DNA of 64,000 nt, from contig CP142456.1 in the NCBI GenBank assembly GCA_038049695.1, positions 43,132,001 through 43,196,000 on the forward strand, read 5' to 3'. The notes under the pieces were generated by a model, which saw only the letters and a program-made list of their open reading frames with translations, did not search any database and was not told the DNA's origin. Positions 1-64,000 of the stretch are shown here, piece after piece; position 1 is the stretch's first letter, and each line of letters opens with the position of its first letter. A program made the translations under genes and the position numbers. The DNA comes from Cinnamomum chago. Taxonomy: Eukaryota > Streptophyta > Magnoliopsida > Laurales > Lauraceae.

Positions 1-412
1 GATGATGTCATTTAGACATTGGATTGCTAGAGAGAGATCACATTTTAGGAAAACTTTTAACCATTCTTTTGGAGATTGGTATTTTGTTTATATTGGCCTT
101 TGTTGGCCTCTAATTTTGGGAAATGTAATTAAATGATCTTTGTATAAACTCTAATTTACTTTTGGGTAACATGCTAATGATCATTGCTCATTCTGATACA
201 GTACTATATTTGTGTTAGTATCTTTATGATTAGAGATGGTTTGAATATTTGATTTGCTACACGCTTCCGCACTTAATAGAAATGTTCATATATGGTTGTG
301 ATATCCTCACCGCGGACACCTATGGGAAATTAAATAAATATGTGTACTCACCACACCACATTAGTGTCCCGATCCCGGATTAGTCCTTCGGGCCCTGTCC
401 AGGGTCGCAACA
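1..412 (+). mobile_element. 3' part of a long LTR (5' end outside window)
   Basis: The segment ends in a GC-rich inverted repeat followed by a terminal CA at 412. It matches, in reverse complement, the end of the solo LTR at 57883-61128 and the LTR end entering at 63658. Shared landmarks are the hairpin at 4-22, the CTTCCGCA motif near 265 and the block around 370-400. Beyond 412 the sequence belongs to the Tat-like element, so this LTR is inserted in that element. Whether it is solo or part of a full element cannot be seen. Confidence 0.8.
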
Positions 413-511
413 GCTCTCACCAACGCGTGTGCCCTGCCACTCGACATGTAGCGGCATAAGGGAGCGGATGATGTGACACTGCTGGCCTCGTCTCTGCAGT
501 TGGTCTTTTCG

Positions 512-587
512 GTAAGTTGCAGTCGCAGGTCTCTGAGTATCTTTCGTTCTTGCTAGCTTTTCTTCTGACGCTTGTTTCCCCTCTCAG
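512..587 (+). other. probable intron in the antisense ORF of the left Tat element
   Basis: A GTAAGT donor at 512 and a pyrimidine-rich tract ending in CTCTCAG at 587 bracket 76 bases. The mirror copy has the same arrangement on the minus strand near 50650-50730. Conservation of both splice-like sites in two copies supports an intron, but no transcript evidence is available. Confidence 0.5.
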
Positions 588-605
588 GTTGCATAGAGGG
601 TTCAT

Positions 606-1217
606 GTGGTCCTGGAGGGGGGCCGTGAAAGCAGCTCCATGGTCGAAAAGCTAGAAGCAGAGAAGAAGAAACTCGCTACGGCCTTGGAGGGGAGTAGTCA
701 AGAGCTGAAGGCAGCGGAGGAGAAGATAAATAGCCAGGGGGCAGAGCTCGAGTTTGCGCTCAACGAGCTCAGCAATGTGAAAGCTGAGACCCATGAGTTG
801 AAAGGTATGGCCACGGTCAAGGCTAAGAGAATTCTCGCACTTGAGGCCGAGCTGGCAAAATGGAATGCCGAGCTCGAATTGGTACACAAGGAGAAAGCCG
901 ATCTCCAAGACTCGCTCCAAGCTGAGATTGAGACATCCTTCCAGGACGGAGTTGATGCGGCCACAAAAGAGTACGAGGCCCAAGTCGAGAATATCAGCTC
1001 GGCGTTGTTCGAGCTCGGGTGTCAAGCTGCACTAAAGAAGGCAGGGGTCCTAGAGGATCACCCTGTTTATCAGGACCTGCCCAAGTTTTCTCGCCCTGAG
1101 CCCGACCCGAGTTCTGCCCCCACTGCTGAGGCTACTGTCCCGACTCCGCCTGAAGTTACTCCCCAAGCCACCACGACTGAGCCCTTTGATGTCAACGTGG
1201 AGGCTACTGCTTCTTAA
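606..1217 (+). CDS. antisense-ORF coiled-coil protein of Tat element
   Basis: An open frame of about 200 codons. Residues 10-150 are rich in Glu, Lys, Ala and Leu with heptad-like spacing (for example KLEAEKKKLATALEGSS), predicting a long coiled coil. The last 50 residues are Pro/Thr/Ser-rich. The frame opens with GTG just downstream of a probable intron, so the real start is likely further 5'. A homologous protein region lies on the minus strand at 46805-50634. In Tat-lineage elements such an ORF runs antisense to gag-pol; its function is not established. It is an element protein, not a host gene. Confidence 0.65.
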   Translation: MVLEGGRESSSMVEKLEAEKKKLATALEGSSQELKAAEEKINSQGAELEFALNELSNVKAETHELKGMATVKAKRILALEAELAKWNAELELVHKEKADLQDSLQAEIETSFQDGVDAATKEYEAQVENISSALFELGCQAALKKAGVLEDHPVYQDLPKFSRPEPDPSSAPTAEATVPTPPEVTPQATTTEPFDVNVEATAS

Positions 1218-1259
1218 AGCTCTTTTTGATATACTTTTTTCTTTTTCTTTCTTTGTAAT

Positions 1260-1320
1260 GAAAGTGTACAAAAATTATTCTCAATTAATGAAAAAGAATT
1301 CTTTCTCCATACTTGCCTTC
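1260..1320 (+). promoter_or_regulatory. probable 3' UTR and poly(A) signal of the antisense ORF
   Basis: Just after the stop the sequence becomes T-rich, then contains AATGAA-type signals near 1257 and 1287. The mirror copy has the equivalent A/T-rich stretch at 46640-46740. This suggests the antisense gene ends its own transcript here. It is an inference from composition and conservation only. Confidence 0.35.
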
Positions 1321-1689
1321 TCATTTCTTCTGATGATAACATGTGTGTGCTTGACTTTTGTTCCACAACTGGGCTCTTAGCACAAATGCCCGACTTTTGA
1401 CCAAGTAGTAGAGTTCGGTTCAGTAACCGGAACTGAGTGACCATTGGACAAATGACTTCGGTTCCATGACCAGAAGTGAGTTAGGCTAATCGAACTCGAT
1501 TCAACAACCGGAATTCTAATTGCACTCAAGTTTAAGTAACTTTAAGAAGTACCCGTGCCTTTAGAGATAGAAAACTTTTTGCAGGTTTCACAACCGAACT
1601 AGATTCCCATAGGAAGCCATCAGGTCCTTCAACTGCATAGTTGGTTCCATAATTGAACTAGGATAGCCGTCGAGTTCCATAACCTGGCA

Positions 1690-2255
1690 TGTTGCGCATT
1701 TGGTCCCGTGACCAGGTTCGCTTGTTCTGTAACCGAGCCGAGATTTTGGCCGAGTTCCATAACTGGGTGCTTTGTATAGCTAGTTCTGTAACCGAGCTAC
1801 AGTCTCTTCTATGCTGGTGCTGTTACCGAGCTAAGACTGCTGCCGAGTTCTGTAACTGCGGCATTTTGTGCAGCTGGTTCTGTAACCGAGCTGTGATCTC
1901 TTCCATGCTGGTGCCGTCACCAAGCTGAGACCCTTGCCGAGTTCTGTAACTACGACATTTTTTGCAGCTGGTTCTATAACCGAGCTGTGGCATCTTCCAT
2001 GCTGGTGCCGTCACCGAGCTGAGAACCTTGCCGAGTTCTGTAACTGTGGAATTTTGTGCAGTTGGTTCTGTAACCGAGCTGTGGTCACTTCCATGCTAGT
2101 GTTATCACCGAGATGAGACCCTTGCCGAGTTCTGTAACTACGACATTTTGTGCAGCTGGTTCTGTAACCGAGTTGTGGTCTCTTATATGCTGGTACTGTC
2201 ACCGAGCTGAGACTGCTGCCGAGTTCTGTAACTTGGCGAGGATTAGAGTTGTCGT
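1690..2255 (+). repeat. 94-bp tandem repeat array, about six units
   Basis: The phrase TTCTGTAACCGAGCTG recurs with a steady 94-bp spacing (anchors near 1694, 1788, 1882, 1976, 2070 and 2164). Each unit also carries CATGCTGGTGC and a CACCGAGCTGAGA phrase. It lies inside the left Tat element, between the gag-like region and the antisense ORF. The mirror copy has an inverted array of related 92-bp units at 45791-46250. Confidence 0.85.
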
Positions 2256-2318
2256 GAGTAAAGTTGTCCGGGTCGTGGCTGGTGCTATCACCGAGGCCAT
2301 TGCCGAGGCTTTATAAGT

Positions 2319-2570
2319 CGAGGCTGGTGCTGCCACCGAGACCCGATGCTGAAGATGTGTAGCGGAGGTTGGTGCTGTCACCGAGGCCACTACTGAAGCT
2401 TTGTAGCGGGGGCTGGTGCCTTCACCGAGGCCCGACGCTGAAGCTGTGTAGCGAAGCCTGGTGCTGTCATCGAGGCCATTGTTGAAGCTTTGTAGCGGAG
2501 GCTGGTGTTGTCACCGAGGCCATTGTTGAAGCTTTATAGCGGAGGCTGGTGCTGTCACCGAGGCCGCAGC
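2319..2570 (+). repeat. second tandem series, unit about 45 bp
   Basis: The phrase GGCTGGTG..GTCACCGAGGCC, followed by GAAGCTTTGTAGCGG, repeats about five times. It continues on the other side of the solo LTR at 5878-6039 in more diverged form. It is part of the Tat element; related repeats lie in inverted orientation at about 45440-45780. Confidence 0.7.
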
Positions 2571-3077
2571 TGTGAGATCCCGACCCGAGTGAACACGATT
2601 AGTGTTAATTGAGTCTTGTGTTAGACTTAAGCGTGATTAGTAGTCTTTAACTAAGTTGGGTTTGGAATAACTTTTGATATAGTTTTGGGGAATGTTGAGT
2701 GCCTTGGTGACTAGTGGGGCCCTTTGGATGTTCCTTATATGACTTTGCGTTTACTTGTGGGATTTTCCGGAATTATTTTGATTTGTGTTTTTGTCCCGTT
2801 TCATTTGTCTCGTTAGTCCCGACAACTTCCATGTTGATCTCGTCCTCGTTCGAGACCCTAAAACTTGACTTTCCTAGCCTTGAGGGCAAAACGGTCATTT
2901 TACACCAAATCTGTACTCAAAACTTGACATCCCCGAAACCCACGAAACATAAACTTTTTGGAAACTAGATATTTCGACGATCATTTCTTCCTTCTTCGTC
3001 GAATTCATTTGAAGTCCCGAAAACCATGATTTCAGCCCAAAGAGATTTTCTAGTGGTGGGACCCATTCTAACTTGCT

Positions 3078-3085
3078 TATATAAG
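3078..3085 (+). promoter_or_regulatory. TATA box of solo LTR 2571-5872
   Basis: TATATAAG lies about 75 bp downstream of the U3 hairpin and is followed by a C/T-rich leader. The same layout recurs in sister LTRs, with TATA-like boxes at 8748-8754, 27883-27890 and 63468-63473. Confidence 0.6.
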
Positions 3086-3756
3086 AGGAACCCATCTCCC
3101 TTCTCTTTCATCTCCATTTTTCAGCACAAAAGGGCAGCCTAGGGTTTTCTCTTGCAACTTTTTCTTTTTCTTCTTGCTCTCTCCGTCCCCATTCCACACC
3201 AAACTTGCATCAATCAAGAAATGGAGGTTATCATTCTCTTCCCCACCTTGCAAGCTTCCTTTTGATACCATTTGTTGAGAAATCCGTCAACTTTGAGATC
3301 TTCATTGAGCTAACTCTTGCCATTTGGAGACCTTACAAGTAAGTGACCATCTCCATCTTCTAGATTTGTATTCTTTTAGTCCTTGAGAAGCCCCAATTTC
3401 ATTATTGTGAGTTCTATCTTCTTCATTCTTGGTTTGACCCATTTTAGGGTTTGTTTTGGGGATTTTTGCTTGTAGCTTGGATTTTGAGATTGAGAGGTGA
3501 TTAGATACTTGGATTTGCTTGATTAGAGACCAACGACAAGTGGATGATTAGATGTTTTGAGTTTTAAATGATTTGGTGAAATATTAATGATTTACTCATG
3601 CTTTTATTGACTTGCATTGTTGAAAATAAATGCTCATCAATGGATTTTTTTAATTCATTATTATCATGGATTGAGTTGGTTTATTGCTTTCATTATATCT
3701 CTTGTGTTGGTTGTATAAGTGTTGAAATGAGGAAAAAGAAAAAGGACCCATTTCAC

Positions 3757-3965
3757 TGCAGAACAGAACCTGAGTTCTGTTCCGCAGTGCATGCGGTCAA
3801 CCGGCTCGGGGGCTCGGTCGACCGGCAACACAGGGACAAGTTCTCTAGAACCTGACCAAAAACACTGCTGACAATTTTTAGTTACAACTGTCGGTCGACC
3901 AACAATGTCAGGTCGACCGAAGCTGCTGTGTACGGGGACGACCGGACCTTGACCATGTCAACCGG
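3757..3965. repeat. GC-rich palindrome cluster (GGTCGACC type) in LTR
   Basis: The palindrome GGTCGACC and variants such as GGTCAACCGG recur at short spacing in this stretch. It contrasts sharply with the AT-rich LTR around it. Sister LTRs have a cluster at the equivalent place, built from a different palindrome. Confidence 0.75.
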
Positions 3966-6410
3966 GCCAACTGAAAATGCCTTCCTGGAAGGGATTTTTA
4001 CCCTATTTTTGGATGGACTTAGGTGGGACTTTGGCTACCCTTTTTGGACTCATTTGACTATATGTGATGATGTCTTGAGCCAACGTTCTTCACGGTTATT
4101 CCGGTTGCATCGAAATCCAATATAATTCAATCTTGAATGGTACGGGACAACGCGATACCTTCTTTATATCTATGCACGAAGTCTATTTGTTTGAGTATCG
4201 CGGATCCTACCCCTTTCGGTGACTGAGTATGTTGTACGATGCTTCAGGAGTAACATTGTACTTAGGATTGGATTGTCTATAGTTTTTATTTTAATCGTAC
4301 GGTTTGGTACTATCTATAAGCTCATTTAAAGTTTTGAAAACCCTAAAGTGTATAAGGAGCCCGGAATGTCTTCAAACTCAAGGAGTACCAAGTCATTATT
4401 ACAATCGACATACGGGGACCCCTATTCACCTTAAATAAATCTTGAAATCGCTATTTTACCCAAAATTGTAATAGTTCATTGTATTTTCTTATTCCCGAGA
4501 CTTACATTACATGACTTGTTTTCCTGAAAGCATTGAAGTTACACTAGTAACAGTTACTTGTCCCCAAATGCATTGCCCGACGTGAAATGAAAGTTATGCC
4601 TTTGAGCATTCTTGCCCCGCCCGTTTATTTACTTGAACTTGATGTATTTTACACATGTCTTGATTTCTGTTATTTGACCTATGAGTCGGCACCACTAAGC
4701 TTGGATGACCTTGTCGGTTTGATCCACCGACTTGGAGATCCCCCTCCCGTCCCGCCAGCTGCAGTTTGGATCTCGATACCCAGCTCGCTCCCGTGGTTCC
4801 CGATACCCAACTCGCTACCGTGCTCCCGATGCCCGGCTTGCTCCATGGTTCCCGATACTCGGCTTGCTACCGTGGTTCCCGATGCCCGGCTTGCCACCGT
4901 GGCCCCGTCCCGTATTATTATTATTATATGTATATGTATATTTCGTTGATTCTCCTCACTTCGGTGACTGAGTTCAACGGCCCCGATATACTCTTGTCAT
5001 TTCGGTGATAGAGGACTTAGCTTCGTGTGGTTGCCATCTTGCTAGTTCTTGATTCCTTGGATACCTTACATGTTTTATATTGCTTATTTGTTTTCCAGTA
5101 AATGATTCATTTCGTTTATGAAAGTTATTGTTTAAACAGGTATTAATGTTTTCCAAGGTAAATTCAGTTATTGTTATATCGTTTTCCATTCCTTGTTTTA
5201 CTCATGCTTTAAATGAATACATGTTTTGTCAGAGATCCATGATTTTTCCACCCGTTTTAATTATATGCAGCCTTTGATCAAATAATGTGAATTATCACAT
5301 GCTTTATTTTTTAGCACATTTTTTATCTTTCACCCACCTGCCAGACCGTCGTGTCTGACCCACTATTTTGGTACTCGGGTCCAGACTTCTTCGTCCCGAG
5401 ATGAGTGCTTTTGTTGGTTGTGGAGTCATGAGTTGCAGATTGTTTTCTTGGCTATGTCATGTAGACATTGAGCTTGACATCAGAGTTGCATCACATATGG
5501 GTAGTGGTTATTAGCTTGTTATTGTATGGCTTTTATTAGCCTTTTCTTTGGATTCTTAATTAATGTACATTGATAATTTGCAACTTGAACACAAATGGGA
5601 ATGCTTGTACTGTCACTGTCAGCTCTGTATTTTGTTGTGATGGTTTACTCCAGTCTAATATGGTTCTTGACATATTAGCTATATGCTAGCGGTTGAGTGC
5701 GACACGGAATCCGATGGCCACAGACTCTGGGTCGCAACACCACGAAAGCTTCTGCAAAATATTCACAGTGTGTTGGAATGTGTTGTCTTCACACACGCGG
5801 ATCTTTGGAGAAAAATATAATTATCCTTAATCCCATTTTCACCACCGAGGTTCCGGTTTGGGGGCGTGACAGCAGCTAAAGCTGTGACGATTGGAATTAT
5901 CCGAGCTGTGGCTGGTGCTATTACCGAGGCCGTAGCCGAAACTCCTACTAGGTTCTGCTTCTATCGAGTCGTAGTTGGTGATATCGCCGAGGCCACTGCA
6001 GGAGCTGTCGCGATTGGAACTGTCCGAGTTGTGGCACCATGTTAGCGATTTTGTGGATTGCAATTTAATGGATGCATTATCATATTAGCATCATTTGAAT
6101 TTTCACACTTGCATTGATTTAGAAAATCTTGAAATCTTGATTTATACATGCATTGTTTTTAAGACTTGTAGAAATCTTGATTTATGCATGTTTTGTTTTT
6201 AAACTTGGATGCAATTAGTTTTGAAAAGAAGTTTTATGAATCAAGCAAGTCTATGAGTTTTAAATCTTTCAAATCATTTTAGGCTTTTTATGTTTCATGT
6301 TTTTAAACCTCTTAGTTTGATTTAAAACATGATTTCAAGCTTGATTCAGTGGCCCAAAAGTCCCCACATGAAAATACTTTGAAATATACAAGTTTAGGGG
6401 ATTTTGGTCC

Positions 6411-6590
6411 CAGGCCCGGGTCGACCCGCAGTGTGGCCGGTCCAAGGGACCCGGTCGACCGAGCCCACTGCGGATCGACCGGGTAAAGAGCCGTTGTGCT
6501 CTTTTCAAACGGTCAGTTTTATGACCGTTGAAGGCCAGGTCGACCGGGCCATGTACCAAGTCGACCGGAGACTAGCCGTTGGGCACTTTT
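6411..6590. repeat. GGTCGACC palindrome cluster upstream of TATA
   Basis: At least six copies of GGTCGACC or GTCGACCGG occur between 6411 and 6580, ending directly before the TATA box. Homologous clusters are at 8044-8212, 20574-20736 and, inverted, 34320-34470. Confidence 0.75.
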
Positions 6591-6594
6591 TGGG

Positions 6595-6603
6595 TATAAA
6601 TAG
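6595..6603 (+). promoter_or_regulatory. TATA box of the outer copia-like LTR
   Basis: TATAAATAG follows the palindrome cluster directly and is the best core-promoter match in this LTR. The position is equivalent to TTTATA at about 8224 and 20744 in the younger LTR pair. Confidence 0.6.
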
Positions 6604-7550
6604 TGGCTCATTCCTAAAGAAATTTTGAGGATCCAAGGGATACTCCTTGAGGTGTTTTGAGGCCAATCAAAGGGGAATGAGCTAAGGGATGAAAGGGGTC
6701 ATTTGGAAATCTAAAGCTTGGTTTCATTGAGTTAAATCACTAAGTAAGCTTTACTTTTCTTAATCATATGTTTTCATTCTTTTCTTAATTATTGGTAAAT
6801 CTTTTTTAGCATGATAAACTATGATTTGCTGTGTCCTTAACATGTATATGTTTTGAATTGATTTATTGTTTTGGATGCATCACCTTGATTCAATCCAAGT
6901 AGTACTTAAATTGGTATATCTAAGTAAATCATGTTAATGAAAACATCTTTGAAATTTTATGTAACATGATTCCTATACTTGGTTGAATCTTTGGTTGTTA
7001 TTTTTCATCATAAGAAAATCACTTTCAAATCTATCTTATGTTTTGGATTCAACAACTTCACAAATCATATGTACTTTTGTTTTAAAGTTTCACAACTTGT
7101 TTAGCATTGATAGGTATATCATTTTCAAGTTGAATTTATAATTACATATGATTTGTCCCATAACTTCAATCAAATCTATTTTTGTGTTTTATGCTTATAG
7201 CATACACATATTAAGCTACATTGTTAATTTGATTGAAATCCCTATGCATCACATGTTTTGTTCTTAGAATTTCACAACTTGTTTGGAATACATATGTATA
7301 TCTTTTACAAGTTATTTTTAACATGTGATTAGCATTCTTACCTCAATCATAAATGTTTTTATGAGCTACAACTTTCAAAAGCCTTTGGCATACATTTATG
7401 TGCTTTCATTTTCAAATTGATTGAGGACATCATACATACACATTGTGCATTCATCTTTGCATTCATAGTGTGTGTTTGTGTGAATTAGATTTTCACTTTC
7501 ATATCCGCCTAATTAAGAGGCATTGTAATGAGCTATAATATTGTATCTCC

Positions 7551-10500
7551 TGTTAGGAATTTTGTATTTGCAATTTGATGGATGCATTTTCACTTTAGCA
7601 TCATTTGAATTTTCACACTTGCATTGTTTTAGAAAACCTTGAAATCTGGTTTTATACATGCATTGCTTTTAAGATTTGAAAAAAGTATTGTTTTATGCAT
7701 GTTTTGTTTTTATACTTGGATGCATTGATTTTAGAATTCAAACTCTTTTGAAATCCTAATTCTTTGTGCATTACTTTTGAGAAATCATATTGAGAATTTA
7801 GGTTTGTGCCTTGCATACATTCATCACTTTCAGAATCTTTTTTTTATGCATTTTTATGTGAAAAGAGTTTTTAGAAATCAAGCTAGCCTATGTTTTAAAT
7901 CTTCCAAATTATTTTAGGCTTTTTGTGTTTCATGTTTTTAAACATCTTCGTTTGATTTAAAACATGTTTCCAAGCTTGGTTTAGTGGCCCAAAAATCCCC
8001 ACAAAGAAAAACCTTCAAATATGCAAAAGTTGGGAATTTTTGTCCCAGGGGGTGGTCCGGCAGTGTCGCCGGTCGACCGGCCCAGAGGTCCCGGTCGACC
8101 GGGAACACTGCAGGCCAACTGGGCCCCTGGAGCCCCAACGGTCATATTTTTTACCGTTGTGTGATCCCGGTCGACCGAGACCTGTTTCCAGGTCGACCGA
8201 GGACTAGCCGTTGGACTGTTTTTCTTTATAAAGTTGTGAGAACCCGACCCCTAATCTCTTGAATTAGTGTTGTTTTATTTGGGGATTAGTTTCTTTTAGT
8301 GGGACTAGTACTTGTTGGGTTGAGCTTGTGAGCTAGAATGGTTTTTCTCTAGTTTTGGGGAATTTTGAGGGCCTTTGTGATTAGTGGGACCCTTTGGGGG
8401 TTCTTTTAGTGACTTTGCGCGAGGTTGGGAGATTATTCGAAATTCCCGATAATTCTTGTTTTAGCCTCATTTGACTTATTTTGTTAACCTCTACAACTTT
8501 CGTGTTCACTCCGTACCCATTCAAAGCTCCGAAAATCAATTTTTCCAGCCCGGAGGGCAAAACAGTCTTTTCACACCAAATCTGGACCCAAATTTCGAGA
8601 TCCCAGAACCATGCCAAAGTTATACTTTTTGAAAACTAGATTTTATGAGAAACATTTTTCTCTTCTTCGTCGATCGCATCCGAGGCCAACAAATAGATGT
8701 TTTACCCTTGGCAAGCTTTGAGTGTAGTGGGGCCCCCACCCACCCATTATAAAATGACTCCACTCACTCTTTCTCCCTCATTTTCCACTCCCCATCGGCT
8801 GCAACTCCCAGCTACAGTGCCAGCAGCCCCTCTTCTTCATTTCTTCCATTTCTTCTTGCTTTCTCCTCTCATTCTTGGAAGAAACTCTTGCCATTTGGAA
8901 ACCTAACTATGCCATCTTCTTCCCCATCTCTTTAGCTTCCCATGGATGTGATTCTTGTGCAAAACCAAGGTGGGCAGCCCCTATTGCAAGCTTCTTCTTG
9001 TTCATTCATGGCCTTAGAGGTAAAGACTCCTTCCCATTTTCCTTGTATGTGCTATGGCTCTCCCTTAGGTTCTATTTTCTAGTTGGGTTTGAGCCCATTC
9101 CTTGTCTTTCATTGTTTAACTCATTTTAGGGTTTGTTTTTGGGGTTTTTGTAGAGATTGTGGATCTTGAGCTTGAGAGGTGATTAGGAGCTTGATTTGCT
9201 AGATTAGAACCCAAGGCAAGTGGATGAATGGATGGTTTGAATGTTATCAAGTTTTATGAGAAAATCCTAAGTTTTATTACTTGTTCTTGATCATTGGATA
9301 CATGTTTTCATATATGTTTCTTGCCACTTATTTATTGATTTCGAAAATGCATATTAATGGTTGTTTCTCTCTTGTTAATCTCTTGGAAATGTATGCATTT
9401 CATTTGATCAAGGTTTGCTCATATGGTTTTATAGTGAATGGGGTTGGTTTTCCATTCATGTTTATGTTTACTAGCTTGCATTGATTTGAAATTGATACTC
9501 ATTTAATGAGTTTTGCTAAATCATCTATGGTTAAGGAAATGTGAATTAATAGTCTTGATTTATCTCTAGATTCTTGGCTCAAATGGACCCTTGTGTATAT
9601 TGGGGATTCTTCCCTTTGTTTAATGTGAAATGAGAAGAAAGAGGTGTTTGGATTTAATGTTCATTGAAGTTTTGATGGGAGTTTTTATTTTAGTTTGGAT
9701 GTTTGTTGAAGCAAGGAAAAGCTCAATTTGTATAAGAGTTCAAGTGGAAGAGAAAGGAGGGAAAGGATGTCAAAAAACAAAAAAATTTCGGATGCCTGGG
9801 AGGTTTCTGCCTCCTGGCGTTAGAGACCTGGGCGCCCTTTTCTGCTTCCGGGCGTCCAGACGCCGGGTTTCTGGCGTCCGGACGCCGGGAACCTGCAGGA
9901 AAAAAAAAGAGCCACTTTGAAACACCTATAACTTTTGATTCTCATATCGGATTTGGAAGTTATATATACCGTTGGAAAGCTCTTGAAACAAGGAATCCAA
10001 TGGTATACTTATCTTAGTGATAAAAGATTGAAAAGTGAAGTGGATATTTGAACCAATGAAAACTAGTATGTGATTAAGAGTTTTCAACTTGATGTTGTGC
10101 ATTTGAAAATCGTAAAAGTGCATAAGGAGCCCGGAATGTCTTCAAACTCAAGGAGTACCAAGTAATGACTATAATCGACATACGGGACCCCTATTCACTT
10201 AAATAGATCTTGAAATTAATACTTTTCCCGAAATTGTTATAGTTTATTGTTTCACCTCATTTCCAAGATTTGCATTATATGACTTGTTTTCCCGAAAGCA
10301 TTTGAAGTTACTCTAGTAACAGTTAATTGTCCCGAAATGTATTGCCCGATATGAAATGACAATGTGCCCTTGAGCACCCCCATTTTACCCGTTTATTTAC
10401 TATACTTGATTTACTTGCATATGTCTCGATTGGTTTTGACCTATGAGTCGGCATCACTAAGCTTGGATAACCTTGTCAGTCTGATCCACTGACTTGGAGA

Positions 10501-13138
10501 TCCCCCTCCCGTCCCACCAGCTGCAGTTTGGATCCCGATACCCGGTTATTGCCGTGGTCCCATCCCGATACCCGGTTCGCTACCGTGGTCCCGTTCCCGT
10601 ATATTTATATTGTATATATGATTCGCGTTGAGTCTCCTCACCTTGTGTGACTGAGACCAGCGTCCCGTTATACTCTTGTCACTTCGGTGATAGAGGACTT
10701 AGCTTTTTGTGATTGCCATCTTGCCAGTTCCCGATTCCTTGGATACCTGACACGTTTTATATTGCTTACTTGCTTTCCGATAAATGATTCGTTTCTTTTA
10801 TGAAAGTTGTTATTTAAACAAGTGTTCATATTCTCCAATGTAAATTCAGTTAGTATTATATTGTTTTCTGTTCTTTGTACACGCACATGTTTTAAATGAA
10901 TGCCGGTTGGGTGAATACCCATGCTTTTACATATGTTTCAGAGGATCAATGATTTTGTTAGATCTATATGATTACACATGTTTTAAAGGAATACCCGAAT
11001 TGTTAAATATTCGTGCCTTGTTTTAAATGACATTTGGTTTGTTAGATATCTATGTTTATACCTGTTTTAAATGATTACCCGAGTTATTAAATATCCATGC
11101 CTTGAAATATGTTTAAATGAACACTAGTTTTGTCAGATTTCTTTGGTTACACCGGTTTTAAATGAGCACCCGGTTTGTTAAATATCCATATTTTCACATA
11201 TGTTTCAAAGGGACATTGGTTTTGCTAGACTGCTATGAATACCTGGTTTGTTGTATGCTTATGTTTTTACCTAAGTCTCAAATGAACGTTTGTTTTGTCA
11301 AACCACTATATTTATACATGTTTTAGACGAACACCCGATTGTCAAATATCTATGTTTATAGATGATGTAAATGAACACATGTTTTATTAGATATTCATGT
11401 TTTACCCATGCTTGAAACGAATACATGTTTTGCCCGAGATCCACGATTTTGCACCCGTTTAATTATATGCAGCATTTGATCGAATAACATGATTTATCAT
11501 ATGTTTTATTCTTCAGTATAATTATGATCTTTTCATCCACCTGCCAGACCGTCGTGTCTGACCCACTACATTTGGTACTCAGGTTCAGATTTCTTTGTCC
11601 CGAGATGAGTGCTTGGGTTGGCTGTGGAGCCATGTTTTGCAGGTTGTTTTGTCGGCTATGTCATGTAGACATTGAGCTTGACATAGGAGCTACGTCATAT
11701 TTGGGGTAGTGATTATAGCTTATTGTTGTATGGCTTTTATTAGCCTTTCCTTGGGATTCTTAATTAATGTACATTGATAATTGTAACTGGAACATATATG
11801 GGAATGTAATATCCTGTTACTGTCAGCTCTGTAATATATTGTGATGGTTTACTCCAGTCTGATATGATTCTTGATATAATAGCTATACGCTAAAGGTTGA
11901 GTGCGACACGGAATCCGATGGCCACGGACTCCGGGTTGCAATGCCACGAAAGCTTCCGCAAAATATCCAGAACGTGTTAGAATGTGTTGTCTTCACACAC
12001 GTGGATCCTGGGAGAAAAATATATAATTATGCTTAAATCTCATTCCCGCCCCCGAGGTTCTGGTTCGGGGGCGTGACAAAAGTCCATTCATTTCCAACCT
12101 TTTTTTTAGGCTTGAACCATGAACTTTTGAGACCGTTTTGGAGCCAAAGAAAGGGGAAGAAATTGGAAAGGCTAGAGGGCTATTTGGAAATCAAATGCTT
12201 GAGTTTTAAAAAGGTACATCTTACTTATCATTTTGATTTCCATTAAAATTAGAATCAATGCATGGTTAAATCTTTGTATTTTCTTTTATGCAGGATTTCT
12301 AGTTTTTAAAGAGTTGTTTTGCAAACTCATTACCATCTTTGGAATATTAAGAATGGTTTGCAAACTCTCTTGACTAATTCACATGCTCTTAGATTTTAAT
12401 ATTCATACAACTTGTTTAGTTCATTTCTTCAAAGTTGTTTCAATCTTTTATGTGATTAGTTTTCTCTTCAATCATCATTTTATAAGCTTTGATTTTAAAA
12501 TGCATCATGCATTCATTTAAGAGCTTCATTGTTGAAATTGATTGAAGAAAAGCATTCATACACTTGTGCACACACTTTAGCTCATTTAGTGTATGTTTGT
12601 AATTTGAATTACACTTTCATATTAGCCTATGTAGAGGCAATTCAATTGTGCTTAAATTGTATCTCTTGGAGTGTTCTTTTGTGAAGACACCTTCTTAGAG
12701 AAATCATTCATTTGTAAAGGTTATTGCTAAGCCTAAGAAAAGCATCTTGTAAAGGTTATTGCTTAGCCTAAGAAAAGCATTTTGTAAAGGTTATTGCTTA
12801 GCCTAGAAAAGCACATTGAGAGGTTGTTGTTTAGCCTAGAAAAACAACATTGTAAGGGTTATTGCTTAGCCTAGTAAAAAGCATAAATAGTGGAAATCCG
12901 GTGAGGTGAGTGGATCACAAGCCGGTAGTGGACGTAGGCATTGAGGCCGAACCACTATAAACCTTTGTGTTGTGGTGTATGCATGTGGTGATTGTTTATA
13001 TTAGCTTCCGCATCTTGTTTGATTAATCATCACTTGTGACTAGTTTATGTTAAGAAGTTAAAATTAATCATAATTGGTCACATATTGTAGCTCACCCTAT
13101 TCACCCCCGCCTCTAGGGTTAGGATCCCAGGACTTTCA
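7551..13138 (+). repeat. 5' LTR of the 7551-21813 element
   Basis: It starts TGTTAGGAATTTTG and ends GGACTTTCA. Without the nested solo LTR at 8235-12078 and its duplicated AAAGT it is 1739 bp, against 1743 bp for the 3' LTR. The insertion sits just after the TATA-like TTTATA, so it would separate this promoter from its transcript. Confidence 0.92.
8235..12078 (+). mobile_element. solo LTR, 3.84 kb, in the 5' LTR of the young element
   Basis: It starts TGTGAGAACCCGACC and ends GGGGGCGTGACA, flanked by AAAGT at 8230-8234 and 12079-12083. The empty site can be read in the 3' LTR near 20750. TATA-like sequence is at 8748-8754, a palindrome cluster of GGCGTCCGGACGCC type at 9785-9900, the conserved block at 10117-10165, and the CAGAC/GTCTG hairpin at 11545-11560. 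The 3' tip forms a 9-bp inverted repeat, CGCCCCCGA/TCGGGGGCG. It is younger than the already young element it interrupts. Confidence 0.93.
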
Positions 13139-13140
13139 AT

Positions 13141-13154
13141 TGGTATTAGAGCCA
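13141..13154 (+). promoter_or_regulatory. primer binding site, iMet type
   Basis: TGGTATTAGAGCC begins two bases after the 5' LTR. It matches the TGGTATCAGAGC class complementary to initiator methionine tRNA, typical of Ty1/copia elements. Confidence 0.85.
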
Positions 13155-13238
13155 AGTGCTCTATCTTTTAGGATCAAGTGTTTGGAACTCTTGATTAGGT
13201 GTAAAAACCTAGAGTCAAAACCCTAGAGTTGTGCTTGC

Positions 13239-13822
13239 ATGAAAATCATTAGAATGGACTCCACTATGCTACACTTTGTAGATTCTTCTAGACCCCTCAT
13301 TCTTCCTTCTATTGGAGATTCAAACCCTCAATTAAATGAATATCAATTTGATTCAAAAGAGGAAGAAAATGAGTATGATGAAGATGATCTTCAACAAGCC
13401 TATAATGAATTATATACATTATCTTCAAAGCTTGATAAGAGAAATAAAAGTTTAAAAGAAGAATCAAATAGACTAAACATAGAGCTAGTCACTTCAAAAG
13501 ATGAGCTTAGAGAGAAAGAAGAAGTCATAAATTGTTTAGAATCTAAGTTCATGATCTCTTTAAATAACCTATCTAACATTCAAGATGAATTAAAAGAATT
13601 AAAGATGGGTTATGATAATGTCAATAAGGAAAATTTAAATCTAAGAGATCAAATAAAAAGGCAAGATGAAGACATTGACAATTTAGAATCCAAGTTGATT
13701 AAAAGTAAGGTAAAAACCTTAGAACTTGGATCTAATGTTGCGAATGAACTTAAACTTGAACTAAAACTTGCCAATGAAGAGCTAAGTAATTATAAGGAAA
13801 TTGAAAATGATCTTTTAAAAGT
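13239..13822 (+). CDS. gag-like coiled-coil region, first part
   Basis: An open frame from an ATG at 13239, running to the solo LTR inserted at 13823. It is highly charged, with residues 45-190 rich in Glu, Lys, Leu, Asn and Asp in heptad-like order, predicting a coiled coil. It lies about 85 bp after the primer site, the normal place for gag. Together with the zinc-knuckle region beyond the insertion it is the likely capsid/nucleocapsid gene of the element. The frame runs a few codons into the LTR; those codons are not native. Confidence 0.7.
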
Positions 13823-16800
13823 TGTTAGACCCCGACCCAGACCAAGTCGATTAGTGTGCGATTAGTATGTGTTTAGTTCTAAGTGGGTTTAGTTGTTGTT
13901 GGGTTTGAAGTGATTAGTTAGTTTTGGGCATAGCTTTGGGAATTTTGAGAACGTCTAGTATTAGTCAGACACACTCAGGAAGGCCTGGGTGCACGTGTAA
14001 GCTTGGGAAGATCGTATCGGTTTTCGTGTGAGTGTGATTTTGATTTCATTTGAATGATCTTGTTATGTGTTACAACTTTCGTTTTAAGCCCATTCGTGTT
14101 CGAAGCCCAAAAACCCATGTTTTGGCCCAAAGAGGGTAAAATTGTCCTTTATGCATAAATCTGGACACAATTTTCGAAATCTCAAAACCATGTCAAAATT
14201 ATACTTTTTGGAAAGTAGATATTTCGACGATCATTTTATCCTTCTTCGTCGAAGTCATCCGAGGCCCACAAGATCATGTTTTAGCCATTTCAAGTTCAGG
14301 TCACATGGGGCCCATGAGTCATCACTTAATCCCCCTTTCCCTCTTCTTCCACTCACTTTACCAAATCTCTGCAATTTCTGAATCTAGGGCAAGGGAAAAC
14401 CTCTTTTCTTCTCCATCTTCCCCACCTTGTTTGATCTAGCTAGGGAGCTCCAAAGAAGATTCTAAGATTACCATTTTCTTCATCTCCTTGCAAGCTCTCC
14501 ATTGATACAAGTTTCTTGAGTTTTTAAGTTGGGCAAGAACTCCATTTCTTTCCCTCCCTCTTGTTTGGCCATTTCTAGGTAAGGGTTTCCACTCATACTC
14601 TCCATTGAGTCATTTTAGTTCCTTGAGAGTATGTTTTTCATGTTTTCAAACCCTACTTGGTAAATGGGTTCCTTGTTTCCATTTTTGAGTGAGTTTTGTG
14701 TGTTTTCTTGGTTTTGCTTGTAGTGTGGGATAACTTGTGTGAAGTGCTTGAGGAGGAGTGTTTAGCATTTGGGCAAGGCAAGTAATCTCTATAGGATCAT
14801 TGTGCATGTTATTTTAGCTACATTGTTGTTTTGGAAACTTTGCATATGAATGTGTTTACAAGCTTCATGATTGCGTTTTGTTGGTTTTTGGATGTGTGTT
14901 CTACCCTTGAAGAGCCTATATGCTCAGGGAATACAAGAGGAATGAGAAGGAATGGAAAGGAGGAAGGAAAAATGTGAAATCTGCACTGAACCGCACACCC
15001 GTGCATTGGCGGTCAGCTCCACGGTCAGCTAGCGTCTAGCCGCCTGTGTACACTGCGGCTAACCGCATGCTGACCGAACTCAGCGGTTACTTTTCCAGAA
15101 GCTAGCATTTTCATCTGGGATCAGCGGTCAGCACCACGGTCAGCTCACGGCTAACCGCCAGTCTCGCTCGCGGTTAACCGCAAGCCAACCGTGGACTGCG
15201 GTTTCTTCTCCAGAAGCTGGCATTTCGATTGTGGTTCACGGTCAGCTCACGGCTAACCGCCAGTCCCACTCGCGGTTAACCGCAAGCCAACCGCGCAAAT
15301 ACGGTTCCTTTTCCCAAGAGCTAAGTTCGATTTGCTCTCCAGCGGTCAGCCTGGCGGTCACCTTGCGGCTAGCCGCCATGTCCCAGTTAGGCTAGCCGAC
15401 ACCTGACCGCGAGGTGACCGAAATTCACTGTTTGTGTATTTTGAAGAGTTTTGCAAGAATGAAAAACTAGAACATGTTAAGTGACCTTTAGCTTAATATT
15501 GTGCACTCGAAACCCAAGATGTCTTTAAACTTCTGGGGCACCAATTTTATTTAATTTCCAACATCGGGGCTTCGATTTCACAACGACCATCCAAAGGTCA
15601 TTACGTGTGCTTGATAAGCCTTGTGTTCGTGCTTTAGTTTTGATAAAATGAATATCATCGTGAACTTGTTTTGAAGTGTTAGTACAAGCTTGTTTTGGGA
15701 GTTTTGTTTCAAGAGAAAAGGGGATCTCTTCCTAAGCGTGTTATGCATAATTATTATGCCCGTGCTAGTCGTGCTCGTCGTGTTTTGATAAGTGATTTCC
15801 CCCTTTCTATCTCGACGTGCTTTGATCGTGCTTCTCGTGTTTTGTGCATTCATGAATTAAGTGAACACCACTGAGCTTAGACTGCCCTTTCGGTTTGATC
15901 CGCTGTCTGGGGGTCTTTAAACATGTGGACTGTCTGCAGACTGGTCGTGTATTTATTACACATCGTGCGTGTCCGGTTCCGCGGCCGGAATTCCCGTCTT
16001 TGTGGGAAATCGTGTCGTGTTTATATTATGTATATCGTGCTTGTCGTGCGTGCTTACTCTTTTCATTATATAACTGATAGAGAAAGGATGGGCTCTTTGT
16101 GGATTGTAACTATTCATGATATATTATGTACTCACGCTAGTTTATTTTGTATCTCAGCTTTGTTCGTATTCTTGAAAATGTATCTCAGTTTTGATAGTAC
16201 TTCATACCAAAGATTTGCTCACATGTTTTCTCTAAATGTTATTGTTCATGTTCATGCCTACATTGATTACCTGCCAAACCGTCGTGTTTGACCCTTGTTT
16301 GTTGGTGCCCAGGTGCAGGAGACGTTGCCTTTGAGGAGGAGCGTCAGGAGGAGGCTTGTGAGCCAACTCCCGTGAGAGAGTGGCAGCCCGACGATGTCAT
16401 TTAGATGTCGGACTGGTTCTCGAGTTTCGTCACCTTTAGTCTTGGGGTTTCTTTTGGTTATTTTGAGATTGTATTGACCTTTATTGGTCTCTTATGGGCT
16501 GTACTAAACTTAACTTACTTTCGTGTTAAACTTATAACTTGAACTATGTTTGGGAATGCCATGATAACTCTTTTCTTTGATGCTATGTCTTGTTATTAAA
16601 TGTTATAGCACTTAAATATTTTATTGGTGCTTATATTGGTGTGTTTTGCTACACGCTTCCGCAATCGTGTACGTGTGAGTCAGATCCCGTGTCTTTGGGA
16701 ATCCTCACCGCGGGAACCTGTGGGAAAACAAAATCTTCAATAGTAGTAATCATCACCAAATCGCGTCGCGGGCCCGGGGATCCGTTCCGGGGTCGCGACA
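13823..16800 (+). mobile_element. solo LTR, 2.98 kb, inside gag of the young element
   Basis: It starts TGTTAGACCCCGACC and ends GGGTCGCGACA, flanked by AAAGT at 13818-13822 and 16801-16805. A U3 hairpin lies at 14223-14253, a palindrome cluster of GCGGTTAACCGC / GCGGCTAGCCGC type at 14990-15430, and the hairpin CAAAC/GTTTG at 16275-16290. A GC-rich inverted repeat forms the 3' tip. The closest relative in the window is 52809-55701. Confidence 0.93.
14990..15430. repeat. palindrome cluster (GGTTAACC / GGCTAGCC type)
   Basis: Words such as GCGGTCAGC, GCGGCTAGCCGC, GCGGTTAACCGC and CTGACCGC repeat about 20 times with 15-40-bp spacing. A phrase TTTTCCAGAAGCTGGCAT or a close variant recurs between blocks. 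The equivalent cluster in the relative is at 54020-54345. Confidence 0.8.
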
Positions 16801-16805
16801 AAAGT

Positions 16806-17634
16806 TAAACATGAAAATTCAATCCTTATAACCAAAGTCACTCAACTTGAAGGATATAAACAAAAGTATGAGTGCAAGTTTACCCAAAGTGAAGAAAGAC
16901 TTGAAAAATTATTTAAATTGGGTAAACCTCATGGAGATAGGACGGGACTTGGATTTAATAGGAATATGTCATATGACCCTAAATTCACCAACACTTTTGT
17001 GAAAGGTGAGTCCTCTTTCTCTAGCACTCTTTCTCCAATGTCCAAAACTAAATGTCATTATTGTGGCAAAGTAGGACATTTCAAATTTGAGTGCAAACTA
17101 AGAAGAAGCCATGTGTCTAAACCCCTCCTTGAACCCAAAAAGGTAGAATCTAAATCTATGAAGGGTAAGACACTAAAAATCAAGAAAGACTCCAAAAAGA
17201 CTAAACAAGGTAAATCTATTAAAATGGAGTCTCCAAAGATAGATTCTAAAAAGGTTAAACAAGTCAAACCAAGTTTAAAAGAATCTATAAACAAAAAGCT
17301 TCTCAACCTATCTCCCTTATATAAACCCATGAAAGAACTTTTGAATAAAGTAACAAAGTTAAATTTAAAATTCAAAAGTCAAGTAAAGGGAGAAAATAAG
17401 AAGAAAAGAAAAGTGAATCAATCCCCAAAGAAACAAACTCACCAACATCAAAAGACTAATCACCAATCTAAGCTAAATTTAGTCAAATCTAAATATCATG
17501 GTGATAAGTTTAAATTGAAAATTTATCAAGTCAAATCTCCTTTAGTTGGTGAGAAGTCCAAACTAGACCTCAAAGTTCAACCCTCTCAAGACCTTAGGTG
17601 GATTCCAAAAGTTATTTACTTAGACAAACCTTAA
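16806..17634 (+). CDS. gag-like region with zinc knuckle, second part
   Basis: The frame continues on the far side of the inserted solo LTR. A CCHC zinc knuckle, CHYCGKVGHFKFEC, is encoded at 17053-17094, with the standard C-X2-C-X4-H-X4-C spacing of retroelement nucleocapsids. About 170 Lys-rich residues follow, fitting nucleic-acid binding. The frame ends at 17634 with no protease or integrase motif recognised after it. Confidence 0.75.
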
Positions 17635-20058
17635 GGCCTTGAACCTCATTGACCAACCTATTCTTTTTAAGTTAAATCTCTTTGTTGGTCATGTTGCTTT
17701 GCATTTTGTTCTTTCTTAGTTACATTTATTAAAATGCATTGTTTCTTTACGATCAATTGATTTTGTTTTCATGCACCATTCTTGTTACATATCATGGTTT
17801 TCAAAATCTTTTGATTATAATTTCATCATGGTTGATTTGCTTTTTGCACACATATGTCTTGCATTGCATTTCTTTACATGATTAATTGATTGTGATTTTA
17901 AAAGCTTTCATAGCTAATTTATTCATGATCAATTGTTGTTGAATCATTTGTGTAGATGTCATAGTAAGATTTTTTGAACAAATGATTTGAATCAATTCAA
18001 GTTTTTCCATGGATTTCTAAGTTATACTTTTATATGGAAAATCATTGTTTTGAAAAAAAAAATCAACTTGTATGTGTTTCATTTAAGTTATATCTTTTAA
18101 AATACAATGTTGAAAATTGATCTTCAAAATCATTCTTTTTATGCTCATTGTTGGATTTTGTTTATCAAAATGATTTGAAGATTGTTTGAATGGAAATGCT
18201 CTATAACATCATTAGTTATAATTATCTAAGCATGTTCCATGTTCTCATTTCCTTTTCTTTTGGTTTCATTATCTTAGAAATGGAGATGTATGTAGTTTGC
18301 ATCCTTGCTTATTTATTTACATTCTTTTTATATGCAAATGACTATTGGCTCCATGTATGGTTGTGATCTTAGTAATATTTGTAGAAACCATACTAGAACC
18401 CAAATCCATCCTCTATGCACTCTAGTCATATCTTTTTGGATGGTTATGATGTTGATTCATGGATATTTTCTTAGTGATGTTATTCTTATACATGTTTCAA
18501 CTTCATAGTAGTGTTCTTAATCATATGAAACTCTTTGAAACCCATTTCTCATATTTCAATATGTTTGATGGATATCTTAGATGTTGAATTCATATGATTT
18601 TGACACTTTGGAAATTGCATGCTTTACCAAGTCATATCCTTTTGCATTGCAATTTGCCTTGTTCATCACTATGCTCATTAGTCATATCATTAAAAGTGAT
18701 GAATATGCATTTATGTTGCTTGATGGAATTTTGTGTTTGTCACATCCTTGCTCTTAATCATGTTGTCAAATTCAATTGATTTTAATTGGTATAATTTTCT
18801 ATTGGTTTGATTTCTTGTGAATGTGATAGACCTTGTGTACATTGGTTTGAACTTGATAGTTATATGTTTTCATTCCATGTCACATTCCATTAGCATCATA
18901 ATTTTCATGTTGCCACCTCTTTTGCTCTTATAGGTATATTTCATTACCACCTTGTTTATGTGTTCATAATATTGGTTGGTTATTAGTTGAGGTTGGCTTC
19001 ATGCTTGAATTTCATTTCACTCATCTTGCACTTTAATAAGTCATATTTATTGATTAAATGAAATGATTTTCAAAACCTTCACAGCATATGCTTTCCATAG
19101 TTAGATTATTTGATGCTATGTTTAGTAAACCCCATTGCATCATGGATAGCTCTAATTTGGATTTTTCCTAATAGTTATATTTTTAAATCCATTTTAGAGT
19201 GATTGTGTTTAATAGACTTATCTTTAAATCTCAATTGGTATTCTTTGTTTTTCCAATTGGTATCCATGATTGCTTTTCTCTTTAGACCTTGCTTTCTTTT
19301 GGTAATTTGATCATATTGAGCCTTATAGTTAAATGAATCTAATCCTTTCCTTGAAGTTGACCCACAATTGGTAAAACCATCTACTTCTTGTACCAAATAG
19401 TTATACCTTGTCAAAAGTTTGACAAAAGAAGAGAATGGATTGAGGGGGAGTGTAAACCTTCATAGGAAGAATTAGTTTTGATCAAATTCACCCTTGAATT
19501 GTCTTTGAACCCTTAGAGATTGCTTCCATACATGATAACTTGTTATGTATTTCATTTTCGATTTCTTTTGTTAACAGGTGCTACTAAAGGTATTCTCCTT
19601 GTCTCATGTGTGTAGGTACCTTTGCAATTTAATGGCAAAGGGGGAGAGAGAGTTCAAGTACTCAAAGATCTCCTACTCTTCAAAGGGAGAGAGAGCATTC
19701 AAGTTCTCAAGAGGGGAAGAGAATGTCCAAGCTTCCTAAGGGGAGAGTTGTGTATGATCTTCTACAAGGAGAGATAATGCATATCTTGCCAAAGGGAGAG
19801 AGAGGCATGGTCAAAGGGGGAGAGCTAATAGAAGAAAGAAAGCTTGGAGCTAAAGAAGATGCTTGGCCAAAGAGAGGAAGATGAATAGAAAGCTTGAAGA
19901 TTGATCAAGCACCAAGCATCAAGAAGATTGAAGAAGAGAGCCCAAGAGCCCAAGCTAAGAGGAGGAGCATCCAAGAAGATTTCAAGACTTGTCCAGCTGA
20001 GGGGGAGCTGAAGACTAAGTGTGTAATTTCAATGATGAGTAAGTTGCCATCAAATTAC
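17635..20058 (+). other. internal non-coding region of the young LTR element
   Basis: AT-rich sequence with only short frames. No pol domain was recognised with any confidence. From 19440 on it becomes purine-rich, with repeated AAGGGGGAGAG phrases (19440-19450, 19630-19820, 19998-20008), leading to the polypurine tract. Its length, about 2.4 kb, is too short for a normal pol. Confidence 0.6.
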
Positions 20059-20069
20059 AAAGGGGGAGA
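20059..20069 (+). promoter_or_regulatory. polypurine tract
   Basis: AAAGGGGGAGA lies directly before the 3' LTR at 20071, the position used to prime second-strand synthesis. Confidence 0.85.
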
Positions 20070-20070
20070 T

Positions 20071-21813
20071 TGTTAGGAATTTTGTATTTGCAATTTGATG
20101 GATGCATTTTCACTTTAGCATCATTTGAATTTTCACACTTGCATTGTTTTAGAAAACCTTGAAATCTGGTTTTATACATGCATTGCTTTTAAGATTTGAA
20201 AAAAGTATTGTTTTATGCATGTTTTGTTTTTATACTTGGATGCATTGATTTTAGAATTCAAACTCTTTTGAAATCCTAATTCTCTGTGCATTACTTTTGA
20301 GAAATCATATTGAGAATTTAGGTTTGTGCCTTGCATACATTCATCACTTTCAGAATCTTTTTTGTATGCATTTTTATGTGAAAAGAGTTTTTAGAAATCA
20401 AGCTAGCCTATGTTTTAAATCTTCCAAATTATTTTAGGCTTTTTGTGTTTTATGTTTTTAAACATCTTCGTTTGATTTAAAACATGTTTCCAAGCTTGGT
20501 TTAGTGGCCCAAAAATCCCCACAAAGAAAAACCTTCAAATATGCAAAAGTTGGGAATTTTTGTCCCAGGGGGTGGTCCGGCAGTGTCGCCAGTCGACCGG
20601 CCCAGAGGTCCCGGTCGACCGGGAACACTGCAGGCCAACTGGGCCCCTGGAGCCCCAACGGTCATATTTTTGACCGTTGTGTGATCCCGGTCGACCGAGA
20701 CCTGTTTCCAGGTCGATCGAGGACTAGCCGTTGGACTGTTTTTCTTTATAGAGTCCATTCATTTCCAACCTTTTTTTGAGGCTTGAACCATGAACTTTTG
20801 AGACCATTTTGGAGCCAAAGAAAGGGGAAGAAGTTGGAAAGGCTAAGAGGGCTATTTGGAAATCAAATGCTTGAGTTTTAAAAAGGTACATCTTACTTAT
20901 CATTTTGATTTCCATTAAAATTAGAATCAATGCATGGTTAAATCTTTGTATTTTCTTTTATGCATGATTTCTAGTTTTTAAAGAGTTGTTTTGCAAACTC
21001 ATTACCATCTTTGGAATATTAAGAATGGTTTGCAAACTCTCTTGACTAATTCACATGCTCTTAGATTTTAATATTCATACAACTTGTTTAGTTCATTTCT
21101 TCAAAGTTGTTTCAATCTTTTATGTGATTAGTTTTCTCTTCAATCATCATTTTATAAGCTTTGATTTTAAAATGCATCATGCATTCATTTAAGAGCTTCA
21201 TTGTTGAAATTGATTGAAGAAAAGCATTCATACACTTGTGCACACACTTTAGCTCATTTAGTGTATGTTTGTAATTTGAATTACACTTTCATATTAGCCT
21301 ATGTAGAGGCAATTCAATTGTGCTTAAATTGTATCTCTTGGAGTGTTCTTTTGTGAAGACACCTTCTTAGAGAAATCATTCATTTGTAAAGGTTATTGCT
21401 AAGCCTCAGAAAAGCATCTTGTAAAGGTTATTGCTTAGCCTAAGAAAAGCATTTTGTAAAGGTTATTGCTTAGCCTAGAAAAGCACATTGAGAGGTTGTT
21501 GTTTAGCCTAGAAAAACAACATTGTAAGGGTTATTGCTTAGCCTAGTAAAAAGCATAAATAGTGGAAATCCGGTGGGGTGAGTGGATCACAAGCCGGTAG
21601 TGGACGTAGGCATTGAGGCCGAACCACTATAAACCTTTGTGTTGTGGTGTATGCATGTGGTGATTGTTTATATTAGCTTCCGCATCTTGTTTGATTAATC
21701 ATCACTTGTGACTAGTTTATGTTAAGAAGTTAAAATTAATCATAATTGGTCACATATTGTAGCTCACCCTATTCACCCCCCCCCCCTCTAGGGTTAGGAT
21801 CCCAAGACTTTCA
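20071..21813 (+). repeat. 3' LTR of the 7551-21813 element
   Basis: It is uninterrupted, 1743 bp, starts TGTTAGGAATTTTG, ends AAGACTTTCA and is followed by the duplication TCTCC. A GGTCGACC palindrome cluster lies at 20574-20736, then a TATA-like TTTATA. The stretch 21380-21560 holds a short tandem series built on GTTATTGCTTAGCCTA. Confidence 0.93.
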
Positions 21814-22283
21814 TCTCCGTCAAGTGTATTCTAGACACTACTTAGGGAGATAACCAACCTTTATGTTGAAGAGGTTATTGCTTAGCCTTTGAAAAGCATA
21901 GTGTAAGAGGTTATTGCTTAGCCTTGAAAAGCATATTGTAAAGGTTATTTCTTGGCCTATTAAAAAACATAAATAGTGGAAATCCGGTGGGGTGTTGGAT
22001 CACAAGCCGGTAGTGGATGTAGGCATTGAGGCCGAACCACTATAAATCTTTGTATGATGGTGAATGCTTTGTCGTGATTATTTTTATTAAGCTTCCGCAT
22101 TTTGTTGATAATCATCACTTGTGACTAGTTTATTTTAAAGAAGTTTAAAATTGGTCTTAATTGGTCATTAATTTGAAGCTCACCCTATTCACCCCCCCTC
22201 TAGGGTTCGGATCACGGACTTTCACACTGAACCGGGAATTGAGGATGAAGATTGCATGACTATTCAAAGAACTATTTCTGAGA

Positions 22284-22520
22284 CTACCGTTTCTTTTCTG
22301 GGGGGTTGTCCCGCCAGAGATTGAAGCTCTCGTGAGCTCGAGCTCGAGCTTCATCTTGGTTCGCCCTGGCGATCAGTGGTTTCACCATGATCATGGGGAA
22401 CCGAATGAGGTCCCTTTGAAGCTCGTTGCCTGGCAACGGAGCTTGTTTGAAGGATGCGAGGGTCGTGGCTTCAGGCCCTGGTATCAGCAAGGGACGGATC
22501 TTCATCATCATCGTTGTCAT
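22284..22520 (-). pseudogene. gag-like fragment of the left Tat element
   Basis: This minus-strand frame of about 78 codons matches the frame at 44882-45349 in the mirror copy. Shared stretches include PGP..A.L.SF.QAPLP..(E/K)L.RDL.RFP and SFNLWRD. It lies where gag should begin, about 300 bp downstream of the primer site on the minus strand. It is a remnant; no complete gag is seen. Confidence 0.55.
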
Positions 22521-22812
22521 GATCCACCTGGTGGAGGAAATAACGAGACCTGGTTGCTGCTGGAACTTTTGCTCCGCGGGGGAGTCTCCAGCAAGGTAGC
22601 ACTCTGCTGGGGGAGCTCCAATGGAGGAGCATTTTGCTTGGGAGGTGCTGTCACCTCCTTTGTTAATTAACCTGTCTGAGTTACAGGTCCCTCCACGCCT
22701 ACCGTATCAGACTTTCCCTAGATCTCCTTCAACAGAGGGTCGTTGGTGATGGTGGCAGGGCTTTGTAGATCCTTCGCCGCTTCTAGAGGCATGGCACTTT
22801 TTATCATCTCCC

Positions 22813-22826
22813 CAGAGACGGCGCCA
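22813..22826 (-). promoter_or_regulatory. primer binding site of the left Tat element
   Basis: Read on the minus strand, TGGCGCCGTCTCTG follows two bases after the terminal CA of the partial LTR. TGGCGCC-type primer sites are common in Ty3/gypsy elements. The mirror copy has TGGCACCGTCTGTG at 44743. Confidence 0.7.
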
Positions 22827-22828
22827 AT

Positions 22829-23000
22829 TGTGAGTGACTAAAATTATAGACTTAGATTAGGTGAGTATGAGACTCATGATTATGCTTTTTAAACTTCTTT
22901 GGGGAAGATGGATCGCCTTAGAACCTGAAAGGGAAGGAGAAATAAAGATCATAGACCCTAGCTGCCGTCAGCCGAAGGCTCTCCGATACCCGAGTTAGTA
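22829..23000 (-). repeat. partial 5' LTR of the left Tat element
   Basis: The last 170 bp of an LTR, matching 44570-44740 in reverse complement, including the phrase GGCATCGGAGAGCC. Homology stops at about 23000 and unrelated AT-rich DNA begins, so the element is truncated here. Confidence 0.75.
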
Positions 23001-24476
23001 AAATAATTACTTTTTTACTTTCTAATTTTAAACGTGGGCGCAAATGAATTTTAATTAAAATCAAGTCAAAAAATTAATTACATTTTTAAATGTTGAACCC
23101 CTATGACTGTTTTATTTTATTTTATCTTTTCTGGATATACATGTTCGCGCTTTAAGCACCACCTTGATTTCAGTCTCAATTTGACTCTTTTTTTACTTTT
23201 GATTTCACACTCAATTTTGACTCTATCTTCTCAATGGTAGAAGTGCCCTATAGAATCCAAATTCTTTAACATTGGCAATATAGTGCGGGTTGCTTTTCTA
23301 ATTCAATTTTGAGAAAAAAAGTTTCATGTGACTAGACTCCTCATCTAATCAATTCAAATTCAAAGATACTCTTAATGATGTGGACTCTCTATGAATAGTC
23401 TCTTCCATGAGTTTCACTTTAAATTTGTATTAGTTTTTTTTTTTAATAAAACCATTACTTTTTAGTGGATAAACAAGCCAGTGCTTTAAGCACGGTAGGG
23501 GTATAAAGTGGCAGTGCCGGCGCTTTTAGGTTGACCCAGCCTTGCCTGGGCCATGTCGGGCCGGCCTGTGAAGATTCACATGTCGTGTTGTGCTCAAGTT
23601 GGTTTGGGTTTTACCAAGCACGACTTAGGTTATGTTGTGCTGGTCGGCACTTTTAGTTTTCTTCTTCATCTATACAAATTGAAATAGACTTTATGAACTT
23701 TTAGGGTTCTAAACTTGAGATAAGGTTGAAAGTTGAAACTATTAAAATAAATGCACAAACATTGATGCTAATTTACAATTGAAAAATAAATATTTAATTA
23801 TTTTAAGTTTATATTTTATTTATATAAAAAAATGAGTTTTTTTTATATATATTTGTTGTGTCGGGCCGGGCCTTAGCCCAAGCACTCTGGCCCAGCATGA
23901 CACGGCGAAGGACCTGGGTCGTGCCATGGCATGCAACGTCGCAAGGCTCCCACCGTAGCACAGCCCGTCCTTTGGGTCATGCCGTGCCAACCTGATCTAG
24001 TTAGGCTCGATTTTTTTCATGCTGGGCCTGGGCAGCCCAGCCCAATTTACTGCCCAAGCATGGGTGGTCAAGCTAGTATTCCTATTACTCTATTAGGAAC
24101 CCATTTTAATATGAATACCTAGAATTCCAATTCCCATGCAAAACCATGATTAATCAAACACGCACAACATACACACATTTGTGACGCCATGATATGTTAC
24201 GAATGACCAGTAAATGTATAGATCTAAAAAAAATTGGCTACTATAATCTCAATCGAGTGGAAAATGGTTCAGGCCGTATGTATGGACTAGTGTTTGGGAC
24301 AGTGATTATCTCGCGAGGTATCACACAATGCAAACATTAAAAAAAATCATTCTTGAAAAGCAAAAGGAACACAATTGCAACCATGATAGGATACGGTAAT
24401 TAATTTTTCTTTTTATAGAGTACAAGTCATTTTCTAATTAATTTTTCTTTTTATAGAGTACAAGTCATTTTCTAAG
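23001..24476. other. low-information DNA with two GC-rich blocks
   Basis: No gene is seen. Blocks at 23510-23650 and 23865-24065 are full of GGGCCGGGCC, GGCCCAGC and CACGGC words and flank an AT-rich core. This resembles common plant MITE-like repeats, but no clean terminal inverted repeat could be defined. The remainder (24085-24396) may be old flank of the kinase gene, since it joins it across the CACTA insertion. Confidence 0.4.
24397..24472 (+). repeat. 38-bp tandem duplication beside the CACTA element
   Basis: Two adjacent copies (24397-24434 and 24435-24472) of a 38-bp unit beginning TAATTAATTTTTC and containing ATAGAGTACAAG. They end five bases before the CACTA target duplication. Confidence 0.9.
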
Positions 24477-24504
24477 TTGCACTACTAGAAATTTGCTCTT
24501 TTGC

Positions 24505-24590
24505 TAATGAAAAAGCGGGTGGCCGCTTGTGGCGGTCGTAAAAGGCCCATTAGCGGCCGCCTATAGGCGAAACGGCGGTCGCTAAAGCCC
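24505..24590 (+). repeat. left subterminal repeats of the CACTA element
   Basis: Five or so copies of GCGG(T/C)CG(C/T)TAA-like words or their complement occur just inside the left end. They match the larger set at the right end. Confidence 0.75.
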
Positions 24591-24726
24591 TTTATAATCC
24601 CCCCACCGAACCCTCTTTTTCGTTCCTACTTCTTTTTTCCCCTGCTCCCAAGCTGCGCTCTGGATATCTCCTGTCTCCCGCGTTCTCTGCATCTCCTTCT
24701 CCTCTGCATCTCCGTCTCGCCTCCAT

Positions 24727-25095
24727 CGTTCATCTCTCTCTCTCCCTTTCCTCTCTCTCTCTCTCTTCTCTCTTCTCTCCCTCTCCTTCCCTTCTCTCCC
24801 CCTCTCTCCCTGCGTTCACCCTCTCTGCCCAGCCGCCAGCGCCCTGCTTCTCCCTTCCCACTGATTCTCTCTCTCTCTATTTACTTTTCTCTGCACGTCC
24901 CTCATCTCACGCCTTTCTCATCTCCTTTGGCATCTCCCTCCTACGCTCACGGTCTCCCTTGCCAGTGGATCCTCACTGTGCCTCTGGCATAGCGGGGCTC
25001 TCTCTCTCTCTCCGGCCGGCATCCATCAGGTATTCATCTCTCTCTACCTCACACGCACTGTCACTTTCTCTCCCTGCCTCTCTCTCACACATCAA
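24727..25095 (+). repeat. C/T-rich microsatellite leader in the CACTA element
   Basis: Long runs of (CT)n mixed with CCCT and CTTCTC on one strand, ending near a possible donor site at 25029 (CATCAG|GTATTC). This could be the 5' UTR of the transposon gene. Confidence 0.6.
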
Positions 25096-27372
25096 ACCTC
25101 TTTCCCTAAATCCCTAAACTTCTAACTCTATCCCTGATTTTTTTTAATTTTATCTTCTCATATTTCCATATTTTTGTGATCTGATTTAAATGTGGTGTAG
25201 ATGATTAGACTCATTATGTTCATACATGAATCTTATATTATGAAGCAGTTTATGAGTTTTAAATGTGGTTTTGATTTGGATTGATTTCAAATGATGTGAT
25301 TTGTGCAAAATAGTGTCTCTCACTCTTCACATTAGCTTCTTGGGTCTGTTCATTTATTTTTGTCTCTCACTCTTCATATTGTAGAAGATTAGAAGGGACA
25401 ATTTTTTTGAATGTGTTGTCTCAATCTGTAGGTGGATTTGTTGTTGTACATATAAAGGTTGTGTGGGTTAGTGTTAAATTTTCTATTTGTTTTCTTGTTC
25501 TTTAGATTTTGTTTAATTTTACTTGGCTGGCCCAATTGGGTTTGTTTTTTTTTATTTTACATTGATGATGGTTATTGATTATGAATAGTAATGTAGATGA
25601 GGAAGAAGAAGAAGAGAAGATTAGGACTTTGTGTGTGGCAGATAAGTTATGCAAAGTCTCATCATCTGATGATGTGGTTTAGCTACTAGTGTTCTTTCTT
25701 GAAATCTTGGCCACCTACTACTTTGATTGACCTGGATTAATTTAAAATAGGAATGATAGAAGAATGAATTATTGTGGGGATTTTGAAATGTCTTTTACCA
25801 ACCTGAATTCTTCAAATTTTAAAGCTAAAGACTCCAATAAGCATGTAAACTAAGGAATTAGTCTCCCAACCAAACAGGCTCTAGAAATATAGTTGCAGAA
25901 CAGGATGGATGCAGGGCAATCTATATGGGACTACCAAAAGCTAATATTCAATTGTGTGTCCCTATTTTGTATCAACAAGCAAGCAAGAAAATGAAGGAAT
26001 TTGTCATATGACAAAACTATGACAAAACCGGTATAAGTTTATTTAATTAAAACATTTTAATTATAGAAAATTATTTTATTTCAATTTAATTTGATTATCT
26101 CCAATTTGAACAGGTGCTACGAGCACGGGCCCATCTTCCAGCAGGGGGAGAAGCCCTGCTAGAGGGATCTGGACGTGGAATTCCGGTCATCCCATTGATG
26201 TGGAGTTTGATGAGACCTACCATCTGGTGGGTCCACATGCTCGCCAGCTCATCAGCCAGTTGGGACATATGGTTCGAGATCCATATGCATTCCTTCTGAC
26301 TACACTTGATTGGGAGGCATTCCCGGCGGAGACACTAGACCGTATCTGGCAGCAGGTTAAGGTAATAATTTAACATTTATCCTCGAGGTGTGTCAATTTA
26401 AACTATAACTTAATGAAAAATTATTTGTCCTTTTTTAGGACAATTTGAGGGCATGTCCTGAGCTCTTCCGGCCAATTTACATGTCAAAGTGCCGAAAGAT
26501 GTGGAAAGATCATAAAAATAAAATGAAGATGCTTCATTGGAAGCCACATCAGGATGCGCCCGACATAATGGTAAGAGTTTCGAACGGCATTCTCCCGGAT
26601 CAGTGGACTCAGCTCGTCCGATACTGGACGAGCGAGGAGGCAATGGTGAGAAACTTGTAAATTTTTTTAATTTTAGAAATTTACTAGTGACTAACGTAAC
26701 TAACAAAAATTAACTGATAAATGTTGAAAACAGAGAGAGGCTGCTACGAATGCGCGGAACCGCGCAGTGCAGGGTCCCGCACACAGGTTGGGGACTCGAC
26801 ACATCACCCAGGTCCGCCACGAGGTAAAAAGTTAGATCGTACATGTAATTTATATTTTTTTTGTTTTGTATGATAGTATACTAATAATATAACTCTCCAC
26901 CAAACAGTTGTGTTCTGAGGGTGTTCCGGTCGACAGGATGTCTGTCTGGATGCGTTCTCAAGATGCTCGCCACCCGGAGGTTGCAGCTATCTCCGTAAGT
27001 TTTTTTATATTGAACCGCTTAAATTATTTGTCTATTGCTGTGTCTTGTTATGCATGATAAGATATTAAATGAATCAACTACGCAGGCCCAGTATCATTCA
27101 CGCTAGAGGAGTTGCCCGAGGAGGAGCGCAGTTTGCCATCGCGGAGGGATGAGATATTCCACTCTGTTGTTGGCCGAGACGGGCACGGATAACACCCTCA
27201 CGTATGGGACGGGCATTCCACGCTCGCACATTGCGCGAGCGGAGTCATCCGGTGCTAGCTCCTCCCAGGGCTTACGCTTCCATATAGATGAGGAGGTTCA
27301 GGAGTTGCTGCAGTCCATGAAGTCAGCGATCAAAGAGGAGGTGACAAATGATGTCAGGGCAGAGATGAGAGC

Positions 27373-30300
27373 TGTGAGAACCCGACCCCTAATCTCTTGG
27401 ATTAGTGTTGTTTTATTTGTGGATTAGTTCTTTTAGTGGGATTAGTAGTTGTTGGGTTGATTTTGTGAGCTAGAATGGGTTTTCTTCTAGTTTTGGGCTT
27501 TTGAGTGCTTTGGTAGCCTGTGGGGCCCTTTGGGGGTTCCCTTTTCGGCTTTGCTTTTACTTGTGAGATTTTCCCGATTGGTTTCGTATCGTGTTTTTGG
27601 CTCATTGCATTCATCTTGAGGAATCCTACAACTTTCATGTTGATCCCATATCCATTTGAGAACCCGAAAACCGATTTCTTGGCCTTGAGGGCAAAACAGT
27701 CTTTTCATACCAAATCTGTACCCAAAACTCGATATTCTCGAAATCCGTGAAACATACACTTTTTGGAAACTAGATATTTCGACGATCATTTCTTCCTTCT
27801 TCGTCGAATCCATCCGAGGTCCCGAATTAGATGATTTCAGCCACCCAAATCCCTTAAGTTGTGGGACCCATTCTCACTTGCTTATAAAAGGAGACCCTCC
27901 TCCTTCATTCACTCAATTCACCATTGTCCTAGCTGAGCCTAGGGTTTCCCATTGTGCAACTTCTTCTTCTTCTTGCTTCTTCATCTCCAAGCCACACAAA
28001 TCTTGCACCAAACTAGAAATGGAGATCACCATTCTCTTCTCCACCTTGCAAGCTTTTCATGGATGCCATTAGAAGAGAAATCCACCAACATTGAGACCTT
28101 CCTTGAGCTTGTTCTTCTCATTTGAAAGTCATCCAAGTAAGTTCCCTCCTCAAATCTTCTAGATATGTGTTCTTCTTGCCCTTGAGAAGCTCCATTTTCA
28201 TTATTGGGAGTTCTTTCTTCTTCTTCATTGTTTAACCCATTTTTGGGTTGTTTTGGGGGTTTTTGTAGAGATTGTGGATCTTGAGCTTGAGAGGTGATTA
28301 GGAGCTTGATTTTCTTGATTAGAGTCAAAGGCAAGTGGTTGATTGGATCGTTTTGATTATTAACATGTTTTGGTGAAAATCTTGATTTCATTGATGGTTT
28401 TGGTAATTTTAATAGTTGTTTTTGATATGATAAATATTGATTATGAGATGTGCTATTGATGAGTTATTCTTTCTTGTTAAGCTCTTGAAAGTGCATGCAT
28501 CCTATTGTCAAGAATTTCAAATGGTTTCACATGAATGAGTTTTCTCCACCTTGAGTTTTATTGTGGATGGAATAGATGGAAAGGATGGAAATGGAGGAAC
28601 TTGAAATGAGGAGCTCTTTAGCTCATTTTAATGTCTTGGAAACATGTGTTTAAGCCCCCTTGTTTATAGTTTTATGTGATTGGTTATATGTTGGAAGGAA
28701 AGGAAAGAAAAAGAGAAAAATCAGAGTTCCCGGACCTGCACTGCGCCCAGGTCCGATCGATCGGACGTTATGGCCGATCGATCGGACTGACTTTTAACAG
28801 TAAGCATTTTTCAGCCGATCGATCGACCGACTCAAGATTATAACACAAGTCTATTTCCTTGGTTATCGCTAATTCTATTCCTTTCGAGGACTGAGTAGGT
28901 TGCTCGATGTTTCCGGATTAATGTCATGCCTAGGATGGACCGTTTATAATCTTGATTCTTGCTATTGTAACATCTAGTACTACCCATAAGCTCATGTTAA
29001 GATTTTAAAATAGTAAAAGTGCATAAGGAGCCCGGAATGTCTTCTAACTCAAGGAGTACCAAGTAATTGTCATAATCGACATACGGGACCCCTATTCACT
29101 TAAATAGATCTTGAAACCGATATGTTTACCCAAAATTGTTATAGTTCATTGTTTCACCTCTTTTCCCGAGACTTGCATTACATGACTTGTTTTCCCGAAA
29201 GCATTGAAGTTACTCTAGTAACAGTTACTTGTCCCGAAGTGCATTGCACCACATGATATATTAGTGTGCCCTTGAGCACCCCCGTCTTGCCCGACTGATT
29301 ATATATTTATACTTGATTTACTTGCTTTGTCTCGATTGTATTTGACCTATGAGTCGGCACCACTAAGCTTGGATAACCCTGTTGGTCTGATCAACCGACT
29401 TGGAGATCCCCCTCTTGTCCCGCCAGCTGCAGCTTGGATCCCGCTACCCGGTTATTACCGTGGTCTTGTCCCGATACTGCAGATTGCTACTGTGGTCTCC
29501 GATGCCCGGCTCGCTATCGTGGTCATGTATAGTATATGTATATGCATTCATGAGATCCCCTGTTTCTCCTCACCTCGAGTGACTGAGATCAGGGCCTAGT
29601 ATATTTATATGTATTGATATGAGATCCCCTGTTTCTCCTCACCTCGAGTGACTGAGATCAGGGCCTAGTCTTGCTCTATCGCTTTAGTGATAGAGGACTT
29701 AGCTTCTTGTGGTTGCCATCTTGCCAGTTTCCGATTCCTTGGATACCCGACATGTTTTATATTGCTTTTATGTTTTCTGATAAATGATTCGTTTCCTTTA
29801 TGAAAGTTGTTATTTAAACAAGTGTTAATATTCTCCAATGTAAATTCAGTTATTATTATATTGCCTTCTATTCTTTGTACCCGCACGTGTTTTAAATAAA
29901 CGTCGGTTGGGCGAATAACCATGCTCTTACCTATGTTTCACACGATCAATGATTTTACTTGATTTGTACGATTGCCCATGTTTTAAAGGAATACCCGAAT
30001 TGTTAAATATCCGTGCTTTGTTTTAACGACATTTGGTTCGTCAGATCCCTAGGTTTAACTGTATTTTAAATGAATACCCGAATTGTTAAGTATCCGTGCT
30101 TTGTTTTAAATGACACTTGTTTTGCTAGATTCCTATGGTTATACCTGTTTCAAATGATTACCCGAGTTATTTAATATCCATGCTTAGAAACATGTTTTAA
30201 ATGACACGTGTTTTACCAGATTCCTATGTCTACACCTGTTTTAAATGAATATCCGATTTGTTAAATACCCATGCTTTGAAATGTGTTTCAAATGACACTT

Positions 30301-31219
30301 GTTTTGCCCGATCACTATGTTTATACCGGTTTCACATGAATACCCGATTTGTTAAATATCCCTGCTTTGAAATATGTTTTAAATGAACCTTAGCTTCGCC
30401 AGATTTCTTGGTTACACATTGTTTTAAATGAACGTTTGTTTGTCAAACTTCTATATTTACACATGTTTTAGACGAAAACCCGATTGTCAAATATCTATGC
30501 CTTTACAGATTATGTAAATGAACATATGCTTTATTAGATCTTCAGGCTTTTACTCATGCTTGAAAAGAATACATGTTTTGTCCGAGATTCCCGACTTTGC
30601 ACCCGTTTAATTATATGCAGCACTTGATCGATTAGCATGATTTATTATATGTTTTATTCTTTACTATATTTGTGATCTTTTCATCCACCTGCCAGACCGT
30701 CGTGTCTGACCCACTACTTTTGGTACTCAGGTTCAGATTTCTTCGCCCCGAGTTGAGTGTTTTGTTGGCTGTGGAGCCATGCCTTGCAGGTTGTTTTGTC
30801 GGCTATGTCATGTAGACATTGAGCTTGACATCGGAGCTACGTCACATTTGGGTAGTAGTTTATAGCTTATTGTTGTATGGCTTTTATTAGCCTTTTTCTT
30901 GGGTTTCTTAATTAATGTACATTGATAATTGTAACTTGAACATATATGGGAATGTAATATCCTGTTACTGTCAGCTCAGTAATTTATTGTGATGGTTTAC
31001 TCCAGTCTGATATGATTCTTGATATGATAGCTATATGCTAATGGTTTAGTGCGATGTGGAATCCGATGGCCACGGACTCCGGGTCGCAATGCCACAAAAG
31101 CTTCCGCAAAATATTCAGAATGTGTTGTCTTCACACACGCGGATCCTGGGAGAAGTAAAAACATATTTATGCTAAATCCCATCTCCCGCCCCCGAGGTTC
31201 TTGTTTTGGGGGCGTGACA
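27373..31219 (+). mobile_element. solo LTR, 3.85 kb, inside the CACTA coding region
   Basis: It starts TGTGAGAACCCGACC and ends GGGGGCGTGACA, with AGAGC at 27368-27372 and 31220-31224. It is a close relative of 8235-12078 (3847 against 3844 bp). A U3 hairpin lies at 27778-27808, TATA box at 27883-27890, palindrome cluster of CCGATCGATCGG type at 28740-28830, conserved block at about 29006-29054 and the CAGAC/GTCTG hairpin at 30693-30708. The stretch 29575-29670 holds a short duplication of CACCTCGAGTGACTGAGATC. Confidence 0.93.
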
Positions 31220-31650
31220 AGAGCCAAGCTGAGAGCGGAGATGGCAGAGCTTGAGGCTCCTCTATCACAGAGTCGCGGCCCGCTCGCTTCAGACCAACCA
31301 CCCACTACTCGGTTAGTAAAAAAAAATTCCTGTACGTTTAACTTGTCATTTATGTCATTAATGCATCAATATTTATGTTTTTTTTATTTTTTTTAACTGT
31401 ATAATAAATAATTACAGGCACCAGATGCTGGCAGTGGCCATAGGGCTAGACATGACTTCGGTGGAGAGGGCAGTCATGATCCAGCAGGCTCGACTGATCC
31501 TGACCAGGTAAAATTAATTTTTTAGTTCAAGATTTCAACATGTATAGAAATTTGTTAAAATGTGTTAGAAATTTATAGATTTTGAAACTTAAAAAAGTTA
31601 AACACTTAAAACTTGATGGCCAAGGGCCCTTACTCATTCCTGACTTGCAG

Positions 31651-31700
31651 GAACTGACGGAACGAGAATCCGACTCCTAGATTGCTCGTAAAGTTGAAAC
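31651..31700 (+). other. first 50-nt exon-like segment of the array
   Basis: It is bounded by GACTTGCAG and GTAAGTTTAAG, both good splice sites. Its phase joins the exon ending at 31508 (GAC CAG) to the exon at 38598 (G TTT GAG AGC) without a frame break. This copy has an in-frame TAG, but those at 31829-31878 and 32007-32056 are open, so an original 16-codon exon is likely. Confidence 0.6.
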
Positions 31701-33233
31701 GTAAGTTTAAGTTAGAACCATAACTTAAAACTTAGGAAACGAGCCTCCGGGGGGCCGAAATGAACAAACGAGCTTCGTTGCCTGTGAAACTTGATGGGCA
31801 CGGGCCCTTACTCATTCTTGACTTGCAGGAACTGACGGAACGAGAATCCGACTCCCGAATTGCTCGTAAAGTCGAAACGTATGTTTAAGTTAAATCGATA
31901 AGTTAGAAATTAGGAAACTATCCTCCGGAAGCCCAAAACGAGCAAACGGGCTCCGTTGCTCGTGAAACTTGATGGAACCGGGCCCTTACTCATTCATGAC
32001 TTGCAGGAACTAACGGAATGAGAATCCGACTCCCGGATTGCTCGTAAAGTCGAAACGTATGTTAAGTTAAACCGTTAACTTAGAACTTAGGAAACTAGCC
32101 TCCGAACGCCCGAAAGTAGTAAACGTGATCCGTTGCCTGTGAAATTTTGATGGGCACGGGGCCTTAGTCATTCCACACCTTAGGGAACTGAAAAAACTCG
32201 ATTCCGACTCCCGGATTGCCCGTAGAGCTTAAACGTAGGTCTAAGTTAAACCGTTAACTTAGAACTTAGGAAACTAACCTCCGGACGCCCGAAACGAGCA
32301 AACGGGCTCCGTTGCCCATGACACTTAACGGGCACAGGCCCGTAGTCATTCCTCACCTGTAGGAACTGACGGAACTCGATTCCGACTCCCGGATTCCTTG
32401 TAGAGCTTAAACGTAGGTTTAAGTTAAACCGTTAAATTAGAACTTAGGAAACTAGCCTCCGAACGCCCAAAACGAGTAAACACGCTCCATTGAAACTTGA
32501 CGTACACGGGCCCGTAGTCATAACACAATTGCAGGAACTAAAGAAAGTCGATTTCGACTCCCGGATTGCCCGTAGAACTTAAACGTAGGTTTAAGTTAAA
32601 CCGATAACTTAGAACTTAGGAAACTAGCCTCCGGGCCCCCAAAACGAGCAAACGTGCTCCGTTGCCCGTGAAATTTGACGGGGATGGGCCAGTATTCATT
32701 CCTCACCTGCGGGACCTGACGGAACTCGATTCCAACTCGCGGATTGCCCGTAGAGCTTAAACATAGGTTTAAGTTAAACCGTTACCTTAGAACTTAAGAA
32801 ACTAGCATCTGGACGCCCGAAATGAGCAAACGTGCTCCGTTACCCGTGAAACTTGGCAGGTACGGGCCCGTAGTCATTCCTCACTTGCAGGAACAGACGA
32901 AACTCGATTCCAACTCCCGGATTGTTCGTAGAACTTAAACGTTGGTTTAGGTTCAACCGTTAACTTAAAACTTAGGAAACTAGCATCCAGGCGCCCGAAA
33001 TGAGCAAACGTGCTCCATTGCCCTTGAAACTTGACGGGCACGGGCCCGTAGTTATTCTTTAAGTGCAGGAACTGACAGAACTCGATTCCGACTCCCGGAT
33101 TGCCTGTAGAGCTTAAACGTAGGTTTCAGTTAAACCGTTACCTTAGAACTTAAGAAACTAGCATCTGGACGCCCGAAATGAGCAAACGTGCTCTATTACC
33201 CGTGAAACTGGATAGGCACGGGCCCGCAGTCAT

Positions 33234-34861
33234 TGAAAGTCCAAGACCGAATCCTAGAGGGGGGGTGAATAGGATGAGCTCTAAGAACCTAGACCAATTT
33301 GAATTCTTTTAACTTTTAAGTCAATTAACATTTGATGAAGATTAATTATCTTATGATAGATAGGAATCTCTAAGATAAGCATACACAAGGAATCATCAAC
33401 TATAATCTTCATACAACCAAAAGTAAATCATTCATGTAAAGAGAGTAAAAGATCAATCACCATGACAAGCTCATTTATAGTGGTTCGGCCAAATTGCCTA
33501 CATCCACTCCCGATACACTTATCGGTATTCATTAACTTCAATTAAGGTTTAGGATCACCTCAAACCTTACAAACAACACTATGCTTTTCAAGGCTAAGCA
33601 CAAACCTTTACAAAATATGCTTTTCAAGGCTAAGCAAAAACCTTTACAACATACAATTTTTCTCTTAAGAAATATGCCTAAGAAAGCACGGATTAAGAGA
33701 GCAATGAAGTGCAATGGAGTGCCTCTAAATAGGCTAATTAGAAAGTGAAAACTCAACTCCTAGAAATATGCATAACAATGACCAAGTCTATGAATGATGC
33801 ATTTTCTAGAAATAACTCTTTCTCTTTGAAAAGATAAAACCTTGAAAGATGCAAAGATGTTAATCAAATATATGAGAAAGAGTTGTATGTCTAACACATG
33901 TAATTAACAATGAAAAATAACTTGTTTTCAAAAAGGGATGTTCTAAAGTCTAACAAGTTGATTTTGAAAACAAGAACACAAAATCATGTGAAACATAGAC
34001 AATATGTTGTATTCATAACATATGAGATTACTAAAGTATTAAGCATGTTATGAAGGACAACATTTTAATAGGAAAGCAACTTGTTAATCATGTATTGAAA
34101 GAGATCAAAGATTTGAAACAAAACATGATTTTAAAAAGACTAGGATTAAAGAAAGCACACCCATTTGAAGATCAAAGGTTGACTTAATGGAATGGCTTCA
34201 TAATCCCTTTGAAAATGCTCTTGAGAAGTTGCAAACAATTGGCCTCAAAAGTCCCTCCAAGATCAGCAACTTTCTTCAACCAAAAAGCCACTTTTTATAA
34301 AGAAAAAGTTGCCAACGGGTAGTCCTCGGTCGACCTGCACACAGGCCTCGGTCGACCGGGAAAGCACAACGGTCATATATCTGACCGTTGGAAGGCTCTG
34401 CTCAAAACTGCATTTAAAAGCTGCAGTGTTCCCGGTCGACCGGCAAGCTTGGCCCGGTCGACCGGCAACACTGGCAGATGCCCAGAATTTTGAAAAATGA
34501 GTGAAACATGAAACTTTTGAGGGCATCTTCCAGGGGACTTTGAGACAGAAATACCAAGCAATAAATCATGACTGAAAGAAGATGAAAACAGAATTTTTTA
34601 AAGCCATGAAAACTCCAAATCAAAATAATGATTTTAAAGTTAGAAACTTTGGAAAGGTTGGATGATTTTTGAAACCAAAAACTCCATGATCTTAAGAGAT
34701 AAACTGAAATGAAAACCATGCATATCAAATGATAAATACAAAGATCAAGAATGAGAAATATGCATGATGATCCTATGAATAAGACCATGAGTGAATGAGA
34801 GGACAAGCTTTATGAAATTGAATGCATCCTATCAAATTGCAACAAAACAAAAACTCTAACA
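33234..34861 (-). mobile_element. copia-like solo LTR, 1.63 kb, inside the 178-bp array
   Basis: On the minus strand it starts TGTTAGAGTTTTTG (at 34861) and ends GGACTTTCA (at 33234), flanked by GTCAT at 33229-33233 and 34862-34866. It is related to the LTRs at 6040, 7551 and 20071. The GGTCGACC palindrome cluster is at 34320-34470. The array resumes in exact register after it (178 bp between anchors once insert and duplication are removed). Confidence 0.93.
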
Positions 34862-37800
34862 GTCATTACTCACTTGCAGGAGCAGACAGAACTCGATTCG
34901 GACTCCCGGATTGCTCGTAGAGCTTAAACGTAGGTTTAGGTTCAACCGTTAATTTAAAACCTAGGAAACTAGCATCCAGGCGCCCAAAATGAGCGAACGT
35001 GCTCCGTTGCCCTTGAAACTTGACGGGCACGGGTCCGTATTCATTCCTTAATTGCAGGAAGTGACAGAACTTGATTTCGACTCCCGGATTGCTCGTAGAG
35101 CTTAAATGTAGGTTTAATTTAAACCGTCAATTTAGAACTTAGGAAACAAGCCTCCGGACGCCCGAACCGAGCAAACGTGCTCCGTTACTCATGAACCTTG
35201 ATGGGCACGGGCCTGTAGTCATTCCCCACCTGCCAGAAACTGACGGAACTCGATTCCGACCCTCGCATTGCCCGTAGAGCTTAAACGTAGGTTTAAGTTA
35301 AACTGTTAACCTAGAACTTAGGAAACTAGCTTCCGGTCGCCCGAAACGAGCAAATGGGCTTCGTTGCCCGTGACACTTGACGGGCACAAGCCCGTAGTCA
35401 TTCCTCACCTGTAGGAACTGACGGAACTCGATTCCGACTCCCGGATTCCCTGTAGAGCTTAAACGTAGGTTTAAGTTAAACCGTTAAATTAGAACTTAGG
35501 AAACTAGCCTCCGAACGCCCAAAACGAGTAAACAGGCTCCATTGAAACTTGACGTGTACGGGCCCGTAGTCATAACACAATTGCAGGAACTAAAGAAAGT
35601 CGATTCCGACTCCTGGATTGCCCGTAGAACTTAAACGTAGGTTTAAGTTAAACCGATAACTTAGAACTTAGGAAACTAGCCTCCGGACGCCCAAAACGAG
35701 CAAACGTGCTCCGTTGCCCGTGAAATTTGACGGGGATGGGCCAGTATTCATTCCTCACCTGCGGGACCTGACGGAACTCGATTCCAACTCACGGATTGCC
35801 CATAGAGCTTAAACATAGGTTTAAGTTAAACCGTTACCTTAGAACTTAAGAAACTAGCATCTGGACGCCCGAAATGAGCAAACGTGCTCCGTTACCCGTG
35901 AAACTTGACGGGTACGGGCCCGCAGTCATTCCTCACTTGCAGGAATAGACGGAACTCGATTCCAACTCCCGGATTGCTCGTAGAACTTAAACGTTGGTTT
36001 AGGCTCAACCGTTAACTTAAAACTTAGGAAACTAGCATCCAGGCGCCCGAAATGAGCAAACGTACTCCGTTGCCCTTGAAACTTGACGAGCACGGGCCCG
36101 TAGTCATTCTTTAAGTGCAGGAACTGACAGAACTCGATTCTGACTCCCAGATTGCCTGTAGAGCTTAAACGTAGGTTTAAGTTAAACCGTTACCTTAGAA
36201 CTTAAGAAACTAGCATCTGGATGCCCGAAAAGAGCAAACGTGCTCTGTTACCCGTGAAACTGGATAGGCACGGGCCCGCAGTCATTACTCACTTGCAGGA
36301 GCATACGGAACTTGATTCCGACTCCCGGATTGCTCGTAGAGCTTAAACGTAGGTTTGGGTTCAACCGTTAATTTAAAACTTAGGAAACTAGCATCCAGGC
36401 GCCCAAAATGAGCGAACGTGCTCCGTTGCCCTTGAAACTTGACGGGCACGGGTCCGTATACATTCCTTAAGTGCAGGAACTGACAGAACTCGATTTCAAC
36501 TCCCGGATTGCTCGTAGAGCTTAAATGTAGGTTTAAGTTAAACCGTCAATTTAGAACTTAGGAAACAAGCCTCCGGACGCCCGAACCGAGCAAACGTGCT
36601 CCGTTACCCTAGAACCTTGACGGGCACGGGCCTGTAGTCATTCCCCACCTGCCAGAAACTGACGGAACTCGATTCCGACCCTCGGATTGCCCGCAGAGCT
36701 TAAACGTAGGTTTAAGTTAAACTCTTAACTTAGAACTTAGGAAACTAGCTTCAGGTCGCCCGAAACGAGCCAACGGGCTCCGTTGCCCGTGACACTTGAC
36801 GGGCACAAGCCCGTAGTCATTCCTCACCTGTAGGAACTGACGAAACTCGATCCCGACTCCCGGATTCCCTGTAGAGCTTAAACGTAGGTTTAAGTTAAAC
36901 CGTTAAATTAGAACTTAGGAAACTAGCCTCCGAACGCCCAAAACGAGTAAACACGCTCCATTGCCCATGAAACTTGACATGCACGGGCCCGTAGTCATAA
37001 AACAATTGCAAGAACTAAAGAAAGTCGATTCCGACTCCCGGATTGCCCGTAGAACTTAAACATAGGTTTAAGTTAAACCGATAACTTAGAACTTAGGAAA
37101 CTAGCCTCCGGACGCCCAAAATGAGCAAACGTGCTCCGTTGCCCGTGAAATTTGACGGGGACGGGCCAGTATTCATTCCTCACCTGCGGGACCTGACGGA
37201 ACTCGATTCCAACTCGCGGATTGCCCGTAGAGCTTAAACATAGGTTTAAGTTAAACTATTACCTTAGAACTTAAGAAACTAGCTTCTGGACGCCCGAAAT
37301 GAGAAAACGTGCTCCGTTACCTGTGAAACTTGACGGGCACGGGCCCGCAGTCATTCCTCACTTGCAGGAACAGACGGAACTCGATTCCAACTCCCAGATT
37401 GCTCGTAGAACTTAAACGTTGGTTTAGGTTCAACAGTTAACTTAAAACTTAGGAAACTAGCACCCTGGCGCTTGAAATGAGCAAACGTGCTCCGTTGCCC
37501 TTGAAACTTGACGGGCACGGGCCTGTAGTCATTCCTTAAGTGCAGGAACTGACAGAACTCGATTTCGACTCCCGGATTGCTCGTAAAGCTTAAACGTAGG
37601 TTTAAGTTAAAACGTTAACTTAGAACTTTGGAAACTACCCTCTGGACGCCCGAAACGAGCAAACGTGCTCCGTTGCCCGTGAAACATGACGGGCACGGGC
37701 CCGTAGTCATTCCCCACCTGCCAGAAACTGACGAAACTCGATTCCGACCCTCGGATTGCCCGTAGAGCTTAAACGTATGTTTAAGTTAAACCGTTAACTT

Positions 37801-38859
37801 AGAACTTAGGAAACTAGCCTCCGGACGCCCGTAATGAGCAAACGGGCTCCGTTGCCCGTGAAACTTGACGGGCACAGGCCTGTAGTCATTCCTCACCTGC
37901 AGGAACTGACGGAACTCGATTCCAACTCCCGGATTGCCTGTAGAGCTTAAACGTAGGTGTAAGTTAAGCCGTTAACTTAGAACTTAGGAAACTTGCCTCC
38001 GGACGCCCAAACCGAGTAAACATGCTCCGTTGCCTGTGAAACTTGACATGCACGGGCCCGTTGGCACAACACAATTGCAGGAACTGACGGAAGTCGATAC
38101 CCACTCCTGGATTGCCTGTAGAACTTAAACGTAGGTTTAAGTTAAACCGATAACTTAGAACTTAGGAAACTAGCCTCCGGACGCCCAAAATGAGTAAACG
38201 TGCTCCGTTGCCCGTGAAATATGGCGGGGACGGGCCCGTACTCATTCCTCACCTGCGGGACCTGACGGAACTCGATTCCGATTCCCGGATTGCCTGTAGA
38301 GCTTAAACGTATGTATAAGTTAAACCGTTAACTTAGAACTTAAGAAACTAGCATCCGGACGCCCGAAACGAGCAAACGGGCTCCGTTGCCTGTGAAACAT
38401 GACGGGCACGGGCCCGCGGTCATTCCTCAAGTGCATGAACTGACAAAACTCGATTCCGACTCTCGAATTGCTCGTAGAGATTAAACGTAGGTGTAAGTTT
38501 CTAAATTTTAATTGTAATTTCTACTTTTTTTATATTTAGAATAAATTGTCAATTTTTATAATTAATTGTTAATACTTATTTTCCTTTTTGTATTCAGGTT
38601 TGAGAGCATCGGATCCATCGCGGCACCCTACACGACCAATATCCTTTTTTTTTGTTTTTCTTTTTCTGTAATTGTAATGGATTTTATTTGTTGAAACTTT
38701 TGTAATGTTTTTAATATAATTAATATAAAACTTTCTTTTGTTATTAGTAACTTTTAACTGATGGAAGTAGTTGTATATAATATATTCAAGTACAGGTATA
38801 AAAAACAGGAAAAAATTTAAGAAATTAGAGAAATTTATTAAAAAAATTTATTAGTTTTA

Positions 38860-39250
38860 GCGACAGCCAATAAAGTAACTATTAGCGGTCGCTAATAGCT
38901 TTAAAAATTTTTAAAAATAAAAAAATTACAAAAAATAAAGTAATAGCGACCGCCATTGTAACATAGCGGTCGCTAATAATTTAAAAAAACTTAAAAATAT
39001 AAAAAAAGAAAAAAAAGCATTAGTGACGGCGTTTCGCTTTTTAGCGACCGCTGTGGAGGCCGCAAATGGTCATAAATTAAAAAAAATGTATTAGCGACCG
39101 CCAATACTTTTACGACCGCCACCTAGCGGTCACTAATACTTTTTGCGACGAAGCAGTTGCGTCGAGCTCTTTGCGGTCATTGGGCGGTCGCTAATGAGTA
39201 TTAGCGACCGCCAAAACACTTTTAGCGACAGCGTTTGGCGGTCGCTAAAA
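38860..39250 (+). repeat. right subterminal repeats of the CACTA element
   Basis: About a dozen copies of TAGCGACCGCC or GGCGGTCGCTA, in both orientations, separated by A/T-rich spacers. This zone is longer than the left one. Confidence 0.85.
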
Positions 39251-39271
39251 GTCATTTTTCTAGTAGTGTTG

Positions 39272-39490
39272 ATTTGATTGTGGCAACGATGAAAGGATCA
39301 CTGACCATATTTTCTGCCCATGTAATCAAACTGGAAGAAAATTTACAATGAAGGATGATCTCCTAAGAATGCAACTTGGAAGAATAGCTTCAAAAACAAC
39401 TCCATTAACATACATTTGGAAAAACGAAAAAAGATATAAGAGAAGGAAAAGGATGAAAATGCAATACAGGAACATTTGGTCCCCCAAAAA
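39272..39490 (-). other. 3' flank / probable 3' UTR of the kinase remnant
   Basis: AT-rich sequence between the CACTA end and the kinase stop codon. It has no feature of its own. The CACTA insertion lies about 220 bp beyond the stop, so it probably hit the 3' UTR or the near downstream region. Confidence 0.5.
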
Positions 39491-39779
39491 TCAAGGACCC
39501 CGAGTGACGGTGAAGCAGAAACACCCATTCAACTGGTCTTCAAGTATCTTGCCCCCTCCCTTACTTGTGTCAATCACCTCCAACATCTTCACCACTTCAC
39601 TCATGTCGGGTCGTTTTTCTCCATTTGCATGCCAACACTTACGCATGATGTTCGCCAATGAACTTGGACAGCATCGTGGGACTTCTGGTCGTAAGTTCTG
39701 CTCAAAACCAACGCAATCAAACAAACCCACTGCCACCATGAGCTGATTTCAGCGAGCATCAATAATAGCTACGTTTATT

Positions 39780-40140
39780 TGAAGTAAGCATCTCCAAGAG
39801 ATGCTTTAAATTTGGATATGCCTTTTAAAAAATAAAGGCTGATGTGGCATATGTAATTTGGCCACTCCAAGAGAGATGTCAAATGCAAATGCAAGTGGGC
39901 CCATGATCATTATTTTATTCAAAAGAAAGATTTGCACCGAAAAATTCAAATGCAAGTGGGCCCTTACCATTATTTTAATCAAAAGAAAATTTTGAAGTAT
40001 GCTTTGGCGTACCATCGCATATACTTCAAATGTCATGTAGGATATGAAGTATCTGTTGGAGACAATCTCATATGTCAATTAGAGCTGATGAGGCTAACAT
40101 GGCCATTTGAAGTGTGTGTTGGAGTTGCTCTAAAACAACA
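39780..40140. mobile_element. MITE-like insert in the last kinase intron
   Basis: The left edge has GCATCTCCAAGAGATG and the right edge GTGTTGGAGTTGCTCTAA, imperfect inverted ends of the GAGC(A/T)(A/T)CTCCAAC type seen in many plant MITEs. Inside, a block of about 45 bp with GCAAGTGGGCCC and ATTATTTT is duplicated (39883-39930 and 39946-39990). The target duplication is unclear and no coding capacity exists. Confidence 0.5.
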
Positions 40141-40480
40141 ATATTAAAAAAATGATGCAAGGTTGGTAAAGAATTTAAAAGAAGAAACCTGTTTGTACAA
40201 TATCACTAGTCAATAAGCTTATTTCTGTAAAAGCAGAATAATCAAGAGAACCTTATAACCTATTGTAGAAGTCTAACAGTAGACAAACCTGTTGTACAAC
40301 ACCCGATGAGACCTCCACAAAACTGAGATCTGGGTATGGCATATCACAGCAATAGATCTCCCATAAACATATGTCAAAGCTGTAAACATCACATGCATCT
40401 TCTATTGTAGGGCTTACCATCGAGGACCTACATGAAGACTCTTAGAAATCTAGAAGTACTGAAGGCAGCAGGACACTAAC

Positions 40481-41285
40481 TGTGTGGGACGTATCCCTAA
40501 GAGCAGGATTACGCTAATTTTGGTAACAGTACCGAATTGGCTTATCTCGATCTCAGTTTGCAAACTCGGCAATAGTACTGAGGTACATCCAGCTCGGCAA
40601 CAGTGCCAGCTAGCACCGAGCTTGAGCTAGCTTCGGTAAAAGTACTAGCTAGGCTCACCTTAGTCTCAATATAAGGCACCTCGGCAACAGTGCCAGGATG
40701 CGTCCATACCTGGTCTCGGTATCATCTTAAGCTCGCACGAGCTACTGAGATGAATTCTAAACCATAATTGTACTCCCATAAAATTACGGCTACGTCGCAG
40801 AACGTATTGACAGATAAGATGGACGCCGGATATTGATAAGGGGTTGTCCTTATCTAACGTTCACATCCGTATTAATACAAGAAGTCAACACATGATCCGA
40901 TGGGGCAGTGCCTCTCCACCTACCTCCACTAAGAAAACATGAAGTGGGCTGATGTGACAGTACTTCCACCTACCCCCACTGAGGGAGCGTCAGATGGAAC
41001 TCCCCCTATATATATACGAGGGTAAGATCCCAAAGAGATACGCAATATAACACAACACAAACATACAAGTCCAAAATTTGTCTTTCTTCTCCATTCACAT
41101 ATCCTTTGTTCAGTGACTGCACTAACTAAGGCTGCGTAGTGCCTTCAGCTAACTGCAGCCATGGTCTCTGACCTTTGCTTTTCCTTCTCCTTTCAGGTTC
41201 CAGGCATTCAATCTTCTCCAAGAAACTTCAAAAAAATCCTAATACATCCTTTTTTTTTAAGTCCGTATCATTTGAGGCACTTACA
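40481..41285 (+). mobile_element. Tat-family solo LTR in a kinase intron
   Basis: It starts TGTGTGGGACG and ends GCACTTACA, flanked by CTAAC at 40476-40480 and 41286-41290. It is 805 bp and homologous to the 5' LTR at 42142-44740, in the same direction. It carries CTCGGTA-type short repeats (40540-40740) and a TATATATA stretch near 41010. It separates kinase exons 3 and 4. Confidence 0.88.
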
Positions 41286-42141
41286 CTAACAATTCTCATT
41301 TCAAATCGTGCCTCTGGGGCCATGCATCCAATTGTACCAATTTCCCCAGTCATGACCCTTGGATTCTGAGCCTCAACTCGGGCAACACCAAAGTCAGCAA
41401 TCTTAATAGTCCTATGGGCATCTAGCAACATATTTTTCGTTTTAACATCACGGTGTACAATCTTCCTCAAATGTAGATAGCTCAAGCTGCAATATCAGAA
41501 TTAAAAAATCAAATACATATTTTAACTTAGTGGAAGCCCATTTCAAATGTAAACAATGAAAGATCAATACTCGCCCTCTGGAGTGATCCAAGGCAAGCTG
41601 AATCACAATCTTATAGGCAAGCTTCTTTCTCCAATTCTTTATCATAAATTGTTTTAGTGTGCCACCAGGAACATACTCAACAATAACACAGCAGGCTCTA
41701 GCTGGAAGGTCATTGTGTCTGTTAATCGAAGGAGTTTTTGGTGGAATCTTAAGTTCTGAGGTTCCCATTGATGCTCTAATAAACTGAAAGAAAAGAAAAT
41801 ACAATGACAATTTGGACAGGGATCATGAATTTATAATAATGAATCCAACCATATTTGTGTGCCTTGAAAAATAAATAAAAATAAAAGACCAGAAACACGA
41901 AACCAGCTAAATCACCCTGAGGAAATGGAATAGAGTTTACATGGTCAGTAGACTCTCATAAAATTAAATGGAGTGAAGCATTCCCATAACTTTACATCCT
42001 CAACATCCTCCGACATTAGAGGGGCCTCCGTTCCTACTAAAAAAAGATTTGTTACCTTCATAACATTCTGGTGGTCAAGTTTATGCCAAAAAGCAACCTC
42101 CTGCCGAAACGATGCCCGAAGAGCAGCAGTTTCAGCAGCCG

Positions 42142-44740
42142 TGTTGTGTGGGCTGTTTTCCTAAGATTGGGATTACGCTACTCTCAGTAACGGTACTAGC
42201 TCAGCGCACCCCGATCTTGGTATCTAAGTTCGGCCACAGTGCTCGGATCCATCAAGTTCGGTTGCGGTACCAACTAGACATCTCGTCTCAGCTCGGCAAA
42301 CAGTGCCAACTTACGCCAAGCTTGAGCCAGTCTCGGTAAGAGTACCAATTGGGCTCATCTCTGTCTCGGTATAAGGCACATCGGCAATAATGCCAGGATA
42401 CATTCGAACTTGGCCTCAGTATCATCCTCAGCTCGGTCCGTCCACAGGGATGGGTGCTAGGTCATCATTGAACTTCCATGAAGTTACGACTACATTACAG
42501 AACGTGCTGACAGACAAGACAGGCGCCAAATGGTGGTCAGGGGTCTCCTTGATCGATCACATCCGCATTAATACCAGGGTCCATCTCTTGATTCGACTGT
42601 TAGTTTTGTGGTCTCAATACCAGTATATGATGAATAGATTGATTAATTTCTTTATTTATCAATATAATCCTGCTTTCCTTTCATGAGATGAATGGTGACT
42701 TTTACTTAATGCACATGACCAACATATATGACATAATGGTTCATGAGATGAACCGGGTCCCATTAGTATATTAGATGCGATATATGTATATGGATGAGAT
42801 CCACATACGGGAGATATATGTCACAAACCTTATACTTAAATATCTTCACAACCAGTGATGAGATTGGGCATCTCATCTGACAAGGTTGCAGCACTTTGAT
42901 CACTATGAGATAGTATGATTTCTCTCGATCATCAGAATGTAAGATTCTGGATCATAGTGCTGGTACATTGGATGTATTGAAGGACCATGAGAAGCACCTT
43001 ATGAAATACTGTCTCGATTTAAGGATTGCTCTCATAATTCCCTAGCAATAGGCTTTTAATCCTGAGACATTGATGAACTCAAGTTTCTGTCTATTCATTT
43101 GCTTTGAGTCACCAATGAGTGAGGCCGACTATAGGTCAACACCTCGGTGTCTTGGGTACATGGTAGTAAGACTGTGGGAACATGCAATGATCAAGATGAA
43201 ATCTATCTACATTATCCCCTTGTGCCAATTAATGGATTTATCATTGGTAAGTGCGCACCCATTCCAATTAAGAGTTAATTGGATCGGTACCAAATGATTA
43301 CTATAATTAATTGGGGCTCAAGGATAATAAGATGTGGATCTAATATTGGATGAGACGGAATTATTCCAATTGATCCATGGATAATGATGGAGGGGCCTAC
43401 TTGTGGTAATTGGGAAGTTTAGGGTCTTCATTGAAATATATTCTTAAGACTGGAGTGCAATTGCATTTATATAATGGAGTTATTTGCAATTAACTGTGGG
43501 CCTGGATTGCACATGAGATGTGGGGTCGCGTGTCCCAGTTGGAGCCAGCTTTCTAAGGAATCCCTAGTGGTCCCCACGCTAGCCCAATATATTAGAAAGA
43601 TACTAATTATAGTAGAACTCTAAAAGGAAATAGAAAGTTACTATTTCTATTTGAAGTGAGACTTCTAATAGTGGTAATAGTAAGTTACTAATTATTAATG
43701 GAGGTAGGACTTCTATTTTAATTAGTAAAAGAGGAAGTTACTAATCATATTTGAAGTAAGACTTCTAATTGTGATGTAGTAAGCAACTAATTGTAGTGGA
43801 AGTAAGACTTCTATTTCAATTAGTAAGAGGAGGTGACTTCAATGCTATAAAAGGAGAAGAAGAGAGCCTTGGACGTCCCTAATGTTACTCTACATAGGGA
43901 TTCACGCCCAGCCCATGTAATAGTGCAAGAGTTGCACTCCTCTCTTCCTCTCCCTCTTCTAGTTTCTCTTCTAGTTTCCTTTAGGGTTTTTCTCTTGGAG
44001 ATCCCACCATCTTCTTGAGAAAAGAGAATCTGATATGGGACATAGCGTGGAAGATTAAAGGGTGTTCGAGATTCTGATTTGATTAGTGAAGGTGTTCATC
44101 ATCAAGGAAAGAACTCAAAGCCTCCATTAGAGCACTACCAAACTCCAAAGGTATATCTACATCCTTGTATGTTGTGGATTTCGTGGCTGCATGTTTATGT
44201 GTTATTTTCTATCTTCTAGATAGGTTATGTTGTTGTACATGGTTTATGAGTTTGAGGGATTATATCATGGATTGGGTTTGTTGCCTTCTAGATAGTTGAT
44301 CCCTGCATCAAGTGGGTCAAAAGTTTTTGAAACCTATCTGAATGGCCCACCTATTTTCCAACATCGACCTGATAGTATTTCCACCTACCCCCCCCCCCCC
44401 CCTAAGGGTGCACCAGGTGAAATATCTACATATAGGGGAAGACCAATCCCTTCTAAGGTACGCAAAAATGGACTAATGTTAGGTTCATCATACATTGCAT
44501 AGCGCGTTACAGAACACCTAGCGTAAGAGCATACTTGCCTCTCATCTCCATCATTGGTTTAGTGATAGCACTAACTCAGGCATCGGAGAGCCTTCGGCTG
44601 ACGGCAGCCAGAGTCTCTGATCTCTAATTCATCTTCTCTTTCAGGTCCTAAGGCGATCTATCCTCCCCAAAGAAGCTTAAACAACGAATCCCCAATTTCA
44701 CACTAACCTAAACTGAGTCCTTAACTTTTAGGCACTCACA
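42142..44740 (+). repeat. 5' LTR of the right Tat element
   Basis: The native pieces are 42142-42597 and 44369-44740, about 0.83 kb. It starts TGTTGTGTGGGC and ends GCACTCACA. It matches the solo LTR at 40481-41285 and, inverted, the fragment 56234-56626. A poly(C) run lies at about 44388-44402. Confidence 0.85.
42598..44363 (+). mobile_element. solo LTR, 1.77 kb, probably copia type, in the Tat LTR
   Basis: It starts TGTTAGTTTTGTGG and ends TTTTCCAACA, flanked by TCGAC at 42593-42597 and 44364-44368. TATAAAAGG is at 43846-43854, preceded by about four direct repeats with GAAGTAAGACTTCTA (43653, 43701, 43753 and 43799), likely U3 promoter elements. No inner domain remains. Confidence 0.88.
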
Positions 44741-44742
44741 AT

Positions 44743-44758
44743 TGGCACCGTCTGTGAG
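44743..44758 (+). promoter_or_regulatory. primer binding site of the right Tat element
   Basis: TGGCACCGTCTGTGAG begins two bases after the LTR end. It is the counterpart of the minus-strand site at 22813-22826. Confidence 0.7.
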
Positions 44759-44881
44759 AAAACGATCGACAAAGTCATACCTCTAGCAGCGGCAAATTAA
44801 GGATCTATAAAGCCCAGCCACCATCATCGACGACTCCCTGTCGAACCAATTCCAGGGAAAGTCTGGTGCATTAGGCGCGGG

Positions 44882-45349
44882 ATGACCTGTAACTCAAACA
44901 TGGTCATTAGCAAAGGAGGTGACAACACCTCCTCAACAGAGCACCCCTCCACCGGAGCACCCCCAACAGAGTGCTGTCCTGCTAGAGACTCCCTCGCGGA
45001 GCAGAAGTTCCAGCAGCAGCCAAGTCTCGTCAGTTCCTCCACTAGGTGGATCGCGACAGCGACGACGGCCATGATCTGTCCCTTGTCGATACCAGGGCCC
45101 ACAGTCGCGGCCCTCTCATCCTTCCAACAAGCCCCGCTGCCAGCCAGCAAGCTTCGAAGGGACCTCTTTCGGTTCCCCATAGTCACTGTGAAAGCACTGA
45201 ACGACAAGGTGAACCAAGGCAAAGCTCGAGCTCAAGCTGACCATAGCTTCAATCTCTGGCGAGACCCCTCCCCCAGTAGAGAATGGCGGTCACGAGAACA
45301 ATCCTCTGACTCGCCATGCAATCTTCATCCTTGGGTCTCGGCCCAGTGA
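44882..45349 (+). pseudogene. gag-like frame of the right Tat element
   Basis: About 155 codons. The middle part shares PLSIPGP, SF.QAPLPASKLRRDLFRFP and SFNLWRD with the left copy at 22284-22520. It is placed about 140 bp after the primer site, where a gag N-terminus is expected. No zinc knuckle or capsid domain could be identified, so it is likely only the start of a decayed gag. Confidence 0.5.
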
Positions 45350-45439
45350 TGGCACCAGCCATAGCTCGGACAACTCCAAGCGCACAAGCTTCGGCGGTGG
45401 CCTCGGTAATGTCGCCACCACGACTCATGCAGAAGTGCA

Positions 45440-45780
45440 ACCCAGCGGGAGCTTCAGCTGCGGCCCCGGTGACAGCACCAGCCATAACCTAGCTCCTTCA
45501 TTTGATAGCTCCCGCAGCGGCCTCGGTGGTGGCACCAACCGCTCGGACAATCTCGACCTTGATAGCTTCAGCAACTGCCTCGGTAATAGCACTAGCCCTA
45601 GCTCGGTCGCTTCCGGTATCCAAAGCTTCAATAGTGGCCTCGGTGACAACATCAGCCTCCGCTACATAGCTTTGACGTCGAATCTCGGTGACAACACCAA
45701 CCTCGACTTACAAAGCTCCGACAATGGACTCGGTGAGAGCACCAGTCATGGCCCGAACAGCTTCACTTACGACAACAACT
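45440..45780 (+). repeat. short degenerate tandem series (CTCGGTGACA type)
   Basis: The phrase CTCGGTGACAACACCA with AGCTTC(A/G) recurs about every 45-60 bp. It is the inverted counterpart of 2319-2570. Confidence 0.65.
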
Positions 45781-45790
45781 TTGTTCCCTC

Positions 45791-46250
45791 GTCGCAGTTA
45801 TGGAACTCGACAAAGGTCTCAGCTCGGTGACGGCACTAGCATGGAAGAGACCACAGCTCGGTTACAGAACCAGCTGCAAAGCGTCGCAATTATGGAACTT
45901 GACAAAGGTCTCAGCTCGAAGACAGCACCAGCATGGAAGAGACCATAGCTCGGTTACAGAACCAGCTGCAAAGCGTCGCAGTTATGGAACTCGACAAAGG
46001 TCTCAGCTCGGTGATAGCACCAGCATGGAAGAGACCACAGCTCGGTTACAGAACCAGCTGCAAAGCGTCGTAGTTATGGAACTCGACAAAGGTCTCAGCT
46101 CGGTGACGGCACCAGCTTGGAAGAGACCACAGCTCGGTTACAGAACCAGCTACAAAGCATCACAGTTATGGAACTCGACAAAGGTCTCAGCTCGGTGACA
46201 GCACCAGCATGGAAGAGACCATGACTCCGTTACGGAACCAGCCAACCTGG
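45791..46250 (+). repeat. 92-bp tandem array, five units
   Basis: The phrase GTCGCAGTTATGGAACTCG recurs at 45791, 45883, 45975, 46067 and 46159, exactly 92 bp apart. Each unit holds GACAAAGGTCTCAGCTCGG and CAGCATGGAAGAGACC. It is the reverse-orientation relative of the 94-bp array at 1690-2255. Confidence 0.9.
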
Positions 46251-46789
46251 TCACGGGACCAAGCGAAGCAACACGCCAAGTTATGGAACTCGGCGGCTAT
46301 TCTAGTTCGATTATGGAACCAACTATGCATTTGAAGGACCTGATCGCCTCCTCTGAGAACATAGTTCGGTTGCGGAACTAGCTACAAGTTTTTCTACCTC
46401 TAAAGGTACAGGTCCTCCCAAAGTTATTTAAACTTCAGCTCAATTTGAATTCCGATTGTTGAACCGAACTCGACTAGCCTAAATTACTTCTGGTTAAGGA
46501 ACCAAAGTTATTCTCACCCAATAGTCACTTAGTTCCGGTTACTAAACCGAACTCAACTACTTGGTCAAAATTCAGGTGTTCGTGCTAAGAGCCCGGTTAT
46601 GGAACAAAAGTCAAGCACACACATTGTTATCAGAGCAAAAGGGATGCAAGTATGATTGTAAGAAATTTCTTTTTATTGATAAAAAAAGTAAAAAAGAATC
46701 ATTATAAGACCAGTTCTTTGCATGAGAAAGAAAAAGAGAAAATACAAGAAACTTCAAGATTCAGTAGCCTTGATGTTGACGTCAAAAGG

Positions 46790-47218
46790 CTCGATCCTGA
46801 TGGCTTAGGGAGCATCCTCAGGCGGAACGACTTCCGCAGCAGCTTCTGCAGTGGAGGCGGAGCTCGGCTCAGTCCCGGGGCGAGTGAACTTCGGCAGGTC
46901 CTGATAAACAGGATGATCGTCTGAGATCCCTGCCTTCTTCAACGCAGCTCGGCACCCGAACTCAAACAGCACCGAGCAGATGTTCTCAACTTGGGCCTCG
47001 TACTCCTTAGTAGCCGCATCCACTCCGTCCTAGAAATATTTCTTGATCTCAGCATCGAACGAAGCTTGGAGTGCGGCTTTTTCCTTGTGCGCCATTTCAA
47101 GCTCGACATCCCGCTTTACCAGCTTGGCCTCAAGTACAAGAATCTTCTTTTCTTTGACCGCGGCCACGCCTTTCAACTCGTAGTTCTTGGCCCTCACATC
47201 GCAAATCTCTTTGAGCGC
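46790..47218 (-). CDS. antisense ORF of the right Tat element, C-terminal coiled coil
   Basis: The minus-strand frame matches the left copy's ORF: DGVDAATKEYEAQVENI, CQAALKKAG-like CRAALKKAG, DHPVYQDLPKF, then a Pro/Ala/Glu-rich tail. A solo LTR (47219-50479) separates it from the preceding part at 50480-50634. It is an element protein of unknown role and is broken. Confidence 0.65.
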
Positions 47219-50200
47219 TGTAAGACCCCGACCCCTAATTCTCGTGTTTAGTGTTGTATCAGTTGTGGATTAGCTTTTTGAGTGAGAATAGAGGTGGTTT
47301 GGCTTCATTTGTGAGTTTGGTTGGATTTTCATAGCTTTGGAGAATTTTGAGAGCCGCGGGTTTGTTTTGACCCGGCCAGTGGTGGCCCGTGTGATTTGTG
47401 TTCGAGTGGGAATTTATTCTTTTATTTCAAAGATTCTGATTTTTACTCCTCTCGATTTTTTTTATTGATTTTAACAACTTTCATGTTTTGTCCGTTTGAA
47501 TTTGAAACTCAAAAATCACGTTTTTCGAGAAAAAAGGTCAAAAATAACTTTTCACACCAAATCTGTGCATGAATTTCAAAATTTGCAAATTATGAGGAAC
47601 ATATACTTTTTGGGAATTAAATATTTCAACGATCAACTTTGTCTTCTTCGTCGATCTCATTCGGGACCTACAAATGATAGATCCAGCCATGTGAAGATTT
47701 GAGGGCCAATGGGGCCCACTTCCTCAACTTAAAACCCAAAACCCACGTTGGGTTTCCTCCTCACCTTCATTTCCTGCAACTTCTGAGCTGAATAGAGTGT
47801 TCTTGCTTCTCCTTCTGCATGTCCTTCTTCCTTAATGGAAAATGGAGATTTGATCACACCAATCTCTTCTCCTTCCTCTTGGCTTCCCATTGATATTGTT
47901 TGTGAGGAATTTCAGCTAGAACCCATCTCTTCTTCTTGTTTAGAGCTGTAAAAAGGTTAGCAGTGGGTTCTTCTTTGAATTTCTAGTTTTAATGGACCGT
48001 TTACAACCCTTTCTTCAAGCATGCAAAGGGGTTCTTTGAGAGCTCCTTCTAAGTTCGAATTTGGTGGATTTTGTGTCTTTTTCATGGGTTTTCTGCAGCT
48101 GGGAGCTTGCTGGGATTAAAGGCGTTTTTGGAGTGCTTTTGAGACCCATTTGGACTAGAGGCAAGTGAATAAACAGCCTTTGGAATGCATGCAACTTATA
48201 TTTGGTTTTCTCTTTGAAGTTTGAAATTTTCATCTTTATGCATTGAGTTATTTCTCCTCACAATCTAATAGTGTTCTTTTCAAACGTTGTTTAAGGACTT
48301 TTTTTTTCATATGCCTATTCTGTTTACAGATTTTGTTTTACAGCAACAGGGCGTTTTCTGTGATTGAAATGTTTTGGGAGGTGTGGTTTACATTGCACCC
48401 TTATGGAACTCTTTACAAGTTACTTATTTATGTTCAGGTGGTTTCTTAGAAATTTTCATTTCAATGTGTCATTGGAAACACTTCAGATTTTCCATCCTAC
48501 TGTAATTTGGTGGTGTCTCACGGTTTTGATGAATGGATGACTGGAATGAGTTATGTAGTAGTTTAATGGTGTTAATGGTAAGTGGGTTATACTCATTCTA
48601 GTGCCATAAGGCAAGAGAATAAATCAGAATAAAGAGGGAAGAAAACAGTACAGAAACAATGTATGTTCCTGCACTGAACTGGGCGTGCAGGCTCTGCCTG
48701 GGTTGTGAGCGGGCCTGGGCCCTGTTTCAGGTCCATTTCTGGGCAGTTTTTAGGCCCGTTTCAGACCCATTTTAAGGCTGATTTCAGGCCCAATTCTGGG
48801 CAGTTTTCAGGCCTATTTCAGGCCCAATTTCTGGACTGTTTTCAGGTCTGTTTCAGACCCATTTCAAGTTGAGTTTAACCCAATTTCTGGGCTGTTTTCC
48901 AACCCATATGAGGCCCATTCCAGGGCTGTTTTCTGCCCATTTTCTGGGCTGTTTTCCAGCCCATATCAGGCTCTATTTCCAGCCCTTTTTCCCCACTATT
49001 TGAAGCCCATTTAAACCCTATTGGAGCATAGTAGTATGAGATGTATACATTGAATCAAATTACCTTAAACCGTGAAATTTAAATGGGAAAAATAATGGAG
49101 TTGTTTGATGTTAGAATTACCCGGGAATTTATTTAAGTCTTAATACACACTTTATATTCTTAATTGTCGTAGATCTTCAGTGACACCAAGCTCCGCATAT
49201 ATTATCGACATTAAGGGTCTAAGTGTATGTCAAGGCGACCCGTGGTAAGCCATTAAACCATTATACATTAATTCATTCCAAGTTAGGGAAATTTGTATAT
49301 GTTCTACAAATTGTTTTGAAATAGATTTGAGTGTTTGCCACGTTCGAAAACACCGGTAAGGCTACTCATCTGATTCGTTCGAATTTGTCAGTATGTATTT
49401 GTCTGGAGTAGTTCTTTTTATCGATTTTGGAAATGTATTACTATGATTTAATTTGTATCGATTCAGGTTTTGGTTTTGAATGACACCACTAAGCTTAGGT
49501 CAACTAGTTGGGCTGATCACCCGGCTTGGTATCTTTAAATTATTTGCCAACTGCAATTTGGATTCTGTCTGTTCCGGTCCCACGAGTAGTGGCAACGGTT
49601 CTATTCCGGTCCCACGGGTAGTGGCAACGGTTTTGTATTCCGTCCCACTTTATGTGGCAACGACTCTGTTTTTCCGGTCCCACGGGTAGTGGCAGCGGTT
49701 TCTGTCTGCTCTTGTTACTTCGGTAATAGGAGAATATAGCTATATGTGGATTGCCAGTGTTTTTACTCGGTTTATTATGTCTCTTTAAAATGGTTAATGG
49801 TTTAGAAATAATTTAACTATTTCATCAATATTCATGTTTAGACTTTTAATTGTTTTACAATGTTTTCATAATGTTTTATAAATACTTGTCACTCTTTATC
49901 AGTTTATTTGCTTGCCAGATCGTCGTGTCTGATACTCTCTTGTTTGGTGTCAGATTTCGACTCCGTTGCCTTTTAGACGGTTTGAGCAAAGGAGGCGGTT
50001 GAGCCGTCGGTTGGACGTGAGTGGCTGCCAACGATGTCATCTAGACGTCGCTTTTGGCGCCGGAGTTCATAACGTAATTTGGGATAGCATTCTGTTTAGT
50101 TGGTTATTTTTGGATGACTTTTATTAGCCTTTTTCTTTTGGGATTTCTCATGAATATATTTGTATAATTTGTAACTTGAACATATGTGGGAAATGAATTG

Positions 50201-50479
50201 TCCTGTTACTATCAGCTCAGTATTTTATGGTTCTTGATTTGTTCCAATCTGATTATGAGCCTTGATTTGATGGCTTTATGTTGGCGGTTGAGTGCGACAC
50301 AGAACCCGATGGCCACGGGCTCCGAGTCACAACGCCACATCAGCTTCCGCAAAAATTTCTGGTTGTGTGGAATGTTGTAATCCTCACACACGCGGATCCT
50401 GGGGAAAAAATTTTAATTAACCCCAAATCTAGCTCCCCGAGATCGGATCGCTGCAGGATCCCGGTTTTGGGGCGTGACA
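47219..50479 (+). mobile_element. solo LTR, 3.26 kb, inside the antisense ORF
   Basis: It starts TGTAAGACCCCGACC and ends GGGGCGTGACA. The flanks AGCGC and AGGTC agree at only three of five bases, so the target duplication has decayed or the LTR arose by recombination between elements. A U3 hairpin with changed arms lies near 47634-47660, the GGCCCATTT cluster at 48660-49010, and the hairpin CAGAT/GTCTG at 49916-49931. Four copies of CGGTCCCACG..GTGGCAACG lie at 49570-49700. Confidence 0.88.
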
Positions 50480-50634
50480 AGGTCAGCCGCCATTTCTGCC
50501 TCCTTGCTGCTTATTTTCTCCCCCGCCACCTTCAGCTCCCTGCTACTCCCCTCCAAGGCCGCAACGAGTTTCTTCTTCTCAGCTTCAAGCTTCTCGACCT
50601 TGGAACCACTTTCGCGGGCCCTCTCCAGGACCAC
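50480..50634 (-). CDS. antisense ORF of the right Tat element, start of the coiled coil
   Basis: It reads VEKLEAEKKKLVAALEGSS and continues with A.E.K-rich heptads, nearly identical to the left copy's residues 13-50. The LTR insertion ends it at 50480. Upstream on the minus strand, near 50650-50730, splice-like sites match the intron at 512-587. Confidence 0.65.
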
Positions 50635-51329
50635 CTGAACCCTCTACACAGTCTGAGAAAGAAGACGAAGTCAGAAGAAAGCCAACAGAAGCAAATATTA
50701 CTCGAAGTTCAGCTTCAGACACTTACCGAGAGCATCGACTGCAGAGATGCGTACAGTAGTGTCATGTCGTCCACTCCTCTGTGCCTTTGCATGTCGAGTG
50801 GCAGGGCGCATGCGTGGCAAGTGCGGTAACGACCAACGGACTGCTGTTTAGACGGTCTTCTACCGTCATGGGCCTCCAAAGAGCCGCCCCCGCGGGCTGA
50901 GGGGCTAGGGCCTCTTTCCGACGAGCCCCCGCCCCGGTGCCTCTTCTCCCTAGGGACCTTCTCATTAGCCCTTTCAGCAAGGTGTTGCCGAGCTCCCGAG
51001 CTACTGCCTCCAGACCGCTACCTTTTTACAGGTCAGCCTCCCTCTCTTTGGGTCTCGGCGGAAAGCTGCCGAGCTGCACCAGTAGCAACAGCAGTTCCAG
51101 TAACATCGCTGGGAGCAAAAATTACAGCAGCAGTGCCAGGGGCAATAGGAGCATCCCCAGCAACAGCAGCAGAACCCTCAACGCCACCCGAGACTGCTGA
51201 GAAAGAGGGAGTTCGAGCCCCCAATATTTTCGCCCCCAGGTTTTCACCTTCAAAACCGGCCTCCTCTTCTCCATCTCCTCTCCTCTTTCTTCTTCACGGT
51301 TGGAGTGAGATAAATAGCTCTAGATGAGC

Positions 51330-52119
51330 AGGGCCAAATCAACAGCCTCCGAGCTGGCGGGTGTGAGCTCCTTCCTCTTGATGTACGTGTGGTACCTAGG
51401 CTCGTATCCGAGGAAGGACCAGGCAGCTCGCCCGTTGTGGCCGTGATACTTGTGCACGAGTTTCAGCCAGCGCGCTCAACTCACTGCTTCCTCGGCTGGT
51501 CTCTGCACGACAAAAGATAACATCAGCTCGGTAAGACAACAGAAGGAAAAGACAACACTCTGAGCTCGGTAATTACTTGGAGCAACCCCGAAGTGTCGAG
51601 GAATCCTGTGCAATTTCTCCGCCTCGGTCTCGTCCTTGCCAAACTCCCAGTTGCCAAAGACGAGCAGACGATCGTCCCCGCGTGTCTGTTTGAGTCCTCC
51701 AGATCATGGACGAAGGGCTCCATCTTCGGCTTCCCACGGAGATAATAGTCGTGACCGTCCCCAACAGTCATGCACAGGTCATATACATCCTCGATGTCAT
51801 GGACACCGAGGCTTATACCCAATATCTTGTTCAGCTCGGCAACTCCCATTATGACTTTGAAGTCATTGGGCATCAGCTGGCATGGGCCGAGGTGCCATGT
51901 CGCCAAGCAAGCCCTGAGCAGAGGGTGGACGGGGAACCTAACCCATGATTCTATTACTGAAACTAACGGGAATGGCGTCCAACCATCCCAGAAGGATAGA
52001 CCCTCGAAGAGGTCTTTCGGGTCATCCAGTTTCGTTGGGACGTCCTCTGGGATCCCATACATTTCCCTGAAGCAGGCCATAGCCTCAGGGGTCTCTACCC
52101 AACTCCTATAAGATCCCAT
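51330..52119 (-). CDS. antisense ORF, N-terminal PF04195-like domain
   Basis: The minus-strand frame begins MGSYRSWVETPEAMACFREMYG at 52119 and includes FPVHPLLRACLATWHLGPCQLMPNDFKVIMG. The pattern P.HP..R....W....CQL.PN.....G is that of PF04195 (Transposase_28, putative gypsy-type transposon), found in antisense ORFs of Tat-like elements. A GTAATT donor near 51570 and a CGTGCAG acceptor near 51508 suggest a short intron. A second exon reads KYHGHNGRAAWSFLGYEPRYH, which fits the same family. Function is unknown. Confidence 0.7.
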
Positions 52120-52382
52120 TCTTCTAACGGGTGGCGATACTGGAAAAAGGGACAGAATTATAAAAACCCTAACCCTAGTGCAAAACCCCTAAACAGAAAG
52201 GCGGAATGCAAAGACAGGGACAAGGGAAGAAAAAACTCATAGATAAACTCCGGGCTCCGGTTCGCTAAGTCAGACTTCTAGCATTGCTCCGGCAATGTCT
52301 CCGACAGAGTTCTCTTCTCTCTTGTAACAAGCGCTTTCTCTGATGAAATGCCAAAGTGAAGGAGACGACAAAGGAAAAAGCC

Positions 52383-52392
52383 CTATTTATAG
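52383..52392 (-). promoter_or_regulatory. TATA box of the antisense ORF
   Basis: CTATAAATAG on the minus strand lies about 265 bp upstream of the ATG at 52119. The stretch between is C/T- and A-rich, leader-like, with no competing ATG-started long frame. This suggests the antisense gene has its own promoter. Confidence 0.55.
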
Positions 52393-52499
52393 ACGATATG
52401 GCGCCCGTTCCGAATCCTGAAGACACGCATCGCTTCGATTTCGTTGAACGACCAACTAGATGGAGACACGTGGCACTGCCAGTTAATCTCGCACAAAGA

Positions 52500-52665
52500 T
52501 TCAGACGCTACATTTATTGTCTTGGGAAGACGAAACATCAACATGCAATTTATTGCATCGGGCTGATAAAGCGTCACCTACCTAACATTTATCACCTCGG
52601 AAAGACGAAGCGTCGCCGGCATGATATTTATTGTCCCGGAAAGGCAAGCAGACTCCATGATAAAG
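52500..52665. repeat. degenerate tandem repeats upstream of the antisense promoter
   Basis: Three to four units of about 42-45 bp built on ATTTATTG..TGGGAAGACGAA..CGTC. They lie about 100 bp upstream of the TATA box and could be promoter repeats. Confidence 0.5.
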
Positions 52666-52740
52666 ATCAGATGTCACCTGTCATAGCCCCGTGAGCCAAA
52701 GCGGACAATTTCATGTTGAGTTGGGCTGGGCTGTGACAGT

Positions 52741-52753
52741 TGGTATCAGAGCC
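52741..52753 (+). promoter_or_regulatory. primer binding site of the Cassandra element
   Basis: TGGTATCAGAGCC, the exact iMet-tRNA type, two bases after the LTR end. Confidence 0.9.
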
Positions 52754-52808
52754 GATGACAACTCTATTTCTAGTGGGGGAGAATTTGAGAACTTGGTCCG
52801 GACAGTAT

Positions 52809-55701
52809 TGTTAGACCCTGACCCAGACTAATTCGATTAGTGTATGATTAGTGTGTGTTTAGTCCTAAGTGGTTTTAGTTATCGTTGGGTTAGAAATAAT
52901 TAGTTTAGTCCTGGATATAGCTTTGAGAATTTTGAGGACGTTTAGTGTTAGTCAAACACACTCAAGAAGGCCTGAGTGCACGTGTAAGCTTGGGAGGATT
53001 GTATCGGTTTCCATTTTTAATTGTGATTTTGATTTCATTTGACTGATTTTACTCTGTGTTACGACTTTCGTTTTCAGCCCATTCATGTTTGAAGCCCAAA
53101 AACTCAAGTTTTGACCCAAAAGGGATAAAATTGTCTTTTATACACAAATATGGACACAAATTTCGAAATCTCAAAACCATGTCAAAAATATACTTTTTAG
53201 AAACTAGATATTTCGAGGATCATTTTATCCTTCTTCGTCGAGTTCATTCGAGGCCCACAAGATCATGTTTTTGTCAATGTAAGGTTCAAGTTCATTGGGC
53301 CCCATTTGCAAGTGTTTTTAAGTCAACTATTTCCCTCTTTTTATTCTCAAACCCTAACCCTAGAGCAGCCAAGAGGAGAAACCTTTTCTCTCCACTTTAT
53401 TTCTCTTGAATGATCAAGCTAGAAGACTCCAAATGGAATTCCAAGACCATCATCTTCTTCCTCTCATCCCAAGCTTTCCATTGATACAAATTTCTTGAAG
53501 TTTCTAGTTGGGCAAGAGCTTCATTTTCTTCCTTCCCTCTTGTTTGGCCTTTTCTAGGTAAGAACTCCAACCCATCTCTTTAATGGAACCTTTTTGGTTC
53601 CTAAAGATCTTGTTTTTCATATTGCAAACCCTTGTGTGAAAATGAGTTCCTTGTTTTCAAGATTGAGTGAGTTTTGTTTGGTTTTCATGGGTTTTGTAGT
53701 CTTTGGATTAGCTTGAGTGGAAGTGCTTGGAGAAAGTTTGTGACATCTTGGACTAAGGCAAGTAACCAATCTATGATGGATGATAGCATGTGTGCATTTC
53801 ATTTGTTTTCTTTCCATTCTTCTCATTTCATTGGAAATTTATGTCTTGAATGGAAAATTTGGGGATTTTGTTTTAGATTGGAGAATGGGAATGTAATGTC
53901 TCAATTTGTGCTATGGAATGTGTGTTTTATCCCTTGGAGAGCATGTAGGCTCAGGGAAGTGCAGGTTGAAAGAGAAACAAGAAGAAGTGAAAAAGAAAAT
54001 GTGAAAATCTGAATTGAAATGCACTTCCCGTGCAGTTTCGGTCAGCTGGCGGCTAGCCAAAATCCCCATTTCGGCTAACCGAGAGCTGACCGAGCTAGGC
54101 GGTTTCTTTTCCAGAAGCTGGCATGTGCATCAGGGTTCAGCGGTCAGCCCTACGGTCATCTTACGGCTACCCGCCAGGTCCCATTTCGGCTAACCGCAAG
54201 CCAACCGAAGTCAGTTCGGTTTCTTTTCCAGAGAACTGTGTTTGGACCTGGGTTTCGAGTGGTCAGCCTGTCAGTCAGTTGGCGGCTAGCCGCCAGATCC
54301 TAGTTCGACTAGCCGACATCTGACCGCGAGCTGACCGAATTTGACAACATTACCCATTTTGAAGAATATTTGTAAGAATGAAAACTAGAACATGTTAAGT
54401 GACCTTTAGCCTGATATTGTGCACTCGAAGCCTGAGATGTCTTTTAACTTCGGAGGCATCGATTCTCTTTTAATTCCAACATTTAGGGTTTCGTTCACAC
54501 AAAGATCAACCAAAGGTCCTTAAATGTGTTTGATAGACTTTGTGTTCGTACTTTAACTTTTGATACAATGATATCATTGTGTATTCGTTTTGAATGTTAT
54601 GTACTCGTTTTGAATGTTATGTACAAGCTTGTTTGAAGATTTGTTCCAAAAGTGAAAAAAGGGTCACTTCCTAAGCGTGTTATGCATATTAATTATGCCT
54701 TTTGCTAGTCGTGTTTGTCGTGTTTTGATAAGTGATTTTCCCCTTTTATCTCGACATGTTTAGAAAGTGTTTCGCGTGTTTTGTGCATTCATGAATTTAA
54801 GTGAACACCACTGAGCTTGGACTACCCTTTCAGTTTGATCCACTGTCTGGGGGTCCTTAAACATGTGGACTGTCTGCAGACTAGTCGTGTATTTTATTAC
54901 ACATCGTGCGTGTCCGGTGCTGCGGCTGGAATCCCCGTATATGTGGGAATCGTGTCGTGGTTATATTATGTATATCGTGCTTGTCATGCATGCTTGCTCT
55001 TTTCATTATAAATGATAGAGAAAGGATGGACTCATTGTGGAATGTAACTATTCATGATATTATAAGTATTCATGTTAGTTTTGCTTGTATTTTGAAATGT
55101 ACCTTAGTCATGTAACTGTTTACAATTCAGCAAAATGCCTTTATATGTTTCCTTAAACATTTACTACTTATATGCTCATGCCTAAATTGATTACCTGCCA
55201 AACCACTGTGTTTGACCCTTGTATGTTGGTGCCTAGGTGCAGCTGACGTTGCCTTTGAGAAGGAGCGTCCGGAGGAGGCTCTTGAGCCACTCCCAGTCAG
55301 AGAGTGGCAACCTGACGATGTCAACTAGACGTCGGGTGGGTTCTTGAGTTTCGCTACATTTTTTCATTGGGTTCTTTTATTATTTTGAGAATTGTATTGG
55401 CCTCTGTTGGCCTCTTATAGGATGTAACTAAACTTAACTTACTTTTGTGTTAGTCTCATAACTTGAATTATGATGGGAATGCCATGTTAACTCCTTTCGT
55501 TTGATACTATGTCTTGATATTATTTGTCATAGCACTTAAAAATTTATTGGTGCTTATCTTGATGTGATTTGCTACACGCTTCCGCAAACTTGATCATGTG
55601 AGACAGATTTCGCGTGTCTCGGAAATCCTCACCGCGGAAACCTATGGGAAAACAAACAAAACAATCGTCGCGGGCCCGGGGTTCGTTCTGGGGTCGCGAC
55701 A
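52809..55701 (+). mobile_element. solo LTR, 2.89 kb, inside the Cassandra LTR
   Basis: It starts TGTTAGACCCTGACC and ends GGGTCGCGACA. The flanks AGTAT and GGTAC agree at three of five bases; the intact Cassandra LTR shows the empty site. A U3 hairpin with altered arms lies near 53214-53243, a palindrome cluster at 54020-54345, and CAAAC/GTTTG at 55199-55214. It is sister to 13823-16800. Confidence 0.9.
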
Positions 55702-55870
55702 GGTACCCTTAACCACGGGGCGTAGCGTGTCAACCACGGGCTTCAAACGGTGAGTCTCCATTAGCCCGCATTGGAAATATCCAAGTCCTAAACATGAGCT
55801 TATAAGTCAAACCCCGTATTAACTTAGCATGAGGCCTTTTAAAACCGTGCGGCCCCGGAAATCGTAAAAA

Positions 55871-55919
55871 CTCCAAAGTTAAGTGTGCTCGAACGGGAAC
55901 AGTACTAGAATGGGTGACC
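55871..55919 (+). rRNA. 5S rRNA-derived segment in the Cassandra LTR, not a gene
   Basis: CTCCAAAGTTAAG.GTGCTC and AGTACTAGAATGGGTGACC match the middle of plant 5S rRNA, including the internal promoter boxes A and C in slightly changed form. It is only part of the 120-nt gene and sits in a retroelement LTR. Confidence 0.85.
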
Positions 55920-55980
55920 AACTGTCACAGCCCCGCCCAACTCAATATGAAATTGTCCGCTTTGGCCTACGTGCACGCGC

Positions 55981-56040
55981 GAGGACTTCCCAGGAGGTCA
56001 CCCATCCTAGTACTGCTCCCGCCTGAGCACGCTTAACTTT
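55981..56040 (-). rRNA. 5S rRNA-derived segment in the inverted Cassandra LTR
   Basis: On the minus strand it reads AAGTTAAGCGTGCTC, then AGTACTAGGATGGGTGACC and TCCTGGGAAGTCCTC, close to 5S rRNA positions of about 47-107. Box A and box C look intact. It is element sequence, not a functional 5S gene. Confidence 0.88.
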
Positions 56041-56233
56041 AAAGTTATTACAGTTTCCGGGGCCGCACTGTTTTAAAATGCCTCATGCTAAGTTAATACG
56101 GGGTTTGACTTATAAGCCTAGGGTCAGGACTTGGATATTTCCGATGCGGGCTAACGGAGACTCACCGTTTGAAGCCAGTGGTTAACACTCTACACCCCGT
56201 GGTTAAGGGTACCGCCTGGACCAAGTTCTCACA

Positions 56234-56626
56234 ATCACTATCCGGTACCTGTCTTGTCTGTCAGCACGTTCTGTAACGTAGCCATAACTTCATGGAAGTA
56301 TAATCATGACCTAGTACTCATCTCTGTGGACAGACTGAGCTGAAGATGATATGAGACTAGATTCGGATGCATCCTGACACTATTGTCGAGGTGCCTTATA
56401 CCGAGACCGAGATGAGCCCAGTCGGTACTCTTACCGAGACTAACTCAATGTTGGCGTAAGCTAACACTATTTGCCGAGCTGAGATGAGATGTCTAGCTAG
56501 TACTGTTTACCGAGCTAGACGAATCCTAGCACTCTGGCCAAAGTTGGATACCGAGATCGGGATGAGCTGAGCTGGTACTTCTACCAAGACTAGCTTAATC
56601 CTACTCTTAGGAAAACACCCAACACA
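56234..56626 (-). repeat. partial Tat-family LTR, inverted
   Basis: On the minus strand it starts TGTGTTGGGTGTTTTCC at 56626 and matches the first 390 bp of the LTRs at 40481 and 42142. The homology stops where the Cassandra LTR begins, after GGATAGTGAT. Its direction is opposite to the right Tat element, so it is not that element's 3' LTR. Confidence 0.8.
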
Positions 56627-59600
56627 AATTGGAAGGAGTTTTCCCCCATGTGAAAAGCATTAAATGCTATCAAAGTATTTCCATGCCTACCTCATAGTTT
56701 CTAGAATTTAGAGAAAGACCCTTAGTCTTTAATGAACCCATTGGATTCTTAAGATTTATATTCTTGGAAATACACTAAGATGGGACCCTAAGCTTTCTAA
56801 AATTATAAACTAAGGTCATTTATCATTATCAATTTTCAAATTAAATATTAAATGTTATCTTTGATTTTTAATGTGTCAAAATTATAATTTTGGACCTTAT
56901 TAATAGGATCGTTAAACCGAGTAAATACCATCCGGGCAAATGGTATCTTACGGAAAAATCCTAATGGACTCGAGCTCAGCCCATCTCTATTGGAGAACCC
57001 TTAATTGGGTCTATGCACCAATGATGGAGAAGGGATACATTGATCTTATATTTATTAGAGATTCATGTGGTTGTTGGGTACAAGACCTTATGTTTGACCT
57101 TAAGATCGATACGTATCTATGTCTTAACCTTCGCATGCATATATGTATATGTTGGTTTAGGATTTGTACTCCTTTAGCTGCATACCATATTGTGTGTTAT
57201 GGACTATAAAGTGGCTAGGCAATTTTTTTATGACGATTTGATTATGATATGGAATGTGGAATGGCCAGTACTTTACTTTGACTTAGGACTCTTGTGTCGG
57301 AGCTTTATTATTCAGGTCTATTATGCTTATATGTTTATGTTTATGTGGGTCATTTATGGACGACTGCAGATCGATATATGGACGGTTGAACACCGATGTG
57401 ACCGGATCACTTATAATTCGCTATGAATGTGAACAGGTTATCCTGTATTTTTAATTTGATCGGTTTATGACCACGGACGTTATGGACGGACTTTCCCGAT
57501 TTATTTAGGGCTGACCACCCAAAACGGGGACACTTGTCTTCGTATGAATCATATCACTCATTTTGCTTTGTTTGGATCATGTTATACGTTCTTTCTTGTC
57601 ATTGTCATTGTCATTACTTCTATATGATCACACTTGTCTATATTCTTCTCGTTATTATATTAAATTTCAAATTATGATTATATACTTGCTATTTACTTTG
57701 TAATATTTGGTGCATAGGTACCGAACCCTACTTTACCGAGGAGACGGAGGAGGGTCAAACATTGATGAACCCAAGTGGGATGCTGGTGATGGCTTTGGAG
57801 CCGTCTGAGCCAACACGAGAGAACGTCATCTTAGAATCTCTTTAGATGAACTTTCTTTAATGATAAACCTTTCCTTAGTAATTGTCGTGACCCCAGACCA
57901 GGCCCGAAGGACTAATCCGGGATCGGGACTATATATGATGATCCACATCGGTTTAATGCCATACATTTATTTAATTTCCTACAGGTGTCCGCGGTGAGGA
58001 TATCACAACCATATATGAACATTTCTATTAATTGCGGAAGCGTGTAGCAAATCAAATATTCAATTCATCTCTAATCATAAAGGTAATAACACAAGTATAG
58101 TACTGTATCCGAATGAGCAATGATCATTAGCATGTTACCCAAAAATAAGTTAAAGTTTATACAAAGATCATTTAATTACATTTTCCAAAAATAGAGGTCA
58201 ACAAGGCCAATATAAACAAAATATCAATCCCCAAAAGAATGGTTAAAAGTTTTCCCAAAATGTTATCTCTCTCTAGCAATCCAATGTCTAAATGACATCA
58301 TCAGCATGCCACTCATCTAACTGCTGCGGTTCTCCGACCGCCTCCTCGTGCTCCTCCTCGGGATAACCAACAACGGGACCTGAGTACCAAAAAGTGGGTT
58401 AAACACGACGGTTTGGCAAATGGGTAAAATACAATGACAATATGATAATAAATGAATTTACCTTCAAAAGCATTTAAACCTGTTTAAATAAAAATTTCTA
58501 TAAACAAGATAAAATATTTTTCAAATACAAGTAGGCATTGTAAAACATGTACAGGTAACCAAGGAAACGGGAAACAAGCAAGATGGCAATCACACGAAGC
58601 TAAGTCCTCTATCACTAAAGTGACAGAGCAATAACTAGGCACTGATCTCAGTCACTCGAGGTGAGGAGAAACAGTGGATTTTATAAATACATATACATAT
58701 ACTATACATGACCACGGTAGCAAGCCAGGCATCAGGAACCACAGTAGCAATCTGCGGCATCGGGACAAGACCACGGTAATAACCGGGTAGCGGGATCCAA
58801 ACTGTGGATCTCCAAGTCGGTGGATCAGACCAACAGGGTTATCCAAGCTTAGTGGTGCCGACTAATAGGTCAAATAACAAATTGAGACATGTGCAAGTAA
58901 ATCAAGTACAATAAATAAACGGGCAAGATGGGGGTGCTCAAGGGCACACTGTCGTTTCATGTGGTGCAATGCACTTCAAGGTAAGTAACCATTTCAAGTG
59001 TACTTCAATGCTTTCGGGAAAACAAGGCATGTAGTATAAACCTCGGGATCGATAAAGTACAATAAACAATTGACATTTCGGGTAAAGTATCGGGTTCAAG
59101 ATTTATTTGAAGTGAATAGGGATCCCGTATGTCGATACGATAATAATTTGGTACTCTTTGAGTTTGGGGACATTCCGGGCTCCTTATACACTTTGAATTT
59201 TCAAAACTTCGAATGACCTCTTCGTGATATGGTTTCTTTCTCAAATGGCCTCATACATTGCCTAGTGAATCTCCTTTGACCAACAAAGCTCATCGCTCGA
59301 GCGAACCGGAGAGTTCGCTTGAGCGAGGAGCTCTCTGGATTGATTGTCTGGGTAATTTCGGTTACCTAGCGGTCAAATGGCGGTTAGCCGCCGTTGGGTT
59401 TGGCGGTTAGCCGCTGGCTGACCGCACGGCTGACCGCGGTTGACCTGACAGAAAGACAGGTTACTGAAAATGTAACCGAAATGGTTCGGTTGGATGGAAG
59501 TTAGCCGCCACTGGGATATGCGGTTAGCCGCTTGCTAACCGTGAGGCTGACCGTTTCTGCAGGTGGAAAATGTTGCTCTCTGGAAAAGTAACCGAATGGG

Positions 59601-61388
59601 TCAGTTGGCTGGCGGTTAGCCGCCGATGGGTTCAGCGGTTAGCCGCTTGCTAACCGTGAGGCTGACCGTATTTTCAGGTGGAAAATGTTGCTCTCTGGAA
59701 AAATAACCGCGACTGCTCGGCTAGCTAGCGGTTAGCCGGCAGTCACCAAACGGCTAGCCGACAGGTGACCGCCAGGTGCGGGAAAACACCCACTGTGTTC
59801 AGATTTGAGCTATTTTTCCTCCTCAAAACCATTCTCCTCACTTCCATTTAGTCCCTGCAATAAAATTGAGCTAAGAGCTCCTCCAATACCTCTATCTACA
59901 CTTCTCCCAAAACTCCAATATGTGTTCATCCCATCACCTCCTCCATCAACATCACATTCAATACCAACAAAGAAAGAAAGAAACCATTTCACAATAGAGT
60001 ACATTTGGTGCAAACAAGAAGAAATTAAATGTCATTCACCAATACACTTATAAGACATAAATGCACTACCAAAGCTCTATCATGAACATTTATTTCAAAC
60101 CAATGCAATAAATAAGCAAGAGTGGAAAACCCAAAATCATTGAAAGCTTATAAAAAAAATTAAATTATCCACTTGCCTTAGGTCTTCTAATCAAGGAAAT
60201 CAAGCTATAATACTCTTCCAAGCCAAAGATCCAAGCTATGAACAAAATCCCCAAAAACAAGCCCTAAAATGGTCAAACAATGAAATAGAAAGGGAAACCT
60301 TACAATAATGAGAATGGAGCTTCTCAAGGACTAGAAGAATGCAAATCTAGAAGATGGAGAAGATTGCTTACTTGTAGGTTCTCCAAATGGGCAATGTGAG
60401 CTCAAAGAAGATCTTGGAATGAGAGGTTTTCTTCACAAATGGTATCAAAAGGTAGCCTTCAAGATGAGGAAGAGAATGGTGGAGTCCATTTTGATGTTGG
60501 TGCAAGTTTGGTGGAAGATTGGGATGATGAGAGCAAGAAGAAGAAGAGAAAGGTTGCAAGAAACCCTAAGCTGCCTTTTGCGCTGGAAAAAGGGAAATGA
60601 GGAAGATGGGTTCTCTTATGTAAGCAAATGGGAATGGGTCCAACTACTTAAGACATTCAAGGGCTGAAATCTTGTCTTTCGGGATCTCAAATGAACTCGA
60701 CGAAGAAGGAAGAAATGATCGCCGAAATATCTAGTTTCCAAAAAGTATATGTTTCGCGGGTTTCGGGAATATCAAGTTTTCGGTACAGATTTAGTGCACA
60801 ATGACTGTTTTGCCCTCAAGGCTATGAAATCGGGTTTTGGGGTCTCGAACGGGGACGTGATCAACATGAAAGTTGTAGGGATTAACAATACAAATAAAAC
60901 GAGATTAAAAAAATAAATGAAAAAATCTCCGATAAATCCTCAAGCACATGCAAAGTCATAAAAAAAGGAACCCCCAAAGGGCCCCACTATCACAAAGCAA
61001 TCAAAATTCCCCAAAACTATATCAAAAGCTATTCCAAACCCAACTTAGTCAAAGACTACTAATCAATCTTAGAACTAACACACGACTTAATTAACACTAA
61101 TCGGGTTCACTCGGGTCGGAGTCTTACAGTAATTGTTTGATTTATCCTACTACTTTAATTATTATTCCTTTATCTGATGATTATGTTGGGTTACATTTAT
61201 GAACTTTGAATACCAATTGAATGAAGCTTCCGTTGCATTTAATGAAATTTATTTTTACTCACCACAAGTTGAAATTTTTGTGGGTCCACTTTTGGAAGCT
61301 TGTGTTGTATTAAACACAGGAATTTGAATTTGGTTTTAATTTTTCACATTTTTCCAAAATTCCAATTCTTATTTTGGGGGACATGACA
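56627..61388 (+). mobile_element. diverged long LTR, 3' part, opened by a solo LTR
   Basis: Native pieces are about 57190-57882 and 61134-61388; 56627-57190 is unclear. The phrase GAACCCAAGTGGGATG..TGATGG near 57768, the GTCTGAGCC region near 57807, the GCTTCCG motif at 61227 and the end GGGGGACATGACA at 61388 follow the order seen in the other long LTRs. The 5' end could not be found. Confidence 0.55.
57883..61128 (-). mobile_element. solo LTR, 3.25 kb, minus strand
   Basis: On the minus strand it starts TGTAAGACTCCGACC at 61128 and ends GGGGTCACGACA at 57883, flanked by GTAAT at 57878-57882 and 61129-61133. The first half is close to that of 2571-5872, while the end matches the LTR tips at 412 and 63658. 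A U3 hairpin lies at about 60696-60727, a palindrome cluster of GCGGTTAGCCGC and CGCTCGAGCG type at 59280-59785, the conserved block near 59148-59195, and the CAAAC hairpin at 58400-58415. Confidence 0.92.
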
Positions 61389-62982
61389 ACATGCCTTGAC
61401 CCATCCCATATAACTACGAAAATATACAGGAGGAGCACCATGCAGGAAATAGTGAGGACCAACATTTTATATAACATGTAGGACCAGCTTACTATAGTTG
61501 TTGTGCAATATCAATTAGAAAGATCTAATTATGGATTGATTGATTATTTTCGTTTGTAAATAGGGAAGGTGATAACTTGTATTGATTTTAAATTAACCCC
61601 AATTAAGGAGAAAACGATTTTGCTGATGAATATAAATATATGTCAGTGGAAGGAAGATAATTCCATCCAAATCTTTTAGTGTCATTTCTTTATTGTTTGT
61701 ATATTATGGTATTAGAGCTACACCTTTGCAGGTAGTCTTTAGTAAAGGCCACATTGGAGAGTTAAGATCTCTTGAAAGTATTGAAAGGTTTTATAAGAAG
61801 TTTCTTCCTTTGAAAATCCCATGCAGGTCTGAGAGGAACCTTCTCATCTACATTGACACTTGGGACATCTCCAATGAAGATTTTTTCTTTTCCTTTTTGA
61901 GACCTGCTCATTTAGGGCATTCCAGAACTAGATTTTGAACTCCCCACCTGCCCCATCCACATGATTTGAAATTTGCTACATGATCTGCCTGATCAGACCA
62001 TCTTGATTTGAAGACTCTTTGCTGCTGTTTGGAACCAAACCATCCTTCAGTCGTTGGTTTTCAATCTTTCAACAGTTTTTTGAAATGGTTGAATCTCAAA
62101 TTTTCCTAAAGAATAAAAATCTTCCACTAGGGTTCAGAGGGAGAATATATCTCCACAAAATCTCAACAATATCTCACTGAAAATGGTGTGAATTCCCATA
62201 GTCTCCACATCCAGAGTCTGATCCAATCGAGTGCCAGAGTCTCCACATCCAGATTCATCAAACACTAATTGACAAGTTTGTTTAAAAAATAAGTTTTAGT
62301 AAAGGGAACATTGGTAAGTGCATTATTTAGACTTAAAACTTATCATAAGAAAATAATAGGAACATGAGTAATTATTAACACACTTGAAAAGAAAAAATAA
62401 CGATATAAAAATCTTTTCTTTTGCTTGTATGAAGGATGCAAAAATGGAGCAAGCAACATGCTAGTAGAAACTCCATTAAAGATCTTTTTGGGGTTGGGGT
62501 GGGGTGGATGGGTGGGTGGGGTAATTCATTATTGCAGATTGGATGGGATCAAACATATGAATTCAAGGTTGCAGGCACAGGAGCACCATCAAACTTAATA
62601 TGATCCATGGTTCTAAATATTTCCTGATACTTGATGCATAACGGAATGGCATATGTTCTAATACTTCACTACATAGAACTCATCCTTAATAAGAGACAAA
62701 TATTGGCAGTGCCCCATGGATATAAATAATTATATTGATATGGGTGATACATTCCAAATTGTTGGCCATATCAGTACCGTCATTGGTGGTCATTGGTGAG
62801 GTCCCTGGTTTCCCTACTTAAAACCTATAATGTATGGATACATGCTTCAAAATGGATAATGCATCGTCTCGTATCACATTTGATACTTCACCTTTTATTT
62901 GTAAAATTCATGTCCTTGATATGTCTATTGCATGTCCTACGGTATATATCCATGCCATTTATGGGCATCATAACTCGGAACT
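61389..62982. other. unassigned DNA with a primer-site-like motif and one unplaced frame
   Basis: TGGTATTAGAGCT at 61707-61719 resembles an iMet primer site, preceded by AT-rich sequence that could be the end of a short copia LTR. A frame at 61693-61938 reads GHIGELRSLESIERFYKKFLPLKIPCRSERNLL in part; it looks protein-like but I cannot place it. A G-rich run lies at 62490-62523. The rest shows nothing recognisable. Confidence 0.4.
62490..62523 (+). repeat. G-rich run, G-quadruplex-like
   Basis: Six closely spaced runs of three or four G separated by one to four bases. This satisfies common G-quadruplex patterns. It has no visible link to a gene. Confidence 0.6.
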
Positions 62983-63657
62983 CTAAGACTCCGACCGCTA
63001 ATTAATCCGTTTAACATTAATTAATTTTGTTGTTATCCTTTTAAGTAGGTTTAGCAATTAATTATCTTGGTTTAAGGGTTAGAATAGCTTTTGGAAGTCT
63101 TGAGAACCTTTGAACTTGGGGGAGGGAGGGGGGAGGGGGGAGTATTCGTAAGTTTTGAGAAAAATATGTTTTTGAGCTCTTTAGATCGAGGACATCATTC
63201 TGGGTAACTTTCATATTCAAATGGTAGCCATCCCCGAAACCCTTCATTTCCTAATTTCTTCATATCATAGTCATAGGGGTATGTTCATCATTTTACCCAA
63301 CAATTGACTTCTTTGTCGGAATTTATACTTTTGCTCGTTGGAAAGTAGATTTAAATTGAATTAAGTTTCATTCTTTGAGTTTTCCCATCTGAGGCCTTGA
63401 GAGTAGCTTTTTGGGCCCAAAAACTAGATTAAGTTGTGGGGCCCACTTTCCACTTTCCACTTTCCTTTATAAACCCAACACCCACCCACATTTTTCCACT
63501 GAGAAATTCTAAACTCACCCACCTCTATTACTGAGCACACCCACCTTCTTAAAAAAAAAATTACACATGACGAAAATACCCCTCTCCTTCTCTCCCTGCT
63601 TCGGCAACCTCCGCCCGCCCAGCTTCCCTCTCCCCGACCGCACCGTCGATCCGTCTC
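62983..63657 (+). mobile_element. 5' part of a long LTR, cut by another LTR
   Basis: It starts near TAAGACTCCGACCGC and shows the usual order: G-rich stretch (63115-63142), GTGGGGCCCAC (63437-63447), TATAAA (63468-63473) and a C/A-rich leader. The terminal TG is not clear, so the exact start is uncertain. A second LTR enters at 63658. Confidence 0.55.
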
Positions 63658-64000
63658 TGTCACGACCCCGGACCGGGCCCACGGGACTAATCCGGGATCG
63701 GGACTAATGTAATGAGTATATGATGAATGGATAACATGTGGAGTGCGTCATCAAGATGTACACACTTATTTAATTTCCCACAGGTGTCCACGGTGAAGAT
63801 ATCACAACCATATATGTACATTTTTATTAAGTACAGAAGCGTGTAGCAAATCAAATATTCAAACCATCTCTAGTCATAAAGATAATAACATAAGTATAAT
63901 ACTGTATCAGAATGAGCAATGATCGTTAGCATGTTTCCCAAAGTAAAGTTAAAGTTTATACAAAGGATCATTAAATTACATTCCCAAAAATAGAGCCAAC
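63658..64000 (-). mobile_element. 3' part of a long LTR, minus strand, runs out of the window
   Basis: It begins TGTCACGACCCCGGACC and follows the same order as 57883 onwards and, inverted, 1-412: GTGTCC.CGGTGA, CACAACCATATATG, GAAGCGTGTAGCAAATC. The preceding GTCTC (63653-63657) is a candidate target duplication. Confidence 0.85.

Follow-up and report, generated by a model that had tools for sequence, protein, structure and literature searches.

The tandem array described here lies inside a CACTA transposon, both ends of which are found in the window, that is, in the whole 64-kb stretch of DNA analysed (Table 1). The element opens with CACTACTAGAAA and closes with the complement of this sequence, as expected of CACTA terminal inverted repeats, it is bordered on both sides by the 3-bp target-site duplication TTG, and it has the subterminal repeats of the superfamily, which are clear at the 3' end alone (GCGGTCGC and GCGACCGC have four exact copies each in 38600–39268, but one and none, respectively, in 24480–25480). 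Exon peptides joined by hand match Transposase_24 (Pfam PF03004) with an E value of 1.2e-12 and 48.6 bits against a cut-off of 28.7. The CACTA element proposed in the initial annotation is upheld by its terminal repeats, target duplication and gene family. The strand of the gene hold up as well, as does the placement of the array, which lies between two putative exons; the coordinates 31651, 31700 and 38598 were also correct, and the end of the upstream exon has to be moved from 31508 to 31507, as the GT of its donor occupies 31508–31509.

Table 1. Features of the CACTA element and its internal array.
Feature	Position	Strand	Remarks
CACTA element, both ends	24480–39268	+	14,789 bp, CACTACTAGAAA...TTTCTAGTAGTG, TTG duplication
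Transposase_24 (Ptta/En/Spm) gene, five exons	26114–27372	+	PF03004
Exons of this gene	26114–26361, 26439–26645, 26734–26823, 26908–26994, 27086–27372	+	boundaries read by eye
TG...CA insertion, probably a solo LTR	27373–31219		3,847 bp, inside coding exon, AGAGC on both sides
Interrupted exon, continuation	31220–31311	+	ends ...KLRAEMAELEAPLSQSRGPLASDQPPTT
Next putative exon	31418–31507	+	90 nt, donor CAG/GTAAAA
AT-rich stretch left of array	31508–31608	+	101 nt, GC 0.178
Tandem array, 30 units of 178 bp	31609–38502	+	5,261 bp without insert
Exon-like 50-nt segment of unit 1	31651–31700	+	flanked by acceptor-like CTTGCAG and donor-like GTAAGT
Higher-order repeat, copy 1	32321–35372	+	units 5–12, 1,419 bp without insert
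TG...CA insertion, probably a solo LTR	33234–34861		1,628 bp, border of units 9/10, GTCAT on both sides
Higher-order repeat, copy 2	35373–36791	+	units 13–20, 1,419 bp
Units 21–30	36792–38502	+	units 21–24 open a third higher-order copy
AT-rich stretch right of array	38503–38597	+	95 nt, GC 0.137, ends in TTCAG
Putative last exon	38598–38645	+	
3' subterminal repeats around GCGGTCGC / GCGACCGC	38886–39246		

The decayed Transposase_24 gene is the only gene recognised in the element. Its reading frame is broken, as read by eye, in exon 27086–27372, and the larger of the two TG...CA insertions separates this exon from its continuation. The DDE transposase (Transposase_21) that marks an autonomous CACTA element had no match in the left part of the element, where the 18 open reading frames of at least 38 codons in 24480–26115 were scanned. 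Two weak matches to unrelated families, both below the cut-off, were seen in the same reading frames.

The 30-unit, 178-bp satellite noticed in the initial annotation was borne out by Tandem Repeats Finder (TRF), a check suggested there, and by anchoring the units on the start of a 50-nt segment (first at 31651, last at 38437). It had been placed at 31600–38510 as one array; TRF recovers it in two blocks, 31609–33234 and 34861–38499, and the array is not continuous but split by the 1,628-bp insertion, so that 5,261 bp of the 6,894-bp span are array DNA. With the insert excluded, the spacing is 178 bp in 24 of the 29 steps, 172 bp in two and 179 bp in three. Units have a GC content of 53% and a mean pairwise identity of 0.83 (range 0.70–0.99), and the last one is a truncated edge unit. 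We had considered the insert as an element with an 8-bp duplication, a reading rejected in favour of a TG...CA insertion with a 5-bp duplication.

A new observation on this array is an eight-unit, 1,419-bp higher-order repeat. Units eight apart are more alike than neighbours and are so in blocks, which is the hallmark of higher-order organisation in satellites: lag-8 identity is 0.962 (12 pairs, units 5–24) against 0.83 for pairs of these units at any lag but 8 and 16, and none of 5000 permutations of the unit order gave as high a lag-8 mean across the full set of 30 units. Copies 1 and 2 are identical at 1366 of 1419 positions. A FastTree phylogeny clusters the units by their position in the block, with some weakly supported inner groups (0.3–0.7), and joins units 1–3 in a clade with a support of 0.997. 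Towards the right end, units 25–29 match earlier units at 0.90–0.93 at best; unit 25 is closest (0.89–0.90) to units 9, 11, 17 and 19, and the units that follow it are two out of step, the pattern expected from a loss of two units. The insert is younger than the block duplication, because the second higher-order copy does not contain it. Alphoid and plant centromeric satellites likewise form higher-order multimers of units of about 170–180 bp that are homogenised as blocks, whereas the array described here has two full copies and partial further ones, all inside a single transposon.

As to its origin, the satellite-like array is likely to have expanded within a single CACTA element, in the interval that separates the last two putative exons of the decayed Transposase_24 gene. 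Expansion would have started with the tandem duplication of a seed of about 178 bp, and unequal exchange or a similar process may have added single units first and blocks of eight later, the latter addition giving rise to the 1,419-bp repeat. Units 1–3 and 30 at the edges would then be the least homogenised and most diverged ones, and the TG...CA insert arrived in the first higher-order copy after the block duplication. The register kept by all 30 units supports this reading, as do the higher-order pattern, the grouping in the tree, the shift after unit 25, the element ends, the PF03004 match and the lack of a related sequence in the rest of the window. Most likely, the array is non-coding cargo that is carried along by the element. 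The unit showed no homology to the left flank, the right flank, the 90-nt exon or the last exon, as the alignment scores were reached by 60, 266, 273 and 167 of 300 shuffles, respectively; with these alignments at shuffle level, and with the GC content of the unit unlike that of the AT-rich flanks, the source of the seed was not found inside the element.

Alternatively, the array may have arrived as a ready-made satellite of the host that moved into the element, in which case the splice-like motifs would be due to chance. The shuffle-level alignments speak for such a capture, and so does the high GC content of the unit next to adjoining stretches of 14–18% GC. There is also a precedent: PMC8978399 calls an array of the same layout, with about 30 units of about 170 bp close to the 3' end, captured, "or possibly generated". 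However, self-matches of at least 70 bp at E 1e-8 show nothing related to the array in the rest of the window and so give no hint of a host satellite, and a capture leaves the location between two AT-rich, intron-sized stretches unexplained. On balance, we regard this origin as rather improbable.

The exon amplification proposed in the initial annotation would be one particular form of growth in place, in which a 50-nt penultimate exon was duplicated in tandem together with pieces of its introns and then decayed into a satellite. The splice-like signals on which this idea was based are present, although not in each unit as was claimed for the acceptor: an acceptor-like AG is found in 23 of the 30 units, a donor-like GT in 26, and both in 23. 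When acceptor/donor pairs were scored with general splice-site weights, the best pair in the consensus, in units 1–3, and in 16 of the 30 units in all delimits exactly the 50-nt segment on the strand of the gene. Of 1000 shuffled sequences, 32 matched the pair for the consensus, 9 for unit 1 and 1 for unit 2, and the reverse strand had no excess over shuffles. Among 4000 GC-matched ordinary 178-bp stretches from the same 64-kb window, however, the consensus score was reached by 276, that of unit 1 by 102 and that of unit 2 by 68. With this pair, a score of at least 14 was seen in nine of the 30 units versus 276 of the 4000 control stretches, a comparison in which the units are not independent. 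The surroundings also fit an exon: the array begins 42 nt ahead of the first 50-nt segment and extends 16 nt beyond the last, and with a single unit the AT-rich stretches would make up introns 143 and 111 nt long, not far from the lengths of the other introns of the gene.

Composition and conservation argue against this exon seed. By GC, the unit flanks are not intron-like, as the DNA between the "exons" has 47% (unit 1) or 52% GC (consensus) versus 19–29% in the five other introns of the gene, which are 77–106 nt long as read (exon bounds one base off those listed in four places were used for this GC figure). From such AT-poor spacers one would expect transcripts to skip the array or keep it as a whole in preference to splicing single units. 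Neither the segment nor the splice dinucleotides show excess conservation; with insert boundaries one to three bases off, 84 of the 178 rotations were at least as conserved as the segment for all 30 units, and 67 of 178 for units 4–29. Nor does the unit resemble the neighbouring exons. Reading frames point in the same direction, as 1, 1 and 5 of the 30 units are open in the three phases. The first three segments had been said to have the right phase, which holds if the 90-nt exon is in phase 0, but splicing at 31311 does not imply this; it gives phase 2, in which 25 of the 30 units meet a stop at the third codon, whereas a direct splice from 31507 to 38598 stays open for 31 more residues, though into a T-rich tail. 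In phase 0, 29 of the 30 units have a stop, among them units 1 and 3, and only unit 2 is open as claimed. The amino-acid composition of the 90-nt exon leans against phase 0 (−0.091 per residue versus 0.175 in phase 2, where right frames have a median of 0.115 and wrong ones of −0.166, with a small training set and overlapping ranges). In favour of an exon, the unit-2 peptide, at 0.235 per residue in phase 0, is composed like the right frames of the gene, but it scores 0.41 in phase 2 with the stop passed over, and this pair of values settles nothing. The proposal is partly supported: the splice-like pair that beats shuffles and the intron-sized flanks speak for it, GC, conservation, stops and controls against it, and we regard an exon with its intron flanks as a doubtful seed. 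It is equally to be viewed as unlikely that the thirty copies go back to the amplification of a genuine 50-nt penultimate exon, which would have yielded a satellite with higher-order blocks of eight units in an intron where 23 candidate exons now have the acceptor and the donor dinucleotide.

A function of the array as extra binding sites for the DNA-binding protein of the element is highly improbable: subterminal repeats of the CACTA element En/Spm are indeed bound by the product of its second gene, but GCGGTCGC and GCGACCGC, with four copies each in 38600–39268, have no exact copy in the 6.9-kb array. With one mismatch allowed, there is one copy of GCGGTCGC and none of GCGACCGC, and the idea that these motifs provide the array with binding sites was rejected.

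Growth within the element has to be seen against known systems, as satellite arrays inside CACTA elements are already known from other plants. According to the accessible text of PMC8978399, a 16.5-kb CACTA element of Chenopodium quinoa (scaffold 3389 and others) carries 32.5 tandem units of 171 bp, like the array described here 3' of the coding sequence and near the 3' end. Unlike our element, those of C. quinoa have Transposase_21, and in that text no exon-like unit is reported and the array is mostly treated as captured, the origin that its describers favour. The two monomers are unrelated, as their local alignment score was reached by 189 (plus strand) and 59 (minus strand) of 200 shuffles. 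Closer to a gene-derived seed is the Chenopodium satellite CficCl-61-40, for which the available part of PMC7320549 gives a fragment of about 40 bp of tnp2 from the CACTA-like element Jozin as the seed and mentions higher-order units. This satellite stems from part of a CACTA gene, as our array may do, but the CficCl-61-40 seed is transposase sequence with 82.1–94.9% identity, whereas our array has no known parental single copy. The satellite PisTR-A (PMC9659126) goes back to repeats arranged in tandem in the 3' UTR of Ogre elements of the Ty3/gypsy type. Like our array, these repeats are located close to a transposon's 3' end, but they belong to a retrotransposon and lie in a 3' UTR, not between exons. 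In the accessible portions of these three papers and of PMC4158355, among other sources, no array within a CACTA element is described as having been seeded by an exon; as most of the subscription literature was outside this coverage, this does not prove absence.

As matters stand, the locus is one further CACTA element with an internal satellite, and one in which the satellite is readable: within 7 kb it shows its edge units, a higher-order repeat of eight units and part of the order of events. If an exon was the seed after all, it would follow that a satellite can be founded by a short exon together with the splice sites, the satellite would have been caught at its birth from an exon, and the handling of more than 20 near-identical acceptor/donor pairs by the spliceosome would become testable.

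Searches for relatives were made in collections that do not consist of plant genomes, and their results say little for this reason. There was no match for 1.5 kb of the array in a plasmid collection, for a 20-nt array core or the terminal inverted repeat pattern in viral_contigs, or for a 35-nt core in genome_contigs, and the Transposase_24 exon peptides found no plant relative in viral_contigs and genome_contigs. The lone match of the peptide search (L001) spans 12 residues, and the open reading frames of its contig look phage-like by eye.

As the initial annotation had described, the DNA between the last two putative exons of the CACTA element carries a tandem array of thirty 178-bp units (31609–38502), and both termini of the element were found around it, together with the TTG duplication. 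Leaving aside a 1,628-bp insert, 24 of the 29 steps between units measure 178 bp, two 172 bp and three 179 bp, and the mean pairwise identity of the units is 0.83. The array also has a second level of order, which was absent from that annotation. Units eight positions apart resemble each other far more than neighbors do: the 12 such pairs among units 5–24 have an identity of 0.962, versus 0.83 for pairs there at any lag except 8 and 16, and when the unit order was permuted 5,000 times, the lag-8 mean of the full 30-unit array was never reached. This higher-order repeat is 1,419 bp long, with units 5–12 (copy 1) and 13–20 (copy 2) identical at 1366 positions, and a third copy is begun by units 21–24. 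The best matches of units 25–29 to earlier units are 0.90–0.93, with unit 25 nearest to units 9, 11, 17, and 19 (identity 0.89–0.90), and units 26–28 best matched by units 6 or 14 positions earlier. The offset of units 25–28 fits what would be expected if two units had been lost by unequal exchange; unit 29 fits this pattern less clearly, with identities of 0.899 to unit 7 and 0.893 to both unit 15 and unit 26. Unit lengths recur at eight-unit distance, as the higher-order repeat predicts, in the 172-bp units 5/13 and the 179-bp units 11/19 (within 32321–38502), with the exceptions that unit 21 has 178 bp and that the third 179-bp unit is unit 25, six after unit 19. As copy 2 lacks the 1,628-bp insert at the equivalent place, the insertion is younger than the block duplication, and it is a later event under all three readings of the array's origin. 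In the tree of units, units 1–3 form a clade of their own, with a support of 0.997, and the longest branch leads to unit 30, both of which match the expectation for units at array edges.

The array had been proposed to derive from a 50-nt exon amplified with its splice sites. Such sites do exist: an acceptor-like AG is present in 23 of the 30 units, a donor-like GT in 26, and both together in 23. With plant splice weights, the 50-nt segment is the top-scoring pair in the consensus, in units 1–3, and in 16/30 units overall. Per 1000 shuffles, the score of the consensus was reached 32 times, that of unit 1 nine times, and that of unit 2 once, and no comparable excess over shuffles was found on the reverse strand. 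These strand-specific signals, and the placement between two AT-rich stretches of intron size (101 bp left, 95 bp right), keep an exonic seed alive. However, GC-matched 178-bp pieces of the same window, a harsher control than shuffles, reached these scores in 276, 102, and 68 of 4000 cases. Nor is the segment conserved beyond the remainder of the unit: equal or higher conservation is seen in 84 of 178 rotations across all 30 units and in 67 of 178 in units 4–29. The GC content of the would-be intron DNA (unit 1 47%, consensus 52%) is unlike the 19–29% in the gene's five introns and the 14–18% in the stretches flanking the array. An exonic seed is therefore an origin that we consider less likely than not. 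The first three segments had further been thought to link the neighboring exons in phase, which holds only if the 90-nt exon left of the array is read in phase 0, but splicing at 31311 gives phase 2 instead, and the composition of this exon weakly favors phase 2. Upon phase 2 entry, a third-codon stop occurs in 25 of the 30 units and five are open; phases 0 and 1 each leave one unit open (units 2 and 20, respectively). Direct splicing of 31507 to 38598 leaves 31 residues open in phase 2, but with a T-rich tail, and in phase 0 meets a stop at the second codon.

Capture of a ready-made satellite by the element is about as probable as the exonic seed, since a source of the seed was not found inside the element, and the block duplication may then predate the array's entry. 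Growth from a local, non-exonic seed takes up the remaining probability, and under both readings with growth in place the block duplication occurred within this CACTA element. Satellites within CACTA elements are an already known kind, of which this array is one more case. Chenopodium quinoa CACTA elements likewise contain satellite arrays, with 32.5 units of 171 bp close to the 3′ end as compared to 30 of 178 bp here, interpreted as captured or possibly generated (PMC8978399); another satellite was founded by a ~40-bp piece of CACTA transposase (PMC7320549), and satellites arising from transposable elements have been reviewed (PMC9659126). Our array has a clear higher-order repeat and a putative exon-like unit.

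Coordinates of the CACTA element, its gene, and the inserts
Feature	Position	Strand	Size	Remarks
CACTA element	24480–39268			CACTACTAGAAA at both ends; TTG target duplication outside the ends
Five exons of the only recognized gene	26114–27372	+		Boundaries read by eye
TG...CA insert in the gene	27373–31219		3,847 bp	AGAGC flanking each side
Continuation of the gene past the insert	31220–31311	+		
Putative exon after the continuation	31418–31507			
TG...CA insert in the array	33234–34861		1,628 bp	Border of units 9/10; GTCAT flanking each side
Putative last exon	38598 (start)			

At its 3′ end, the CACTA element has the subterminal repeats GCGGTCGC/GCGACCGC. The peptide of the five exons, joined by hand, matches Pfam Transposase_24 (Ptta/En/Spm; E 1.2e-12), and this gene is decayed, as the frame of its fifth exon, read by eye, is broken and the 3,847-bp insert splits it. 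In a scan limited to the left arm, none of the 18 ORFs of at least 38 aa matched a transposase, and the element thus looks non-autonomous. The insert in the gene is partly related to a 3.85-kb insert that interrupts the first copy (7551–8234 plus 12081–13138) of a repeat whose second copy lies at 20071–21813 (~98.9% identity). The ~512-bp stretch at 55702–56213 aligns to its reverse complement with 82% identity and is a large foldback or MITE-like hairpin. Two arrays of 92–94-bp (also 44/89-bp) units at 1720–2565 and 45790–46242 are mutually related in inverse orientation, as part of a longer 76% match, and related tandem repeats of ~100–115 bp with CGGTTAGCCGC-like motifs are found at 15009–15425, 54039–54315, and 59354–59771.
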